Shown here one piece after another: positions 1-64,000 of a stretch of DNA of 64,000 nucleotides; the first letter of the stretch is position 1, and every line of letters starts with the position of its first letter. Below the pieces are notes generated by a model. That model ran no database searches, had not been told where the DNA came from, and saw only the letters and a program-made list of their open reading frames with translations. The position numbers and the translations under genes were made by a program. Source of the stretch: an uncultured Paracoccaceae bacterium (GTDB lineage: Bacteria > Pseudomonadota > Alphaproteobacteria > Rhodobacterales > Rhodobacteraceae); contig CAJWHE010000002.1 of assembly GCA_913041145.1 (NCBI GenBank), positions 1 to 64,000 of the forward strand, written 5' to 3'.

Positions 1-175
1 GGTTATTAGATAGACCCAGATAATTATTTGCACATAAGTTAATTACCTTAGAGCCGTCCTCAAGCGCCACTATTCTAGATTGTGGCGTAGTAATAATTCT
101 TTCTGTCTTAAACAAACCTTCAGAGTGAATGTTACTTAATTCAGATTTTATATGTGAAATGAAATCAGTGCTCAT
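1..175 (-). CDS. kbl: 2-amino-3-ketobutyrate CoA ligase (glycine C-acetyltransferase), N-terminal part
   Basis: Partial gene: the ATG is at 175 and the frame stays open to the window edge, giving 58 residues. The translation has the alpha-oxoamine synthase N-terminus, a short amphipathic start followed by the segment NLCANNYLGLS, which is highly characteristic of Kbl. The family is PLP-dependent and cleaves 2-amino-3-ketobutyrate with CoA to glycine and acetyl-CoA in threonine breakdown. It lies 34 bases after the SDR gene on the same strand, so it is probably the last visible gene of that operon. The PLP lysine lies outside the window. A related 8-amino-7-oxononanoate synthase is possible but fits less well. 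Confidence 0.85.
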   Translation of the reverse strand, partial: MSTDFISHIKSELSNIHSEGLFKTERIITTPQSRIVALEDGSKVINLCANNYLGLSNN

Positions 176-209
176 ACTACTTTACTACCCACCTTATTAC
201 TTTTCCTAT

Positions 210-1007
210 TTATAATTTATCACGATTAATTATTCCTGCTGACAAAAAACCTCCATCAACTCCTAAAATATGACCATTTATATAGCGTGCCTGTTCACTC
301 GCCAGAAAAATTGCAGCAAAAGCTGTTTCATCAGGTGTACCATAACGGTTCATAGGAATAGCCGATTGGTAAGTTTGTCTCGTTTCATTTGAATGCATCT
401 CAGCAACCAATTCAGTATCTATTGCACCTGGCGCAAGAGCATTCACAGTAATTCCAAATTCAGCCAACTCAACAGCCATCACTTTCGTAAGAGCTATTAC
501 ACCTCCCTTAGCCGCACCATAGGCGGCTCTACCAGTTCCACCTCTTAAACCTGCGGTAGAGGCCAAGTTAACAATCCTGCCATATCCGAGCTTTTTCATT
601 TCTTTGGCAGCAGCTTGGCAACAATAAAAGGTTCCAGATAGATCAATATCAATTAAATGCTTCCACTCTTCTGGAGTAGTTTCCAAAAAACTACGTTCAA
701 TTCCGACACCAGCACTATGGACTAAAATATCAATTTTTCCCCACTTATTTATTACTTTCTCTACCATTCTATTTGCATCAGTAGGGTTTTGTACATCCAC
801 TTTTATAGCAAAAGATTTTGTACTCTTCATTAACTTAACACTATCCAGAGCTCTTTTTTCGTTCAGATCAGCTATAACTACTTTTGCTCCCAATTCGTAT
901 AATTGTTTGGCCACGGCAAAACCAATACCACTTGCTCCACCTGTTATAAGAGCTACTTGGCCTCTAAAATCCAACCCAGCAAAGGGTTTTTTATCTACTG
1001 AAAGCAA
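210..1007 (-). CDS. Short-chain dehydrogenase/reductase (SDR family)
   Basis: A classical SDR of 265 residues, the usual length. The nucleotide-binding motif TGGASGIG is at residues 22-29, the NAG-equivalent reads HSAG, the catalytic Ser is in NLAST and the Tyr/Lys pair is in AAYGAAKGG. The start is a TTG at 1007 with a strong AGGAGAAG ribosome site 6 bases upstream. It follows the threonine/serine dehydratase and precedes kbl on the same strand. An oxidoreductase next to Kbl could act on a 3-hydroxy amino acid or another hydroxy acid, but the known SDR-type threonine dehydrogenases are extended SDRs and this is a classical one. The substrate is therefore unknown. Confidence 0.85.
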   Translation of the reverse strand: MLSVDKKPFAGLDFRGQVALITGGASGIGFAVAKQLYELGAKVVIADLNEKRALDSVKLMKSTKSFAIKVDVQNPTDANRMVEKVINKWGKIDILVHSAGVGIERSFLETTPEEWKHLIDIDLSGTFYCCQAAAKEMKKLGYGRIVNLASTAGLRGGTGRAAYGAAKGGVIALTKVMAVELAEFGITVNALAPGAIDTELVAEMHSNETRQTYQSAIPMNRYGTPDETAFAAIFLASEQARYINGHILGVDGGFLSAGIINRDKL

Positions 1008-1040
1008 AAACTTCTCCTACATATAAACTATCCAATTTAA

Positions 1041-2024
1041 TTATAATTGTTCTAGCAGTACGTTATATCTGGTCAAACTGATATTAGATCCACAAGCTAT
1101 TATCCCAACTGATCGACCTAAAACCTCATCCTTCAAAGGTCCAAGAATAGCTGCTAAAGAAGCTGCACAAGCGGGTTCTGCTGTAATACTCAAAATATCC
1201 TGATAATAGTTCATACTTTCTAGTAATTCATGATCAGACACTCTCACAATTTTATCAACAAACTTTTTTGCTATCGAAAATGAATGTGGCAAAGTTACTG
1301 GAGACCCTAGGCTATCTGCTATCGTATTAACTGTTCCTAATGATACTGGCTTCCCAACCTTAAAACTTTCGAATAGGCCTGCTGCACCAAAAGGCTCAAC
1401 ACCAACTACCATAGCCCTTGGGTTAGATTTTTTAATCATGCATGCCATCCCACTAATTAAGCCACCACCACCTACTGGAATTACAAATAAATCAATTTCA
1501 GGGCTTTGTTCAATATATTCAGCCGCACATGTAGCTGAACCCAGAGTCATATTCTCTCCCTCAAACGGATGCATCATCACTCTTTGGTCACTGTCGGCCA
1601 GAGAGCTCATGACTTTGAAAGAATCCCCGATGTCCTCGCATAAAATAACTTCAGCCCCAACAGAACGGCAACCCTCTATTCGATATGGATCAGTTGTTTT
1701 CGGCATTGTGATCTTTGCTGTAACACCAGCGGCAGCAGCTGCCCACGAAACTGCTAAAGCATGGTTCCCACCACTTGCTGCAACAACCCCCTGCTTTTTT
1801 TGTTCACTTGATAAATTTTGAATACCTAAGTAGGCGCCTCTTGCTTTAAAAGACCCCGCTTGTTGAAAGAGTTCTAACTTAACAGACACATTGGTATCTC
1901 TGGGTAACACTTCCATCCAGCGATCCGACTTTAATGGTATTACTGGGGTTTTTATAAGATTCTGTTTTATTATAGAGCGCGCCAAATTGATTTTTGAAAT
2001 TGTAGGTCCTAACTCAGTACTCAT
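1041..2024 (-). CDS. Threonine/serine dehydratase-like PLP enzyme
   Basis: A fold-type II PLP enzyme of 327 residues. The PLP lysine is in SFKARGA (Lys60), the asparagine motif is SGGNHA, and the phosphate-binding glycine loop PVGGGGLISG is near residue 184. There is no C-terminal ACT domain, so this is the short, catabolic or unregulated type rather than biosynthetic IlvA. Expected chemistry is deamination of threonine or serine to 2-oxobutyrate or pyruvate; serine racemase and hydroxyaspartate dehydratase share the fold. It sits between an AbrB membrane protein and an SDR-kbl pair, so the operon appears to handle hydroxy amino acids. Confidence 0.85.
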   Translation of the reverse strand: MSTELGPTISKINLARSIIKQNLIKTPVIPLKSDRWMEVLPRDTNVSVKLELFQQAGSFKARGAYLGIQNLSSEQKKQGVVAASGGNHALAVSWAAAAAGVTAKITMPKTTDPYRIEGCRSVGAEVILCEDIGDSFKVMSSLADSDQRVMMHPFEGENMTLGSATCAAEYIEQSPEIDLFVIPVGGGGLISGMACMIKKSNPRAMVVGVEPFGAAGLFESFKVGKPVSLGTVNTIADSLGSPVTLPHSFSIAKKFVDKIVRVSDHELLESMNYYQDILSITAEPACAASLAAILGPLKDEVLGRSVGIIACGSNISLTRYNVLLEQL

Positions 2025-2060
2025 AAATATAATCCACTTTCTCTTTAAACAAACGTTCCT

Positions 2061-3131
2061 TCACACTTTAATCAAACCTAATCGCTTTCTTAATAAGGTA
2101 AGACCAAAAACCGTCAAAATAATCCTATATAAATGGTGCAGTGTAACAGTTGCTGGATTAGCCGAAAGGCTTAAAGCAATTAGAGACATCTCTGTAACAC
2201 CCCCAGGTGCAAAACATATCAAAAGGACATTCACGGGGATTGAAGTGCTTGGTATTATAATAAAACACAGTAAAAGTCCAATAGCTAACATCGAAATAAC
2301 AGAGACCAAGCTCAAACCAACCGCTCTGTATAATATCGACTTATCTATACCAAGAAACCTACAACCCAAGCCTGCACCAACTACTATTTGAGAAATTACT
2401 AGCATAAAATCTGGTAAATAAATTGGACCTATACCCGTTAAGTTTATAGCGGCAGTTAACAGTAGAGGTCCCATCAAATGTCCAGCGGGAAGCCTTAGCT
2501 TAGGACCAATATATAATCCCAGAACTGCTAATAAGAGTACTAATGCATAATTACTTGGGAAGTCTAACTTTGTGGTTACCTCCGGGAGCTTTATCCCACT
2601 TGCACTTCCTACTGGCTCACCAATCCAGATAGACATAAAAACTGGCACTAGAATAATAACAAATATTATTCGAAGAAACTGTTGAACGGTAAGTACTCTA
2701 ATATCACATCCTGCTTCTTCACCCATGGAAATACTCTCCATCAAACCTCCGGGAGCTCCACAGAAAAAAGCTGTTGATTTATCGTAATGACCAATTTTGT
2801 AAAATATAAAAAAATTTGATGCGTGTGCCAAAATGACAAAAAATGAGATGGCAATCAAAGATGGTAACATTTGAGGTGCTTGATTAATAAGCGCCCAATT
2901 TACTTGGGATCCAATCATAATGCCTATAAAAGCCATAAAAAATTTCCTGAAGTTTGCTGGAAATTCGTAATTTTCTGGTAAGGCACTTTTTCTCAAACTT
3001 ACAGCTAGAGCTACAAATAAAAGGCTTCCAAGCATCCAGGGCATAGGCAACCCGATTGTCTCAGCAAGTAATCCACCAGCAGCCCCAATTGGTAATAAAA
3101 ACCCTGTAGTCAGATAGAATTTTATATTCAC
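2061..3131 (-). CDS. AbrB-family integral membrane protein
   Basis: A 356-residue, very hydrophobic protein with about ten predicted membrane segments and internal pseudo-repetition: a glycine-rich PWMLG segment near residue 31 and GHLMGPLL in the second half. This matches the AbrB membrane family (PF05145), often annotated as a putative transporter or 'ammonia monooxygenase' and unrelated to the Bacillus AbrB regulator. No substrate is established. The start is a GTG at 3131 with GAGAGGG upstream. It lies between a BVMO-type monooxygenase and a PLP dehydratase on the same strand, which suggests import or export of a substrate of this operon. Confidence 0.75.
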   Translation of the reverse strand: MNIKFYLTTGFLLPIGAAGGLLAETIGLPMPWMLGSLLFVALAVSLRKSALPENYEFPANFRKFFMAFIGIMIGSQVNWALINQAPQMLPSLIAISFFVILAHASNFFIFYKIGHYDKSTAFFCGAPGGLMESISMGEEAGCDIRVLTVQQFLRIIFVIILVPVFMSIWIGEPVGSASGIKLPEVTTKLDFPSNYALVLLLAVLGLYIGPKLRLPAGHLMGPLLLTAAINLTGIGPIYLPDFMLVISQIVVGAGLGCRFLGIDKSILYRAVGLSLVSVISMLAIGLLLCFIIIPSTSIPVNVLLICFAPGGVTEMSLIALSLSANPATVTLHHLYRIILTVFGLTLLRKRLGLIKV

Positions 3132-3178
3132 AAAAGCCCTCTCAAAAGTAGTCTTTTAGCTCTAACTTATCTAGGAAT

Positions 3179-4783
3179 TTAAGAAAGAATAAATCCAGTG
3201 TATCCTTCTTCTGCAATGCTATCACAAATATCTCTATAGTTATTCAAACCACCAGTATAAGGCATAAAGACTTGTGGTTTTCCTGGAATATTTGCACCCA
3301 AGTACCATGAATGCTTCGTTTTAGGTAACAATGTTTTGTTCGCCGTTTCATTAACATGCTCAACCCAGCCTTTCATTGCTTGAGAGCTTGCTTCAATAGT
3401 TTTTAAATTATTTTCTTCTAAATGAGAAATGCATTCTGTCACCCACTCAACATGTTGTTCAATTGCGCGTGGCATGTTTGTTAAAACTGAAGGGCTACCA
3501 GGACCAGTTAACATAAACATGTTAGGGAACCCTGCTACCTGCAATCCAAGATAGGTTTGAGGGCCACCGCTCCAAGTGTCTCTGAGGTTTAATGTACTTC
3601 GACCTTTAATATCTATTTTTAAAAGTGAGCCTGTCATTGCATCAAACCCAGTGGCAAAAACAATTATATCCAGTGGAAAACTAGTAGATTCAGTTCTAAT
3701 ACCGTTATCATAAATATCTTTTAACGGATCTGCCCGAATATCTATAAGTTCAACTGATTTTTTATTAAATGTTTCAAAATAATTGGTGTCAATTGGAGGT
3801 CTCTTAGTAGAAAACGGATGATCTATACTTGAAAGAGTTTCTGCTTTTAAAGGATCTTTAACAGTAGACTTTATCTTATCCTTTATAAAGTCTGACATTA
3901 TATTATTAGATTTAATGTCTGTTAAAATATCATCGAAACATTCTCGAAAACCAAGACCTCCCGCCACCCAAGCCGCATTCAGGATCTCTAACCGTTCTTT
4001 TTCTGGTGTATCAAAGCAATGTTCTGAGGGTGAAGGCCAAGCATGCCCTCCACGACTCAAAAGCATTTTCTCTAACCACTCAGAGGTTTTTGTTTTGAAA
4101 TTTTTTACAAACTCATCAGTTAATTTCTGATTTCGGGCTGGAATACTATAGTTAGGTGTTCGTTGGAAAACTGTTACTTTTTCTGCTGACTCTGCTATAA
4201 CTGGAATAGCCTGAATTCCAGAGGACCCTGTTCCGATGACCCCAACCTTTTTATTTTTAAACACTACTTCTTCATGAGGCCATTCCCCAGTATGGTAAAT
4301 ATCTCCGTTAAAATTAACTATTCCTGGTATGCTGGGCTTATTGGCAGAGGACAAACAACCAACCGCATTTATGACATATCGAGTTTTATAAGTCTTACCA
4401 CTATCTGAGCGTACCAACCAAATATTTTCATCTTCTAAAAAATCCATATTTGTTATTTTATTATTAAAGCTAATATCGCTCCTGAGTTTAAGATGATCAG
4501 TGGCAAAATTTAAATATTTTAAAATTTCAACTTGACCAGGATAACGCTCACTCCATTCCCATTTTTGTAATAATTCATCTGAAAAATAGTAACAGTAGGT
4601 ATGACTTTCAGAATCGCATCTAGCACCTGGGTATCTATTCCAATACCATGTGCCTCCCACATCTTCTGCAGCCTCAAAAATATGAGCCGATATTCCTAAC
4701 TCATCTCGAAGTTTATAGAGCTGGTATAGACCGGAAAATCCAGCACCTATGATTATTGCATCAAAATCAACTTCCTGTTTCAC
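3179..4783 (-). CDS. Flavin-containing monooxygenase, Baeyer-Villiger type
   Basis: A 534-residue protein with an FAD-binding GAGFSG near residues 13-18, a second Rossmann motif (GTGSSGIQ) for NADPH, and between them FNGDIYHTGEWP at residues 158-169. This matches the type I Baeyer-Villiger fingerprint FxGxxxHTxxWP exactly. Length and order agree with cyclohexanone or phenylacetone monooxygenases, which insert oxygen next to a ketone. The start is a GTG at 4783. It is the first gene of the leftward operon and is transcribed away from the long palindrome at 4946. The substrate cannot be read from sequence; no dedicated esterase or lactonase is adjacent. Confidence 0.88.
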   Translation of the reverse strand: MKQEVDFDAIIIGAGFSGLYQLYKLRDELGISAHIFEAAEDVGGTWYWNRYPGARCDSESHTYCYYFSDELLQKWEWSERYPGQVEILKYLNFATDHLKLRSDISFNNKITNMDFLEDENIWLVRSDSGKTYKTRYVINAVGCLSSANKPSIPGIVNFNGDIYHTGEWPHEEVVFKNKKVGVIGTGSSGIQAIPVIAESAEKVTVFQRTPNYSIPARNQKLTDEFVKNFKTKTSEWLEKMLLSRGGHAWPSPSEHCFDTPEKERLEILNAAWVAGGLGFRECFDDILTDIKSNNIMSDFIKDKIKSTVKDPLKAETLSSIDHPFSTKRPPIDTNYFETFNKKSVELIDIRADPLKDIYDNGIRTESTSFPLDIIVFATGFDAMTGSLLKIDIKGRSTLNLRDTWSGGPQTYLGLQVAGFPNMFMLTGPGSPSVLTNMPRAIEQHVEWVTECISHLEENNLKTIEASSQAMKGWVEHVNETANKTLLPKTKHSWYLGANIPGKPQVFMPYTGGLNNYRDICDSIAEEGYTGFILS

Positions 4784-4945
4784 TTTAAGATATCTCTTAT
4801 TTGTTATAGAATGTTGACACCCTATAAAGAATAAACTGAATCAGCAACAAGCTATAAAATAAGAATGGTAAATAACTAACTACTCCTATAAATTTTACCT
4901 AAGTGCTTAATAGCCACACACCAAAATTTAATATTAGGGCATCAG

Positions 4946-4989
4946 TTAAGTGTTTAGGGTAAATAAACTTATTTACCCTAAACACTTAA
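4946..4989. repeat. Perfect 21-bp inverted repeat with 2-base spacer
   Basis: Left arm 4946-4966 and right arm 4969-4989 are exact reverse complements around AC; the arms begin TTAAGTGTTTAGGG and end CCCTAAACACTTAA. The palindrome lies between the divergent BVMO and dehydrogenase genes and ends 19 bases before the ATG at 5009. It could be a large operator, a leader-RNA hairpin, or a bidirectional terminator remnant. No long U-run follows on either strand, which argues against a simple terminator. Confidence 0.9.
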
Positions 4990-5008
4990 AGAAAAGGAAA
5001 ATTAGAAG

Positions 5009-5923
5009 ATGGTACACGGTAAATTAAATCCGGATGTGCTCAGTAGTAAACCTATAGGTTTTATTGGCCTTGGCGCGATGGGAGGGGGAATGGTAAAAAA
5101 TTTTCTTAAGGAAAATTTAACTGTTTTGGCGTATGATATCTCAACAAACGTTAGGGAAGAGTACACCCAACTTGGAGCGATTTTTGAGGATAGCCCAGCA
5201 ATCATCGCAAGTAAGGTGAATAGGTTGTTTTTATGTCTTCCCTTTAGTCAGGAAGTTGAGTCTGTACTCCTTGGTTCAGATGGGGTTATGACAAGTAACA
5301 ATTTAGGTTTAATGGTACTAGATACATCGACACTCTACTCGCAGGACTCAATTAAATTTCAATTAGAGTTAAAAAAATATGGAATTTCTTACAATGATTG
5401 CCCTGTTTCTGGCCTTCCACATAAAGCAAACGATGGATCATTGACCACAATGTTTGGTGGTTCAAAGGAAGAGTTTCAGTTATTTAATCCATACCTTAAA
5501 ATTATAGGAGATTTTATATTACATTGTGGACCAGTTGGTTCAGGCCAAATGATGAAAGCTTTTAACAATGTATTATATAATATAAACATTGCTGGTCTTT
5601 CAGAAATTTTTTCAATTGCTGTAAAATCTGGCCTTGACCAAAATGCCGTACAACAACTTTTAGTTTCTGGTTCATGTAAAAGTTTTGCTTCTGAGTATTT
5701 TGTACCAAAAATGGTAAATAGAGTCTTTACTGGGGACTACAAAATGGTGGCTGCCTTAAAGGACATTGAAAATGTCAAAAACACGACTGAAAAGCTTAAT
5801 ATTGATACACCAATGTTTAGTTCTATGGTCAAAACATATATGGAAGCTATTGAAATGGGTTTTGGAAAAGAATCAAAAAGTGCTATGCTTAAGGTCTATG
5901 AAGAAAAGCTTGAACACAGTTAG
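5009..5923 (+). CDS. Beta-hydroxyacid dehydrogenase (3-hydroxyisobutyrate dehydrogenase family)
   Basis: A 304-residue NAD(P)-dependent dehydrogenase. The dinucleotide loop GLGAMGGG is at residues 20-27, the substrate-binding segment DCPVSGLP at 130-137 (family norm D-x-P-V-S-G-G), and the catalytic region GSGQMMKAFNN gives Lys183 and Asn187. The family oxidises 3-hydroxyisobutyrate, tartronate semialdehyde, 6-phosphogluconate or related acids. It is followed 36 bases later by a THI5-like protein on the same strand, so the two are probably co-transcribed. The leader contains the 21-bp inverted repeat. The specific substrate is unknown. Confidence 0.85.
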   Translation: MVHGKLNPDVLSSKPIGFIGLGAMGGGMVKNFLKENLTVLAYDISTNVREEYTQLGAIFEDSPAIIASKVNRLFLCLPFSQEVESVLLGSDGVMTSNNLGLMVLDTSTLYSQDSIKFQLELKKYGISYNDCPVSGLPHKANDGSLTTMFGGSKEEFQLFNPYLKIIGDFILHCGPVGSGQMMKAFNNVLYNINIAGLSEIFSIAVKSGLDQNAVQQLLVSGSCKSFASEYFVPKMVNRVFTGDYKMVAALKDIENVKNTTEKLNIDTPMFSSMVKTYMEAIEMGFGKESKSAMLKVYEEKLEHS

Positions 5924-5959
5924 AAAAATTAAAATATAAACCTCAAGACAGGACATTAA

Positions 5960-6841
5960 ATGGATCAAATAAACATTCAATTTACACTATTCTCTGCTTT
6001 TTATTCCCCGTTAATATCAACAATGACGGGGGGATTTTTAAAGGACGAGGGCCTAGAGTATAATTGGTCCATTGCTCAGGCTGGTGTCTCAGCTTTAGGG
6101 CAACTAGAAAATGGTTCTGCTCACGTCGTACAATCAGCACTTAGTCAAGGTTTTAAAACTTTAGAAGAAGGGAAAGAACCCTTTTGCGTACATTTTGCCC
6201 AAGTAAATGAGATGGATGGGTTTTTTCTTACTGGTCGAGAACCATGCTCTGATTTTAGTTGGGATAACCTTAAAGGTGCTGACGTTTTAGTTCATCACGG
6301 TGAGCAGCCAATGGCGATGTTTAAATATGCATGCCATAAAGAAAATATTGATATTAGTGCTATAAATATTATTAACGCAGGTAATGCCTCTGAGATGGAT
6401 ATAGCTTTTCGTAATGGCCAGGGCATGTATATTCATCAACAAGGACCAGCCCCACAACAACTTCAATTTGAGGGTGTTGGGTATATTGTAGCTCAGTTAG
6501 GAAGTATTATTGGGCCCTGTGGTTTTTCCAGTCTAGCTGCAACTTCAGATTGGTTAGAAACGGATATGGCCACCGCTTTTTTAAGGGCATACAAAAAAAC
6601 TCGCTTATACCTTATTGAAACTCCAGCGTCTGAAATTGCAGCTGCCGAAGCAGAATTGTTTCCATCTGTAGATTTAGAAGTATTGTCTAATTGTATTGAA
6701 ACATATCAAAAACTTGGTTGCTGGACTCCTCACATAAATATAACTCACTCTGCCTTTGAATCTACCCTAGACATCTTTGAATATAATAACTTAATCAAAA
6801 CTCGCCATTCTTATGATTCAGTATGTAGAAGTATACTGTAA
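5960..6841 (+). CDS. THI5/NMT1-like (periplasmic-binding-protein fold) protein without signal peptide
   Basis: A 293-residue protein resembling the NMT1/THI5 and SsuA/TauA binding-protein fold: an N-terminal beta strand, an FxPL-like segment (FYSPLISTMTGGFLKDEGL), an ENGSAHV segment and a central FLTGREP. Unlike ABC substrate-binding proteins it has no signal peptide or lipobox, so it appears cytoplasmic, and no permease or ATPase is nearby. It may be an enzyme or ligand-sensing protein on this fold, as in the THI5 and phthalate-decarboxylase-like relatives. It probably forms an operon with the upstream dehydrogenase. The role is an open question. Confidence 0.6.
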   Translation: MDQINIQFTLFSAFYSPLISTMTGGFLKDEGLEYNWSIAQAGVSALGQLENGSAHVVQSALSQGFKTLEEGKEPFCVHFAQVNEMDGFFLTGREPCSDFSWDNLKGADVLVHHGEQPMAMFKYACHKENIDISAINIINAGNASEMDIAFRNGQGMYIHQQGPAPQQLQFEGVGYIVAQLGSIIGPCGFSSLAATSDWLETDMATAFLRAYKKTRLYLIETPASEIAAAEAELFPSVDLEVLSNCIETYQKLGCWTPHINITHSAFESTLDIFEYNNLIKTRHSYDSVCRSIL

Positions 6842-6876
6842 AATAAAGGATGTGTTCTGCAAAGGTTCAGAAAGTT

Positions 6877-8361
6877 TTAATATCTAATAGAAATTAATGC
6901 TTCTTGTTCATCAAAACTTTTAGCTGTTCCTAAAATATACCTATCAGGCCTAATTAAAACTGCCTCAACACTTAAATCATCAAGAAATTGATTTAGTCTT
7001 GGTTCAGCTATTGTATCAATACATAAAAATGGTAATTCACTAATATTAGCTAACAACCTCTTAATAGGGCTGCGAGAAATAAATACAGACTTATATCCAG
7101 ATAGATCATCCATTAGTTGATTTTTTGACAGTCTGGGTTGACTTGCAATTAACCCACGATGTTTCTTAAGGTTACTTCCAAGAAAAGAACCAAGTCCTAT
7201 GCCTAACTCTGGGTATAAAGATTTCATAGTGGTCCCATTTTTAGTGTTCTTCTTAGAACTCTCGAAAGCATTTGTAGGATCAGTAGCGTTAATCAAACCA
7301 CCTAGTTTTATAGCCGTATCAATATATTTCTGCACGTGAGGCACTCGCTCACTCTCATAAGTATCCAAAAGCCCTGCTTCCGCTTGATTTTTTATTTCAG
7401 CTACCAGCTTCCAGGCAAGATTAGCAACATCCCGTATACCTGCACACATCCCCTGTCCCATAAAAGGAGGCATTAAGTGAGCCGCATCCCCAGCAATAAA
7501 AAGACGCCCTTTCATCCACTTTTTTGAAACCATAGATCGAAATGTATAAACAGCTGTACGCTCAAGCTCAGCAACTTTTGGGTTTATCCATTTTTTTAAA
7601 ATCGACCACACCTTAGAAGGTTTAGTAAACTCTAGCTCACTCTCTTCATCAAGCAGCCTTATTTCCCAACGTCTGCGGTTTTTTGGCTGACCACAGTATG
7701 TAATCGGTCGTGTGTTGCTACAATGCTGAATCGTTCGATCACCTAATTCTGGAAGCTCCTCCTTTAAAAGTACGTCTGCTACAAGCCACCGCTCCTGAAA
7801 ACCACAATCGTGTTTTTCTTCCCCTATTACACTACGAATTATGGAGTTTGCCCCGTCACAACCAACTACATATTTTGATCTAACAGAGGTTGATAGTCCA
7901 GAACTCCTATCATTAAAAAAAACCTCTGCATAAAGTTTATTAGATGTTACAGACAAAACTTCCGTACCAAATTTCATATCAACAGTATCTATAGTATGAA
8001 GTTTTTCACGTAAAAGTGTTTCTAAGTCAGGTTGATGAAACCTATAACTAGGATACCAACCATGTCGTCCGATTTCTTTTGGTCGAGGCCAGTCTAAAAG
8101 AATATTATTTTCTTTATCTACAAACCTCATCCCTGAGTTTATTTGGACCATTTCTTTGAGTTTTTCGCTAATACCTATTGTCTGAAATACTCGCATGATT
8201 TCATCGTCAAAGTGTACGGCTCGCGGTAACGGATAAATTTCATCTTCTCGCTCTAATATAAGTACTCGCACCCCACCCAAAGCTAGTAAGTTAGCTAATG
8301 TTGCGCCAGTCGGTCCACAACCCACAACGACCACATCGGTATCAAAATCAGTATTTTTCAT
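6877..8361 (-). CDS. FAD-dependent aromatic hydroxylase, MhpA-like
   Basis: A class A flavoprotein monooxygenase of 494 residues. GxGxxG (VGCGPTGA) is near residues 13-20, the DG motif is in VVGCDGANS at 165-173, and the GD motif is GDAAH at 291-295 followed by LMPPFMGQGMCAGIRD, typical of the 3-(3-hydroxyphenyl)propionate hydroxylase (MhpA) and PHBH superfamily. It is shorter than E. coli MhpA (about 550), mainly in the C-terminal thioredoxin-like region. It would ortho-hydroxylate a phenolic acid using NAD(P)H and O2. It directly follows the ring-cleavage dioxygenase gene, so hydroxylation followed by extradiol cleavage is the likely logic. The actual phenolic substrate is inferred only. 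Confidence 0.82.
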   Translation of the reverse strand: MKNTDFDTDVVVVGCGPTGATLANLLALGGVRVLILEREDEIYPLPRAVHFDDEIMRVFQTIGISEKLKEMVQINSGMRFVDKENNILLDWPRPKEIGRHGWYPSYRFHQPDLETLLREKLHTIDTVDMKFGTEVLSVTSNKLYAEVFFNDRSSGLSTSVRSKYVVGCDGANSIIRSVIGEEKHDCGFQERWLVADVLLKEELPELGDRTIQHCSNTRPITYCGQPKNRRRWEIRLLDEESELEFTKPSKVWSILKKWINPKVAELERTAVYTFRSMVSKKWMKGRLFIAGDAAHLMPPFMGQGMCAGIRDVANLAWKLVAEIKNQAEAGLLDTYESERVPHVQKYIDTAIKLGGLINATDPTNAFESSKKNTKNGTTMKSLYPELGIGLGSFLGSNLKKHRGLIASQPRLSKNQLMDDLSGYKSVFISRSPIKRLLANISELPFLCIDTIAEPRLNQFLDDLSVEAVLIRPDRYILGTAKSFDEQEALISIRY

Positions 8362-8399
8362 ATTGCATTCAAACTTCTAACTAAAATAGCAACTCATTT

Positions 8400-9365
8400 T
8401 TATTTAAGTTCTCGGTAAAGCCATGGACAGTCTATTGCCAAGGGGGCTTGCTTTCCATCAGAAGCAGCCTTCAATCTCATATCTCGAAGTTTTGTTCGTG
8501 CTTCATCAGGTAGGTTTAATCTTTCATGACCCCAAAAACTAGGGCCAACACTTGTTTCCTCAGGTTCCCATGTGACTGGGTCAATAACCCTTCCTCCCCA
8601 ACCACTTTCCACAAAAAACCCAGACGGAGTATTTGCATAAAAACTAGTCATATAATCATTTGTATGCCTACCCAGTGTATATGCTATCTTATCTTCCTGT
8701 AATTGTGCCAAATCATAACCTTGCCCAACGTCATCCAGGTTTGTGTATTCTACCATAAAGTGATGAAAGCCCATATTTCCAGAACCAACCATAGCAAAAC
8801 TATGGTGCCTTCCATTCACATGGAAAAAATATAAAGGGTAGGGAGTAAGCCCATAATCGCTTAATTTAAAATCTAAAATATCTTGGTAAAATGGCAGCAA
8901 TTTTTCAATTTGTTTTACATGTAATACGGCATGACCCATTCCCTGCGGCCCGGTCTTAAATCCTGAAATGGGTCTTCCTGGAAGAAAAGGACTATCACTC
9001 TTCATTGGATTAAAAAATAACTCGACTCTATTACCATCAGGATCATAGAAAAAAATCAAATCTTCTACAAAGCGCCTTGCAGCTAAATTTCGGTCGCCAA
9101 ATTTTACTGGATATCCTGCCTTTTCTAATCGGGCCCCATATTTATTCAGGTCACCAGCTACATCAACTTCCCACCCAATGAATGCTAAGGTCTCACCAGG
9201 TTCATCCGAGATAATTAGCCTTTGTTTTAGATCATCCATTCGAAAGGCCATGCTTTTTCCTGCTTGGTCTATTTTTTGCATACCAAGCAATTTTCCTGCA
9301 AAGTCACTCCAGTCATCTTCTTTGTCAGATCTAATTCCTATGTATCCAAGCGCATTGATAGCCAT
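8400..9365 (-). CDS. Extradiol ring-cleavage dioxygenase (BphC-like, VOC superfamily)
   Basis: A 321-residue two-domain vicinal-oxygen-chelate protein. Predicted Fe(II) ligands are His145 (GMGHAVLHV), His201 or His202 (GFHHFMVEY) and Glu253 (FFVESG), with spacing very close to 2,3-dihydroxybiphenyl 1,2-dioxygenase (146/210/260). The family cleaves catechols next to the hydroxyls. An AGGTGAT-type ribosome site lies just before the ATG at 9365. It is first in an operon with the MhpA-like hydroxylase. The next pathway steps (C-C hydrolase, hydratase, aldolase of the Mhp type) are not adjacent. Confidence 0.85.
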   Translation of the reverse strand: MAINALGYIGIRSDKEDDWSDFAGKLLGMQKIDQAGKSMAFRMDDLKQRLIISDEPGETLAFIGWEVDVAGDLNKYGARLEKAGYPVKFGDRNLAARRFVEDLIFFYDPDGNRVELFFNPMKSDSPFLPGRPISGFKTGPQGMGHAVLHVKQIEKLLPFYQDILDFKLSDYGLTPYPLYFFHVNGRHHSFAMVGSGNMGFHHFMVEYTNLDDVGQGYDLAQLQEDKIAYTLGRHTNDYMTSFYANTPSGFFVESGWGGRVIDPVTWEPEETSVGPSFWGHERLNLPDEARTKLRDMRLKAASDGKQAPLAIDCPWLYRELK

Positions 9366-9768
9366 TAGCTATCACCTCCAAAATAATTTTTTTAATTCTG
9401 ATCTATTTTTAAATAGAATATACACGACAATACTAAGAAACCTAGCTTAAAAAAAGGTTCACTATTATTCAAATTGTTAGATATTATTTAACTTATTACC
9501 TAATATTTTTTTATTTAAATTGATATGTGAGTTAATTTTTAATGTTAATATCTTAACTAATCCTATATTTATTCTAAGCTAAACTACTAGACCCTTTTAA
9601 TATTAACTTTCCTCATCTCACTTGTGCGCTATAAACATTGACATTTCATTTAAGAATCACGCACTGTGGGGTCTTATGGGATGTTAAGAACGCTTTAAAA
9701 AATACTTACATAATAATCAAATTTGAACTAAACTAAAATTATAATAATTAACATTAGTGGAGGATATA
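9366..9768. other. Long AT-rich divergent intergenic region
   Basis: About 400 bases between the divergent ring-cleavage gene and the TRAP transporter. It must contain both promoters. I see no open reading frame, tRNA or strong hairpin. A weak inverted pair GTGCG...CGCAC occurs near 9625-9665. The GGAGG site at 9759-9763 belongs to dctP. Confidence 0.6.
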
Positions 9769-10788
9769 ATGAATAAATTAACAATAGGATTGGGTGCAGT
9801 GCTTTCAACTGCCCTCTTAGGCACAATGTCTTTAGCTGCAGATAAAGTATTAACAGTAGCATCATGGGCAGCACCATTTCACACAATGAATGAAAATGTA
9901 TTTCCATGGATGAGTAGCCAACTTAAAAGCTGTACGAGTGGAAGTCTTAGCTTAAAAGTAGAGTACGGTATGGCGCCCCCTCCTGCTATGTATGACACTG
10001 TTCGAGACGGCGTTGCAGATATGTCTTGGATTGTATACGGTTATACTCCAGGAAAATTCGTAACTACTATGACTGCTGAGCTTCCAGGAATTCCAGGAAA
10101 TGCTAGACAAAAATCTGTAGCTTTTCAAAAAACTCATGAAAAATATTTTGCATCAGTTGGTGAGGCTAAAGGCGTACAAATATTAGCGAACTACACTCAT
10201 GGTCCAGGTATGGTTAATACTGTAAAAAAAGTTACTTCTTATAAGGAGCTTGAAGGTGTTAAAATGCGTATTGGCGGTGGTGTTGCAAATGCAATTGGTA
10301 AGGCATTAGGTGTTGCAGGTATTGGTGCACCAGCACCAAAAGTCTATGAATTAATTTCAGGCGGTGTTGCTGATGGAGTCTTCTTCCCATTTGAAACCAT
10401 GCACGCATTTAAAATTGCAGAACTTGCTAAATATTCACTTGATAACCCAGATGGAATGTACACGACAGCATTCGGCATAGTTATGAATAATGACGCATAT
10501 GAAGGTCTTGATGCAACTCAGCGTGGATGTATTGATTCTATGAGAGGCGTATCCTTGTCACGTACTATAGGTTGGTTTTGGGACGATGCGGATAAAGCGG
10601 GCGCTTCTGCTGCTGCTGGTTACGGACATGAACTTACTGTAGCAAGCGACGAAGAAAGAGCTTACTTTACTAAGGCAACTTCTAGTGTTTCAACTGATAT
10701 AGTTGCTAAAATTTCTGCAGTAGGTGTCGATGGAGCAGCCGCATTAGCTTACTTCAAAGAGCAAGTTGCCATAGAAGCTGGGCAATAA
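9769..10788 (+). CDS. dctP: TRAP transporter substrate-binding protein (DctP family)
   Basis: Periplasmic solute receptor of a tripartite ATP-independent transporter, about 339 residues from the ATG at 9769. This start is preferred over the in-frame GTG at 9757 because GGAGG at 9759-9763 is correctly spaced from it. A Sec signal peptide (residues 1 to about 20, ending SLAA) is clear. DctP features include the YELISGGVADG segment and PFETMHAFKIAELAKYS in the second half. The dctQ and dctM subunits follow immediately, so the system is complete. The family usually binds carboxylates; the aromatic genes on the other side of the promoter region suggest an aromatic or hydroxy acid, but this is inference. 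Confidence 0.9.
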   Translation: MNKLTIGLGAVLSTALLGTMSLAADKVLTVASWAAPFHTMNENVFPWMSSQLKSCTSGSLSLKVEYGMAPPPAMYDTVRDGVADMSWIVYGYTPGKFVTTMTAELPGIPGNARQKSVAFQKTHEKYFASVGEAKGVQILANYTHGPGMVNTVKKVTSYKELEGVKMRIGGGVANAIGKALGVAGIGAPAPKVYELISGGVADGVFFPFETMHAFKIAELAKYSLDNPDGMYTTAFGIVMNNDAYEGLDATQRGCIDSMRGVSLSRTIGWFWDDADKAGASAAAGYGHELTVASDEERAYFTKATSSVSTDIVAKISAVGVDGAAALAYFKEQVAIEAGQ

Positions 10789-10809
10789 GAGTTGTTCTTG
10801 GATTAGAAA

Positions 10810-11367
10810 ATGACTTTATTCCTTAATATAGTAGAACGGCTAGCTCTTGGGGTTAGCCGTTTTATTTCTAGCATGGCTGCTTTAGTACTATTTTGGATTG
10901 TAGCAATTACATGCATTAATGTTATTGGAAGGTATTTTTTTAATGCCCCACTATATGCCGGAGAAGAGCTAGTCAAAGTGAGCATGGCCGGTGTAATTTT
11001 TTTATCACTGCCTACATTATTTTTTAGAAATGAACATATTGTAGTAGATTTATTCCCAGTATTTCAAAGAGGCTATTTAGGCTGGGTACTAAGCATAATA
11101 TTTCTTGGAATCGCTGCATATTGCCTATGGGTCATTGCTGATAAAACAATGTTTTACGCTAATAGATCTTGGGAAGATAAAGATACTTACGAATATATTT
11201 TAGTACCATCATTTTTAGCATCAGAAGAAAATCAGTTCGTACCCAAATATATTGTAGACTATTTTATAGCAATTTCTGTATTTTTTACCTCACTACTGGT
11301 CTGTTTGCGCCTAATAATCGTAGCCTCAAAGCCAGGATCTAGCGCAGAAATTAACGAAGAGGCGTAA
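10810..11367 (+). CDS. dctQ: TRAP transporter small membrane subunit
   Basis: A 185-residue protein with four predicted membrane helices (starting near residues 15, 55, 88 and 150) and the DctQ signature around GRYFFNAPLYAGEELVKV in the first third. It is slightly longer than the average DctQ because of an insertion before the last helix. It lies between dctP (21 bases upstream) and dctM (2 bases downstream). In TRAP systems this subunit bridges receptor and large permease and is essential for sodium-driven uptake. Confidence 0.9.
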   Translation: MTLFLNIVERLALGVSRFISSMAALVLFWIVAITCINVIGRYFFNAPLYAGEELVKVSMAGVIFLSLPTLFFRNEHIVVDLFPVFQRGYLGWVLSIIFLGIAAYCLWVIADKTMFYANRSWEDKDTYEYILVPSFLASEENQFVPKYIVDYFIAISVFFTSLLVCLRLIIVASKPGSSAEINEEA

Positions 11368-11369
11368 TA

Positions 11370-12671
11370 ATGGAAGCATTAACAATTTCTCTAATCGGTT
11401 TTGGAGCTATTTTAGTATTAGCTTTTTTAAGATTTCCACTTGCCCTCGCCATGGGTTTGGTAGGTGTAGTAGGGTTTGGAGAATTAACAGGATATAGGGC
11501 AGCTATTTCAAACTTAGGTAGGCTTGTTATGGATTTAGGTCAATCTTACTCTCTTTCGGTATTACCTTTATTTATATTAATGGGTTTGTTGGTAGAAAAA
11601 GGAGGTATGGCAAAGCAACTTTACCGAGCTGCATATGCCTTTCTTGGTCACAAAAAAGGTGGCTTGGCAATGTCAACTGTTGTTGCTTGTGGAATGTTCT
11701 CTGCAATCTCAGGTTCATCTATTGCCACTGCGGCCACAATGTCAAAAGTAGCTATGCCAGAGATGCGTCGCTATAAATACGCTGATTCACTAGCTACTGC
11801 GTCGATAGCTGCAGGAGGAACTTTAGGGATTTTAATTCCACCTAGTGTAATTCTAGTAATTTATGGACTACTTACTGAACAATCCATTGGAAAGTTATTT
11901 ATGGCAGGCTTTATCCCAGGGTTTATTGGTATTTTATTTTACACCCTTGCAGTAAAATTCGTTGTAACCAGAAATGCTTCTTTAGGCCCCGCCGGAGAAA
12001 GAACGAACTGGAAAGAGCGGGTAATTGCTCTAAGAAATGTGTGGACAACATTAGCATTATTTATTTTTATAATTGGCGGAATTTATATAGGGTTATTTTC
12101 AGCTACTGAGGCAGCTGGCATGGGGGCAGCAGGAGCTCTTTTAATCACCTTTTTTAAAGGAGCGTTAAACCGACAAGTTTTACTTGATGTTGGTCGAGAT
12201 TCTTCATTATTGACTGCTAAATTATTTTCACTACTTTTTGGCGCATCGATGTTCTCCAATTTTCTAAATCGAGCAGGGTTACCTGATGCACTGATTGGTG
12301 TAATAGACTCATTTGATTTATCTGGCATTGCTGTAATTTTTATTATTTTATTAATTTACCTTCTTTTGGGGTGTGTTTTTGAATCAATGTCAATGATACT
12401 TTTAACAGTCCCAATATTTGCGCCACTAGTTCAAGGACTTGGCTTTGATTTAATATGGTTTGGTATCTTGGTTGTTGTTGTAACAGAAATTAGCTTAATT
12501 ACTCCTCCAATCGGTTTAAATGTCTTTGTACTTAAGGGTGTCATTAAAGATGTTTCCGTTAGTACAATATTTAGAGGAGTAACACCTTTTTGGGTGGCAG
12601 ATATAATTAGGTTACTAATACTAACATTAGTTCCTGGGTTAGCGTTATTTCTTCCTTCTGTAATGTTTTAA
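11370..12671 (+). CDS. dctM: TRAP transporter large permease subunit
   Basis: A 433-residue DctM-type permease with about 12 predicted membrane segments. Diagnostic segments are FPLALAMGLVG near the N-terminus, SGSSIATAATMSKVAMPEM near residue 115, GTLGILIPPSVILVIYG near 150, and ITPPIGLNVFVLKG near 390. Length is normal. It starts 2 bases after dctQ, indicating translational coupling. A region with inverted repeats follows its stop. Confidence 0.93.
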   Translation: MEALTISLIGFGAILVLAFLRFPLALAMGLVGVVGFGELTGYRAAISNLGRLVMDLGQSYSLSVLPLFILMGLLVEKGGMAKQLYRAAYAFLGHKKGGLAMSTVVACGMFSAISGSSIATAATMSKVAMPEMRRYKYADSLATASIAAGGTLGILIPPSVILVIYGLLTEQSIGKLFMAGFIPGFIGILFYTLAVKFVVTRNASLGPAGERTNWKERVIALRNVWTTLALFIFIIGGIYIGLFSATEAAGMGAAGALLITFFKGALNRQVLLDVGRDSSLLTAKLFSLLFGASMFSNFLNRAGLPDALIGVIDSFDLSGIAVIFIILLIYLLLGCVFESMSMILLTVPIFAPLVQGLGFDLIWFGILVVVVTEISLITPPIGLNVFVLKGVIKDVSVSTIFRGVTPFWVADIIRLLILTLVPGLALFLPSVMF

Positions 12672-12676
12672 AAGCG

Positions 12677-12699
12677 TACCATTAAGTATTAGAGTGGTA
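12677..12699. repeat. Imperfect hairpin after dctM
   Basis: TACCATTA at 12677-12684 and AGTGGTATCAA at 12693-12703 form a short stem (TACCA/TGGTA) just after the dctM stop at 12671. The sequence resembles the longer palindrome about 100 bases downstream, so the two may be copies of one element. Confidence 0.5.
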
Positions 12700-12776
12700 T
12701 CAAGCTCTATGTGCATTCATTATGAAATATTCAATTATAGCTTAGCTTATTTAGCCAGTTATTTTGGATTCTCTTT

Positions 12777-12802
12777 TTGATACCATTAGTCAGTGGTATC
12801 AA
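12777..12802. repeat. Perfect 9-bp inverted repeat between convergent genes
   Basis: TTGATACCA (12777-12785) and TGGTATCAA (12794-12802) are exact reverse complements separated by TTAGTCAG. The element lies between dctM and the convergent aldolase gene. It could act as a bidirectional terminator stem, though no strong U-run follows, or as a repeated extragenic palindrome. A direct repeat CAATATTAA follows at 12800 and 12833. Confidence 0.7.
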
Positions 12803-12902
12803 TATTAAATTAAAGGCTAACTATTAACCACTCAATATTAATTTAAGTGTTTTATTTAGGTAGTAATAAAAAATATATTAATACGAGAACAACCTCAAAA
12901 AT

Positions 12903-13712
12903 TTAATCCTTCCAAGTTGGGTCTAATTTATCAACTAACCTGATCAAGGCTGGCCATTCTGGATGTCGGACCAAAGCATTAGCACTGGCACTACCACCCT
13001 CAAATTGTTCTCTAGTTCTCTCCATTACTTCTGGGCTAATAAGATTCATGGAACCAGAAGCCATTGCTGTCAACTGGACTTCTGTATTCCTAATAAATGC
13101 AAGGTGTCTAACAAATGCCCACGCACAATTAGGTCCTGCTGTTATCATTCCGTGATTTCTCATTACCAAAGTATGGTTTTTTTCTCCTAGAGCCTCAACA
13201 ATTAAAGGCCCCTCAGCACCATCAAGCACAATACCCTTAAAATCATGATAACCGACCCTTTCATAAAACTGACAACCCTCTTGCGTAAGTGGAATTGCTA
13301 GACTGTTAGTCGCACATAAACTTTGTGATATAGGTTCATGCGTATGAATTATACAATGTAAATCAGAGCGAGCCTTGTGAACGGTCGAGTGTACATAATA
13401 ACCTGCCTTATTAACTGGCCAGGGGCTATCAGACAGCTTATTTCCATCTATATCAATAGTGATTAAATTACTTGCAGAAATTTCGTCATAACGTAAACCG
13501 AAGGGATTAATTAAAAATTTATCAGTCCCAGGAATTCGAAGTGTAATATGATTATAAACAACGCTGGTCCAACCATAGTGTGCAACCATTCTATAACATG
13601 CTGCTAAATCTAATCGTGCTTCCCATTCGTTGTCATCCATGCCAACCGGAGCTTGAGGTAGAGCTGTACCCATACCTATCTTTCCATTAAGGTTACCAAT
13701 AGCATCATCCAT
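12903..13712 (-). CDS. Class II aldolase/adducin-family protein
   Basis: A 269-residue protein of the class II aldolase/adducin family. The zinc-binding HxH is in IIHTHEP and the third histidine in VMRNHGM, in the expected order; an early segment with GWTSVVYNHITLRIPG matches the N-terminal family signature. Members act as sugar-phosphate aldolases or as decarboxylases and hydrolases on small carbonyl compounds. The position beside a TRAP importer and near extradiol cleavage genes suggests a role in carbon catabolism. It is transcribed divergently from the ketopantoate-reductase-like gene. The substrate is unknown. Confidence 0.82.
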   Translation of the reverse strand: MDDAIGNLNGKIGMGTALPQAPVGMDDNEWEARLDLAACYRMVAHYGWTSVVYNHITLRIPGTDKFLINPFGLRYDEISASNLITIDIDGNKLSDSPWPVNKAGYYVHSTVHKARSDLHCIIHTHEPISQSLCATNSLAIPLTQEGCQFYERVGYHDFKGIVLDGAEGPLIVEALGEKNHTLVMRNHGMITAGPNCAWAFVRHLAFIRNTEVQLTAMASGSMNLISPEVMERTREQFEGGSASANALVRHPEWPALIRLVDKLDPTWKD

Positions 13713-13866
13713 GAAATTATTCTCCTAAAACAATTTATTTACTCTTAGTTTCCGTATAACAGGATTTATATGCCAAGAATAGAATTATATCTTATAGAAG
13801 TTTGTTTATAGAGTTAAAAAAGAGCTATTATCATTTAACAGTAAACAAAAATTAAAAGGAAAAACA

Positions 13867-14814
13867 GTGAGTGAATTTGAGTTAGACTATCTTATACTTG
13901 GTGGCGGTGCCGTTGGTTGTATTTTTGGTGGACTGCTTTCTAACTCTGGGCATAACGTTCAGATTATAAACCGTTCACTCAAGACAGTAGATAGCATCAA
14001 AACAAATGGCTTACATTTAGATTTAAATGGCAAGAAAATAAATTGCTTCCCAAAAGCGGGGCAACCTGGTGATGCTATGACTGCTCGTGTGGTCATGGTT
14101 TTCACTAAGACTTATCAAACCAAAGATGCTTTATTAGGAATTCTTCCAAAAATGAACTCTAAAACTACCTACTTTAGTCTTCAAAATGGATTAGGAAATG
14201 GTAAGGTTTTATCAGATATAACCCATAGCAATTCTATCTTTCATGGGGTGACTATGCTTCCTGCAACTCTTTTAAAAGCTGGTCATGTCAAATCCAAAGG
14301 TGTTAACACAACCTGGTTTGGTAGCTATAAGTCTGCTGAGCATAACATAGCCCACTCTATTTTACATGATCTTATAAAATGTGATTTTGATGTACGTTTA
14401 GTTGAAAACCCTAATGTTCATATATGGCAAAAAGCATGCTTTAACATCGCCTTAAATGCTATATCAGCGCTTATAAATGGTTCTCCAGGACTTGTCGGAG
14501 ATTTCCCTGGAGTGAAAAGTATTGTTTACGAGTTAGCCGCTGAAGCAATCGAAGTTGCCACACAAGATGGCATCAAAATTGAAACTAAAACGGTTTATGA
14601 AATGATTGATTTTGTATGCACAAATCATCGGTATCATAAACCCTCAATGCTACAAGACATTCAATTAGAGCGTGCAACCGAGATAGAATCTTTAAACGGG
14701 TTTATTGTCCAGCGAGCAAAACAACTTAACATTAAAGCGCCTACTAATCAGATGATAACCGAACTTATCAAAGCTCGGGAGAACGCCGGTAATTTTTGGA
14801 AAAACTCTGAATGA
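13867..14814 (+). CDS. Ketopantoate reductase family protein (ApbA/PanE-like)
   Basis: A 315-residue NAD(P)-dependent reductase. The N-terminal loop GGGAVGCIFG (residues 11-20) is the PanE/ApbA dinucleotide motif; LQNGLGN near residue 101 and the lysine in WQKACFNIALNAI near residue 188 fit the family's active site. The start is a GTG at 13867 with AAAAGG 7 bases upstream. 2-Dehydropantoate reduction for pantothenate is possible, but catabolic paralogues acting on other 2-oxo acids are common next to transporter and aldolase genes, so I do not assign panE. Confidence 0.8.
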   Translation: MSEFELDYLILGGGAVGCIFGGLLSNSGHNVQIINRSLKTVDSIKTNGLHLDLNGKKINCFPKAGQPGDAMTARVVMVFTKTYQTKDALLGILPKMNSKTTYFSLQNGLGNGKVLSDITHSNSIFHGVTMLPATLLKAGHVKSKGVNTTWFGSYKSAEHNIAHSILHDLIKCDFDVRLVENPNVHIWQKACFNIALNAISALINGSPGLVGDFPGVKSIVYELAAEAIEVATQDGIKIETKTVYEMIDFVCTNHRYHKPSMLQDIQLERATEIESLNGFIVQRAKQLNIKAPTNQMITELIKARENAGNFWKNSE

Positions 14815-14866
14815 AAGCATGCTAAAGTCAGACCCAAAACAATGTCAAAGGTTTTAAAAGTAGCTT

Positions 14867-16300
14867 TTATCTTGGCAAAGTCGTGTCATTCATTAATGAC
14901 TTGTCAACAGCTGAGGCACACTGTCTGCCTTCCCGGATTGCCCATACCACTAAAGATTGCCCTCTCCTCATATCGCCTGCGACCCAAACTTTTTCATGAC
15001 TAGTTTTATAATTATAATCATCAGCGAGAACATTTTGACGATCATCAAGTGCAACGCCAAGATCTTCAAGCATACCCGATCCAGACGGGGAAGTGAAACC
15101 CATAGCCAAAAGAACTAAATCACATTTTAATACAAACTCTGTACCCAGAATAGGCTGAAATTTCTCATCAACGCGGATACAGTTTAAAGTTTTTAATTTA
15201 CCATCCACACCTTCAAAACTCTGTGTCATTACAGAAAACTCTCTTTCTGCACCCTCTTCTTGGCTTGAAGAGGTTCTCATCTTCAAAGGCCAGTTTGGCC
15301 AAGATAGTAGCTTTTCTTCGCTTTCTGGTGGTATTGGCATTATTTCAAGTTGAGTAACAGAAATCGCACCCTGCCTAATAGATGTTCCAATACAATCTGA
15401 GCCAGTATCTCCTCCCCCAATTACAATAACATCTTTTCCGGTAGCCAAAATATCATTACAACTGTCTAATGACTCCATCCCAACTCTACGGTTCTGCTGA
15501 GGTAAAAATTCCATAGCAAAATGAACGCCATCTAAATGTCTTCCTTCTATTGGTAAATCTCGTGCTTTCTCAGACCCTCCTGATAAAATGACAGCATCAT
15601 GCTCGTCGATAATGCTAGAAATACTCTTATCTAAACCAACAGTAATTCCAGTTAGAAAGTTTACTCCCTCTTTTTCCATCTGGTTCACTCTACGATCAAT
15701 ATGAATTTTCTCCATTTTAAAGTCTGGAATACCATATCGTAAAAGGCCGCCAGCTTTCTTGTTTTTTTCAAAAACTTTAACTTCGTGACCAGCTCTAGCT
15801 AATTGTTGGGCCGCGGCCATTCCTGCTGGACCTGAGCCAATGACTGCTATTCTTTTACCTGTTTTTAAATCCTGAACTTGAGGAACTATCCAGCCATTTT
15901 CCCATGCCTTATCAACAATTGCACATTCTATTGACTTAATAGTAACAGGGCTATCAATAAGATTTAAGGTACACGAGGCCTCACAAGGAGCTGGACAAAT
16001 TCTACCAGTAAATTCTGGAAAATTATTTGTAGTATGTAAATCTATTGCTGCCTGTTCCCATTCACCCTTATAAACTAAATCGTTCCAATCTGGAATTTGG
16101 TTATTTACAGGGCAACCTTTCGCACCTTTTAGATCATGACAAAAAGGAACACCACACTCCATACACCTACTAGCTTGATCACGGAGAGTTTGTTCTGGCA
16201 ATGGAATGACAAACTCCTTATAGTTTCTAACGCGATCTGCAGCAGGAGCGTACTTACGATCCTGACGGTCTACCTCCATAAAACCAGTTACCTTACCCAT
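14867..16300 (-). CDS. gltD: Glutamate synthase (NADPH) small subunit
   Basis: A 477-residue GltD. The N-terminal cysteine clusters CMECGVPFC near residues 42-50 and CPAPCEASC near 102-110 hold [4Fe-4S] centres; two Rossmann motifs follow, [18 protein letters not shown] for FAD and [11 protein letters not shown] for NADPH. It passes electrons from NADPH to the large subunit in GOGAT. The gene lies 32 bases after gltB on the same strand, forming gltBD. Length is normal and nothing is missing. Confidence 0.97.
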
Positions 16301-16332
16301 TTAAATTACTCCAATTCTAGAAAACTAAATAC

Positions 16333-19300
16333 TTACTCTGCTGCTATTCCAGATGCTTTTTGTACTGCCTCTATTTCAGCCAAAGCTCGTCTATATTCTG
16401 TCGGCATAACCTTAACAAATTTTGGCCTATAATCACTCCAGTTTTTAATAATTTCTAATGCCTTTCCTGACCCAGTGTACTTTAAATGCTTCTCTATAAG
16501 TTTGAATAAACGTTCTTCATCATTTCTGGTCATATCTTTCGATACATCAACCCTGCCATGATGCTCCAAATCTCCACCATGATGATGCTCTGATTCCATT
16601 AGATCGTCTTCCTTTGGCACTGGCTCCAACTCAACCATTGCAAGATTGCATCTATTTTCAAAGCCTCCATCTTCATCCAAAACATATGCTATTCCACCAG
16701 ACATTCCTGCAGCAAAGTTACGACCGGTATAACCTAGGACTGCAACAACTCCTCCAGTCATATATTCGCAACCATGATCACCTACTCCTTCAACTACCGC
16801 AGTTGCGCCTGAGTTTCGAACGGCAAAACGCTCTCCAGCTACACCTTGAAAATAACACTCACCATTTATTGCTCCATATAAAACTGTATTTCCTACTATT
16901 ATTGATTCTGCTGGATTTATTTGAATGGCACTTTTAGGTGGATAGATTATAATCTTGCCTCCTGAGAGACCTTTTCCTACATAATCATTTCCTTCACCCT
17001 CAACTTCTAAAGTCACCCCATGGCTAAGCCAGGCAGCAAAAGATTGCCCAGTAGTTCCGCTAAATTTAATGTTTATAGTATCTTCTGGTAAACCCGCATG
17101 CCCATACCTTTTTGAAATCTCGCCGGACAACATAGCCCCTGTTGATCTATTCACATTACTAATGTTCATTTTAATAATTACAGGGTCTTTATCAATCAAC
17201 GCCGATTGAGCCAGTTTAATAAGCTCAACATCCATAACTTTCTCGAGGCGATGGTTTTGAAGCGCACTATTATAAAGCATAGCAGAATCTTCTACCTGAG
17301 GAGAGTAAAAAAGTTTAGAAAAGTCTAAACCTTTTGCTTTCCAGTGCTCAATAGCAGGGTCTTTATCTAAAGAATTAATCTCTCCTATCATTTGATCAAA
17401 AGTATGAAAACCTAGCTCTGCCATGATCTCTCTTACTTCTTCAGCAACAAAAAAGAAGTAATTAATTACGTGCTCAGGTTGCCCTGTAAACCGCTTTCGT
17501 AATACAGGGTCTTGGGTGGCAACACCAACAGGGCAAGTATTTAGATGACATTTACGCATCATTATACACCCAGAAGCAACTAAAGGTGCTGTAGCAAAAC
17601 CAAATTCATCTGCTCCAAGCATAGCTCCAATCACTACGTCTCGTCCAGTTCTTAAACCTCCATCAACTTGTACAGAAATTCTAGACCTTAATTTATTTTT
17701 TACCAGAGTTTGATGAGTCTCAGCCAGACCTATTTCCCATGGAGATCCAGCATGCTTAATAGAAGTTAAGGGGCTAGCACCTGTACCACCCTCCATACCA
17801 GATATTGTTACATGGTCAGCACGAGCCTTTGCCACCCCCGCGGCGACAGTCCCAACTCCAACTTCAGATACAAGCTTAACTGAAATATCCGCTTTAGGGT
17901 TAACATTTTTCAAGTCATAAATTAGCTGAGCTAAATCTTCTATGGAATATATATCATGGTGTGGTGGTGGTGATATTAGACCCACCCCCTTTGTTGAATG
18001 TCTAACTTTTGCAATTACTGCATCAACCTTATGTCCAGGAAGTTGACCACCTTCTCCAGGCTTTGCACCTTGAGCCATTTTTATTTGAATCATATCTGCA
18101 TTAACAAGGTACTCAGTAGTAACACCAAAGCGACCAGACGCTACCTGCTTTATAGCAGACCTTTTGTTATCTCCATTTTTCATTAGCTGGAATCGCTCTA
18201 CTTCTTCACCACCCTCTCCAGTATTAGATTTTGCGCCTATCCTATTCATTGCGATTGCTAAATTCTCATGCGCCTCAGCTGATATAGAGCCATAAGACAT
18301 GGCTCCACTAGAAAACCTCTTAACAATTTTTGTCACTGATTCCACATCAGAAATATCTATAGGCTTTCTGCCAACTTCACTCGCGTTCCTAAATTTAAAA
18401 AGCCCTCTTATAGTAAGCAAACGCTCTTGATTGTCGTTTATAGATTTTGCAAAATTTCGGTAATTTTCTAAACTATTACCCCGCACAGCATGCTGAAGGT
18501 TCGTAATTTCATCAGAGGTCCAAGCATGTTTTTCACCCCTTTGACGCAATGCATAGTCTCCACCAATATCTAGCGCATGCCTAAGTATAGGAATATCACT
18601 ATAAGCGTCTCTATGACGTTCAAAAGTTTCTTTTGAAATTTCATAAAGTCCAACACCCTCTATTTGCGTCGCCGTACCGGTAAAGTAACTTGAAATAAAC
18701 TCGCTAGATAACCCCACTGTATCAAAAATCTGTGCACCACAATAGGATTGATAGGTCGAAATTCCCATTTTTGACATAACTTTTAGTAAGCCCTTATTAA
18801 TGGATTTTATATAACGTTGGATGGTTTCTTTCTCACCAACTTCTAACGGAAAACTTCCACTTTGATACATCTCAGCTATCGTTTCAAAAGCTAAATATGG
18901 GTTTATTGCCTCTGCTCCATAACCTGCTAGCACCGCAAAATGATGTACTTCTCTGGGTTCAGCAGATTCAAGAACTAACCCAACAGACGTCCTTAGTCCT
19001 TTTTTAATCAAATGATGATGGACAGCAGCTGTAGCCAATAATGCAGGTACAGCAATTCGATCTCGACTAAATTGTCTATCAGAGAGAATTACAATATTAC
19101 TTCCCCCAAGAACCGCTGTTTCGGCTTTATGACAAAACCTTAGAATACATTCTTCCATCCCACTTGGTCCATCAGACTCTCTGTAAGTTATGTCTAAAAC
19201 TTGCGAGACAAACTGACTATCACCAATCTCACTTATATCTCGTATTTTTTGTAAATCTGAGTTTCGTAAAATTGGCTGTCTTACTTCCAACCTTTTCTTT

Positions 19301-21039
19301 GCCGATTTATGATCTCTATCAAATAAATTTGATCGGGGCCCAATAAACGAGACCAGGCTCATAACTGACTCTTCTCGAATTGGATCTATCGGGGGATTTG
19401 TTACTTGAGCAAAATTTTGCTTAAAGTAAGTATATAGTAATTTAGCCTTACTAGAAATGGCTGAAATTGGTGTATCTGTACCCATAGAGCCAAGAGCCTC
19501 TTGACCAGTTGTGGCCATCGGCAGCATTAAAAGTTTGATGTCTTCTTGAGTATATCCAAAAGCCTGTTGTCCGTCTAATAATTCTTGACCAACGTATCTC
19601 CTAGGAGAAGACTTCATGCCCTTAAGGTCTTCTAGAATAATCTGTGTCTCACCTAACCATTTTTGGTAAGGTTGAGAGCTAGAAAGCTCTGCTTTAATAT
19701 CATCATCTGAAATTATTTTGCCCTTTTCTGTATCAATAAGTAGCATTTTTCCTGGTTGGAGGCGCCATTTTTTAACAACTCGGCTTTGATCAAAAGGTAA
19801 CGTTCCAGCTTCAGATGCCAGGACTACAGTATCATCGTCTAATACAAAGTATCTAGCAGGCCGTAATCCATTTCGATCTAAGGTCGCACCAATTTTTTTA
19901 CCATCACTAAATGCCATTGCGGCGGGGCCATCCCAAGGTTCCATTAATGCTGCATGATACTCATAAAAGGCCTTTAGCTCATCATCCATCAATGTATTGC
20001 CTGCCCAAGCTTCTGGGATAAGCATAATCATTGCATGTGCCAAAGAATAACCTCCCTGATATAGAAGCTCTAAGGCATTATCAAAACACGCTGTATCTGA
20101 CTGTCCCTCATAAGATACTGGCCAAATCTTTTTTATATCATCACCAAAAAGGGGTGAAGATAAGCTTGCCTGCCTTGCTGCCATCCAGTTAACATTCCCA
20201 CGTAGGGTGTTTATTTCTCCATTATGAGCCACCATCCTATATGGATGTGCCAATTTCCATGAAGGAAAAGTGTTCGTGGAAAAGCGCTGATGGACTAAGG
20301 AAATTGCAGAAATAAATCTATCGTCTGTTAAGTCTTGATAGTAAGACCCCAGCTGATCTGCCAAAAACATACCTTTATAAACAATTGTTTGGGACGACAT
20401 TGATACTGGGTAGAAACCTTCAGTAGAGCCAAATTTTTCAATAACAGTGTTAGATATTTCACGCCTTAATATATATATTTTTCTCTCATAATGATCATCT
20501 AAAATCCCACTCGGTCTACTAAAAAATCCCTGAAAATGTATTGGCTCACTTTTCATAATTTCAGGATCGCTAGAAAGACTACTATTATCGGTGGGCACTA
20601 ACCTCCATCCAATAAGTGGACAATCATATTTTAAAGCTATACTCTCAATAAGGTCCTTTATAGTATTTCTCAAACTCTGAACCTTGGGCATAAAAAAGAA
20701 ACCGACGCAGTAATGGTTAGCTGGAGGAAGACTAAATCCTAATTTAACACATTCTTCATGTAAAAGTTCATGAGGTATTTGCGTCAACATACCAGCCCCA
20801 TCCCCCATCAATGGGTCAGCACCTGTTGCACCACGATGTTCAAGATTCTCTAAAATTCGAATTCCATCTTGAATTATTTTATGTGACTTAACCCCATTAA
20901 TATTTGCAATAAAACCTAGTCCACAAGAGTCGTGCTCATTTTTAGGATCATAAAGCCCACCCAATTTATCACTATGAAGGTTTATAGCTTTTTTTGTAGA
21001 GGTGACCGCTACCTTTTGTATTTTTTTATTTTTAGTCAT
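16333..21039 (-). CDS. gltB: Glutamate synthase (NADPH) large subunit
   Basis: About 1568 residues, complete. I place the start at the ATG at 21039 because GAGGAAAAA precedes it; an in-frame ATG lies 10 codons upstream. The N-terminal glutamine amidotransferase nucleophile is Cys39 in HDSCGLGF, preceded by a 38-residue propeptide. The FMN/synthase domain contains GGEEVERF and the 3Fe-4S cysteines in [15 protein letters not shown]; the C-terminal GXGXG beta-helix domain is present. With GltD it converts 2-oxoglutarate and glutamine to two glutamates, the main ammonia assimilation route, and would collect nitrogen released by the many amine-catabolic genes nearby. Confidence 0.97.
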
Positions 21040-21355
21040 TTTTTCCTCACTAAAGCTAATAAGACCCACTAGCTTTTAAAAATACTACGACACCCAATGA
21101 TTAGCCTAGAGTAAAATCTAGTGCACTTATCTGTATCAGTCACTTACTGTCATCTGTTTTCTGTCTGGATAATTTCCAAAATTATTATAACAAATATATT
21201 TTTATATATCACAAGTTATAAAATAGCAATATTTAGGTAAGCTATCCTTACCCGTCTGTGGCTAATTGTCCTTAATAAGTCAGATAAGCAGATTAACATC
21301 AGTCGTTATGAATAGGCTAATATTTTATAAATTTAGTTAATCTTATCAAGTAAAG
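21040..21355. other. Intergenic region upstream of gltB
   Basis: About 316 bases between gltB and the GST gene, both on the minus strand. It contains the gltB leader and promoter region. I see no ORF, tRNA, strong hairpin or obvious riboswitch. Confidence 0.55.
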
Positions 21356-22045
21356 TTATACTTTTGATATATCAATTTCAGCAGACTCAAGTTTCCACTC
21401 CTCTAATTCTGCTTGATTAATCCAATCTACTAAAGGCGGATAAGAACGAATTGATTCACAATACTCTTGGATATCTTTAGGTAACTTTATATTATACGTA
21501 ACAAACCGGTTAACCAAATGTGCCGACATAGCATCTGCAATAGTAAAGTGACCAAACAAAAATGGCCCTTCATCCCCGAATGCCTCACGCAACCTTCTCC
21601 AGTGTAAAACTAAATAATCAACACTTTCTTTAGCAGCTTTACTTAGGCATACACGCTCAGTCCGTCTTCTAATATTAGTATCAAGTGAATAAATAATATG
21701 CCTAGGTGCCCCTGGGTATGCACCTCCTGTTCCATGCATTTCACATGAGAACGCTCGCGCAACTGCCCTAGCATTACTATCAGATGGCCACAGTTTTGCC
21801 AAAGGGTTTAATTCAGCAATATATTCGCAAATTGCTAAAGAATCCCAAATCTCTAGTCCATTATGGTGAAATGCTGGTACTCTACCTGTGGGCGAGTACT
21901 CCAACATCTGTGATCTAGTGTTCGACTGTCCAAATCGGATTAATTTCTCTTTAAATGGCATGTTCGAGGCCTTCAAACATAACCATGGCGCGAGAGGCCA
22001 AAGACTATAATTTTTATCAGCAATAACTAATATCGTATCTGACAT
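21356..22045 (-). CDS. Glutathione S-transferase family protein
   Basis: A 229-residue two-domain GST. The thioredoxin-like half carries a SLWPLAPWL active-site helix start near residues 14-22, the cis-proline segment GRVPAF near 54-59 and the glutathione-contacting DSLAICEY near 67-74; the helical C-terminal half contains the N-capping segment FTIADAM. Length is standard. It lies 59 bases after a cytochrome P450 on the same strand, so it may conjugate or isomerise a P450 product. The substrate is unknown. Confidence 0.85.
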   Translation of the reverse strand: MSDTILVIADKNYSLWPLAPWLCLKASNMPFKEKLIRFGQSNTRSQMLEYSPTGRVPAFHHNGLEIWDSLAICEYIAELNPLAKLWPSDSNARAVARAFSCEMHGTGGAYPGAPRHIIYSLDTNIRRRTERVCLSKAAKESVDYLVLHWRRLREAFGDEGPFLFGHFTIADAMSAHLVNRFVTYNIKLPKDIQEYCESIRSYPPLVDWINQAELEEWKLESAEIDISKV

Positions 22046-22104
22046 ATAATTTTTATCCTAACTTGATGTTTATTTAAGTCCAATTTTAGTAACCCAGTTT
22101 ACTC

Positions 22105-23301
22105 TTAAAAAGTTTTAAAGTTTCCCTCTAAAACTGATGCCGAAGTAAACATAGGGGAATGACTAAATTCAGATTTTGTTATTTCAAAGTTCGGAAACCG
22201 TGAACACATAAATGAAATTACTTCTTCAATTTCTATTGTTACAGCAAAACGGCCAATACATGAAAAAATACCTCCTCCAAAATTCAAGTGTGTCGGTTTA
22301 TCTGGACGATTTATATCAAACTTTTCAGGTTCTGGAAAATAATTAGGATTCCAATGAGCAGCACCAATATTTGGAAATACTGCTTCACCCTTAGGTATCA
22401 AGTACCCGTCTAAATTCACATTTTCTAGTGTTTCTCTAGAGGTAGAAAGGGAGCGCGGATGATACCTCATGACTTCACGTAGAGCTTGTGGAATTAAAGA
22501 ACTATCCTGGCCTAATTTTTTCCAAATATTTGGTCTAGACGATAATTCAATTATAGCTATTGCTATCTGATGAGAAGAGTTGTCTGTGTTAGCCTCTGCG
22601 AGCTTAACAACCCAATTTCGTAATTCAGAAGGAGTAAGGTAACCTTCATCTGTTGCTTTAATTAGGTCTGATAATAGATCGTCACCCAAATTCTTACGTG
22701 AATACTCTATTCTTTTATCAACATAATCTAATAGTGCCTCAAACCCTGCAGATACTGCTTGCGCTGTTGCCGGGTCTCTCGTGTGCACTTGTTGAACGAT
22801 ATGAGAGGTTCGAGATACAAACTCTGCATCTTCTTGGGGGGCATTTAACCAATAACAGTAAACTTTTGACGGTATTTGATCACATAAATACTTTATAAGA
22901 TTAACGTTCTCGTTTTTTGGGATATCATTAAACGTATTTTTTACTACATTTTTTATATCTATCCTAAACCTTTCAGACCCACTTGGCCCCATTAATTGAG
23001 TTAATGGAATTCGTAACCGCCTTCTAGTTTCTCCTCGATCATGAAAAGAAATAGATTTTTCCTTATAACTTAATGCGGGACCCTCAGGCATACCAAGAAC
23101 CTTCATTAACTTTGGGTGACCAGTTCCAAATCTTCGGTCTAGGATTGTTTCTCGACAAAGATCATAATCGAGTATTTCAATTCCTCTTTTACTACGTCCT
23201 AGCTTAAAATTTTGTGCATAAGAAGCTAAGGTTTTCAATGGATGTGAAAGGTATTCAGAAGATTGAAAATCAATTTCAGGTAATTCTAAGATTGTTTTCA
23301 T
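22105..23301 (-). CDS. Cytochrome P450
   Basis: A 398-residue soluble bacterial P450. The heme-thiolate motif FGGGIFSCIG has Cys348; the ExxR pair is Glu276 and Arg279 in LREVMRYHP; PERF-like residues follow in PEKFDINRP. The I-helix reads ANTDNS (237-242) where most P450s have AGxDTT, so the usual glycine and the oxygen-activating threonine are both asparagine, while the acidic residue (Asp240) is kept. CYP176A1 (P450cin) is a known case with Asn for this Thr. No dedicated P450 ferredoxin or reductase is adjacent; the Rieske ferredoxin at 25.6 kb is an atypical partner. Transcribed divergently from the AraC-type regulator. Confidence 0.93.
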   Translation of the reverse strand: MKTILELPEIDFQSSEYLSHPLKTLASYAQNFKLGRSKRGIEILDYDLCRETILDRRFGTGHPKLMKVLGMPEGPALSYKEKSISFHDRGETRRRLRIPLTQLMGPSGSERFRIDIKNVVKNTFNDIPKNENVNLIKYLCDQIPSKVYCYWLNAPQEDAEFVSRTSHIVQQVHTRDPATAQAVSAGFEALLDYVDKRIEYSRKNLGDDLLSDLIKATDEGYLTPSELRNWVVKLAEANTDNSSHQIAIAIIELSSRPNIWKKLGQDSSLIPQALREVMRYHPRSLSTSRETLENVNLDGYLIPKGEAVFPNIGAAHWNPNYFPEPEKFDINRPDKPTHLNFGGGIFSCIGRFAVTIEIEEVISFMCSRFPNFEITKSEFSHSPMFTSASVLEGNFKTF

Positions 23302-23452
23302 AGTATGGCATTTCTAGCTAAAAACTGTTTAATATAAAAACATCAAATCACAACAAACAAAAAATGAAAAGATCATATTAAGAAATTATAAAAGCCCAAT
23401 ATTAAATGAGAGTTTTATGTTATAAAAGTTTACTAATACTCATATTTCAAAG

Positions 23453-23466
23453 AATGATTAATCATT
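23453..23466. promoter_or_regulatory. 14-bp perfect palindrome in divergent P450/regulator spacer
   Basis: AATGATTAATCATT is its own reverse complement and lies 79 bases before the regulator ATG at 23545, in the divergent spacer with the P450 gene. It is a candidate operator, but AT-rich palindromes of this length also occur by chance. Confidence 0.35.
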
Positions 23467-23544
23467 AATATTACTGACTTCCAAGCAATACTAATACAAT
23501 TTTAACCTATATTTATTATTGATACTTTTGAGGGATAACTCCAA

Positions 23545-24507
23545 ATGGAGAAAAAAATAAAGATAGTATTAGTACCAGGTTTCTCACACCTTTCATTAGG
23601 TGCGATTTTAGAACCACTAAAAACATTAAGTAGGTTATTCTCCGAAATATGTTTAGAAATAGAAGTAGTCAGTATTTCAGATAGGTCTGTTGAGTCCTCA
23701 TCAGGAATTTCCGTTAACTCCCAAATACTACTAGACGAATGCCTAACTTCTCTAAGTAGTAAGAATCGAACTAATGCATTATTTCTTTGCTGTGGGTTAC
23801 GTATGCCATATAAGTTACAGGCTGATCTAAAAAAATTACTACGAACCTGCAGTAGATTTAACGTTCCTATATTCGGTGTAGGTTGCGCAGGATGGAAAAT
23901 GGCCGATGCTGGGATACTGGAAAACGGATTAGCAACTGTCCATTGGTCTACACTTGCAGCCTTTTCTGAAAGAAACCAGCATGTAAAAACAGTAGATGCA
24001 CTATATGTAGAGACAGAACGCTTTACCACTAGCCCTGGTGAAGCCGCAACACTAGATATGGTTATCGAATTTATAAAAAAAGAATTTTCGCCAGAATATG
24101 CTAATCTTGTATGCGATCACCTGATGATTTCCTACACAAGAAGCGGTGATCTTGAGCAACCAAAAAGCAATGCTCAAAGGTTAAGAGATGTACCCTTTAC
24201 TCTTCAAAAGGCTATATCTCTAATGAAAAACAATATTGAAACTCCATTAACAATAAAAGAGGTTTCAAAGTTAGCTTATTTATCATTACGACAGTTAGAG
24301 CGTTTATTTTCTAAACACCTCAAGTTGTCTCCTAAGAAATACTACTTAAAAATCAGACTACTTCACGGCCGCCAGCTAATAGAGCAAACCTCCATGTCTA
24401 TACTAGACATATCCATCACTAGTGGTTTTTCTACCCGAAGAGCGTTTTCAAAATCCTATCTTAAGGAGTATGGTTTCTTACCATCCCATACAAGAAGAGC
24501 ACCCTAA
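23545..24507 (+). CDS. GlxA-type transcriptional regulator (DJ-1/PfpI domain plus AraC HTH)
   Basis: A 320-residue regulator. Residues 1 to about 190 form a DJ-1/PfpI-like sensor with the nucleophile-elbow segment GVGCAGWKMADAGIL (Cys114) and ATVHW; residues about 215-320 form an AraC double helix-turn-helix with LTIKEVSKLAYLSLRQLERL and the second helix around MSILDISITSGFSTRRAFSKSY. This subfamily includes GbdR, SouR and CdhR, which respond to glycine betaine/dimethylglycine, sarcosine and carnitine. It is divergent from the P450-GST pair and heads the desaturase-ferredoxin genes, so it probably controls one or both. The ligand is unknown. Confidence 0.9.
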   Translation: MEKKIKIVLVPGFSHLSLGAILEPLKTLSRLFSEICLEIEVVSISDRSVESSSGISVNSQILLDECLTSLSSKNRTNALFLCCGLRMPYKLQADLKKLLRTCSRFNVPIFGVGCAGWKMADAGILENGLATVHWSTLAAFSERNQHVKTVDALYVETERFTTSPGEAATLDMVIEFIKKEFSPEYANLVCDHLMISYTRSGDLEQPKSNAQRLRDVPFTLQKAISLMKNNIETPLTIKEVSKLAYLSLRQLERLFSKHLKLSPKKYYLKIRLLHGRQLIEQTSMSILDISITSGFSTRRAFSKSYLKEYGFLPSHTRRAP

Positions 24508-24592
24508 ATTACTTGATCTTTAAACATTTTTATAATTATTATTAGCTTGTTATTTATAAACGTAATAAAATAAAAAAAGGCAGCCCAATACC

Positions 24593-25558
24593 ATGGCCTA
24601 TGAAGTAAAAACACCTATAACCCAAGCAATGAAAGAAGGCGTAATAACTCGTAAAGAGTTAAAAGAGCTTATGAAAAGGTCTGATAAACCTGCTTTTATA
24701 CGATTATTTATTTGGATAACCTTACTTTCCTTAACGAGTTATTTAATATTTCTTTCTTACGAAACTTGGTATGTTTTGCCAGCAATGTTTATACACGGCA
24801 TCGTTTTAGTTCATCATTTTTCACTCCAACACGAGTGTTGCCATTACACTGCTTTTAAAACAAGGAAACTAAATGATATATTTGGGCACATCTGTGGCTT
24901 TTCAATTATATTACCAAATCAGCACTTTCGTTATGAACACTGTGATCATCACACATACACCCAGCTAAAAGGCCAAGATCCAGAACTAATAGAACTCCCA
25001 ATTTCAGTATATAAATACCTTTGGTATATTTCATCAATACCTTACTGGAAAAACAAATTTTCAGAAATTTTTCGACATGTGTTCGGTCAGATCAGTGAAG
25101 AAGAGAAACATTTTATACCCAAGCAGGAGTATCTAACTGTTTTTAGAGAAGCTCGAATAATGGTCACTATTTATTCAATAATTTTGATTGGATGCATATT
25201 AACTAATAACTGGACACCTTTTTGGTACTGGTTGCTACCTTTGTTTATGGGTGAACCTGTTATGCGAGCAATCCGTTTAACCGAGCATGTAGGGCGGCCT
25301 AACACTGATGATCTAAAGGAAAATACGCGAAGTAGCCTTATTTCTTTTCCTATGAGGTTTCTTTCCTGGAATATGAACTTTCATGCTGAACACCACTATG
25401 CGTCGTCGATACCCTTTCATGCACTTCCAAAACTACACAAGAAGTTAAAAGGATTTGTGTATATAGAAAAGCGTGGTTACCTTGGCGCCCATATTGACAT
25501 TATATCTCAGTTAATTGGTCGTAAGCCTCGTAGTGATGTGGAAGTAACGAAAAGTTGA
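24593..25558 (+). CDS. Fatty-acid-desaturase-like membrane di-iron oxygenase
   Basis: A 321-residue integral membrane protein with the three histidine boxes of the FA_desaturase superfamily: HECCH at 80-84, EHCDHH at 115-120 and HAEHH at 264-268, plus an extra conserved EHVGR near 231. Hydrophobic segments lie near residues 37-75, 97-107 and 188-220. The superfamily includes acyl desaturases, alkane and carotenoid hydroxylases and other C-H oxygenases needing electrons from a ferredoxin. The next gene encodes a Rieske ferredoxin whose TTG start overlaps this stop codon, strongly suggesting it is the electron donor. Lipid desaturation is not certain; hydroxylation of a small molecule is equally possible. 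Confidence 0.85.
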   Translation: MAYEVKTPITQAMKEGVITRKELKELMKRSDKPAFIRLFIWITLLSLTSYLIFLSYETWYVLPAMFIHGIVLVHHFSLQHECCHYTAFKTRKLNDIFGHICGFSIILPNQHFRYEHCDHHTYTQLKGQDPELIELPISVYKYLWYISSIPYWKNKFSEIFRHVFGQISEEEKHFIPKQEYLTVFREARIMVTIYSIILIGCILTNNWTPFWYWLLPLFMGEPVMRAIRLTEHVGRPNTDDLKENTRSSLISFPMRFLSWNMNFHAEHHYASSIPFHALPKLHKKLKGFVYIEKRGYLGAHIDIISQLIGRKPRSDVEVTKS

Positions 25559-25875
25559 CTCAAAAAACTAAATCTTGGAAAAACTTAATCAATGTAAGTG
25601 ACCTAGAGGTGGGTGATGTTACTCCAGTAACTTTTGGTACTAGGGAGATCGCTGTATTTGATGCAGAGGACGGTATTTTTGTTAGCCTTTCTAGATGCAC
25701 CCATGGAGCGGCAAATTTATGTGACGGATATTTTGATGGAACATATATAGAATGCCCTTTGCACCAGGGTTTGTTCGATGTCAGAACGGGTGAAGCAAAA
25801 GCTGCACCCGCTCGCGTTCCCTTAAGAATGATAAATTGCAGGGTTATAGAGAAGGTTGTTCAGATTTATATTTGA
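25555..25875 (+). CDS. Rieske-type [2Fe-2S] ferredoxin
   Basis: A 106-residue protein with Rieske cluster ligands Cys48 and His50 (RCTHG) and Cys67 and His70 (CPLHQG), the spacing of soluble ferredoxin components of multicomponent oxygenases. It starts with TTG at 25555, overlapping the desaturase TGA (TTGA), so translation is coupled. Its 3' end overlaps the convergent MATE gene by 10 bases. It could donate electrons to the desaturase-like protein, to the Rieske oxygenase at 27.3-28.3 kb, or to both. No ferredoxin reductase is encoded in this window. Confidence 0.9.
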   Translation: MTQKTKSWKNLINVSDLEVGDVTPVTFGTREIAVFDAEDGIFVSLSRCTHGAANLCDGYFDGTYIECPLHQGLFDVRTGEAKAAPARVPLRMINCRVIEKVVQIYI

Positions 25876-27245
25876 CTCTTCTGCCAGAGTCCGCCGATTT
25901 CTTTATTAGCAACTTTATAAGTAATAAATATTGAAAGCACCCATCCAAAAAAAACACTCACCCCAGCTCCAACCCAAACTCCCCATACATCACACCCTAA
26001 AACACCTATAAATATCCATATAAAAAAGGCAGTTAGTAACCCTTGCCTAAAAAGGCCAATCCAAAAAATGCTAGCAGGTCGTTTAACTCCTTGCAAAAAA
26101 GAATTAACAGAAAAAAGTATTGCATATAGTGGCAAAATTAATCCATCAATTCTAAGATAACTAACTCCAACACTTATAACCTCCGAGCTAGACGTAAAAA
26201 CTTTTAATACACTAGCACTAAAAATCCAAATAATTGGATAAACTATTATCATCATTACAAATCCAGCTGAGCAACAGTAAAAAAGAGATAGCCTAACACG
26301 TTGGAAATTCTTTGCCCCATAATTTTGCGCAACAATCGGAAGAAGTGCCTGGGTCATTCCCAAAATAGGTAATAGTAAAAGCTGCTCTATTCTTAAGCCT
26401 ATATTATACCCGGCTAAAGCGTGTGGTCCAAACCCCTTCAACGCAAACTGAACGACGAGACTACCTATTATCACCATTTGAAACGACATACACCCAGGGA
26501 TCATCTGTTTAATAATTTCATAGTAACCTTGGAAATTTTTTAAAGACACTTTCGAAATTAAGTGTAATCCGAGAGCTGAGCATTTCACTTGTATAAGTAA
26601 AAAAACCATCACCAAATTTTGGCAAATAACGACCGACAAAGAAATTCCGTCAAAACCAATTCCTAACCATAAATTAGGTACTCCAAAAATTAGAATTGGT
26701 GTAATAATGATAATTAAGAAAAAAGCTCCTACTAATGCACGTTGCATGGATACACTGTCACCCTGGGCCTGTAATGCACCATTGCAAGTATAAGAAATTA
26801 AAAATGCTGGTAACGCACTTAGCAGTATCAAAAAATACCGAACACTATATTCTCGATATGGCCCTGCCTCTGACACTAAATTTATTACTAATGGTCCACA
26901 TACAACACCAAACACTATCAAGATGATCGAAATAAAAATGGTTAAAATTATTCCCCTAGTAATTAGTACCTTTGCTTCATTAATTTTTCTTTCACCTAGA
27001 AAATTTCCGACCAAACCTGCCATAGCAGCGTTTAATCCAAAACCGAAAGCAATTAGGAAAAAATATACTAAGTGGCCGATCCCAATTCCAGCTTGCGCAC
27101 TTGTTGATAGCTTACCAGCAAAGTATATTCCTACCATATTATATAATGTATAAAAGACCATGCCTATTGCCATAGGCATTGCAAGTCTGTAAAAATGATT
27201 TGGAATTGAACCTACGGTTAAATCAGAATTAACTTTCTCAAGCAT
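25866..27245 (-). CDS. MATE-family efflux transporter
   Basis: A 459-residue protein with 12 predicted membrane segments in two homologous halves, matching the MATE (NorM/DinF) family; LAMPMAIGMVFYTLYNMV opens the first half and an equivalent segment with GCMSFQMVIIGSLVVQ opens the second. These antiporters expel cationic drugs or metabolites using Na+ or H+. It starts 8 bases after the Rieske oxygenase stop on the same strand, so it is probably the last gene of the ABC-oxygenase operon. An exporter beside an importer and oxygenase suggests disposal of a product or toxic intermediate. Confidence 0.9.
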   Translation of the reverse strand: MLEKVNSDLTVGSIPNHFYRLAMPMAIGMVFYTLYNMVGIYFAGKLSTSAQAGIGIGHLVYFFLIAFGFGLNAAMAGLVGNFLGERKINEAKVLITRGIILTIFISIILIVFGVVCGPLVINLVSEAGPYREYSVRYFLILLSALPAFLISYTCNGALQAQGDSVSMQRALVGAFFLIIIITPILIFGVPNLWLGIGFDGISLSVVICQNLVMVFLLIQVKCSALGLHLISKVSLKNFQGYYEIIKQMIPGCMSFQMVIIGSLVVQFALKGFGPHALAGYNIGLRIEQLLLLPILGMTQALLPIVAQNYGAKNFQRVRLSLFYCCSAGFVMMIIVYPIIWIFSASVLKVFTSSSEVISVGVSYLRIDGLILPLYAILFSVNSFLQGVKRPASIFWIGLFRQGLLTAFFIWIFIGVLGCDVWGVWVGAGVSVFFGWVLSIFITYKVANKEIGGLWQKSQI

Positions 27246-27253
27246 GTTTTTGA

Positions 27254-28285
27254 TTATTTATTATTTTGATTTTCCTCATCAATCAGTCGCTTAAGCATCA
27301 ATCTAAATTGCTTTGCTCCAGCATCTAAACCAAGATCAATATTAGGTGTCTTTTTGTCTTTCATACCCGAGTGAACATGCTCTAATATACTTCTATCTTC
27401 TTCAAAAGCCATCCTAGCACCTGCATTCATTTTGTCAGAAATAACCTTATCTTCTGGATCAGTATTTCTGTGTTGAAACCAAAAATATCGAGTATTATCT
27501 TCATCGATTGGTGTCATAAAATTATAAGATATATTAATGTAAGTTAAATCAGTTATTGGTTTTTTATTTCCGCCAGTTCCAGCTGGCGTATATATTGACT
27601 TATTTAGTGCTATTGCTGGAACACACATCTCATAATGCTGCAAACGATCACTTTTTCCTGTAAACTTAACTAAACCAGCGTAATATGGTGAGGGCATATT
27701 CCCATTTATCCAACGAGACACAACAACACCTCTATCAGTCTTCTCAAGTTCAAGAGGTTCATCATCTGTACCTGCCCCTGCAAAAGAAGTTACATGAACC
27801 CACGCGACGTGGCTCGGATCAAGTAAATTATCACAAACCCACAAATAATTGCACTCTATATCTAAAACACCCCCATCTGTGTACCCCCACGAAGGGTCCT
27901 CGAAATTTTCAATTGGAAAAATTAAATCAGGATTTGCTAATTCTGGATCTCCCATCCATATCCATAGGAGCCGATAGCGATCTTGCACAGGGTAGGACTT
28001 AACTACTGCTCGTCTCGGAATTCGATCAGGTTGGGTAGGCGCAGACACACATTGCCCAAGGCAATTAAATGTTAATCCATGATAACCACAAATTACCTCA
28101 TCGCCCTCTAGTTTTCCTTCTGAAAGCGGCAACTTTCTGTGTGGACAAGAATTTTCTAATGCTACAGGCACACCATCATTTCGACGATAAATAACGATCT
28201 CTTCTTCCAAAAATCTTTCTGCAATCAGTGTGCGGCCGTAATCTTTACTCCAACCAGCTACATACCAACAATTTTTTAAATACAT
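27254..28285 (-). CDS. Rieske non-heme iron oxygenase, vanillate-O-demethylase (VanA)-like
   Basis: A 343-residue alpha subunit. The N-terminal Rieske cluster uses Cys47, His49 (CPHR) and Cys66, His69 (CGYHG). The mononuclear iron site is the DNLLDPSHVAWVH segment, giving bridging Asp152/Asp156 and ligands His159 and His164. Length and layout match VanA-type demethylases, a group acting on O-methyl and N-methyl substrates and on ring carbons. It needs a reductase or ferredoxin partner; the nearest is the small Rieske ferredoxin on the opposite strand. Placement 32 bases after an ABC permease and 8 bases before the MATE gene implies that the imported compound is its substrate. Confidence 0.88.
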   Translation of the reverse strand: MYLKNCWYVAGWSKDYGRTLIAERFLEEEIVIYRRNDGVPVALENSCPHRKLPLSEGKLEGDEVICGYHGLTFNCLGQCVSAPTQPDRIPRRAVVKSYPVQDRYRLLWIWMGDPELANPDLIFPIENFEDPSWGYTDGGVLDIECNYLWVCDNLLDPSHVAWVHVTSFAGAGTDDEPLELEKTDRGVVVSRWINGNMPSPYYAGLVKFTGKSDRLQHYEMCVPAIALNKSIYTPAGTGGNKKPITDLTYINISYNFMTPIDEDNTRYFWFQHRNTDPEDKVISDKMNAGARMAFEEDRSILEHVHSGMKDKKTPNIDLGLDAGAKQFRLMLKRLIDEENQNNK

Positions 28286-28317
28286 TTTACAACCTCAATA
28301 TTTTTTTAAATCTATAA

Positions 28318-29205
28318 CTATTTACTTCCCTCTAACTTAGTAAATAATAATGAAAGTCCAAAGCATATTACAAAATAAAATGCCGCTGTCGTTAACCAAG
28401 CTTCAAAAATCATATGTGTAGATGAAACCAGCTCAGCGGTCTTATACGTCAACTCCTGTACTGATATAAGGGATATTATTGAACTATCTTTTATCAAGGT
28501 AATAAACTGATTGGCCATTGGTGGCATAATTTTTTTCATTGCTTGCGGTAAAATAATATACCTCATCTCTTGAAAACTACTCATCCCAACAGATCTAGCA
28601 GCTTCTCCCTGACCTCGGTCTACAGATTGTATCCCTGCTCTAACAATTTCTCCAACAAAAGCACTCTCAAAAAGAGCTAAAACTATTACACCGGAAATTA
28701 ATGAAGGGAACCGGCGCATATCTCCACAAAAAAATTCCCATATTTGATTGTTTTCCATTTTGGCTATTTTATACGACCAACTCTCAATATTCATCGCTTG
28801 TATAATTTGCTCTGCCAAAAAAAAGTAAAAAATGAAAATAACGACTAATGGAGGGATATTTCGAAGAAACTCCAGGTAAGTCCTTGCTAACATCCTAATT
28901 ACAAGATTGCGGGAGCATCGTGCAATTCCCAAAACAACTCCAAGAATTAATGCTAAAATAGTAGCGTAAATGCTTACTCTCACTGTAATAATTAAGCCTT
29001 GAAGTAATAGATTCGCAAACCACTCCTGACGGCCATTATGATACTTAAAAATATAGTTTGGAATTTTTTCCCATCGCCAATGATAGTTTAAATTACCACT
29101 CATCTGTACAAATACGTAAGTAAAAAAAGCAATCACGCACCCCAAGATTAGAAAGTCTAACCAATGTAATTTTTTACGTATTTTTTGCACGTGGTTTCCA
29201 GTCAT
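28318..29205 (-). CDS. Polar amino-acid ABC transporter permease
   Basis: A 295-residue inner-membrane permease of the HEQRo/PAAT family with five or six predicted helices. The ABC-interacting EAA loop is present as GEAARSVGMSSFQEMRYIILPQA, and the family start motif is GLIITVRVSIYATILALILG. It is the second permease of an importer whose ATPase, other permease and binding protein lie upstream. A terminator-like hairpin sits immediately before its ATG at 29205 and may lower its expression relative to the binding protein. Confidence 0.92.
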   Translation of the reverse strand: MTGNHVQKIRKKLHWLDFLILGCVIAFFTYVFVQMSGNLNYHWRWEKIPNYIFKYHNGRQEWFANLLLQGLIITVRVSIYATILALILGVVLGIARCSRNLVIRMLARTYLEFLRNIPPLVVIFIFYFFLAEQIIQAMNIESWSYKIAKMENNQIWEFFCGDMRRFPSLISGVIVLALFESAFVGEIVRAGIQSVDRGQGEAARSVGMSSFQEMRYIILPQAMKKIMPPMANQFITLIKDSSIISLISVQELTYKTAELVSSTHMIFEAWLTTAAFYFVICFGLSLLFTKLEGSK

Positions 29206-29233
29206 AAAAATAGAGGGCTAAAACAGCCCCCTA
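29206..29233 (-). terminator. Terminator-like hairpin between binding-protein and permease genes
   Basis: On the minus strand TAGGGGGCT (29233-29225), loop GTTTT, then AGCCCTCTA (29219-29211) form a 9-bp stem with one G-U pair, followed by five Us (29210-29206) that run into the permease ATG at 29205. It is well placed as a partial terminator or mRNA-stabilising 3' end for the binding-protein message. Confidence 0.7.
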
Positions 29234-29254
29234 TCATTTCCTAGTTAGGCTCTA

Positions 29255-30085
29255 CTATTCAACTTGATCGTGCCAAGCGTCACCTCTGAACCAGTAATCA
29301 TGAGTGTTTTTCAACCAACCAGTATGATTATGTCTTCTGATCCAACTATTAAAATAAGCTAACGCGTCTGGATCTGATTTTCTCATAGCAAAACCTTCTC
29401 CACCAGCATCGAATGCTATGTTGAATGGAACATTTAAAGTTTCAGGATTACGACGAGCATCTTGGGATGGCCCAGGCTCTGTAGCCATAGTTGCATGAGC
29501 ATTACCATTTAATACTTCTTGAGTTGAAGCACCATCTTCATCAAACATCAATAATTTCGCTTTTGGAAATTTGTTTTGAATAAATACACATGGGGTAGCA
29601 CCACGTCGACATGAAAAAGTAATATCTTCACTGTTATAATCTTCTAAAGCCATTCCTTTTGTCATTGCTGTATTAGCTAAGATTGTTAAGCCCGAAAATG
29701 CATATGGTTCTGAAAAGTTAACTGTCAAGTTTCGTGAAGGTGTAACTGTCATCCCACTTATGATAACATCGAACTTACCAGCAACTAAAGCTGGAATGAT
29801 ACCCGCCCATTTTGTTGGAATAAATTCTACTTCCACTCCCATATCAGCAGCTAACTTTTTACCTACATCAGGCTCGAAACCAACTAAATCACCATCTTTA
29901 TTTCTCATTGACCAAGGTACAAAGAGGTCCAATCCGATTTTGATTACGCCACGTTTTTTTATAGTCTCGATTACGCTTTCAGCTCCAAGCGATTGTGCTG
30001 TTCCTGCAAAGGTTGCGTGAGAAAAGCTTATACTAGCTAAAGCGGCACTTAAAACCACCCCCAGTAAACGTCTTGTGATATTCAT
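29255..30085 (-). CDS. Amino-acid-type ABC transporter substrate-binding protein
   Basis: A 276-residue periplasmic binding protein, SBP family 3. A Sec signal peptide spans about residues 1-27 (ending HATFAG). Family signatures are GVIKIGLDLFVPWS near residue 50 and GFEPDVGKKLAADMGVEVEFIPTKWAGIIPAL near 70-100, the cluster common to glutamine/arginine-binding proteins. A pair of cysteines (SCRRGATPC) may form a disulfide. It lies between two permease genes, an arrangement seen in some amino-acid importers. A ligand cannot be read out; the neighbouring oxygenase suggests a modified amino acid or betaine. Confidence 0.92.
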   Translation of the reverse strand: MNITRRLLGVVLSAALASISFSHATFAGTAQSLGAESVIETIKKRGVIKIGLDLFVPWSMRNKDGDLVGFEPDVGKKLAADMGVEVEFIPTKWAGIIPALVAGKFDVIISGMTVTPSRNLTVNFSEPYAFSGLTILANTAMTKGMALEDYNSEDITFSCRRGATPCVFIQNKFPKAKLLMFDEDGASTQEVLNGNAHATMATEPGPSQDARRNPETLNVPFNIAFDAGGEGFAMRKSDPDALAYFNSWIRRHNHTGWLKNTHDYWFRGDAWHDQVE

Positions 30086-30136
30086 TTTGTACTTCCTTTC
30101 TGTTTAGTTTTGCTAGCAACCAGTTTTAATGGTCAC

Positions 30137-30979
30137 TCAGTTTGTAACGGTATATCGCCTTTCTACTTGCGACGCCCCGATCGATAGGATCATTATAACA
30201 ACCATATAAATAACTGCTATAGTGAACCAAATTTCAAAAGCCATATAGGTATCAGAAATAATATTTTGACCTAATGTAGTTAACTCTGCGACCGCAATAA
30301 CACTAACAATTGCTGAGCTTTTTACCATATGAACTACTTCACCTGTCATTGGTGGTAGCATAAAGCGAATAGATTGAGGTAATATAATATATCTGTACAT
30401 CTGTGCTTTACTCATACCAATTGATTTTGCTGCTTCCCATTGACCTTGGGCTACAGCATTTATCCCAGCCCTCAGGATTTCAGATATTAATGCTGAGTGA
30501 TAAACAGCTAGGCAGAGAATACTTGCGGTATAACGATCGTATTTAAAAACCGGTCCTAACACATAATAAAAAAGGTATACTAATACTAGTAATGGAATAT
30601 TTCGGACAAATTCTAAAAAACATATGGCAACTTTTGTTCCAATAACTAAACCAGATAATCTTAAAAGTGCAACTAACAAACCGAAAAGCATAGCAAGAAT
30701 AAGAGCTGAAAAAGATAACGTTATTGTAGTCCAAAGCCCAAACATCAGCTCTCCAAACTGAAAGCCATCATCTGTATAGCTATATATATATTTGGGAATT
30801 TGATACCATTGCCAGTTATACCCCATGGATTGGGCTCCTCTAAATGACGAATAAAGAATACTGGCAACAATTAAGAGATAAATAACAATAGAAACAGGCG
30901 TGGACGAAAAGAACCGGTTAATGGCTGGCGGTCGTCTTACGGGCAAACCTTTCATAGACATTGATCCACTGGCTTCCAT
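30137..30979 (-). CDS. Polar amino-acid ABC transporter permease
   Basis: About 280 residues from the ATG at 30979, 5 bases after the ATPase stop; an in-frame GTG 14 codons upstream would overlap the ATPase gene and is less likely. The protein has the PAAT permease motif LWTTITLSFSALILAML, the EAA loop GQWEAAKSIGMSKAQMYRYI and hydrophobic segments at both ends. Together with the second permease at 28.3-29.2 kb it should form the heterodimeric channel of this importer. Confidence 0.9.
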   Translation of the reverse strand: MEASGSMSMKGLPVRRPPAINRFFSSTPVSIVIYLLIVASILYSSFRGAQSMGYNWQWYQIPKYIYSYTDDGFQFGELMFGLWTTITLSFSALILAMLFGLLVALLRLSGLVIGTKVAICFLEFVRNIPLLVLVYLFYYVLGPVFKYDRYTASILCLAVYHSALISEILRAGINAVAQGQWEAAKSIGMSKAQMYRYIILPQSIRFMLPPMTGEVVHMVKSSAIVSVIAVAELTTLGQNIISDTYMAFEIWFTIAVIYMVVIMILSIGASQVERRYTVTN

Positions 30980-30984
30980 AACAA

Positions 30985-31731
30985 TCAGTGCTCCAGTATT
31001 TGTTCTAAAAATTCTCTGCACCGATCACTATCGGGATTAGAAAAAAACTTTTCAGGGGGTGCTACCTCTATTATTTTTCCTTCATCCATGAATACCATTG
31101 TATCTGCCACTTTTCTAGCAAAACCCATTTCATGCGTAACGCAGACCATGGTCATTCCTGTATCAGCTAACTCTACCATTACATCTAAAACTTCATTAAT
31201 CATTTCAGGGTCAAGTGCAGATGTTGGCTCATCAAATAATAAGATTTTGCTTTCCATACACAAAGATCGCGCAATGGCTACACGCTGTTGCTGTCCTCCG
31301 GATAACTCTGCTGGGTATTTCTCTGCCTGCTCCGGAATATGTACACGTTCAAGATATTTACGAGCCATTATTTCTGCTTCAGACTTCGGAATTTTTCGAA
31401 CTTTAATAGGACCGATTGTTAAATTTTCTAAAACAGTCAAATGTGGGAATAAATTAAATTGTTGGAAAACCATACCAATTTCCTGGCGAAGCCTAATTAT
31501 GTCTTTAGAGCCTTCAAAAACTTCAATGCCATCTACGGTTAACTTCCCTGCATTATGGTTTTCTAAACCATTTATACACCTTATTAATGTAGATTTCCCT
31601 GACCCAGAAGGCCCACAAATAACCATTCTCTCACCAGCGTTAACAGAAATAGTTATATCTTTTAACGCCTGGAAATTTCCATAAAACTTATCAACACTTT
31701 CAAACTTAATAATTGGAAGTGTATTTGACAT
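30985..31731 (-). CDS. Polar amino-acid ABC transporter ATP-binding protein (GlnQ-like)
   Basis: A 248-residue ABC ATPase with Walker A GPSGSGKS near residue 39, Q-loop FQQFNLFPHLTV, signature LSGGQQQR near 143, Walker B ILLFDEPTSALDPE and switch histidine in VCVTHEMGFA. All motifs are intact and the length is typical of GlnQ/HisP. It is the first gene of a probable operon continuing with permease, binding protein, second permease, Rieske oxygenase and MATE exporter. Confidence 0.95.
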   Translation of the reverse strand: MSNTLPIIKFESVDKFYGNFQALKDITISVNAGERMVICGPSGSGKSTLIRCINGLENHNAGKLTVDGIEVFEGSKDIIRLRQEIGMVFQQFNLFPHLTVLENLTIGPIKVRKIPKSEAEIMARKYLERVHIPEQAEKYPAELSGGQQQRVAIARSLCMESKILLFDEPTSALDPEMINEVLDVMVELADTGMTMVCVTHEMGFARKVADTMVFMDEGKIIEVAPPEKFFSNPDSDRCREFLEQILEH

Positions 31732-31900
31732 TACCGCATGACCCTCAAATGAATATGTATGTACATAATAATTTAACTTTAATCACAGCTAATTTAAAAA
31801 TCAAGTTAATTAAAAGTTAGCTATTTAAGGTCTCAGCATATGAGAAATTCCTAGGTGTTCAATAATCAAATCTAATAAGAAAGTCTATTACAAATATTCC

Positions 31901-31934
31901 AAAAAAATTACCCCTAGCCATCAGCTAGGGGTAA
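31901..31934 (-). terminator. Rho-independent terminator of the TauD-like gene
   Basis: Reading leftward, TTACCCCTAGC (31934-31924), loop TGATG, then GCTAGGGGTAA (31918-31908) form a perfect 11-bp stem, followed by seven Us from the A-run at 31901-31907. It lies 30 bases after the TauD-like stop codon. Confidence 0.9.
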
Positions 31935-31963
31935 ACCTGATTTACAAAATTATCGTAATCAAA

Positions 31964-32842
31964 TCAGTTTGCTTGCATCGCTTTGTAGCGTTTTATTGAT
32001 ATGGGTTCTTCCCCTTCAATTGTCGCTCTTTGCATCACGCGGCGATGTTTGGCCACTTCTCCAAAGTAATCTGCGACTGCGTGATGTAAACAAACACGAT
32101 TATCCCAGAGTGCTAATGACCCTTTTTCCCACTCTAATCGACAACCTAAGTGAGCTTGAATAGAGTGCTCATAAAGGTAGGTTAATATAGGTGCACTCTC
32201 TTTATCTGTCATTCCTTTAATTCTCTTAGTGAAGGCAAGTGAACTGAATAGAGATTTTTTTCCAGTTACTGGATGTACGCGGACCATTGGGTGTACTGCG
32301 CCCATAGCACCCTTTTTTCCTAACTCTTCCATTGATTGATATTTATTACTGTATTTTTCTGGGTTACCGGATTCATTTTCTCCTTCAAGCCCATCTAAGA
32401 GGGCTTTCATACCTTCTGAAAGTGTTTCATAGGCAAGATACATATTTGTAAAAGCAGTATCTGCTCCATATGGTGGGCACTCTTTTGCATATAAAGTTGC
32501 TCCAAGCGGTGGTTTCTTCAAGAACATAAGATCAGAGTGGTAATAACCATCCCAACTATATGATTCTCCAGGTTCCCTAATAATCTTAAAGATTTCAGGA
32601 ATTTCTGGTATACCTTTCACATATGGGTGCGGGATAAGCTTACCAAACCTCTGAGTAAAATCAAATTGTTGTTGGTCTGTTAGGTCCTGACCTCTAAAGA
32701 TAAGTACTAAATAATTTGCCCACGCATCCTGAATTTCCATCCAAGTTTCTGAATCAATACTAGACGTAAGGTCAATATTAGTAATTTCTGCCCCCATCGC
32801 ACCAGAAATCGGTTTAACAGTAATTCTCTTGTAATTCGCCAT
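31964..32842 (-). CDS. TauD/TfdA-family Fe(II)/2-oxoglutarate dioxygenase
   Basis: A 292-residue dioxygenase with the iron triad His102-x-Asp104 (YYHSDL) and His253 (DNRVCLHHAVADY), and the 2-oxoglutarate-binding arginine in RRVMQRATI near residues 267-272, in close parallel to E. coli TauD. The family hydroxylates taurine, aryloxyacetates, gamma-butyrobetaine-like compounds and other small substrates. It has its own terminator and an upstream element (32903-32949) very similar to one before soxB, so it is probably induced together with sarcosine oxidase. An oxidative N-dealkylation or C-hydroxylation feeding sarcosine or glycine is a reasonable guess. Taurine is not supported by context. Confidence 0.9.
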   Translation of the reverse strand: MANYKRITVKPISGAMGAEITNIDLTSSIDSETWMEIQDAWANYLVLIFRGQDLTDQQQFDFTQRFGKLIPHPYVKGIPEIPEIFKIIREPGESYSWDGYYHSDLMFLKKPPLGATLYAKECPPYGADTAFTNMYLAYETLSEGMKALLDGLEGENESGNPEKYSNKYQSMEELGKKGAMGAVHPMVRVHPVTGKKSLFSSLAFTKRIKGMTDKESAPILTYLYEHSIQAHLGCRLEWEKGSLALWDNRVCLHHAVADYFGEVAKHRRVMQRATIEGEEPISIKRYKAMQAN

Positions 32843-32902
32843 TTCATTCGCTCCTTTATTTAAAATAAATTAGTAAAAATCTAGCAACTCTTTTCTCTAC
32901 TA

Positions 32903-32949
32903 AAGGGTATTAAATACGCCATTTGATTATAAAAATACGTCAAAGATCT
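32903..32949 (-). promoter_or_regulatory. Conserved 47-bp upstream element, TauD-like gene copy
   Basis: Without gaps, 32 of 47 positions match the element at 38067-38113. On the minus strand it carries two direct half-sites, TGACGTA and TGGCGTA, 21 bases apart, which is two helical turns. It ends 60 bases before the TauD-like ATG. The pattern fits a site for a dimeric AraC-family activator. Confidence 0.65.
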
Positions 32950-32963
32950 TGTTAAATACTAAC

Positions 32964-32998
32964 TTTCAACATCTGAGTTTTTTTATTAAATGTTGAAA
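32964..32998. repeat. 9-bp inverted repeat between soxG and the TauD-like gene
   Basis: TTTCAACAT (32964-32972) and ATGTTGAAA (32990-32998) are perfect reverse complements with a 17-base AT-rich spacer. They lie 25 bases after the soxG stop. It may be a weak terminator stem, without a U-run, or an additional operator beside the 32903 element. Confidence 0.5.
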
Positions 32999-33022
32999 AT
33001 AATTTGTGACAACAAAAAAGTC

Positions 33023-33523
33023 TTAAAGCTTAATAGACTTATACAAATAATCTTCGACCATATCACTATAACTTTGATCAACACCAAACTCAAAACCATT
33101 TTCAATACGTTGAATTAATGCTTTTGTCCCAAAAACTTCACTAAAAGTTACTGAGTTCTCTCTAAATTTTTTTTCATAAAAATCTAATGGACTAGCTATT
33201 GCCATTATATCTTTCGCTCCAACCCCTGTCACCGAAAAAAACGTAAGCGTATCAGACACCAGTACAACACTTATATTCGAACGAGTTGCCCCTGACTTTA
33301 GCAAAGAGTTAAGCTCTTCTTCCTCTTCGATTGGACCCCGTAAAATCCAATTATCTTGACCAATATACATCAAAGTTTTACAACTTTTTGAAATGGATGT
33401 ATTCGCTTTCTCAGGTATCTTCTGAAAAAAGTGAGACAATAACTTTTTCACATCCGACAAATTTCCTTTGATGTCAAAAAGTGCTGATATTTTCTGTCTA
33501 TTTATTTTTACCTCGTAAACCAT
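33023..33523 (-). CDS. soxG: Sarcosine oxidase gamma subunit
   Basis: A 166-residue protein resembling the SoxG family, small and poorly conserved but recognisable from DNWILRGPIEEEEELNSLL and the DLSDSLTFFSVTG-like segment (SDTLTFFSVTG) leading to LDFYEKKF. SoxG has a GcvT-like fold and completes the heterotetramer. It starts 1 base after the soxA stop, so the two are translationally coupled, and it ends the soxBDAG operon. Low conservation is normal for this subunit. Confidence 0.85.
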   Translation of the reverse strand: MVYEVKINRQKISALFDIKGNLSDVKKLLSHFFQKIPEKANTSISKSCKTLMYIGQDNWILRGPIEEEEELNSLLKSGATRSNISVVLVSDTLTFFSVTGVGAKDIMAIASPLDFYEKKFRENSVTFSEVFGTKALIQRIENGFEFGVDQSYSDMVEDYLYKSIKL

Positions 33524-33524
33524 A

Positions 33525-36464
33525 TTAAGACCTTAAAAGCTCCCCACTGGGGTCATGAAAAATTGGGGCGGTGATCTTAGCTTTTATCGCCCGTTCCTTC
33601 AATCGGATATACGCTGTTTCACCATGGCGTGAATGCCCATTTTCTAATAAAGCCAACCCAACCCACCGATTATTTAATACACTCCACACACATGCTGTAG
33701 TCAAACCCTCAGTAGCTCTCTTTTCTCCTTTAGGCGTTAATGGAGCTCCCTCAGGGATGGCGTCATTAGGATTTTCGGGTAATAGACCAACTAACTCACG
33801 CCTAGACTCCCCCAGACTACGCCTCAGCTCTACTGATCTCTTACCAATAAAATCTTTTTTCTTCTTTGACATTACCCAACCCATACCAAGATCAAATGCA
33901 TCGACGGTACCATCCACTTCATGTCCAAGTGATAAAAATCCTTTTTCTACTCGCAACACATGACTTGCTTCAGATCCAACTGGTAGAATATTAAATTCTA
34001 TTCCAGCATCTAAGACGCTGTTCCAAAGTTTGAGTAAGTCTCGGGTTGCAACGTTGATTTCAAATGAAAGTTCACCCGTAAAACTAACTCTAATAATTCG
34101 TGCTGCAATGCCACCAACCGTTCCCTCTCGAAAGGACATAAATGGAAATGATTCCTTAGAGATATCTATATTTGTACCTAATTTCTCTAAAACTTTTCTA
34201 GCATTTGGGCCACAAATAGTTGCATTGCTCCACTGACTTGTAATCCCCGTAATTTTTACATCCCAATTAGGTTGATCAAACTTTAATACTTTTTTCATAT
34301 GCTGATTTACTGCATCGGAGTGCCCTGATGAAGTAGAAAGCAACCATCGGTCCTCACTTAACCGAAATACCACACCATCATCAAATATTAGACCGTCATC
34401 GGTCAACATAAACCCATAACGTCCATTACCTGGTTTAAGGGAAGACATTACATTAGTATATATAAGGTCCAAAAACTGGCTCACATCCTTTCCCTGGAGT
34501 TCGAATTTTCCTAATGGAGAGCCATCATAAACACCAACTGATGTTCTTACAGCTAAGCACTCTCGATTTACAGCATCCTGGAAGCCTTCATCCATCATAG
34601 GAAAATAACCAGGCCTTCTCCACCTTGCACCGGCCTCGTACATAAATGCACCCTTATCTAAGTTCCATTTTGTAATTGGTGTGTGCCTGTAGGGTAGGAC
34701 TACTGAACCTTCTCGAAGCCCACCTATTGAGCCAAAAGAAACTGGGCTGAACGGTGATCTAAATGTAGTTGTTCCAACTTCTTCTAAATTAAGTCCCTGA
34801 CTTAAAGCAATTTTTCCTATAATATTTATATTTCCAGTTTTTCCTTGATCTATCCCCATTCCACCTGTGGTATAACGCTTAACATGTTCTACGTTGGAGT
34901 AACCTTCAAGAATAGCGAGATCGACATCATCGGAAGTAACATCGTTTTGAATATCTAAAAAAGACTTTCCAAATTTTTTAGATGCCTCAACTTGCCATAG
35001 TGGTTCGATTGAATATTTTTCAAGTGTAGCGTTAGGAATTTCTGTATAACTTTCTTTCAAACCGATTTCTTTTAAGGCCTGCTTACCAACCTCTAAACCG
35101 CTAGACAAAGCTTCATCCAGGGTAAGTTTTCCTGAAGCAGCCCCAACACAAAAAGACTTTTGAATAGCTTTGTCTGGAACAAAAGTGGCAAGATTTAAAA
35201 CATATTTCAAACTCCCTCGAGATTGTGAATGTAAATGAACCGTAGGATTCCAACCCCCAGAATGACCAACAAGATCACAGGACATAGTTACTATTTTTTT
35301 TGTACTTATGGACATTATTTGAACAGACTTGACTCTTTTATACCCGTTTACTTTTGCAACTACACTGTCAGAAAAAACAGTGACATTAGGAACCTTCTTA
35401 GTTGCATATTCTGGAATATTTTTGCGAGAATCCACTACTGCAACTACGTGTCCACCAGCGTTCAAAATGTCTACCGCCACCGAATATGCACTGTCATTAT
35501 TAGTGAATAAAACAACTTTTTCTCCTGGCAAAACAGCATAGCGATTTATATAAGCCTGAATTGCTGATGCCATCATCACGCCAGGTCGATCATTATTAGG
35601 AAACACTAATGATCTTTCGATAGCACCTGTAGCTATTAAAACTTGATTAGCTCTAACTCTCCAGCTTCGTTCAATGATTGATACTTCTTTTGTAACTCGC
35701 TGATTAATGATAAGTAAATTATGCTCTCGATACGCCCAAACAGTGCTATTTTGTAACTGAGACACATTTTCCATACTACTTAATTCGGATACAACATCTT
35801 GCACCCAATCTAATCCAGTCTGCCCATTAATTTCTAAATTTTGATCTAGTAAACTACCACCAGGCTCATAATTTTGATCTGCAATAATTACTCTTGCTCC
35901 AGCCCGTCCTGCCACCAAAGCCGCCATCAAACCACTAGGACCAGCACCTACTATTAAAATATCTGCATGGGCATTCCGGGATTCAAAGTGACCTTTTTTT
36001 GGTGGCGCCACTGGCGCCCGAGCCAAACCAGCTGCCTTTCTTATAAAAGGCTCAAATAAATGCCAGGTTGGCCACTTAAATGTTTTATAGTAAAAACCTG
36101 CTGGTATAAAACGAGAAAAAACTTGAATTAATGCACCAAAATCAAATTCTGCCGAGGGCCAGCAATTCACAGATCTTGCCTTTAAACCCTCTTTAATAAT
36201 AACTGATGTTATCAAATTATTACCTGATTCATCATCACCTAAAAGTTCAACCAAAGAAGCGGGCTCCTCGATGCCAGATCCAACAATTCCTCTGGGACGA
36301 TGATATTTAAAACTTCTCGCAGTAACCATTACCCCATTAGCTAAAAGCGCTGATGCCAGTGTGTCTCCGTGAAAACCCTTGTATTTTTTCCCATTAAAAG
36401 AAAAACTTACTTCTTGTTCTCTATTAATCCTACCGCCAAACTTTAAACGTTTATTTTTGATCAT
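33525..36464 (-). CDS. soxA: Sarcosine oxidase alpha subunit
   Basis: About 979 residues from the ATG at 36464, which has GGAG 7 bases upstream and overlaps the end of soxD; an in-frame ATG 7 codons earlier lacks this. Domain order is as in known SoxA: an N-terminal ferredoxin-like segment with GFHGDTLASALLANGV, a Rossmann module (VGAGPSGLMAALVAGRAGARVI) near residue 170 that binds NAD in characterised enzymes, and a C-terminal GcvT/aminomethyltransferase domain from about residue 600 that binds tetrahydrofolate. The complex oxidises sarcosine to glycine and passes the methyl carbon to tetrahydrofolate as 5,10-methylene-THF with H2O2 release. Complete length. Confidence 0.96.
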   Translation of the reverse strand: MIKNKRLKFGGRINREQEVSFSFNGKKYKGFHGDTLASALLANGVMVTARSFKYHRPRGIVGSGIEEPASLVELLGDDESGNNLITSVIIKEGLKARSVNCWPSAEFDFGALIQVFSRFIPAGFYYKTFKWPTWHLFEPFIRKAAGLARAPVAPPKKGHFESRNAHADILIVGAGPSGLMAALVAGRAGARVIIADQNYEPGGSLLDQNLEINGQTGLDWVQDVVSELSSMENVSQLQNSTVWAYREHNLLIINQRVTKEVSIIERSWRVRANQVLIATGAIERSLVFPNNDRPGVMMASAIQAYINRYAVLPGEKVVLFTNNDSAYSVAVDILNAGGHVVAVVDSRKNIPEYATKKVPNVTVFSDSVVAKVNGYKRVKSVQIMSISTKKIVTMSCDLVGHSGGWNPTVHLHSQSRGSLKYVLNLATFVPDKAIQKSFCVGAASGKLTLDEALSSGLEVGKQALKEIGLKESYTEIPNATLEKYSIEPLWQVEASKKFGKSFLDIQNDVTSDDVDLAILEGYSNVEHVKRYTTGGMGIDQGKTGNINIIGKIALSQGLNLEEVGTTTFRSPFSPVSFGSIGGLREGSVVLPYRHTPITKWNLDKGAFMYEAGARWRRPGYFPMMDEGFQDAVNRECLAVRTSVGVYDGSPLGKFELQGKDVSQFLDLIYTNVMSSLKPGNGRYGFMLTDDGLIFDDGVVFRLSEDRWLLSTSSGHSDAVNQHMKKVLKFDQPNWDVKITGITSQWSNATICGPNARKVLEKLGTNIDISKESFPFMSFREGTVGGIAARIIRVSFTGELSFEINVATRDLLKLWNSVLDAGIEFNILPVGSEASHVLRVEKGFLSLGHEVDGTVDAFDLGMGWVMSKKKKDFIGKRSVELRRSLGESRRELVGLLPENPNDAIPEGAPLTPKGEKRATEGLTTACVWSVLNNRWVGLALLENGHSRHGETAYIRLKERAIKAKITAPIFHDPSGELLRS

Positions 36465-36708
36465 TAGGTTGCTCCACAATCTCATGCGTCATGGTATTAC
36501 GCCATATAGTAAACCATTCTCCACATCCTCTTGCATGAAACCATTTCTCTTCAACAGGGCCAATAGGGTTGGGGACCATTGTTAAATGATCCACCCATTC
36601 AGTATCTGTTACATCGCTAGGTTCCGGCCTATTGGATCCAACAGGGCCACCATAAACGAACTCTGTCTCGTTGCGTTCACCACAAAAAGGGCAATTAATT
36701 AATAACAT
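36451..36708 (-). CDS. soxD: Sarcosine oxidase delta subunit
   Basis: An 85-residue SoxD. The zinc ligands are visible as Cys6 and Cys9 (CPFCGERNE), His58 and Cys62 (FHARGCGEWF), and the R-N-T motif follows. SoxD is a small structural subunit binding zinc in the heterotetramer. It starts 13 bases after soxB and overlaps soxA by 14 bases, the standard tight packing. Confidence 0.95.
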   Translation of the reverse strand: MLLINCPFCGERNETEFVYGGPVGSNRPEPSDVTDTEWVDHLTMVPNPIGPVEEKWFHARGCGEWFTIWRNTMTHEIVEQPNDQK

Positions 36709-36721
36709 TTTTTTCTTTCAC

Positions 36722-37972
36722 TCATCGAGCTGTCGTAGTCCCTGTTTCCATAATGTAGGCCAGATTCTTAAAACGTTTTACGCTGAAAGGTGCCATAAGG
36801 TTATGAGGTTCGTTTTTTGCAACATGATGTGCCATTGTTAAGCCTCCTGCAGGAATAGCTTTATATCCTCCCCACCAACCTGCTGTTACAAACAAACCTG
36901 CTATGTCTGTTTCATCCATAATCGGTGACGCATCTGGTGTAATATCTAAATGACCACCCCATTGCCTCAATAGCTTTAATTTCTTAAACGAAGGAAATAA
37001 CTCCAGCATTGCTCCAACCGTATCCTCAAAGACGTGCTGTTTTATATCTCTCCTAAAGCTTTGCCCTGAGTCTGGGCCTCCACCAATTACCAGCTCTCCT
37101 TTGTCCGACTGGCTAAAGTAAAAGCCCAAATCAGAGCAATTAACAATAACGTCTACTAAAGGCTTAACAGGCTCTGAAACAAAAGCTGTCAAATTCATTG
37201 TTCGTAAAGGTAGCCGTAACCCAACAGTTTCTGTAAGAGTAGTTGTATGGCCAGAAACAGCCACAACAACTTTCTTTGCCTTTACTATACCCTTTACTGT
37301 CTCAACTCCAGAAATCGTCCCATCCTGTCCTTTTATCAGTGACAGAACACCCGTTTGTTCATGCATTTCAACTCCCATAGAATCCGCCGCTCTGGCATAA
37401 CCCCAGGCAACTGCATCATGTCGATTTACTCCCGCATCAGTATGGACCATACCACCAATAATTGGTAATCGCGCATTTGACCCTCCGCCCGTTAATGGAG
37501 GAATTAGCTTTCGAACCTTCTCAGTTGTAATTTTCTCATATGTAGATCCGTAGATATCCATCGCCAACTGGCGTCGACGTAATTCTCTCATTTTTGGATA
37601 ATTAAGAACTACATCTATCATAGTTCGCTTAGAGTGCATCATATTAAAGTTTAAATCTTTTGTTAAACCTTCGTATAGCTCAACAGACTTTACATAAAAC
37701 GGTATAGATTGATCTCGAATATAATTGGAGCGTACCGTAACAGTGTTACGTGCTACATTTCCTCCACCAAGCCATCCTCGATCAAGAACAGCAACATTTG
37801 TAACTCCAAATTCTTTAGCTAAGTAATATGCTGTTGCTAAACCGTGTCCACCAGCCCCAATGATAATAACATCGTATTCATCTTTTAAAGTAGGGTTTCT
37901 CCAGGCCTTTTGCCACTTTGTATGACCTGACATTGCGTTTTTGGCCAAAGAAAAAATTGAGTACTTCTGCAT
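36722..37972 (-). CDS. soxB: Sarcosine oxidase beta subunit
   Basis: A 416-residue flavoprotein with the N-terminal FAD motif DVIIIGAGGHGLATAYYLA near residues 34-52 and the DAO-family C-terminal segment ITPDASPIMDE...GLFVTAGWWGGY. SoxB carries FAD and the covalently bound FMN of the heterotetramer and oxidises the N-methyl group of sarcosine. It is first in soxBDAG. The 47-bp element at 38067-38113 lies 95 bases upstream. Length is typical. Confidence 0.96.
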   Translation of the reverse strand: MQKYSIFSLAKNAMSGHTKWQKAWRNPTLKDEYDVIIIGAGGHGLATAYYLAKEFGVTNVAVLDRGWLGGGNVARNTVTVRSNYIRDQSIPFYVKSVELYEGLTKDLNFNMMHSKRTMIDVVLNYPKMRELRRRQLAMDIYGSTYEKITTEKVRKLIPPLTGGGSNARLPIIGGMVHTDAGVNRHDAVAWGYARAADSMGVEMHEQTGVLSLIKGQDGTISGVETVKGIVKAKKVVVAVSGHTTTLTETVGLRLPLRTMNLTAFVSEPVKPLVDVIVNCSDLGFYFSQSDKGELVIGGGPDSGQSFRRDIKQHVFEDTVGAMLELFPSFKKLKLLRQWGGHLDITPDASPIMDETDIAGLFVTAGWWGGYKAIPAGGLTMAHHVAKNEPHNLMAPFSVKRFKNLAYIMETGTTTAR

Positions 37973-38066
37973 TTTAGGTAACTTCCAGGTGGCCTTCTGA
38001 CTATTTTAATGGGTTAATTTTGAAATAAAACTATAGGTTGTCTAATTGCCTCTATGCAATACTTAA

Positions 38067-38113
38067 AAGGGTACAAAATGCGTCATTGTTTAACTTAAAC
38101 TCGTCAACAATCT
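38067..38113 (-). promoter_or_regulatory. Conserved 47-bp upstream element, soxB copy
   Basis: On the minus strand it contains TGACGAG and TGACGCA as direct half-sites spaced 21 bases apart, and it matches the copy before the TauD-like gene at 32 of 47 positions including the outer AAGGGTA and ATCT ends. It lies in the divergent spacer with the aminotransferase gene, so it could also influence that gene. Confidence 0.65.
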
Positions 38114-38251
38114 ATAACTAGCCTTTTTTTCTTAAAACAAGTTACTTACTTATATTTTCAAAGCAAAATAAATAGACGCTTTTTAATTTCTACGCTAAGT
38201 GTCAAGGTAAAATAAATCACGACTATTATTTTGTAATAATTGGAGATCTCT

Positions 38252-39415
38252 ATGTTAAAAACTAACCCCTCACTTGAACGTTTAGGGACAGAATCTGCCT
38301 TTGAGGTCTTAGCTCGGGCTCAGGAGTTAGTATCTCAAGGTAAAAGTATAATAAACCTTGGCATTGGCCAACCAGACTTTTCGACCCCTGAACATATTGT
38401 CGAAGCTGGCATAAAGTCTCTTAAAGATGGTCATCATGGTTACACGCCAGCAAATGGCTTGCCAGTTTTAAGGGAAGCTGTTTGTGATGATTTAGCTAGG
38501 CGACACAATGTTAGAGTTGCCTCCAAAAATATTGTAATAGTACCTGGTGGCAAGCCAACTATGTTTTTTACAATACTTATGTTTGGTGCGCCAGGGGCAG
38601 AAATTTTATATCCAAACCCTGGTTTTCCAATTTATGAATCTTTAATAAGGTATAGTGGAGCTACCCCTATCCCAATTGCTCTTGAGGAAGAAAAAGACTT
38701 TGCTTTTCAAGCAGAAACAGTTCTGTCCCAAATAACACCAAAAACCAGACTAATAATAATAAATAGTCCTGCCAACCCTACAGGAGGGGTAACTCCAAAG
38801 TCAGAAATTGATAAATTAGTTTCTGGCCTCTTAGAGCACCCAAATGTAGCAATACTTTCTGATGAAATATATAGTGAGATGCTCTATGATGGTCGAAAAC
38901 ACACAAGCCTTCTACAATACCCAGAAATTAGAGATAGACTAATAATGCTTGATGGTTGGTCGAAAACATACGCTATGACGGGTTGGAGATTGGGGTACGC
39001 TGTCTGGCCAGATCAATTAGTTGATCATGCAACAAGGCTTTGTATTAATGATCACTCATGCGTAAATGCATCTGCGCAACATGCTGGACTTGCCGCTTTG
39101 ACTGGTCCTCGAGATGATATAAATAAAATGTTTTTAGCATTTGATGACAGACGCAAAATAATTGTTTCTAAACTTAACAAGATACCAGGGTTTAGGTGTG
39201 CTAATTCTGCTGGAGCATTTTATGCTTTTCCAAATATTGAAGAAACAGGGTTAACCTCGCGCAATGCGCAAGACCGCTTTTTAAATGAAGCAGGTGTGGC
39301 CGCTATAGCAGGAACAAGTTTCGGAAATTCAGGAGAAGGATTTATAAGGTTTTCTTATGCAAATAGCATAGAAAACATAGAAGAAGCATTGTTCCGTATA
39401 GAAAATATTTTATAA
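38252..39415 (+). CDS. Class I/II pyridoxal-phosphate aminotransferase
   Basis: A 387-residue fold-type I aminotransferase from the ATG at 38252, which has TGGAG 6 bases upstream. Signatures include NLGIGQPDF near residue 37, PANPTGG near 168, the cofactor-binding SDEIYSEMLYDG, and the PLP lysine in GWSKTYAMTGWRLGY near residue 232; the carboxylate-binding arginine is in GEGFIRFSYA near the C-terminus. It is close to aspartate/aromatic or alanine aminotransferases of subgroup I-gamma. It is divergent from soxB and shares its spacer. The substrate is not determined. Confidence 0.88.
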   Translation: MLKTNPSLERLGTESAFEVLARAQELVSQGKSIINLGIGQPDFSTPEHIVEAGIKSLKDGHHGYTPANGLPVLREAVCDDLARRHNVRVASKNIVIVPGGKPTMFFTILMFGAPGAEILYPNPGFPIYESLIRYSGATPIPIALEEEKDFAFQAETVLSQITPKTRLIIINSPANPTGGVTPKSEIDKLVSGLLEHPNVAILSDEIYSEMLYDGRKHTSLLQYPEIRDRLIMLDGWSKTYAMTGWRLGYAVWPDQLVDHATRLCINDHSCVNASAQHAGLAALTGPRDDINKMFLAFDDRRKIIVSKLNKIPGFRCANSAGAFYAFPNIEETGLTSRNAQDRFLNEAGVAAIAGTSFGNSGEGFIRFSYANSIENIEEALFRIENIL

Positions 39416-39613
39416 TACTTGTATTACTCGTATTTTATTATTTTTTGCTACGCTTTTTTAAATAGTCTTAAAAGTTTATAATAACCCAGCTACACCTATA
39501 TAAAGTAAGGTGATATATTTTAGAATATATAGCAATACTCAGTTAATCGATGTCATAGTTGAAAAGTGGTAAAAAATCCCGTATTTGGTATGCAAGCTAA
39601 AAAAAGGCACGCT

Positions 39614-40225
39614 GTGACAAACCATCTCTACAAAAATGATATACCAGAAGGCTTAAGTTTAGGCTCTATCATTGCAATAGATTGTGAAACGATGGGCCTT
39701 AATATAAAAAGAGATCGTCTTTGCTTGGTTCAACTATCTAACGGTGATGGAAATACACATTTAGTTCAAATTGAGTCAATACAAAAACCTGCTCCAAACC
39801 TATGCAAACTTCTTTGTGATACCACCATACTAAAGTTATTTCATTTTGGACGCTTTGATATTGCAGTACTATTGCAAACCTTTGGTGTTTTAACTAGCCC
39901 AGTTTACTGTACTAAAATAGCATCTAAGCTCGTACGAACTTACACAGACAAACACGGTTTAAAAAATCTAATACAAGAGTTCTTAGAAATTGACATTTCT
40001 AAACATCAGCAATCTAGCGATTGGGGAGCAAAAAAACTAACAAATTCTCAAATTGAATATGCAGCATCAGACGTATTATACTTACACTCATTAAAAACTA
40101 AGTTAGACATAATATTAGAGCGAGAATCTCGGGTCGAGTTCGCAGAAAAATGCTTCGAGTTTCTACCCACTAGAGCTCAGTTAGACCTGGCTGGATGGCC
40201 AGACACAGATTTATTCTCCCATTAA
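39614..40225 (+). CDS. RNase D-like 3'-5' exonuclease
   Basis: About 203 residues from the GTG at 39614, chosen because AAAAGG lies 7 bases upstream and because alphaproteobacterial homologues start at the corresponding position; earlier in-frame starts at 39566 and 39587 are possible. DEDDy motifs are clear: AIDCETMGL (Asp, Glu), HFGRFDIAVL (Asp), and the C-terminal QIEYAASDVLYL (Tyr, Asp). There is no HRDC domain, so it is the short, alphaproteobacterial RNase D-like form involved in RNA 3'-end processing. It precedes kdsD by 6 bases, a conserved neighbourhood. Confidence 0.88.
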   Translation: MTNHLYKNDIPEGLSLGSIIAIDCETMGLNIKRDRLCLVQLSNGDGNTHLVQIESIQKPAPNLCKLLCDTTILKLFHFGRFDIAVLLQTFGVLTSPVYCTKIASKLVRTYTDKHGLKNLIQEFLEIDISKHQQSSDWGAKKLTNSQIEYAASDVLYLHSLKTKLDIILERESRVEFAEKCFEFLPTRAQLDLAGWPDTDLFSH

Positions 40226-40231
40226 TATAAA

Positions 40232-41206
40232 GTGACCATTAAAGTGAAAAATATTAAACTTGTAGAAATAGGCCAACGTGTGATCAATACAGAAATGCTT
40301 GCTCTGTCGGCTTTATCAAGCTCTTTAGACCAAACCTTTTCAAATGCAGTTGAACTAATTTTAACAGCTACCGGACGTGTTATTGTAAGTGGGATGGGAA
40401 AATCTGGACATATAGCACGAAAAATAGCGTCAACTCTGGCATCAACTGGGACACCAGCTCATTTTGTACACCCAGCAGAAGCCAGTCATGGTGATCTTGG
40501 AATGATTGTGAAGGGTGATATTATAATAATATTATCTAACTCGGGAGAGACACCTGAGTTAGCCAATCTAGTTGCTTACTCAAAAAAATTCGAAATTCCC
40601 ATGATCGGAATCGCTCAAAATAAAAATAGTACACTTTTACAAAAAACTGATGTCTCAATTGTTTTACCTGAAGCGAAAGAAGCATGTGAATCCGGTATCG
40701 TCCCCACCACATCAACAACTATGACACTGGCGCTAGGGGACGCCTTATCCATTGCTCTAATGGAGCATCGTAGCTTTACGCCTAGCAATTTTAGAGAGTT
40801 TCACCCTGGAGGCAATCTAGGGGCACAACTTTCAAGAGTTAAAGATATAATGCATACAAATGATTTATTACCCTTAACAGACTTAAATACCCCAATGGAT
40901 AAAGTTCTGATTAATATGAGTAAAAAAGGGTTTGGTATAGTTGGAGTGTTAGATAAACAAGATAATCTTCTAGGAATTATTACTGATGGGGACTTACGTC
41001 GCAACATGGACACCCTTCTTGACATGAATGCAAAAGAAGTAATGACAATTAATCCTCAGGTAATTGAGTCAAAATCTTTACTAGTCGAAGCTCTGGAAAT
41101 TATGAATTCTAGGAAAATTACATGTCTATTTGTCGTTGAAGAAAATAAACCTATAGGGATTATACATATTCATGATTGCCTACGGGCGGGTATAAAACAG
41201 AAATGA
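40232..41206 (+). CDS. kdsD: Arabinose-5-phosphate isomerase (KdsD/KpsF)
   Basis: A 324-residue protein with an N-terminal SIS domain (GMGKSGHIARKIASTLASTGTPA near residue 52, SNSGETPE near 105) and two C-terminal CBS domains (LTDLNTPMDKVL and GIITDGDLRRNM). It interconverts ribulose-5-phosphate and arabinose-5-phosphate, the first step of Kdo synthesis. Starts are GTG at 40232 or 40244. It is followed by lptC with an ATGA overlap, placing Kdo supply and LPS export in one operon. Confidence 0.95.
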   Translation: MTIKVKNIKLVEIGQRVINTEMLALSALSSSLDQTFSNAVELILTATGRVIVSGMGKSGHIARKIASTLASTGTPAHFVHPAEASHGDLGMIVKGDIIIILSNSGETPELANLVAYSKKFEIPMIGIAQNKNSTLLQKTDVSIVLPEAKEACESGIVPTTSTTMTLALGDALSIALMEHRSFTPSNFREFHPGGNLGAQLSRVKDIMHTNDLLPLTDLNTPMDKVLINMSKKGFGIVGVLDKQDNLLGIITDGDLRRNMDTLLDMNAKEVMTINPQVIESKSLLVEALEIMNSRKITCLFVVEENKPIGIIHIHDCLRAGIKQK

Positions 41207-41802
41207 TAGCATTTGATAATAAGTACTCATACTTTGTTTTTTTTGCAAAAATTTTTCTTCCTATCTCTGCACTGTTAATCCTTTCAACCCTATTCCTACT
41301 CGTTAAATTTTCAGACTCATCTCAAATAGTTTCAATATCAGATATTGGCACAGATCGAGACATAGCGAACCAAAAAATCACATCTCCAATCTATTCTGGG
41401 TTAACAGATGATGGGTCCATACTAGAGTTTTCATCTCGCACTATTGCTCCCGGAATATTAAACTCAAAAAAAGTTTATGCTAAAGATGTAGTTGCAAAAA
41501 TAACTACACCTAATGGAAGTATATATGAAGTTTACTCAAAAAAGGGTTCATACAATGACAAAACATCAACTGTTGACTTAAAAAAAGATGTTATTGTTCA
41601 TATGCCAGAGGGTTATAAGATATTTACTGATAATCTATCAACACATATAAAGAAAACCTTACTTGAGTCTCCAACCCCTATAATGGCTGAAAGCCCACTT
41701 GGAACATTAAAAGCTGGAAATATGTTGATAATAGAAAAAAACAATCAACATCTTCTAATTTTCAAAAAAGGCGTTACACTGAAAACTAAGATACCAGGTT
41801 AG
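41203..41802 (+). CDS. lptC: LPS export protein LptC
   Basis: About 199 residues from the ATG at 41203, which overlaps the kdsD stop as ATGA. An N-terminal membrane anchor (about residues 12-37) is followed by a periplasmic beta-jellyroll domain with the LptC/YrbK pattern, including ITSPIYSGLTDDGS and SSRTIAP. LptC links the inner-membrane LptBFG extractor to the periplasmic LptA bridge. LptF and LptG are not in the window. Sequence conservation is weak, as usual, but position and topology are decisive. Confidence 0.9.
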   Translation: MIAFDNKYSYFVFFAKIFLPISALLILSTLFLLVKFSDSSQIVSISDIGTDRDIANQKITSPIYSGLTDDGSILEFSSRTIAPGILNSKKVYAKDVVAKITTPNGSIYEVYSKKGSYNDKTSTVDLKKDVIVHMPEGYKIFTDNLSTHIKKTLLESPTPIMAESPLGTLKAGNMLIIEKNNQHLLIFKKGVTLKTKIPG

Positions 41803-41810
41803 GCTTTAAA

Positions 41811-42323
41811 ATGAATTTTTTTAAAACTTTAGTAATAGCGGTAATTATAAGTGGGTTATTTGGTTCTATGTCCGCAGGGGAATCAGTAACAAAGCCAGAC
41901 ATAGGCTTTAAATTTGATAGCTCATTACCTCTAACAATAACGTCAAGCCAATTAAACATTGAGCAAAGTATCGGTAAAGCTACTTTCATTGGTGACGTCG
42001 TAGCAACGCAGGGAAACCTAATTCTGAGCTCAGAGGAGCTGTTGGTTGAGTACGAAATGGAAAACAAGCGTATGACTAGTGTTATGAAACGCTTAACCGC
42101 AAAGATTAACGTTACCTTTGTATCTGACGAACAAAGCGCGGAATCCAAAAAAATGGTATATGATGTGAAATCCGAAAAAATTATAATGACTGGGAATGTA
42201 TTTGTTACCGAAGGTGTAAGTGCGACCTCAGGAGATAAATTGACTATTAATTTGATTTCAGGGTCTCGTAAAATGGAAGGCAATGTAAGAACTGTTATAG
42301 TCTCAGAGGGTAAAGATGAGTAA
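41811..42323 (+). CDS. lptA: Periplasmic LPS transport protein LptA
   Basis: A 170-residue protein with a Sec signal peptide (about 1-22, ending SMSAG) and an OstA-like beta-jellyroll containing ITSSQLNIEQSIGKATFIGDVVATQG, the classical LptA strand pattern. It forms the periplasmic bridge carrying lipopolysaccharide. It starts 8 bases after lptC and overlaps lptB by 8 bases. Confidence 0.92.
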   Translation: MNFFKTLVIAVIISGLFGSMSAGESVTKPDIGFKFDSSLPLTITSSQLNIEQSIGKATFIGDVVATQGNLILSSEELLVEYEMENKRMTSVMKRLTAKINVTFVSDEQSAESKKMVYDVKSEKIIMTGNVFVTEGVSATSGDKLTINLISGSRKMEGNVRTVIVSEGKDE

Positions 42324-43077
42324 AACTCCTAAGCTTGAGTTAAAAAGTGGTTACTCTGGCCTCCAGGTTACTGGGTTAAGTAAAAGCTATAAGAAGAAAC
42401 CAATTATTAGAAACATAAACCTAAAGTTATATAAAGGGGAAGCTATAGCACTTTTGGGGCCAAACGGATCCGGAAAAACAACTTGTTTTTATTCAATTGC
42501 CGGACTTGTAAACTCTGATATGGGCTCAGTGGTAATCGACGGAAGAGATGTTACAAATCTACCAATGTATAGGCGTGCTAGACTGGGGATCGGGTACCTT
42601 CCTCAAGAAATGTCTATATTTAGAGGTTTAACAGTTGAAGATAATATCTTAGCTGTTTTAGAAATTACAGTTAAAGATAGACGAACGCGTCTAGATAAAC
42701 TTGAAGAACTTCTAAGTGAGTTTTCTATTGGCCATTTACGGCGAGCTGCAGCCCTTTCATTGTCTGGAGGAGAGCGTCGTCGAACTGAAATAGCTAGGTG
42801 CTTAGCGACTAATCCAAAGTATCTGTTACTAGATGAACCCTTCGCTGGAGTAGATCCAATAGCAGTAGAAGAAATTCGAAATCTGGTTAGCTCCCTTAAA
42901 AACCGTGGGATTGGTGTTTTGATTACTGATCACAATGTTAGTGACACGTTAAAACTTATCGACAGGGCCTATATCTTGAATGACGGTCAAGTAATGATGA
43001 GTGGAACAGCAGACGAGGTTGTGAATGATGAAAATGTAAGGCGTGTTTATCTTGGTGATAAATTTAAAATCTCGTAG
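42316..43077 (+). CDS. lptB: LPS export ABC transporter ATP-binding protein LptB
   Basis: A 253-residue ABC ATPase with Walker A GPNGSGKT, Q-loop YLPQEMSIFRGLTVEDNILA, signature LSGGERRR, Walker B LLLDEPFAGVDP and switch His in ITDHNV. The RYLPQE-FRGLTVEDN region is diagnostic of LptB within the LIV family. It energises LPS extraction by LptFG. In many proteobacteria rpoN and hpf follow; here transcription converges on kdsB instead. Confidence 0.96.
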   Translation: MSKTPKLELKSGYSGLQVTGLSKSYKKKPIIRNINLKLYKGEAIALLGPNGSGKTTCFYSIAGLVNSDMGSVVIDGRDVTNLPMYRRARLGIGYLPQEMSIFRGLTVEDNILAVLEITVKDRRTRLDKLEELLSEFSIGHLRRAAALSLSGGERRRTEIARCLATNPKYLLLDEPFAGVDPIAVEEIRNLVSSLKNRGIGVLITDHNVSDTLKLIDRAYILNDGQVMMSGTADEVVNDENVRRVYLGDKFKIS

Positions 43078-43096
43078 TGCTATAAAAAATAAAGAT

Positions 43097-43897
43097 TTAA
43101 CTTAAACCCATTTCTAACATAAAGTTCTCTATTTTACCTATATCTTCAGGATTATTTAATTCCCAAAACTTGCGACCTTTAGCGTTCACCTCAACGCACA
43201 AAATCTTTTTATTATTTTCTATAAACCTTAACTGCTCCAAACCTTCTGATATCTCTAAATTACTACTTCCCCAACTCACATATCTGCTTAATATCTTTGT
43301 TCGGTAGGCATACACACCTACATGATGATAAACAAATCCCTCATTAGATTTTAATCGTTGCTCAGACATAAATGGAATTACTTCTTTAGAGAAATATAGA
43401 GCTGAAAAATCCTTGCTAAATACTGCTGTGGTTCCACCAACCATAGAATTTCTTCGATCCTCTAAAAGATCATTAACCATCGCAACATCACACCTTAAAA
43501 CCGGTGTCGCAACGTGAAAACTGGGTTTTTCTTTCAATGCATTAATTAAGTCATCAACAAACCAGGGTGGAGTTAAAGGTGCATCACCCTGAAAGTTCAC
43601 AACTATATCATACTCATTTCCTAATTTATCTGCCGCTTCAGCACACCTCTCTGTTCCATTTTTACACTGCTCAGATGTTATTATTACTTCCGCTCCAAAC
43701 CTTTCCGCCTCGTCTTTTATTCGTTCATCGTCAGTCGCGACAACAACTCTTTGAGCTCCCTTAACCTCTTTTGCGGCCCTCCAAGATCTTTCAATCAAAG
43801 TCATATTTTTTCCAAATGCCCCTTTAAGCATTGCTAAAGGCTTTCCCGGGTATCTAGTTGAAGCGTATCGCGCAGGAATAATTATTACAGTATTCAT
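43097..43897 (-). CDS. kdsB: 3-deoxy-manno-octulosonate cytidylyltransferase
   Basis: A 266-residue CMP-Kdo synthetase. The nucleotide-binding start PARYASTRYPGKPL is near residues 7-20 and the catalytic segment VVNFQGDAPL near residues 99-108. It activates Kdo with CTP for lipid A core assembly. It overlaps cysQ by the ATGA junction and converges on lptB. Slightly longer than the E. coli enzyme (248) and similar to some alphaproteobacterial forms. Confidence 0.94.
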   Translation of the reverse strand: MNTVIIIPARYASTRYPGKPLAMLKGAFGKNMTLIERSWRAAKEVKGAQRVVVATDDERIKDEAERFGAEVIITSEQCKNGTERCAEAADKLGNEYDIVVNFQGDAPLTPPWFVDDLINALKEKPSFHVATPVLRCDVAMVNDLLEDRRNSMVGGTTAVFSKDFSALYFSKEVIPFMSEQRLKSNEGFVYHHVGVYAYRTKILSRYVSWGSSNLEISEGLEQLRFIENNKKILCVEVNAKGRKFWELNNPEDIGKIENFMLEMGLS

Positions 43898-44694
43898 TTA
43901 GGTCCCTTCAGTTTAACACCAGGAATATATGCAATAAAAAATGGGTTTTCATAAGAAGTTTTACCATAAGTTAACGGTCGGTGATCTTCAAAATTAACCA
44001 CACAACCACCAGCATTCCTTAAAACTGCATGGCCAGCTGCAGTATCCCATTCCATTGTTCGTCCAAGCCTAGGATAAATATCAGCCTCACCTGCTGCTAG
44101 TAAACAAAATTTTAATGAAGAACCTGCTGCCTTAAGTCTAGAAACTTTATATTTAGATATATAGCTATTTGTCTCATTATTTCGGTGTGACTTAGAGGCA
44201 ACCATAATCAATTGATTATTATCAGGAACTCTTAACTCTAACTGCCTTACTTTTCCAGGCTCTAAAAAGTTGTATGGTGCCTCCTCTTCGACCGAACCTC
44301 CTTTTATATTAGTATAGAAAAGTCTTTTCTTTGCAGGTGCATATACTACTCCTAAAACTGGAACCCCATTTTCAACATACGCAATATTTATCGTAAAATC
44401 TCCATTTCGGTTGATAAATTCCTTCGTTCCATCAAGCGGATCTACAATGATAAAACTATCAGATGCTTTGCCATGAGTTAGCGTTTGTTCTTCAGTAACT
44501 AACTGAATATCACCAAACTCGGTTCTAATACCATTCGAAATATGCTCATCAGCAGCACGATCTGCCAAAGTAACTGGGCTATTATCTGACTTTAAATCTA
44601 TACCATAGTGATTAGACTCATAGATCTTCATTATTATTTCTCCAGCTTCAAGACACAATAACCGAAAGATATTAATCATTTTTTGTTGATCCAT
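43894..44694 (-). CDS. cysQ: 3'(2'),5'-bisphosphate nucleotidase CysQ
   Basis: A 266-residue member of the inositol monophosphatase superfamily. Metal-binding motifs are LVTEEQ near residue 60, DPLDGTKEFINR near 84-95, and EWDTAAGHAVLRNAGG near 218. It hydrolyses the by-product adenosine 3',5'-bisphosphate (PAP) and can affect sulfate assimilation. It is co-transcribed with kdsB, a frequent alphaproteobacterial pairing. Some close relatives are inositol phosphatases, but the TKEF motif favours CysQ. Confidence 0.9.
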   Translation of the reverse strand: MDQQKMINIFRLLCLEAGEIIMKIYESNHYGIDLKSDNSPVTLADRAADEHISNGIRTEFGDIQLVTEEQTLTHGKASDSFIIVDPLDGTKEFINRNGDFTINIAYVENGVPVLGVVYAPAKKRLFYTNIKGGSVEEEAPYNFLEPGKVRQLELRVPDNNQLIMVASKSHRNNETNSYISKYKVSRLKAAGSSLKFCLLAAGEADIYPRLGRTMEWDTAAGHAVLRNAGGCVVNFEDHRPLTYGKTSYENPFFIAYIPGVKLKGPK

Positions 44695-44846
44695 ACAGTA
44701 AGCACTTTCTGTGAAAAACTATTATAACTTTTAAAAAGCAATACAGCTTTTTATACTTTTCTCTTAGAATTTACGAGTAGTTGTACCGATTTTTTTATAA
44801 AAAAGTGCTTTTTATCCATATTATTTAAATTCTCTTTTGCTGAAAC

Positions 44847-44875
44847 CTTGTAGCAAGCCTTAGCCATCCCTATAT
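44847..44875 (+). promoter_or_regulatory. Sigma-32 (RpoH) heat-shock promoter of dnaK
   Basis: CTTG at 44847-44850, an 18-base spacer, and CCTATAT at 44869-44875 match the alphaproteobacterial RpoH consensus CTTG-N17/18-CYTATNT exactly. Transcription would start about 95 bases before the dnaK ATG at 44980. Confidence 0.85.
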
Positions 44876-44921
44876 ATTTTTCGAACTGAAGTAAAAACCT
44901 TCATAACGTTTTTTAATAACT

Positions 44922-44946
44922 CCTAAGACCTCTACGGTCTGTTAGG
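44922..44946 (+). other. Hairpin in the dnaK 5' untranslated region
   Basis: CCTAAGACC (44922-44930) pairs with GGTCT-G-TTAGG (44936-44946): an outer 5-bp stem, a one-base bulge and an inner stem closed by TCTAC. It lies 33 bases before the start codon, between the heat-shock promoter and the AAAGGA ribosome site. It does not cover the ribosome site directly. No U-run follows, so it is not a terminator. Confidence 0.65.
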
Positions 44947-44979
44947 AAGAATAGTAGAAATTTAGAAAGGACTATAATT

Positions 44980-46899
44980 ATGGCAAAAGTCATTGGCATT
45001 GATCTGGGTACAACAAACTCATGCGTAGCCATAATGGACGGCTCAAAACCCCGGGTAATTGAAAATAGTGAGGGGGCCAGAACCACTCCATCAATAGTTG
45101 GTTTTAAAGATGATGAACGGCTGGTTGGTCAAGCGGCAAAAAGGCAAGCAGTTACCAACCCAACAAATACTGTTTTTGCTGTAAAACGCCTTATAGGTCG
45201 TAGTTTTGACGATAAAGACCTTGCAAAAGAAAAAAAGAATATGCCGTTTGACATCGTTGATGGTGGAAATGGTGACGCTTGGGTAAAGGCAGGGTCTCAA
45301 AATTATTCTCCTGCTCAAATTTCAGCATTTATTTTACAAAAAATGAAGGAAACAGTCGAAAGCTATCTTGGAGAAGAAGTTACTCAAGCTGTTATAACAG
45401 TTCCTGCTTATTTTAATGATGCACAACGTCAAGCAACTAAAGATGCAGGAAAAATAGCTGGGCTAGAAGTTTTGCGAATTATTAATGAACCGACTGCAGC
45501 AGCTTTAGCATATGGGTTAGATAAGAAAGAAACTAAAACTATAGCAGTTTATGACCTTGGTGGTGGAACTTTTGATATTACGATTTTAGAAATTGATGAT
45601 GGCTTGTTTGAGGTAAAGTCCACAAACGGGAATACATTCCTTGGTGGTGAAGACTTTGATATGAGAATTGTAAACTACCTTTCGGACGAGTTTAAGAAAG
45701 AAACCGGTGTTGATCTTACAAAAGATAAAGTAGCCTTACAGCGCTTAAAAGAAGCAGCTGAAAAAGCTAAGATAGAGCTTTCTTCTTCTCAACAAACAGA
45801 AATTAATCAACCCTTTATTTCAATGGACCCAAATGGAGGACAACCTCTTCATTTGGTCATGAAATTAACTCGCTCTAAATTAGAGTCTTTGGTTAATGAC
45901 TTAATAAAAGCTTCAATAAAACCCTGCCAGGCAGCCATTAAAGATGCTGGCCTCTCAACTTCAAATATTGATGAAGTAGTATTAGTAGGTGGTATGACGC
46001 GAATGCCAAAGGTTATAGAAGAGGTATCAAAGTTTTTTGGACGAGAGCCCAACAAAGGTGTTAATCCTGATGAAGTGGTTGCAATGGGGGCAGCTGTTCA
46101 GGCAGGCGTTTTACAAGGGGACGTGAAAGATGTTGTTTTACTAGATGTCACTCCACTCTCATTGGGAATTGAAACTCTTGGTGGTGTATTCACACGTTTA
46201 ATTGATAGAAACACTACTATCCCAACAAAGAAGAGCCAAGTGTTCTCCACCGCAGAAGATAATCAAAGTGCCGTAACAATTCGTGTCTTTCAGGGTGAAC
46301 GAGAAATGGCGAATGATAATAAAATTCTTGGTCAGTTTAATTTGGAGGAAATCCCACCGTCACCTAGAGGGCTCCCTCAAATAGAGGTTACATTTGATAT
46401 AGACGCCAACGGTATCGTTTCTGTTGGGGCTAAAGACAAAGGAACAGGAAAAGAACAAGCTATAACTATCCAAGCTTCTGGTGGTCTTTCAGAGGACGAA
46501 ATTGAACAAATGGTTAAAGATGCTGAGGCAAATGCTGAAGCAGATTCAGAGCGCCGTGCGTTAGTAGAAGCCAAAAACCAAGCTGAAAGTTTAATACATG
46601 GAACAAAAAAATCTCTTGAAGAGCATGGTGATAAGGTAGACGGTTCTACCGTTGAAGCTATCGAATTAGCAATGAAAGCGCTTGAGGAAACTCTCGAAAC
46701 TGAAGATGCAGATAAAATAAGTAGTGGAACACAAAATCTAACTGATGCTGCAATGAAACTTGGTGAGGCCATTTATAAATCTCAACAAGAAGCAGCTAGC
46801 GCTGAAGGTCCTTCAGAAGACTATAGTGATGAACCACAAGGGGTTGATCAAGATATTGTTGATGCAGACTTTGAGGATCTAGATAACGATAAACACTAA
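44980..46899 (+). CDS. dnaK: Molecular chaperone DnaK (Hsp70)
   Basis: A 639-residue DnaK. The nucleotide-binding domain begins [16 protein letters not shown], contains the Hsp70 signature [15 protein letters not shown], and [13 protein letters not shown] near residue 335; the interdomain linker [12 protein letters not shown] is followed by the substrate-binding domain and a helical lid, and the tail ends in an acidic [12 protein letters not shown]-like sequence typical of alphaproteobacteria. ATP-dependent protein folding in the cytoplasm with DnaJ and GrpE. A sigma-32 promoter precedes it and dnaJ follows. Confidence 0.98.
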
Positions 46900-46932
46900 T
46901 AAAAAATTATATTGTGTTTAAAGGACATGGAA

Positions 46933-46960
46933 AAGCCGGTAAAAACAAAAGTGCCGGCTT
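46933..46960 (+). other. Hairpin in the dnaK-dnaJ spacer
   Basis: AAGCCGG (46933-46939) and CCGGCTT (46954-46960) form a perfect 7-bp GC-rich stem with a 14-base loop between dnaK and dnaJ. With no U-run behind it, a partial terminator or processing site that lets dnaK exceed dnaJ is plausible. Confidence 0.65.
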
Positions 46961-46987
46961 ACTACTTAAGAAAAGGCTAGGCGAATA

Positions 46988-48109
46988 ATGTCAAAACGTG
47001 ATTTTTATGATGTCCTTGGGGCTTCAAAAACTGCTTCGGCTGACGAACTAAAAAAAGCGTATCGTACAAAGGCAAGAGAGCTACACCCAGATAGAAACTC
47101 AGACAACCCTAATGCTGAAGCACAGTTTAAAGAAGCTAACGAAGCTTATGAAATTTTAAAAAACCCAGACAAAAAAGCGGCTTATGATAGATTTGGTCAC
47201 GCCGCATTTGAGGGTGGCAGACAGCCAGGGCAAGGGGATTTTTCTAACTCTTTTTCTGATGTCTTTGAAGACTTATTTGGCGACTTTATGGGCGGTGGCC
47301 AACAAAGTGGCGGAAACCGGGCTTCTAAAGGATCTGATCTTAGATACAATATGACAATTCCCTTAGAGGAGGCTTTTTCAGGCGTTAGTAAAGAGATTAA
47401 AATATCTACTTCTGTTGCTTGTGAGCCCTGTAGTGGTAAAGGCGCTGACTCTGGATCCGATCCTGAAACATGTAATACGTGTGCAGGAAGAGGAAAAGTG
47501 CGTGCGCAACAAGGTTTTTTTACCGTTGAACGCGGATGCCCTACTTGTTCAGGTATGGGGCAAATAATAAAAAACCCTTGTCGACAATGTAGAGGTACTG
47601 GCCTTCAAGAGAAGGAAAGCTCTCTTAGCGTTACCATTCCTTCTGGAGTGGAAAGTGGCCAACGGATACGTCTAGCAAATAAGGGAGAGGCTGGACCACG
47701 CGGTGGTGCCACCGGTGACCTGTATATTTTTATTGAAGTTCAAGAACATCTCTTATTTCAAAGAGAGGGTGCTCATCTATTATGTGAAATCCCTGTTTCT
47801 ATGATAACAGCTGCACTCGGTGGTGAGACTGAAGTTCCAACTATTGACGGGGGCCGTAGTCGAGTAAAAGTTCCTGCTGGAAGTCAGTCAGGAACACAAA
47901 TGAGGCTAAGAGGAAAAGGTATGCCTACCCTAAGAGGGGGTAGTGTGGGGGATATGCATTTGGAAATATCTGTTGAAACTCCAATAAATCTAACTGCAAA
48001 ACAAAAAGAGCTACTAACAGAATTTGAAACCCTGGGAGAAGAGAATAACCCACATCTTTCTAAATTCTTTTCGAAAGTAAAATCTTTTTGGGATGGCTTA
48101 AAGCCATAA
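46988..48109 (+). CDS. dnaJ: Molecular co-chaperone DnaJ (Hsp40)
   Basis: A 373-residue type I DnaJ. The J-domain has the HPD triad (ELHPDRN near residues 31-37), followed by a Gly/Phe-rich segment, four zinc-binding CxxCxGxG repeats (CEPCSGKG, CNTCAGRG, CPTCSGMG, CRQCRGTG) near 150-210, and the C-terminal peptide-binding domains. It stimulates DnaK ATPase and delivers clients. It follows dnaK by 88 bases in the same heat-shock unit. Complete. Confidence 0.97.
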   Translation: MSKRDFYDVLGASKTASADELKKAYRTKARELHPDRNSDNPNAEAQFKEANEAYEILKNPDKKAAYDRFGHAAFEGGRQPGQGDFSNSFSDVFEDLFGDFMGGGQQSGGNRASKGSDLRYNMTIPLEEAFSGVSKEIKISTSVACEPCSGKGADSGSDPETCNTCAGRGKVRAQQGFFTVERGCPTCSGMGQIIKNPCRQCRGTGLQEKESSLSVTIPSGVESGQRIRLANKGEAGPRGGATGDLYIFIEVQEHLLFQREGAHLLCEIPVSMITAALGGETEVPTIDGGRSRVKVPAGSQSGTQMRLRGKGMPTLRGGSVGDMHLEISVETPINLTAKQKELLTEFETLGEENNPHLSKFFSKVKSFWDGLKP

Positions 48110-48164
48110 CTAGTAAAAGTGTATATTATTTATCTATGACTATTGTTTTCTAAATTTTTACTAA

Positions 48165-48914
48165 CTACTCCTCGGGAATTGCCAAAGACTGTGAGGCCTT
48201 TCCACTTAAAACACGCTTTTCTAAAGACTCTTTTATAGCTATATCAATCGGTCTGCGATCAGAAGCGCCAGAAAAATTTTCTCTAGTAGCCATTCCTTTT
48301 GAAAAATGTGCAAACTTCTCCTGACTAACATCTATTAAACGACGCAACTCACTCAACGGGTCACTATGGTCATCTACTCGTAGATCGATCCAAGGGTAGT
48401 CTTGGCCCATATGTATGATAATCCCTGCAGCTTGCCTACCTCTTTTATCACCTCCAGCTCGTTCACCTGCTTCCATACTTATAATAAGTCTTTCTAGAAA
48501 ATCTTCATTTATACAATCTTGATACGCAGTTAAGGTGTCTTTAATCACAGATTCTCCAGTTAACATATTGCCAGCTACTGAAACTAAATTCGAACTACAA
48601 TGTCCTGCCCAATCCACACAATCTGCCCCAGTATGCGAGTAGATTTCTCCGTTTTTATCTATCATGTGGGCCTGCCTAATTGACTGTCCCTTATCTCTAC
48701 TAATGAAGTCGTTTAGAATTTCTTTAGAGCTCTGTCCAAGGGTTAACCTTTCTCGTCCCTCCAGCCCCCATTGAGGGTTACAAAATGCTTGACTTGCTAT
48801 TGCGACGTCCCTTGCAACAAACGGCACCATTGCTCCACACGCAAAAAAACGACTCGCTACTGCTATTCCTACAGCTCCAGTTTTCTTATCTTTTGCAACA
48901 ATCGAGTATGTCAT
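48165..48914 (-). CDS. DUF1028 domain protein
   Basis: A 249-residue protein with the DUF1028 signature: the N-terminal TYSIVAKDKKTGAVGIAVASRFFACG and the central QAFCNPQWGLEGRERL. The domain is Ntn-hydrolase-like and of unknown function, often found beside peptidases and gamma-glutamyltransferases. The gene starts 3 bases after the gamma-glutamyltransferase homologue, so the two are coupled. A role in hydrolysis of an amide or gamma-glutamyl compound is inference from fold and context. Confidence 0.85.
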   Translation of the reverse strand: MTYSIVAKDKKTGAVGIAVASRFFACGAMVPFVARDVAIASQAFCNPQWGLEGRERLTLGQSSKEILNDFISRDKGQSIRQAHMIDKNGEIYSHTGADCVDWAGHCSSNLVSVAGNMLTGESVIKDTLTAYQDCINEDFLERLIISMEAGERAGGDKRGRQAAGIIIHMGQDYPWIDLRVDDHSDPLSELRRLIDVSQEKFAHFSKGMATRENFSGASDRRPIDIAIKESLEKRVLSGKASQSLAIPEE

Positions 48915-48916
48915 GA

Positions 48917-50707
48917 TTATCTCCCTACAGCATAAGCTTGCATCAATCTTGGTGTGGCTGCTGCTTTTAGTAAGCCGTCTGCAGACCTACTAGCAGCAGT
49001 TAAGCGACCGACTGTCCATTCCTCTGCCTCATTAACTTTATGTCCTCGTTTTCTAAGTTCTCTCAGTGTCTCTTGTCCAAAAGATTTCTCAGCCATCATC
49101 TCACCTTTAAAAGCCGTTCTTGGAAAAAATGAAGAGTTCATATGTTGGGTATGGAACAAAGGGGCGTCAATAGCCTCCTGCAAATTTAGCCCATGATGTA
49201 CATGTCTTAAAAACATAATTAATTGCCATTGGTCTTGTTGATCTCCTCCGGGAGTTCCAAACACCATAGAGCAACCATCTTTATGTCTTGCCAGACTAGG
49301 AGACAAAGTAGTCCTGGGTCTGCAACCTGGAACTAAACTTTGATTTAACCCCGCATCCAGCCAAAACATTTGGGCCCTAGAGTTCAAAGCAAACCCTAGC
49401 TTTGGAATTATAGGACTGGACTGCAGCCACCCTCCCGAAGGAGTTACTGATACCATATTTCCCCACCTATCAATTGTATCAATGTGTACTGTATCACCCC
49501 GTTTCTCCGAAAGGTGAGCCATTGTTGGTTCTCCTGCATCAGGAGAACCACTAGTATTTGAATGCAAGGACGCACGTTCAATCATTTTGACAACTAGATC
49601 TTCATAGCCCTCTATATGAGTTGGGCGCTGTTCTAAGGAAGCATCTTGAGATAGTAAGCCCACTCGCCTTGAAGAGTATTTGTCAGAAAGTAGTTTGCTA
49701 ATTGGAACATTAACAAAGTTTGGATCCCCGTAATAGGTTTCCCTATCAGCAAAAGATAACTTCATAGCTTCAATAACTAAATGTATAAATTCAGAACCAT
49801 TTGGATCTAATGACTTCAAGTCTACGTTTTTTAATAATGACAGGCATTGGAGCATGACAGGGCCCTGACCCCACGGACCAGTCTTTTCTACAGTCCAATC
49901 ATAATAGTCATATGTTAAAGGCTGTTCATAAGTCGCCTCCCAACCACCCATATCGGCACCTGTCAAAACTCCCCGGTGCTTATAACCAGAAGAATCCATA
50001 ACTTCTGTTTCTCTTACAAATTCGTCAATATATTCAGAAACAAACCCTTTGGACCATGTCTTTCTTGCAATTTCTATCTGTTCAACTCGGTCAGATGCTG
50101 TTTCTGCCTCAGAAAGTATTCTAGCGTAGGTATTGGAAAGAGTTTCATTTTTAAAAAGATTACCACCTTTGGGTATTGATCCATTTGGCATCCAGATTTC
50201 TGCAGATGTAGGCCACTCACTCTTAAAGAATTCAGATAACCCTGCTATTGTATCTGATACTCTTGGTAACAGGGGATGTCCGTATCGAGCATAGTGAATA
50301 GCAGGCTCTAAAACTTCTCTTAGTTTTAAGGTACCATGATCTCGTAACATCGTCATCCAACCATCAAAAGCACCGGGAATAACTGTTGCTAAAAGTCCTG
50401 AGCCAGGAACAATAGTTAAGCCCTCAGATTTATAATGAGAAATAGATGCGGCAGCAGGAGCAGTACCCTGAGCACAAAGAACTTGCGTTTTCTGACTATC
50501 TGCCGAATAAAATATGGCTGGAAATTCGCCAGCCGGCCCATTCAAGTGTGGTTCAACGATTTGTAAAGTAAAACCCATTGCAACAGCTGCATCAAAAGCA
50601 TTACCACCTTTCTCCAGAACCCCAAAACCAACTGAACTTGCTATCCAATGCGTGGAGCTTGCCATTCCAAAAGTACCAGAGATTTCTGGCCTTGTAGTGA
50701 ATTTCAT
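48917..50707 (-). CDS. Gamma-glutamyltransferase family protein
   Basis: About 596 residues from the ATG at 50707, which has AAAGGA 8 bases upstream; a longer in-frame start at 50737 lacks a ribosome site. Family features include GGNAFDAAVAMGFTL near the N-terminus and the autoprocessing threonine in RGDTVHIDTIDRWGNMVS (about Thr406), followed by the small-subunit segment TLSPSLARHKDG. There is no signal peptide, so unlike classical periplasmic GGT it seems cytoplasmic and may be a gamma-glutamyl hydrolase or acylase. It pairs with the DUF1028 gene and faces a dipeptide-type ABC importer, consistent with use of imported gamma-glutamyl compounds. Confidence 0.88.
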   Translation of the reverse strand: MKFTTRPEISGTFGMASSTHWIASSVGFGVLEKGGNAFDAAVAMGFTLQIVEPHLNGPAGEFPAIFYSADSQKTQVLCAQGTAPAAASISHYKSEGLTIVPGSGLLATVIPGAFDGWMTMLRDHGTLKLREVLEPAIHYARYGHPLLPRVSDTIAGLSEFFKSEWPTSAEIWMPNGSIPKGGNLFKNETLSNTYARILSEAETASDRVEQIEIARKTWSKGFVSEYIDEFVRETEVMDSSGYKHRGVLTGADMGGWEATYEQPLTYDYYDWTVEKTGPWGQGPVMLQCLSLLKNVDLKSLDPNGSEFIHLVIEAMKLSFADRETYYGDPNFVNVPISKLLSDKYSSRRVGLLSQDASLEQRPTHIEGYEDLVVKMIERASLHSNTSGSPDAGEPTMAHLSEKRGDTVHIDTIDRWGNMVSVTPSGGWLQSSPIIPKLGFALNSRAQMFWLDAGLNQSLVPGCRPRTTLSPSLARHKDGCSMVFGTPGGDQQDQWQLIMFLRHVHHGLNLQEAIDAPLFHTQHMNSSFFPRTAFKGEMMAEKSFGQETLRELRKRGHKVNEAEEWTVGRLTAASRSADGLLKAAATPRLMQAYAVGR

Positions 50708-51010
50708 TAAAAATTCCTTTCTATCTGACAAATACATAAAATTGACTTCATTGCTAATTGGATTGCAGATTCCATTATAAACTAATTATCCCTACTTTAA
50801 ATGTAAAATCTATATTACCTATAGACTCTAAGTATAATTTATGTAGGTTCATAATATGCTATATAATATATATTATATATATAATTTTTTGTCAGTGCGA
50901 CAAACTGATTCTGCAGATTATCAATTAAATAAAAATAAAGAATACAAAAGTGCTGAAAATAGTTTGTTATTACTTTATTAAATCTAACATAAACACGAAA
51001 GGTGAGAAGA
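50708..51010. other. AT-rich divergent spacer with palindromes
   Basis: About 300 bases between divergent genes. It holds a 20-bp perfect AT-only palindrome at 50860-50879 and a short hairpin TTTGTC-AGTGC-GACAAA at 50888-50904. No ORF or RNA gene is visible. It should contain the promoters of both the gamma-glutamyltransferase homologue and the ABC operon. Confidence 0.6.
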
Positions 51011-52786
51011 ATGTCAAAATTTAAAGATATAGAATTTCGCGCAAATCAAGAGCTAAAAGATGCTTATGATTTTGATCACAAAGACCCCCTATTTAGTCTA
51101 AGTAAAGAAGAAATTAGTGGCTCTAAATTATCAAGAAGAGCTACTCTTCGGTTAATGGCGGCAGCTGGTGGATTAACGCTTGCTCAAGTCTTACCCGGCC
51201 TAGGCCCTAAGGTTTCACTTGCTGCTGGACACGCCGGCGGCCATCTACGCTGTGCATGGGCTGGTGTAGCTGAAATTATAACTTTAGACCCTGCTCGAAT
51301 TAATCAGGTTCTACAATTTCAAATCGCTTCTAATGTCTTAAGTGGTATTATGCATATTGATAACTCTCTTGTTGCTCAAGGTGATTTAGCAGAGAGCTGG
51401 GACGTATCATCCAATGGCTTAGAGTATACAATAACCTTAAGGCAGGGCGTCACGTTTCATAATGGGGATAAATTCAATGCAGACGATGTACTGTTCACAT
51501 TTAACCGGTCAAAAGATCCAGAAAAATCAATTCACAGTAGGGTCATTGGAAACGTCAACGAAGCCATTAAACTTAACGACCATCAAGTAAAATTTGTTCT
51601 GGCAAAGCCACAGGCAAGTTTTTTAACAAAGGCACTTGAGCGCGCATCCGGACGAGCCATGACAATAGTTTCTAGAGGTGCTCTAGCATCAATGGGCGAT
51701 TCTCAATACGGGCTTGCTCCAGTAGGAACCGGTCCATATAAAGTGGCAAGCCACGTTTTAGGTCAAGGTGTAGTGCTCGAAAAATTTGAAAACTATTACG
51801 ATCCAGATAGACCAAAGCTTGATAAGATTACAATAAAACCTGTTGATGGTGTTGAGCCACTAGCAGCAGCAATGGAAGCTGGCGATATTGATTATATTGG
51901 TGGAAACCCTGTTCCTGCACAACTTGTTACACGATTTAAATCTAACCCAGACTTAGCAGTAGATATAAAACCTGGCCCTGGATTTCAATCTGTCTGGCTA
52001 AACCCCTGGCGTGATTATATGCGAGTTGATAACTTTAATAAGCCTATTGAAGAACTTAAGAAAGAAAAAGGCTTCATGGTTAGGTTAGCATTAGCTAAAG
52101 CATTGGATAGAGCGCTTTTCATAAAACAAGGTTTGTTTGATAATGGTGTTGCAGCACATGGAACAATTAACCCTGCAATGGGTTATTACTTTGATGACAG
52201 CTTGTCTCAAAGCTCTGAGCAAGCTTATGATCCAGAAGGAGCAAAGGCATTAATGGCTGCAGCTGGTTATCCAGGAGGTAAAGGCTTCCCTGAGATAAAA
52301 CTAATAGTAACACCTAATTCAAAACGCTTAGGTCTAGTTGTTGCCAATATCTATAAGAAAGTTCTTGGAATTACCGTTATTGTTGATCCAAAAGACTTCT
52401 CAGTAGGTATTGAGCAGTTCAATAAGATGGACTTCGATATGCGACTAGGAGGCTCCGGAGGTGATTACGATCCAGATGATGGCATTGTTGATTGGATGCA
52501 AACAAAATCTAAATTTAATGGTCGTGCCCGCAATAAAGAAATCCATCCATTTGGTTTTTTCAGTTCAGCGGAAGCCGATGCTGCAATTGCCCAGCAATCT
52601 GTTACAGCTGATCCTGCTGAAAGGAAAAAGCTTGTTCAGGAAGCAAATGCAATAACTTCAAATAAAGTTGCCTGTGGGTTCTTATACCATCCAGTTGATA
52701 TATTAGTTTATAACAAAAAAATTACTGTACCAACAGATGCCAGAATTCCTGGCCTCCATGAACTTGACCGTATACACTTCACTTAA
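51011..52786 (+). CDS. Peptide-type ABC transporter substrate-binding protein with Tat signal
   Basis: A 591-residue SBP family 5 (DppA/OppA-like) protein from the ATG at 51011. A twin-arginine signal is clear: SRRATLRLM at residues 41-49, then a hydrophobic stretch and a cleavage-like SLAAG. The n-region before the arginines is unusually long (about 40 residues, charged). The mature part has ISGLLDID-like and YTITLRQGVTFHNGDKFNADDVLFTF segments typical of the family. It binds peptides, nickel, or other small solutes; Tat export implies folding in the cytoplasm before export. Two permeases follow. ATPase genes are absent from the window. Confidence 0.92.
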   Translation: MSKFKDIEFRANQELKDAYDFDHKDPLFSLSKEEISGSKLSRRATLRLMAAAGGLTLAQVLPGLGPKVSLAAGHAGGHLRCAWAGVAEIITLDPARINQVLQFQIASNVLSGIMHIDNSLVAQGDLAESWDVSSNGLEYTITLRQGVTFHNGDKFNADDVLFTFNRSKDPEKSIHSRVIGNVNEAIKLNDHQVKFVLAKPQASFLTKALERASGRAMTIVSRGALASMGDSQYGLAPVGTGPYKVASHVLGQGVVLEKFENYYDPDRPKLDKITIKPVDGVEPLAAAMEAGDIDYIGGNPVPAQLVTRFKSNPDLAVDIKPGPGFQSVWLNPWRDYMRVDNFNKPIEELKKEKGFMVRLALAKALDRALFIKQGLFDNGVAAHGTINPAMGYYFDDSLSQSSEQAYDPEGAKALMAAAGYPGGKGFPEIKLIVTPNSKRLGLVVANIYKKVLGITVIVDPKDFSVGIEQFNKMDFDMRLGGSGGDYDPDDGIVDWMQTKSKFNGRARNKEIHPFGFFSSAEADAAIAQQSVTADPAERKKLVQEANAITSNKVACGFLYHPVDILVYNKKITVPTDARIPGLHELDRIHFT

Positions 52787-52795
52787 AAAAGAAGG

Positions 52796-52819
52796 GGGTG
52801 GGCGACGTAACGCCCACCC
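52796..52819 (+). other. Strong GC hairpin between binding-protein and permease genes
   Basis: GGGTGGGCG (52796-52804) and CGCCCACCC (52811-52819) are exact reverse complements around the loop ACGTAA. It begins 9 bases after the stop of the binding-protein gene and ends 11 bases before the permease ATG at 52831. No U-run follows. Such stems commonly protect the 3' end of the abundant binding-protein mRNA. Confidence 0.8.
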
Positions 52820-52830
52820 AATTAATTAAT

Positions 52831-53778
52831 ATGTTAGACTATATGTTCAGGCGAGTTATTGGTGCATTTCTAGTGATGCTAGCTGTAGCAACACTAGTTT
52901 TTTTTATGTTACGCCTGGTACCGGGGGATCCAATTGCCGCTATGCTTGCCGATGCGGGTAGCGAAGAAGCGAGAGCTGCAATGATAAAGCGGTTGGGTTT
53001 CGACAAACCTGTGCCAGTACAGTTTTTAAAATGGTTTGGGGGAATGCTACAGGGTGATTTAGGAAACTCTATATATGGCTCAAATCAACCCGTAACTCAA
53101 ATACTAGCTGAGTCCCTACCTAGAACACTTTCCCTCGCATTTCTATCTTTTGTAATCGCTCTTATAATTGCTGTCCCAGCAGGTATTATCTCAGCAGCAA
53201 AAAAAAATACCGCGACAGATAACGCTTTTTCGTTTTTTGCTTTTCTTGGTCTATCAATGCCAGATTTTTGGTTGGCTATTTTATTAATTATTGTCTTCGC
53301 CGCCAACCTCCAATGGTTACCCGCTATTGGATATTCTCCAATATCTGAAGGGCTTTGGCCTTGGTTTAGCCATTTAATTCTACCTTCAATAGCAGTTGGA
53401 ACAGGGTTTTCAGCAATAATTGCTCGGATGATACGGTCTTCTATGTTAGAGGTTTTAAAAGCTGATTATATGCGTTTTGCAGCCTCTAAAGGTCTAAGCG
53501 ACTCAACATTACTTTTAAGACACGCACTCCCTAATGCATTAATTCCAGTTATTACCGTTATTGGAATTGCCTTTGCTTTATTAATTTCTGGTGCAGTAGT
53601 TGTCGAAAATGTGTTTGCTATAAAGGGGCTTGGCCGTGTACTTATTCAAGGTATTTTAAATCGCGATTACCCTGTCGTACAGGGTGCTGTCCTTATCGTT
53701 TCGGCTATCTTTGTATTTACTAATTTATTGGTAGATATTTTATACGGGCTCATAGACCCAAGAATTAGGTATTCATAA
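52831..53778 (+). CDS. Dipeptide-type ABC transporter permease (DppB-like)
   Basis: About 315 residues from the ATG at 52831; an upstream in-frame GTG at 52798 lies inside the GC hairpin and is unlikely. Six predicted helices; N-terminal RRVIGAFLVMLAVATLVFFMLRLVPGDP is the DppB signature, and the EAA loop is RFAASKGLSDSTLLLRHALPNALIP. It pairs with the DppC-like permease 2 bases downstream. No clear ribosome site precedes the start, so translation may be coupled or weak. Confidence 0.92.
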   Translation: MLDYMFRRVIGAFLVMLAVATLVFFMLRLVPGDPIAAMLADAGSEEARAAMIKRLGFDKPVPVQFLKWFGGMLQGDLGNSIYGSNQPVTQILAESLPRTLSLAFLSFVIALIIAVPAGIISAAKKNTATDNAFSFFAFLGLSMPDFWLAILLIIVFAANLQWLPAIGYSPISEGLWPWFSHLILPSIAVGTGFSAIIARMIRSSMLEVLKADYMRFAASKGLSDSTLLLRHALPNALIPVITVIGIAFALLISGAVVVENVFAIKGLGRVLIQGILNRDYPVVQGAVLIVSAIFVFTNLLVDILYGLIDPRIRYS

Positions 53779-53780
53779 AA

Positions 53781-54647
53781 ATGGTTATTAAAAAACCAAC
53801 AGAAAACCTTAAAGGTATATCAAGATTTAGATTTATTTTCAGTCGAGATAAAAAAGCCCCAGTTGCGATTTCTGTCATTTTAATCTTCATACTGTCAGCT
53901 TTATTTGCTCCATGGCTTGCACCTTATGATCCCAATGAAATGACGTTAGATATGATGAGTGCGCCATCAAAAATGCATTTACTAGGAACAGATGATTTAG
54001 GACGTGACCTCCTGTCGAGAATAATATGGGGGACACAAATATCTCTATTTGTTGGGATTTCAACCGTATTTATATCTTTAATTTTAGGTGTTATTTTAGG
54101 GGTAGTAGCAGGTTATTATGGCGGCTGGGCTGATATGATAATAATGAGGTACATTGATCTTCAATGGGCCTTTCCTAATTTTATAATAGCAGTCTACTTG
54201 GTAGCTGTCTTCGGTACAGGGTTATTAAATGTTATTGTAGCTATATCACTTGCTTTTCTTGACGACTTTGCCCGTGTTGCCCGCTCGATGGTCTTAACTC
54301 TAAAGGAGCAGCAGTTTGTTGAGGCCGCTCGTACAAATGGAAGCTCTAACATGCGTATTATGTTTAAACACATCTTACCCAATGCAGCGGCACCACTAAT
54401 TGTCCAAGCTACGGTATGTGTTTCATATGCAATCCTTGGTGAGGCTTCTTTATCATTTCTAGGCCTCGGGGTTAGTGCAAACACACCAACTTGGGGTTTA
54501 ATTCTAGCTGATGGTAGAAGTTTTATTAGTCAGGCTTGGTGGCTCGGCGTATACCCTGGGTTAGCAATAATGCTGATAGTTTTATCAATAAATTTTCTAG
54601 GTGATAGCCTTAGAGACACCTTAGATGTTAAGGAAAACCTACTCTAG
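53781..54647 (+). CDS. Dipeptide-type ABC transporter permease (DppC-like)
   Basis: A 288-residue permease with five or six predicted helices. DppC hallmarks are the LAPYDPNEMTLDMMSAPSKMH-like periplasmic lead, HLLGTDDLGRDLLSRIIWG, and the EAA loop EAARTNGSSNMRIMFKHILPN. It starts 2 bases after the DppB-like gene. DppD/DppF-type ATPases would be expected next but are absent; transcription ends here and a convergent gene follows, so ATPases must come from elsewhere. Confidence 0.93.
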   Translation: MVIKKPTENLKGISRFRFIFSRDKKAPVAISVILIFILSALFAPWLAPYDPNEMTLDMMSAPSKMHLLGTDDLGRDLLSRIIWGTQISLFVGISTVFISLILGVILGVVAGYYGGWADMIIMRYIDLQWAFPNFIIAVYLVAVFGTGLLNVIVAISLAFLDDFARVARSMVLTLKEQQFVEAARTNGSSNMRIMFKHILPNAAAPLIVQATVCVSYAILGEASLSFLGLGVSANTPTWGLILADGRSFISQAWWLGVYPGLAIMLIVLSINFLGDSLRDTLDVKENLL

Positions 54648-54672
54648 TTATTATAAAATAGTATTCCAGAAT

Positions 54673-55443
54673 TTAAAAATACTTTCGTTCAAAAATTCTT
54701 CCCGGACATTTTGACAGGTCTGCCTTAGACATACAAACTTGAGCTTTACGTAGCATACTCCACGCTAACACCTGGTTGGATGACAAGACGGGTTTGCCTA
54801 TCAGAGCCTCAGCATGGTCAAGAATTGAGAAAGTTTTTAAATTAGTACATGACACAAATATAGCTTCAACATCATGAGTGGCAGCCTCTGCAACAGCTTT
54901 TAAAGTGTCAGATTCTCTAATTGAAGCCACAACAGATTCAGAACTCTGCTCAAAAGAAATTAAAGAATTAACATCAAAACCATGACCTATTAAAAACCTT
55001 CTCATTTCCGTACTAACCGATTCAACGTAGGGTGAGACGAACCCAACCTTTTTTACCTCTAAAACCTTTAGGGCCTCACAAACAGAAGAAATAGGGTCTG
55101 TAACTTCCATATCCTTATATTGATTATTTATAATGTCCTTTACCTTATCAGGCCCTATTATTGTTGCACCCGAGGTGCACGCATAACCAATCACATCAAG
55201 ACTAACCTCAGAAGGAAAAAGTTCAATCGAATTTGGTAAATCCTCCATCATTTTTCTGAGAGTTTTGGGCGTAACCTCAGGCGCACTTGGGATCCGTGAG
55301 TGATAGACATCACAGTGGTAAGGGATTATTTTTCGCAACTCATTCTCTATTGTTTCATCAGCCTTAAGAACCACTAACCCAAGCTTCTTGCTAATATTTT
55401 TTTCAACTTCAAAAGGAAAGCCAGTCAATTTACTAATCCTCAC
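54673..55443 (-). CDS. Asp/Glu racemase superfamily protein, maleate isomerase/EutA-like
   Basis: A 256-residue protein of the maleate isomerase/arylmalonate decarboxylase branch of the Asp/Glu racemase superfamily. Two catalytic-type cysteines are present: Cys89 in GYACTSG and Cys199 in FVSCTNLKTF, the double-Cys pattern of maleate cis-trans isomerases; the central GFVSPYVESV helps confirm the subgroup. EutA, in ectoine-utilisation operons, also belongs here and occurs with an M24 hydrolase, and an M24 hydrolase is the divergent neighbour here. That link is suggestive only. Confidence 0.82.
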   Translation of the reverse strand: MRISKLTGFPFEVEKNISKKLGLVVLKADETIENELRKIIPYHCDVYHSRIPSAPEVTPKTLRKMMEDLPNSIELFPSEVSLDVIGYACTSGATIIGPDKVKDIINNQYKDMEVTDPISSVCEALKVLEVKKVGFVSPYVESVSTEMRRFLIGHGFDVNSLISFEQSSESVVASIRESDTLKAVAEAATHDVEAIFVSCTNLKTFSILDHAEALIGKPVLSSNQVLAWSMLRKAQVCMSKADLSKCPGRIFERKYF

Positions 55444-55620
55444 ATTTTTATGGTTTTTTTATTAAAAAGGTAGTTAGGATATAATACTAATAGAACACCT
55501 GATGTAACAAGAAAAGTTTAGCCTTAATTTGTATTATATAAAATTGGGGTTTATTAAGATTAAGATAATAAACTACCTAATTCTGTGACAGGTTAACAAT
55601 ACCTATTAAAGGCTTATAAG

Positions 55621-56757
55621 ATGCAAGACTTTGAAATATCTGAATTTGAGCATAGATTAGCACGCGCCCAAAGGCTTATGCACCAAGAAGATTTACCAGT
55701 TATGTTGCTAACTACTGAACCAGAAATTCGTTATTTTACTGGTTTTAGGACACAGTTCTGGCAAAGCCCTACACGCCCCTGGTACCTAATTATACCACAA
55801 ACAGGAATGCCAACAGCGATTATACCCGAGATTGGGTTCGACTTAATGCAGAAATGTTGGATTGATGATATACGATGTTGGCCAGCCCCTAGGCCATCTG
55901 ATGATGGCATAAAGTTACTTGAATCTATTCTATTAAATTATACTAAAGTTGGCTTACCAATGGGGCATGAAACCCACTTACAAATGCCACTTGAAAATTT
56001 TAATTTATTAAATAAAAACTTAAGAGTAAACTGGCATGATACAACCTCAATCATAAGACAGCTTAGAATGGTAAAATCAGAAGCTGAAATCAATTTAATT
56101 AAAAGCATTTGTGACATAGCAAGTAGAAGCTTTGATAAAATCCCTGAAATCTCATCGGTTGGCCAACCACTATCTGAGCTATTTAGATCTTTTAAAATTG
56201 ATCTTTTAAATGAAGGTGCAGACGATATCCCATATCTAGTTGGAGGGGTAGGCGAGCCCTCTTACTCAGATGTTATTTCTCCACCAACAGACAGAAGGTT
56301 AAGCCTTGGTGAGACCGTAATGTTGGATACTGGAGCGGTTTATAAAGGTTACTACTGTGATTTTAACCGAAACTTCGCAATTGGTGAACCTTCTAGTTCA
56401 GTAAAAAAAGCCTACGAGACTTTATGGAAAACTACAGAGACAGCTCTCGATTACATACGACCTGGTGTTTCCACAAGCGATCTTTTTCAAATGATGTCAG
56501 ATACACTTCAAACAAGTTCCTCTGATGTCGGTAGGTTTGGTCATGGGTTAGGAATGCAACTCACAGAATGGCCATCAATAGCAAATTGGGACCACACTAG
56601 GTTAATGGAAAATATGGTAATAACGTTGGAACCAAGTATCCATGTGGATGGTGGAGGGGTTTTAGTTACAGAAGAAAATATTGTAGTCAGGGATGGTCGA
56701 CCTGAGCTTCTAAGTAAAAGAGCTTTCAGCGATATTCCTATTATAGGTTTGCCCTAG
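55621..56757 (+). CDS. M24-family metallohydrolase (Xaa-Pro peptidase-like)
   Basis: A 378-residue creatinase/prolidase-type protein with an N-terminal domain (1 to about 145) and a pita-bread domain. All five metal ligands are visible: Asp236 (MLDTG), Asp247 (YYCDFNRNF), His308 (FGHGLG), Glu337 (TLEPS) and Glu351 (TEEN). Members include Xaa-Pro peptidases, creatinase, ectoine hydrolase (DoeA/EutD) and the DMSP lyase DddP. It is too short for typical DddP, and no ectoine genes are seen nearby, but the EutA-like neighbour keeps that option open. A peptidase working with the adjacent ABC importer is the simpler reading. Confidence 0.85.
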   Translation: MQDFEISEFEHRLARAQRLMHQEDLPVMLLTTEPEIRYFTGFRTQFWQSPTRPWYLIIPQTGMPTAIIPEIGFDLMQKCWIDDIRCWPAPRPSDDGIKLLESILLNYTKVGLPMGHETHLQMPLENFNLLNKNLRVNWHDTTSIIRQLRMVKSEAEINLIKSICDIASRSFDKIPEISSVGQPLSELFRSFKIDLLNEGADDIPYLVGGVGEPSYSDVISPPTDRRLSLGETVMLDTGAVYKGYYCDFNRNFAIGEPSSSVKKAYETLWKTTETALDYIRPGVSTSDLFQMMSDTLQTSSSDVGRFGHGLGMQLTEWPSIANWDHTRLMENMVITLEPSIHVDGGGVLVTEENIVVRDGRPELLSKRAFSDIPIIGLP

Positions 56758-56816
56758 TGATTAAAACTCTAACTAATTTGATATAAAAATTTTTTATCAT
56801 ATTGAAAGGTATTTTT

Positions 56817-57503
56817 TTGAAAGACTTTAAACTGATTTATTTTAAAATGCGAGCCCTTGCTGAAACACCACAGCTTCTCTTACATCATGCAGAAATACCA
56901 TACTCTTACTTGATGTCATGGGAGTTTTATAAGAAGCCCTGGGGCGAAGTAAAGTCAAGCGTACCCTTCAATCAGCTCCCCATACTAGTTGTAGATAACA
57001 AAACTCATATCGCTCAAAGTGGTTCAATAGTAAGGTATATTGCTAAAATTGCTAACCTTGTTCCAAAAGATTGTGAACTTGCCGCAAAGGTTGATGCTAT
57101 CTTTGAAACTACTCAAGAAATGTTCTCTCCACTTAATCCAACTGTTAACTTTTCTATTGGTGCTGATTTTCAACAAAAACGCACAACAATTCTTGAGTCT
57201 CTTCCTGCACGACTCTTGACCTTCGAAAGGGTTTTAAATAACTCACCAGAGGGAAAGTTTTTTTTTGGTAATAAGCCATTTTACTGCGACTTTGCAGCTT
57301 ATCATCATATTTCTCTTGCATTATTTCTGGATGAAAACCTATTAAAAAACTATCCAAAAATTTCTGAAATGATGAGTGCTATCGAATCTTTGTCAGGCAT
57401 AATTAAATATTTTAAAACTAGGCCTAAATTAATAGGTGTAGGCACATGCCCACAGCTTGTTATAAATGGCACGGCCGTCAGTACTGGAGTGTCTGAAGTT
57501 TAG
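56817..57503 (+). CDS. Glutathione S-transferase family protein
   Basis: About 228 residues from a TTG at 56817 with GAAAGG 7 bases upstream; an earlier TTG at 56802 is possible but poorly placed. The N-terminal domain has LIYFKMRALAETPQLLLHHAEIPY, the GST strand-helix start, the cis-Pro segment NQLPILV and QSGSIVRYIAK. The C-terminal half carries FFGNKPFYCDFAAYHHISL. The overall look is close to eukaryote-like sigma/mu GSTs or prostaglandin-D-synthase-like bacterial GSTs. No catalytic partner is evident. Confidence 0.82.
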   Translation: MKDFKLIYFKMRALAETPQLLLHHAEIPYSYLMSWEFYKKPWGEVKSSVPFNQLPILVVDNKTHIAQSGSIVRYIAKIANLVPKDCELAAKVDAIFETTQEMFSPLNPTVNFSIGADFQQKRTTILESLPARLLTFERVLNNSPEGKFFFGNKPFYCDFAAYHHISLALFLDENLLKNYPKISEMMSAIESLSGIIKYFKTRPKLIGVGTCPQLVINGTAVSTGVSEV

Positions 57504-57679
57504 ATTCAATTATATTATATGGATTCTGAAAAGACGAGATTAAGGATTTAATTAAACCACTACGGTGTACCAGAAATAACTGTTATTTTATTTCAATAAT
57601 TCTTTGTAATTTTTTACCTTCATCTGCTTATTAATATCGACATATTAACTTATAAAACTAGCTAAATCTCTCAAATAAG

Positions 57680-57976
57680 CTACTTCAAAATTCTTATTCT
57701 TTTTAAAAACTTTTTTTGAATTTTTATAAAGTATCGAAACTGACCAAAACCTGTCCCTATTACTAATAAACACACTTGATAAACAATCAGTATATTTAGT
57801 AGCTTAGCTATTAAATATAATGGGTAAAATGTTATAAAATCATCAATTCTTAAAAAATTTTCAACTTTCTCTGACAAAATAACAGATAAACTACCTGTTA
57901 TTGCAAAAACAATAAATATAATAATCAAGTGCACAAAGGACTCTGCATGAAAAAGTTTAATCATTTTGTTGATCAT
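57680..57976 (-). CDS. Small membrane protein, DUF6787-like
   Basis: A 98-residue protein with two hydrophobic segments (about residues 15-35 and 50-78). The pattern VFAITGSLSV in the first helix, LIVYQVCLLVIGTGFGQF in the second, and the C-terminal FGQFRYFIKIQKKFLKR match my recollection of the DUF6787 family, small two-helix proteins of unknown function. It stands alone, convergent with the GST gene. Function unknown. Confidence 0.7.
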   Translation of the reverse strand: MINKMIKLFHAESFVHLIIIFIVFAITGSLSVILSEKVENFLRIDDFITFYPLYLIAKLLNILIVYQVCLLVIGTGFGQFRYFIKIQKKFLKRIRILK

Positions 57977-58069
57977 TAATATAATACCTTGTTAGTAAAA
58001 TTTTAAAGTTTCTATAATAGTAAAAATGCAAAAACCATAAATAGAATTTCGCAATATATTTAATCGATT

Positions 58070-59602
58070 TTATGGCTTTAAATACAGGTTTTTATATTGC
58101 TCCCGTAGTTGATTCTTTTGAACCTTCCCCATCGTATTTCGTGGTAAAGCATCCAGAACAATTAGTTTATGCGGTCTCTTAAATGCTGCTAAAGTATCTG
58201 ATAATGCCTCTAAAACTGTAGTAGTTTCTAGGTCGAAACCTTCCTTACAAACCAAAAATCCAACTCCTGTTTCTCCAAAATCAGGATGAGGGATACCAAC
58301 TACGGCACTTTCTAAAACCCCTGCTTGAAGGTCAAGTAATAGTTCAATTTCTTTAGGGTAAATATTATATCCCCCAGATATTATTAAATCTTTATCACGA
58401 CCAACTATTTCTATATAACCATCTGAATCAATTAAGCCCAAATCTCCTGTAATAAAAAACCCATCTGCTTTCAGCTCCTCTTTTGTTTTTTCTTCCATTC
58501 CCCAGTAACCTTTAAAAACATTAGGTCCTCTAACTTCAATTTGACCTACTTTGTTCTTGGTTAAAGTTTTTCCCGTATCTGAATCTGTTATTTTTATTTC
58601 TACACCTGGAAGAGGAAAACCTACTGTTCCAGGTCTCCTTTCTCCACAATATGGATTTGATGTATTCATATTTGTTTCTGTCATTCCATAACGCTCCAGA
58701 ATGTGATGACCTGTGAGCTTTAAAAACCTTGTGTGGGTTTCTGATAGAAGAGGGGCACTACCCGAAATAAACAGACGCATATGATTTGTAAGTTCTGAGG
58801 TTAACCTTTTATCTTCTAGCAAACGAACATAAAAAGTTGGGACGCCCATCATTGTAGTTACTCTTGGTAAGCTTCCTATAACCTCATCTAAATCAAATTT
58901 GTTTAGAAATATCATAGAGCCTCCCGCCAAAAGTATAATATTTGACGCAACAAAGAGACCATGAGTATGAAAGATTGGTAAGGCGTGTAATAAGACATCT
59001 TGATCATCAAACTTCCAATAATCTTTTAATGTCTCAGCGTTTGACAATAGGTTTTCTTGAGTAAGCATAGCACCTTTTGATCTACCTGTGGTGCCTGAGG
59101 TATACAGTATTGCTGCCAAGTCTTTGATATGACGGCTTACCGTACAAAATTGATTAGGCATTGTAGCTACTAAATCCCCAAAAGACCCTTGACCGTCGAG
59201 ACTTAAAGTTTTTAATAGTATTCCAAATTCATCCTTTAAATCTATCAATGCTCTCTCATAGGCAGGGTCACAAATCAAAATTTTTGCCCCACTATCCGCT
59301 ACAAAATAAGAAACCTCAGTTGCAGTATAAGCATTGTTTAAAGGTAAAAAGATAATACCAGATTGCATACACGCTGCGTATACCGCCAAACAGTAAGGAG
59401 ACTTTTCGGCCTGCAGAACTAGCCTGTCGCCTGTTGAAACACCTAAACTTGAAATAGCGTTTGCCATTCTTCCTACTAAAAATAAAAATTCTTTATGAGT
59501 AATAGTTCTTTCACCATACACATGAATAAATGGTGTGTTTTTATTGTCATGATGCCCAAATAGGGAATCAAAAAGAGGGTTATTTAGGGTAATATTCGTC
59601 AT
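58070..59602 (-). CDS. Acyl-CoA synthetase, malonyl-CoA synthetase (MatB)-like
   Basis: About 510 residues from the ATG at 59602, the start that fits family length; upstream in-frame starts at 59623 and 59644 exist. ANL-superfamily motifs are complete: P-loop YTSGTTGRSKGAM near residue 155, RYGMTETNMNTSNPY, GDLG, and the C-terminal PRNTMGKVQKNQLR with the catalytic Lys. The NTSNPYxGERRPGTVGFPLPG stretch is typical of malonyl-CoA synthetases, which make malonyl-CoA from malonate. No malonyl-CoA decarboxylase (matA) is adjacent, so a methylmalonate or related substrate cannot be excluded. Confidence 0.85.
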   Translation of the reverse strand: MTNITLNNPLFDSLFGHHDNKNTPFIHVYGERTITHKEFLFLVGRMANAISSLGVSTGDRLVLQAEKSPYCLAVYAACMQSGIIFLPLNNAYTATEVSYFVADSGAKILICDPAYERALIDLKDEFGILLKTLSLDGQGSFGDLVATMPNQFCTVSRHIKDLAAILYTSGTTGRSKGAMLTQENLLSNAETLKDYWKFDDQDVLLHALPIFHTHGLFVASNIILLAGGSMIFLNKFDLDEVIGSLPRVTTMMGVPTFYVRLLEDKRLTSELTNHMRLFISGSAPLLSETHTRFLKLTGHHILERYGMTETNMNTSNPYCGERRPGTVGFPLPGVEIKITDSDTGKTLTKNKVGQIEVRGPNVFKGYWGMEEKTKEELKADGFFITGDLGLIDSDGYIEIVGRDKDLIISGGYNIYPKEIELLLDLQAGVLESAVVGIPHPDFGETGVGFLVCKEGFDLETTTVLEALSDTLAAFKRPHKLIVLDALPRNTMGKVQKNQLREQYKNLYLKP

Positions 59603-59771
59603 ATCTTTTCGATACCAGACCATGAAAGCAAGTCCAACACTCATTTTATTAAACTCAATAACCTTTCTACTATATTATATCTATAAACAACTTAGTAATT
59701 GCTGTAGTTTCGTTTTATTCTTAGATAGTTAAAAAGTTCGTTTCTAATAATTTTTTTAATGTGGTTGATAA

Positions 59772-60800
59772 ATGAGTTCTTTATTTGCAGATATGGGCGG
59801 CACAAATGTTAGGTTTGGTTATTCAAAAACTGAAAACTCTAGTATTATTTTTACAGAAACTTACAAGGTTAGAAATTTTTCAACCGTCGAAGATGCTATA
59901 AAACTATATTGCTCTAACAATAGTATCTCACCTCAAACGTTAAGCTTTTGCGTAGCAGCGCCCACAAATAAAAACAGTATAATATTCACTAACAATCATT
60001 GGACAATGAAAAAAGATGTGCTGCGGGATACTTTAGGTTCCAAAAATATATTATGTATCAACGATTTTACCGCTCAAGCTTTATCACAAACCCCATACTT
60101 TAAAAATAGATCAGATAAAAAGATCCCTGATTCCACTAGTAGTAGTACTTCTTTTATAAAAAAATTCTCCGAGGGGAATCCAGACCACGCATCTCCCATT
60201 TTTATTATTGGGCCTGGAACAGGATTAGGTGCCTCCACATTAGTTTGTATTGAAAACGCATTTAAAGCTCTACAGGCTGAAGGGGGTCACACACACTTTT
60301 CTCCAACTAGCGAGATTGAATTAGAGCTTCTCATTTGGTTACAAAAAAAACTTGGACCAGTTTCAACAGAAAATGTAGTTAGTGGTTCTGGGTTGGAAAA
60401 TATCTACCAGTTTTTAAGTTACCGAAAAAGTAAATCAAATGGGTCAAAAATTAGAGCAGAAAGAATTGGCACCTTAGCCTTAAAAGGTGATCCACTTTCT
60501 TTAGAGGCTGTAAACTTAATGTTGGGGGCGTTAGGTACTGCTACTGCGAATGGTGTATTAATTACTGGGTCTTTTAGAGGTGCAATCATTTGTGGTGGTA
60601 TTATTCCTAAACTTTCAAAATTACTCTCTAAAAGTCCGTTTTACGACAAATTTATTTATAACAAACCTAGCTATTCAAATTTATTAAGACAGGTACCAAT
60701 ATACATTTCTAATGATCCTTTTTCTGGTCTTAAGGGCTGTCAGCAAGCATTTCAAAATAAATTCTTAAAGTCTGAAATCAATCGTTTTTCTTATGATTAA
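59772..60800 (+). CDS. glk: Glucokinase
   Basis: A 342-residue bacterial glucokinase family protein (Glk, PF02685). Motifs are the N-terminal phosphate loop FADMGGTNVRF, the sugar-binding CINDFTAQALS near residue 97, IGPGTGLGAS near 152, the AEGGHTHFSP segment and GSGLENIYQF. It phosphorylates glucose at O6. Slightly longer than E. coli Glk (321). A hairpin suited to a terminator follows. No sugar transporter is nearby. Confidence 0.88.
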   Translation: MSSLFADMGGTNVRFGYSKTENSSIIFTETYKVRNFSTVEDAIKLYCSNNSISPQTLSFCVAAPTNKNSIIFTNNHWTMKKDVLRDTLGSKNILCINDFTAQALSQTPYFKNRSDKKIPDSTSSSTSFIKKFSEGNPDHASPIFIIGPGTGLGASTLVCIENAFKALQAEGGHTHFSPTSEIELELLIWLQKKLGPVSTENVVSGSGLENIYQFLSYRKSKSNGSKIRAERIGTLALKGDPLSLEAVNLMLGALGTATANGVLITGSFRGAIICGGIIPKLSKLLSKSPFYDKFIYNKPSYSNLLRQVPIYISNDPFSGLKGCQQAFQNKFLKSEINRFSYD

Positions 60801-60833
60801 AACAAAAAGGCTTTATTAGTGATTGCCTTTGTT
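60801..60833 (+). terminator. Candidate terminator after glk
   Basis: AACAAAAAGGC (60801-60811) pairs with GCCTTTGTT (60825-60833) with two bulged As. It starts immediately after the glk stop codon. Only a short T-containing tail follows, so efficiency may be modest. Confidence 0.45.
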
Positions 60834-60895
60834 TCAATAGAAATATTTATTACAACTATATTAACATTAACGAGAGATTCTAAGGTCTTAATCAA

Positions 60896-61585
60896 ATGAA
60901 AATTGGTATACTAATAACCGGACACCCTCCCGAAAACCTTTTCGAAGAGTTTGGTAATTATGGAGATATGTTTGCACAGCTTTTAGAAGATAAAAAATTC
61001 ACTTTTTCAACATACACTGTTCTAGAAAATACGTTTCCAAAATTAAACGATTGCGATGGATACATTATTACTGGTTCAAAGTTTGGTGTGTATGATGATT
61101 TAACTTGGATACCAAGATTAGAAGAGTTTATAAGAAGTTGCTTTAACACAGCTATCCCAATTGCTGGGTTTTGTTTTGGTCATCAAATTATAGCTCAAGC
61201 AATGGGTGGAGTGGTTGAAAAGTTTTCTAATGGCTGGGATGTTGGCTATAAAACGTATGCCTTAGAGAGTTCTTTAAAAAGTGAAAAGATTTCAGTAATG
61301 GCATGGCACCAAGATCAAGTTATTAAGAAACCAAAAGACTCTGAAATTATCGCTTCATCTGATTTTTGTAAGATAGCGGGTTTAGCTTATGGAAAAACAG
61401 GGTTAAGTTTACAATCTCACCCAGAGTATAATAGCGCTTTTCTCAAAGGTTTAATGCGCGAGCGCGGAAGCGTTTTACCGAAAAAAGCTAAAGAGGGGTT
61501 CTACGAAAATATAGATTTACCATTATCAACTGGCAGAGTTACAGATATGGTAAAAACTTTTTTTAAAGCGAATAATAACGAGTAA
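60896..61585 (+). CDS. Class I glutamine amidotransferase-like protein
   Basis: A 229-residue stand-alone GATase1 domain of the GMP-synthase-like branch. The nucleophile is Cys93 in GFCFGHQIIAQAMGG and the His of the triad is in LQSHPEYN near residue 182. Similar stand-alone proteins occur in polyamine-degradation clusters, where they may hydrolyse gamma-glutamyl intermediates as PuuD does. Placement 12 bases before a class III aminotransferase and near agmatinase supports such a role. PuuD identity itself is not shown by sequence. Confidence 0.82.
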   Translation: MKIGILITGHPPENLFEEFGNYGDMFAQLLEDKKFTFSTYTVLENTFPKLNDCDGYIITGSKFGVYDDLTWIPRLEEFIRSCFNTAIPIAGFCFGHQIIAQAMGGVVEKFSNGWDVGYKTYALESSLKSEKISVMAWHQDQVIKKPKDSEIIASSDFCKIAGLAYGKTGLSLQSHPEYNSAFLKGLMRERGSVLPKKAKEGFYENIDLPLSTGRVTDMVKTFFKANNNE

Positions 61586-61597
61586 AAGGAAAAAAGT

Positions 61598-62995
61598 ATG
61601 GACAATATACCAAACCACTTGCCCACTGCTGAATTACAAGCATTGGACGCCGCGCACCACTTGCACCCATTTACGGATGGCGATGCACTCAAAAAAAAGG
61701 GGGCTCGTGTAATTACTAGCGCATCTGGTGTATATCTAACAGATTCTGAGGGTAACAAACTCCTCGATGCTATGTCTGGTCTTTGGTGTGTAAATATTGG
61801 TTATGGGCGTCACGAGTTAGCTGATGCTGCACAATATCAAATGAAACAACTTCCTTACTATAATACTTTTTTTCAAACTAGCCACCTCCCAGTAATTTCA
61901 TTGTCTAAAAAACTTTCTGAACTATCTCCTGATGGTTTTAATAATGTTTTTTTTGCAAGCTCTGGCTCGGAAGCTAACGATACAAATATTCGAATTTGTC
62001 GACACTACTGGGCAACAAAAGGAAAAATAACAAAAAAAACTATAATAAGTAGGCATAATAGTTACCACGGATCGACTATGGGCGGGGCATCTCTTGGTGG
62101 AATGGGATATATGCACTCTCAAGGTGGCATGCCCATTCCTGACATAACCCACATAGACCAACCCTATTGGTACGGTGAGGGTGGAGACAGTTCACCTGAA
62201 GAATTTGGACTTGAAAGAGCTCAGCAGTTAGAGTTAAAAATATTAGAATTAGGTGAAGAAAATGTTGCAGCTTTTATTGCTGAACCCATTCAAGGCGCTG
62301 GTGGTGTTATTGTCCCGCCTGAAACCTACTGGCCAGAAATTCAACGAATTTGTGATGCATACGAAATACTTCTAATAGCTGATGAGGTAATATGTGGGTT
62401 TGGTAGAACTGGAAACTTATTTGGGTCTGAAACTCTCAACATTTCACCAGATATTATGACAATAGCCAAAGGTCTTTCGTCTGGTTATGCTCCAATTGGA
62501 GGCTCATTAGTTTCTGATGAGGTTGCCGATGTAATTAATAGTTCTGGAGAGTTTAGCCATGGCTATACCTATAGTGGCCACCCAGTTTCTTGTGCCGTAG
62601 CCTTGGAAAACATCCGCATACTAGAAGACGAGAAAATTATTCAGACAGCTAGACGTAACACTATGCCAAATTTAACAAAAAAATGGTCTGAACTAATCAA
62701 TCACCCCTTGGTTGGTGATGTAAATATATTAGGCTTTATGGGGTCAATTGCCCTAACTCCAGAGAAAGCCTCTAGAGCAAAGTTTGCATCACCAGAGGGG
62801 ACTGTAGGTTTAATTTGTAGAGAGCACTGTTTTTCAAACAACCTAGTTATGCGACACGTAGGTGATCGAATGGTCATATCTCCTCCCCTGATTATATCAA
62901 ACGAGGAGATTGACATACTTATATCGCGAGTTACTAAGTCACTTGACCAAACGCTTTTTGATATAAAAAAATTAGGCCTCTATAAAGCTAGTTAG
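61598..62995 (+). CDS. Class III omega-aminotransferase (putrescine-pyruvate-type)
   Basis: A 465-residue class III aminotransferase. Signatures are GLWCVNIGYG near residue 62, FFASSGSEANDTNIRICRHYWATKG near 110-135, ADEVICGFGRTG, and the PLP lysine in TIAKGLSSGY near residue 288. The WCVNIGYGR and FFQTSHLP patterns are those of SpuC-type putrescine/beta-alanine:pyruvate transaminases. With the adjacent agmatinase, agmatine would become putrescine and then 4-aminobutanal. It overlaps the convergent agmatinase gene by 8 bases at the 3' ends. Confidence 0.87.
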   Translation: MDNIPNHLPTAELQALDAAHHLHPFTDGDALKKKGARVITSASGVYLTDSEGNKLLDAMSGLWCVNIGYGRHELADAAQYQMKQLPYYNTFFQTSHLPVISLSKKLSELSPDGFNNVFFASSGSEANDTNIRICRHYWATKGKITKKTIISRHNSYHGSTMGGASLGGMGYMHSQGGMPIPDITHIDQPYWYGEGGDSSPEEFGLERAQQLELKILELGEENVAAFIAEPIQGAGGVIVPPETYWPEIQRICDAYEILLIADEVICGFGRTGNLFGSETLNISPDIMTIAKGLSSGYAPIGGSLVSDEVADVINSSGEFSHGYTYSGHPVSCAVALENIRILEDEKIIQTARRNTMPNLTKKWSELINHPLVGDVNILGFMGSIALTPEKASRAKFASPEGTVGLICREHCFSNNLVMRHVGDRMVISPPLIISNEEIDILISRVTKSLDQTLFDIKKLGLYKAS

Positions 62996-63956
62996 TGGTT
63001 TTTTGCGGTACAGCACCATTTTTTTGAGCTAATAGACACAACCAGTCGTGAGCAATAGTTGCTGCGGCTAATGCTGTTATTTCAGAGTGATCATATGCAG
63101 GAGAAACTTCAACTAGATCCATGCCAACTAGATTTAAACTACCTAATCCGCGGATTATTTCTAAAACTTGCCAACTAGCTAAACCCCCTGAAACGGGTGT
63201 TCCTGTACCTGGTGCAAACCCTGGGTCTAGTACATCAATATCAAATGAAATATATACTGGGGAAGTGTCAGATCTAGATTTTATTACATCTAAAACTTCG
63301 TCTACTCCATTCTTATGAACCCATGGAGAGGTCAAAACTTTAAACCCATAATCCTTATTATTATATGTTCTAAGTCCAATTTGTGTTGACTTACTTGTGT
63401 CTATTAGGCCTTCATTTACTGCTCGTGAAAACATTGTGCCATGATCAAAAGTGCTTCCATCGTCTTCCCATGTATCACAATGTGCATCAAACTGAACAAG
63501 AGCTATCGGTCCGTACTGTTTCGCATGTGCTTTTAAAAGTGGGTAAGAAACAAAATGGTCACCCCCAAAAGTCAACATTTTTGTTCCAGTTAAAATGACA
63601 TCAGCTGCATGTTTCTCAATTGAGTTAATTATAGTTTCTGGGTGATGTGGGTCTACAAAACAATCCCCATAATCCACTATGTTAAGATTTTCATAAAGAT
63701 TAAAGCCAAAGGGAAAAGAATCCAAAGTAGCTAGTTCTGTCGATGCTTGACGGATTGCTCTTGGTCCAAAGCGGCTTCCTGAACGGTTAGTTGCTGCCCC
63801 ATCATAAGGAACACCACTAACAGCAACATCTACTCCATTTAAATCTCTTGTATAGCGTCTCCGTAAAAAGCTTAGTACACCTGCATAGGCCATTTCTTTC
63901 CAACTACCAGTATTTTTAGACGACCTTACAGCAAAATCTCCTTGTTTTTTTGTCAT
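62988..63956 (-). CDS. speB: Agmatinase (ureohydrolase family)
   Basis: A 322-residue ureohydrolase. Manganese ligands are in GGDHFVSYP, FDAHCDTW and SFDIDVLDPGFAPGTGTP, the complete family set. The SGGLASWQVLEIIRGL segment and overall length match agmatinase, which hydrolyses agmatine to putrescine and urea; guanidinobutyrase or proclavaminate amidinohydrolase are related alternatives. It is convergent with the putrescine-type aminotransferase. A TTCCTTTT-complement (AAAAGGAA) ribosome site lies before the ATG at 63956. Confidence 0.87.
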   Translation of the reverse strand: MTKKQGDFAVRSSKNTGSWKEMAYAGVLSFLRRRYTRDLNGVDVAVSGVPYDGAATNRSGSRFGPRAIRQASTELATLDSFPFGFNLYENLNIVDYGDCFVDPHHPETIINSIEKHAADVILTGTKMLTFGGDHFVSYPLLKAHAKQYGPIALVQFDAHCDTWEDDGSTFDHGTMFSRAVNEGLIDTSKSTQIGLRTYNNKDYGFKVLTSPWVHKNGVDEVLDVIKSRSDTSPVYISFDIDVLDPGFAPGTGTPVSGGLASWQVLEIIRGLGSLNLVGMDLVEVSPAYDHSEITALAAATIAHDWLCLLAQKNGAVPQKTTN

Positions 63957-64000
63957 AAATTTTTCCTTTTATAACCTTCCAATATAAGCATTATATTCTG

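What the first reader, a model, noticed from the sequence alone, without database searches (positions are those of the whole stretch)
25555..31731. Importer-oxygenase-exporter operon facing a desaturase-ferredoxin pair
Amino-acid-type ABC genes, a VanA-like Rieske oxygenase and a MATE exporter are contiguous on one strand with small gaps (32 and 8 bases). A regulator-desaturase-Rieske ferredoxin unit converges on it, ends overlapping. The ferredoxin has no reductase here and could serve the desaturase, the Rieske oxygenase, or both. Together this looks like a pathway for one imported, probably methylated or cationic, compound with an exported product.
Basis: partly seen in the sequence, partly recalled or inferred. 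Interest (0 to 1): 0.6.

Follow-up and report, generated by a model that had tools for sequence, protein, structure and literature searches.

The report
Rieske demethylase module linked to histidine
A marine bacterium carries a conserved gene set that appears to import a methylated, histidine-like amino acid and strip off its methyl groups so that it can be burned through the ordinary histidine pathway; the substrate is still a guess from gene neighbours.

Summary
A six-gene minus-strand unit (amino-acid ABC importer, VanA-type Rieske oxygenase "ROX", MATE) meets a GbdR-like regulator / membrane desaturase / Rieske ferredoxin unit tail to tail. A terminator-like hairpin separates it from a TauD gene and a complete, divergent soxBDAG set. 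The nearest named relatives are Rhodobacteraceae MAGs.

Relatives change the reading. ROX, desaturase-ferredoxin, sox, importer and a NicX/M29-fold protein recur together in varied orders; 24 of 27 genomes with a close ROX have the desaturase, 6 of 368 others do. ROX also goes with histidine utilisation: two or more hut enzymes lie near it in 15 of 74 sampled stretches (0 of 40 random ones), and 54 of 68 ROX genomes have hutU against 147 of 327 others. More distant ROXs sit with a HisJ/HisQ-type importer, their own reductase, or a formaldehyde-disposal gene. The window's binding protein is closest to one solved with L-tryptophan.

Best explanation: ROX oxidatively demethylates an imported N-methylated, histidine-like amino acid that then enters hut; sox removes alpha-N-methyl groups. 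The ferredoxin belongs mainly to the desaturase. An exported product is unsupported. The substrate is inferred, not shown.

The parts
27254..28285 (-). ROX: VanA/DdmC-type Rieske monooxygenase, proposed N-demethylase; centre of the module
   Evidence: Pfam VanA_C 142.7 bits and Rieske 68.1; best solved relatives 7qwt and dicamba demethylase DdmC; ligands invariant in 158 rows
29255..30085 (-). substrate-binding protein (SBP_bac_3) of the importer
   Evidence: closest solved relative 9e2b, 48% identical, bound to L-tryptophan
28318..29205 (-). amino-acid-type ABC permease
   Evidence: ORF; homologues annotated 'amino acid ABC transporter permease' in Ruegeria conchae; recurs with ATPase and SBP
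30137..31021 (-). amino-acid-type ABC permease
   Evidence: ORF; as above
30985..31731 (-). ABC ATPase, first gene of the importer-ROX-MATE unit
   Evidence: ORF; recurs with the permeases and SBP
25866..27245 (-). MATE-family exporter, last gene of the unit
   Evidence: MatE 162 bits; near ROX in 24 of 80 and 9 of 74 stretches
24593..25558 (+). DES: membrane di-iron desaturase/hydroxylase, MocD-like
   Evidence: FA_desaturase 125 bits; in 24 of 27 genomes with a close ROX against 6 of 368 others
25555..25875 (+). FDX: Rieske-type [2Fe-2S] ferredoxin, partner of DES
   Evidence: Rieske 56.5 bits; 64 of 69 homologues lie within 120 bp of DES
23545..24507 (+). GbdR-like regulator (DJ-1/PfpI + AraC HTH)
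   Evidence: 188 bits, GbdR cut-off 480; kept at 50% or more identity near ROX in 6 of 80 and 3 of 74 stretches
31908..31934 (-). terminator-like hairpin (12 pairs, T7) upstream of the importer unit
   Evidence: first of 14 sites found (8.6 expected in shuffles); a consensus match only
31964..32842 (-). TauD-family Fe/2OG dioxygenase
   Evidence: kept at 50% or more near ROX in 7 of 80 and 5 of 74 stretches
33023..33523 (-). soxG-like subunit (by position and homology; no Pfam or NCBIfam hit)
   Evidence: the gene at this place in Ruegeria conchae is annotated sarcosine oxidase subunit gamma
33525..36485 (-). soxA, divergent
   Evidence: TIGR01372 1149 bits against cut-off 1164
36451..36708 (-). 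soxD
   Evidence: Pfam SoxD 99.7 bits; TIGR01374 92.7 bits against cut-off 116.5
36722..37972 (-). soxB, divergent paralogue
   Evidence: 503 bits against cut-off 529; two soxB over the cut-off elsewhere in the genome score 636 and 630
22105..23301 (-). cytochrome P450, conserved beside the module in part of the relatives
   Evidence: 49% or more identity near ROX in 13 of 80 and 8 of 74 stretches

Best explanation
The finding is the core of a conserved catabolic module for an N-methylated amino acid of the histidine type (candidates: pi- or tau-N-methylhistidine, free or from anserine-like dipeptides; hercynine; ovothiol-type compounds). Proposed steps: (1) the ABC importer, whose binding protein is related to an aromatic-amino-acid binder, brings it in [inferred]; (2) ROX hydroxylates an N-methyl carbon, which leaves as formaldehyde [inferred]; (3) the divergent SoxBDAG removes an alpha-N-methyl group onto tetrahydrofolate [inferred from family]; (4) DES with its ferredoxin, reduced by the unlinked Reductase_C-type reductase, carries out another oxygenation or demethylation, MocDE-like [inferred]; (5) histidine or a histidine-like product enters the complete hut operon encoded elsewhere in this genome [operon shown, flux inferred]. 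Shown: gene content, recurrence and co-occurrence. Not shown: any activity or substrate.
For: Two or more hut enzymes near ROX in 15 of 74 sampled stretches, 0 of 40 random stretches, and in 7 of 80 named loci. hutU is present in 54 of 68 ROX genomes against 147 of 327 others (Fisher p 2e-7, kinship not corrected). Hut linkage changes state at least 12 times on the ROX tree. hutU then ROX on one strand, about 20 bp between match edges in G082, G121, G354 (the last two nearly identical) and about 160 bp in G292. P. fragi plasmid: Lys/Arg/Orn-His-family SBP and HisQ permease over their cut-offs, AspA-like DUF2817 hydrolase, ROX, reductase; same set in P. bubulae. L. caerulea plasmid: hutF, GntR gene, ROX, reductase, and S-(hydroxymethyl)glutathione dehydrogenase over its cut-off; homologues of the last in 3 of 74 stretches (L163, L168 of one genome, L173). 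Window SBP 48% identical to an L-Trp-bound SBP. Own genome: hutCFIHGU. DES in 24 of 27 close-ROX genomes against 6 of 368, and 4 of those 6 carry a more distant ROX. Two or more sox subunits near ROX in 25 of 80 and 13 of 74 stretches, 1 of 40 random, in two parts of the ROX tree. The window soxB is a third, divergent copy.
Against: In the window's own genome hut is on another contig. 59 of 74 sampled stretches show fewer than two hut enzymes, and 14 of 68 ROX genomes, 6 of them with a close ROX, gave no hutU hit. The substrate cannot be read from the Rieske family alone. The linked oxygenases (DES, P450, TauD, PhyH) and the NicX-like fold have no clear place in a simple methylhistidine-to-histidine route. 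GbdR-like regulation and sox recall betaine pathways. The SBP families beside more distant ROXs differ from the window's (24-29% identity), so one substrate for all is not assured. Related sequences are not independent, so the p-values overstate.
Confidence: 0.5

Rival explanations
1. A betaine pathway like glycine betaine catabolism: a Rieske oxygenase takes the first methyl from a quaternary ammonium compound, SoxBDAG the last, under a GbdR-type activator.
For: GbdR is the best NCBIfam match of the regulator (188 bits); soxBDAG next door; purU beside sox and ROX in Paracoccus seriniphilus, though in none of the other loci tested; the P. fragi reductase matches GbcB second best (134.7 bits, cut-off 500). 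Parallel to gbcA/gbcB/soxBDAG/purU under GbdR in PMC12093977 (passages seen).
Against: ROX has a VanA_C domain and resembles DdmC; the regulator misses the GbdR cut-off and is kept at 50% identity in only 6 of 80 and 3 of 74 stretches; the SBP resembles an L-Trp binder; a hut link would not be expected.
Confidence: 0.15
2. Breakdown of another N-methylated heteroaromatic (for example a pyridinium betaine such as homarine): ROX and DES oxygenate the ring, the NicX-fold protein opens it, and the Sox-like complex oxidises an N-methyl amino acid product.
For: A conserved neighbour that the window lacks (60 of 80, 41 of 74 stretches, 0 of 40 random) has 2,5-dihydroxypyridine dioxygenase NicX as its closest solved fold, E 2e-14; creatininase-family, RidA and DoeB-like genes recur.
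Against: The next fold matches are M29 aminopeptidases, and a peptidase role would suit a methylhistidine dipeptide; ROX without that gene stands at the end of hut operons (L155, L156, L162, L177).
Confidence: 0.15
3. The ferredoxin is the electron donor of ROX as well as of DES, so the convergent pair is one electron-transfer unit.
For: The 80 close loci show no VanB-like reductase of 40% or more identity; FDX lies within 200 bp of ROX in 17 of 69 cases.
Against: FDX tracks DES (64 of 69 adjacent). None of 13 stretches around DES-FDX copies away from ROX holds a ROX (L181-L193), although in L191 one lies 14 kb off and some contigs are short. The stretch of close ROX L128 holds neither. Several distant ROXs have a VanB-like reductase.
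Confidence: 0.35
4. Chance neighbours: unrelated metabolic genes that happen to meet.
For: The exact window order occurs only in a few close relatives.
Against: Recurrence in many orders and co-occurrence across genomes.
Confidence: 0.04

Closest known systems
Glycine betaine catabolism gbcA-gbcB / dgcAB / soxBDAG / purU under GbdR (passages of PMC12093977)
   Same: Rieske oxygenase with a GbcB-like reductase in distant members, soxBDAG, purU in one relative, GbdR-like regulator in the window
   Different: VanA_C-type oxygenase, amino-acid ABC importer, hut linkage, desaturase-ferredoxin pair; dgcAB was not sought
Vanillate/dicamba-type demethylases (VanAB, DdmC)
   Same: ROX belongs to this Rieske monooxygenase group by domain and by closest solved sequences
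   Different: no VanB-like reductase near the 80 close loci; neighbours point to an amino acid
MocD-MocE-MocF (rhizopine catabolism; R. etli p42e annotated example)
   Same: desaturase followed by a Rieske ferredoxin
   Different: 35% identity, no MocF-like neighbour, ferredoxin below the MocE cut-off (62 against 136 bits); the demethylating role of MocDEF is recalled, not read
Histidine utilisation (hut) pathway
   Same: joined or close to ROX in many genomes
   Different: no Rieske oxygenase is part of the pathway as I recall it

Membership tests
VanA/DdmC-type Rieske monooxygenase | Rieske domain plus VanA_C domain over cut-off | tested here: met
   68.1 and 142.7 bits over cut-offs 20.3 and 23.5
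VanA/DdmC-type Rieske monooxygenase | 2Fe-2S ligands CxH..CxxH and Fe ligands D..H....H..D (motif recalled) | tested here: met
   present in the window, invariant in 158 of 158 rows
VanAB two-component demethylase | adjacent FNR/2Fe-2S reductase | tested here: not met
   none in the window nor in 80 close loci at 40% identity; present beside several distant relatives
MocDEF | ferredoxin over MocE cut-off (TIGR02377) | tested here: not met
   62.2 against 136.15 bits
MocDEF | adjacent MocF-like reductase | tested here: not met
   the only Reductase_C hit of the genome is on contig C8
Heterotetrameric sarcosine oxidase SoxBDAG | all four subunit genes together | tested here: met
   soxG by position and homology only
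Heterotetrameric sarcosine oxidase SoxBDAG | subunits over NCBIfam cut-offs | tested here: not met
   soxB 503/529, soxA 1149/1164, soxD 93/117
GbdR | NCBIfam equivalog cut-off | tested here: not met
   188 against 480 bits
N-methylhistidine demethylase (proposed) | activity on N-methylated histidine | not testable with these tools
   no assay; inference from neighbours

The most novel reading that the evidence does not exclude
An undescribed pathway, spread over Rhodobacteraceae and present on plasmids of Pseudomonas, Paraburkholderia, Shinella and others, in which a Rieske oxygenase family is dedicated to N-demethylating methylated histidines and hands the product to hut; in the window's clade three different demethylation systems (Rieske, membrane di-iron with Rieske ferredoxin, Sox) act in series on a multiply methylated histidine such as hercynine or an ovothiol.
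Probability: 0.35. Interest if true: 0.75.

Novelty: new variant of a known kind. Interest (0 to 1): 0.55.

Why it matters
Methylated histidines (anserine, methylhistidine, ergothioneine, hercynine, ovothiols) are, as I recall, common in meat, seafood, algae and fungi, yet searches listed no paper on how bacteria demethylate them for the hut pathway. If right, a widespread 'aromatic ring-hydroxylating dioxygenase' annotation would gain a concrete substrate class and a simple growth test.

Tried and rejected
Homarine and betaine readings were pursued first. Paper searches (listings only) showed no matching operon; the library holds no preprints, so a preprint on a homarine operon that I recall could not be compared, and homarine stays as a rival. 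Searches on ovothiol and hercynine and on methylhistidine, Rieske and hut listed no paper on this pathway, judged by titles and abstract starts. One search (PDB code 9E2B) found no paper; (rhizopine moc genes) was not read further. Viral contigs gave no match to the six ROX peptide patterns. The NicX-fold family has no Pfam, NCBIfam or PDB sequence match; only the fold search placed it. A first impression that G356 keeps the ferredoxin without the desaturase was dropped: only half the ferredoxin aligns there. G366 has DES without ROX on an 8.7 kb contig that ends beside MATE, so ROX may be missed; it was left among the 6 of 368. The SBP model is mediocre (pLDDT 78); the 9e2b match rests on sequence as well. 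The outgroup of the ROX tree did not fall on one side and has very long branches, so only inner clades are used. Counts in L021-L100 and L107-L180 overlap in genomes and are given apart where possible.
Full report
What is there. The window lies in a 2.42 Mb, 118-contig assembly whose nearest named relatives are Rhodobacteraceae MAGs (the closest, NAT686, has a 97%-identical ROX). The minus strand reads ATPase, permease, SBP, permease, ROX, MATE (31731 to 25866) with gaps of 32 and 8 bases around ROX. The plus strand reads GbdR-like regulator, desaturase, Rieske ferredoxin, with a 10-base tail overlap with MATE. A 12-pair hairpin with a T7 tail lies just upstream of the importer unit, after TauD and a full soxB-D-A-G set. 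So importer, ROX and MATE are probably one transcript of their own; this is inference.

Enzyme identities. ROX is a VanA_C Rieske oxygenase, best matched in the PDB by 7qwt and DdmC, with all metal ligands kept in 158 rows. DES is a membrane di-iron enzyme with nine core histidines kept in 67 rows. The pair DES-FDX resembles MocD-MocE: in R. etli p42e a 35%-identical desaturase is followed by an annotated MocE ferredoxin and an FAD-dependent oxidoreductase. The window soxB is one of three strong soxB matches in the genome and the only one of them below the family cut-off, which suggests a different N-methyl substrate.

Recurrence in 80 named loci (the best 80 of 402 relatives). Near ROX, by the identity thresholds: NicX-fold gene 60, DES 50, FDX 50, SBP of the window's type 43, CMD/peroxidase-like 41, sox (two or more subunits) 25, MATE 24, PhyH 19, P450 13, TauD 7, creatininase family 7, GbdR (50% or more) 6. 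Gene order varies widely: a permease stands less than 200 bp before ROX in 5 of 80. These loci were picked by similarity to ROX and some stretches are short, so the counts are lower bounds and not a random sample.

Recurrence in a family-wide sample. Of 395 family genomes, 68 carry ROX at E below 1e-100, in three identity bands: A 66-100% (27 genomes with the own one), B 54-59%, C 50-54%. I fetched 74 stretches that cover 75 of the 76 ROX places (the 76th is the window; L165 is only a flank). Two or more hut enzymes stand within the stretch in 15 of 74; a hutC-like gene alone in 4 more. Forty random 20-kb stretches from contigs of the same genomes gave 0 (Fisher p 0.001). The NicX-fold gene was in 41 of 74 against 0 of 40, sox in 13 of 74 against 1 of 40. 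On the tree, bands A and B are supported clades (SH-aLRT only), and hut linkage changes state at least 12 times. In the six genomes whose ROX and listed hutU share a contig over 3 Mb, the distances are about 20 bp, 8 kb, 9 kb, and three of more than 500 kb (the list of hutU places was cut off, so adjacency elsewhere was read from the fetched stretches).

Co-occurrence with hut. hutU (E below 1e-100) is in 201 of 395 genomes: 54 of 68 ROX genomes, 21 of 27 in band A, against 147 of 327 without ROX (Fisher p 2e-7, kinship not corrected). So 14 ROX genomes, 6 of them in band A (G086, G193, G229, G327, G357, G409), gave no hutU hit.

Co-occurrence of the desaturase. DES (E below 1e-80) is in 30 of 395 genomes: 24 of 27 band-A genomes and 6 of 368 others (Fisher p 1e-29, kinship not corrected); 4 of these 6 carry a band-B ROX, and two, G216 and G366, gave no ROX. 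The three band-A genomes without it are G104 (contig ends at FDX), G356 and G327. In G017, G292, G311, G390 and G393 the two genes lie at least 19 kb apart by the contig lengths printed, so the tie is not mere adjacency. Around such detached DES-FDX pairs the same companions reappear in several stretches: sox, importer, XRE, NicX-fold, and in L191 hut genes too.

The ferredoxin question. 64 of 69 FDX copies in L021-L180 lie within 120 bp of DES, 2 at contig edges, 3 with DES further off (the two locus sets overlap, separately 48 of 51 and 15 of 17). FDX is therefore the partner of DES first. Several band-C ROXs have their own FNR/2Fe-2S reductase directly behind (L104, L105, L166, L171, L203-L207), the ORFs 2 bp apart in L166. 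In the sample that reductase was seen beside ROX in L166 and L171 only, so for most ROXs the donor is unknown. Whether band-A ROX borrows FDX remains open. The own genome offers one Reductase_C-type reductase.

Pointers to the substrate. (a) The hut link as above; the own genome has a hutCFIHGU set on contig C45. (b) Pseudomonas plasmid L105 carries an SBP of the Lys/Arg/Orn-His family and a HisQ permease, both over a cut-off, an aspartoacylase-like DUF2817 hydrolase, ROX and a reductase; L206 shows the same order and annotation. The L105 host is recorded from meat. (c) L205 has hutF, a GntR gene beside it, ROX, reductase, a HisC-like aminotransferase and S-(hydroxymethyl)glutathione dehydrogenase; homologues of that dehydrogenase lie in L163 and L168 (one genome) and L173. 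Formaldehyde disposal fits oxidative demethylation. (d) The window SBP is 48% identical to an SBP solved with L-tryptophan. (e) Against: the NicX-like fold fits ring cleavage as well as peptide hydrolysis; SBPs beside other ROXs are only 24-29% identical to the window's; several plasmid ROX-reductase pairs have no histidine-related neighbour within the stretch seen (Thalassospira L203, Paraburkholderia L207); and several oxygenases have no assigned step.

Literature. Ten searches were made; I saw listings, and passages of one paper (PMC12093977). None listed a paper whose title or abstract start names a Rieske enzyme for methylated histidine. The library lacks most subscription journals and all preprints, so absence is weak evidence.

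Verdict. The single-pathway idea is supported by co-occurrence, the exported-product idea is not, and the likely substrate class moves to methylated histidine-like amino acids at about even odds.

Noticed in passing
L194 (own genome C45) 1058-8479 and 15008-15808: The genome's hut operon is preceded by a PotD-type ABC importer and an M24 (creatinase/ectoine-hydrolase-like) protein, named by eye, with a PhyH-like protein behind it; possibly a second route for a histidine derivative.
   Followed up: no
L086 11147-14362 (-): A 1071-aa protein next to ROX carries DmmA-like, 4Fe-4S and 2Fe-2S domains, perhaps a fused electron donor for ROX in that lineage.
   Followed up: partly
window 48917-54647: A gamma-glutamyltransferase beside an ORF 25% identical to the dipeptide-type SBP near the L. 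caerulea ROX, followed by two ORFs of permease size.
   Followed up: no
L103 87-4909: In Leisingera the ROX/hut region adjoins an aldehyde dehydrogenase, LLM flavin monooxygenase, flavin reductase and alpha/beta hydrolase set that recalls heterocycle ring-opening pathways (the likeness is recalled).
   Followed up: no
L206: The Pseudomonas bubulae plasmid that carries the ROX set is named p_intI1_positive in its record and typed mobilizable; an integron is implied by the name only and was not looked for.
   Followed up: no
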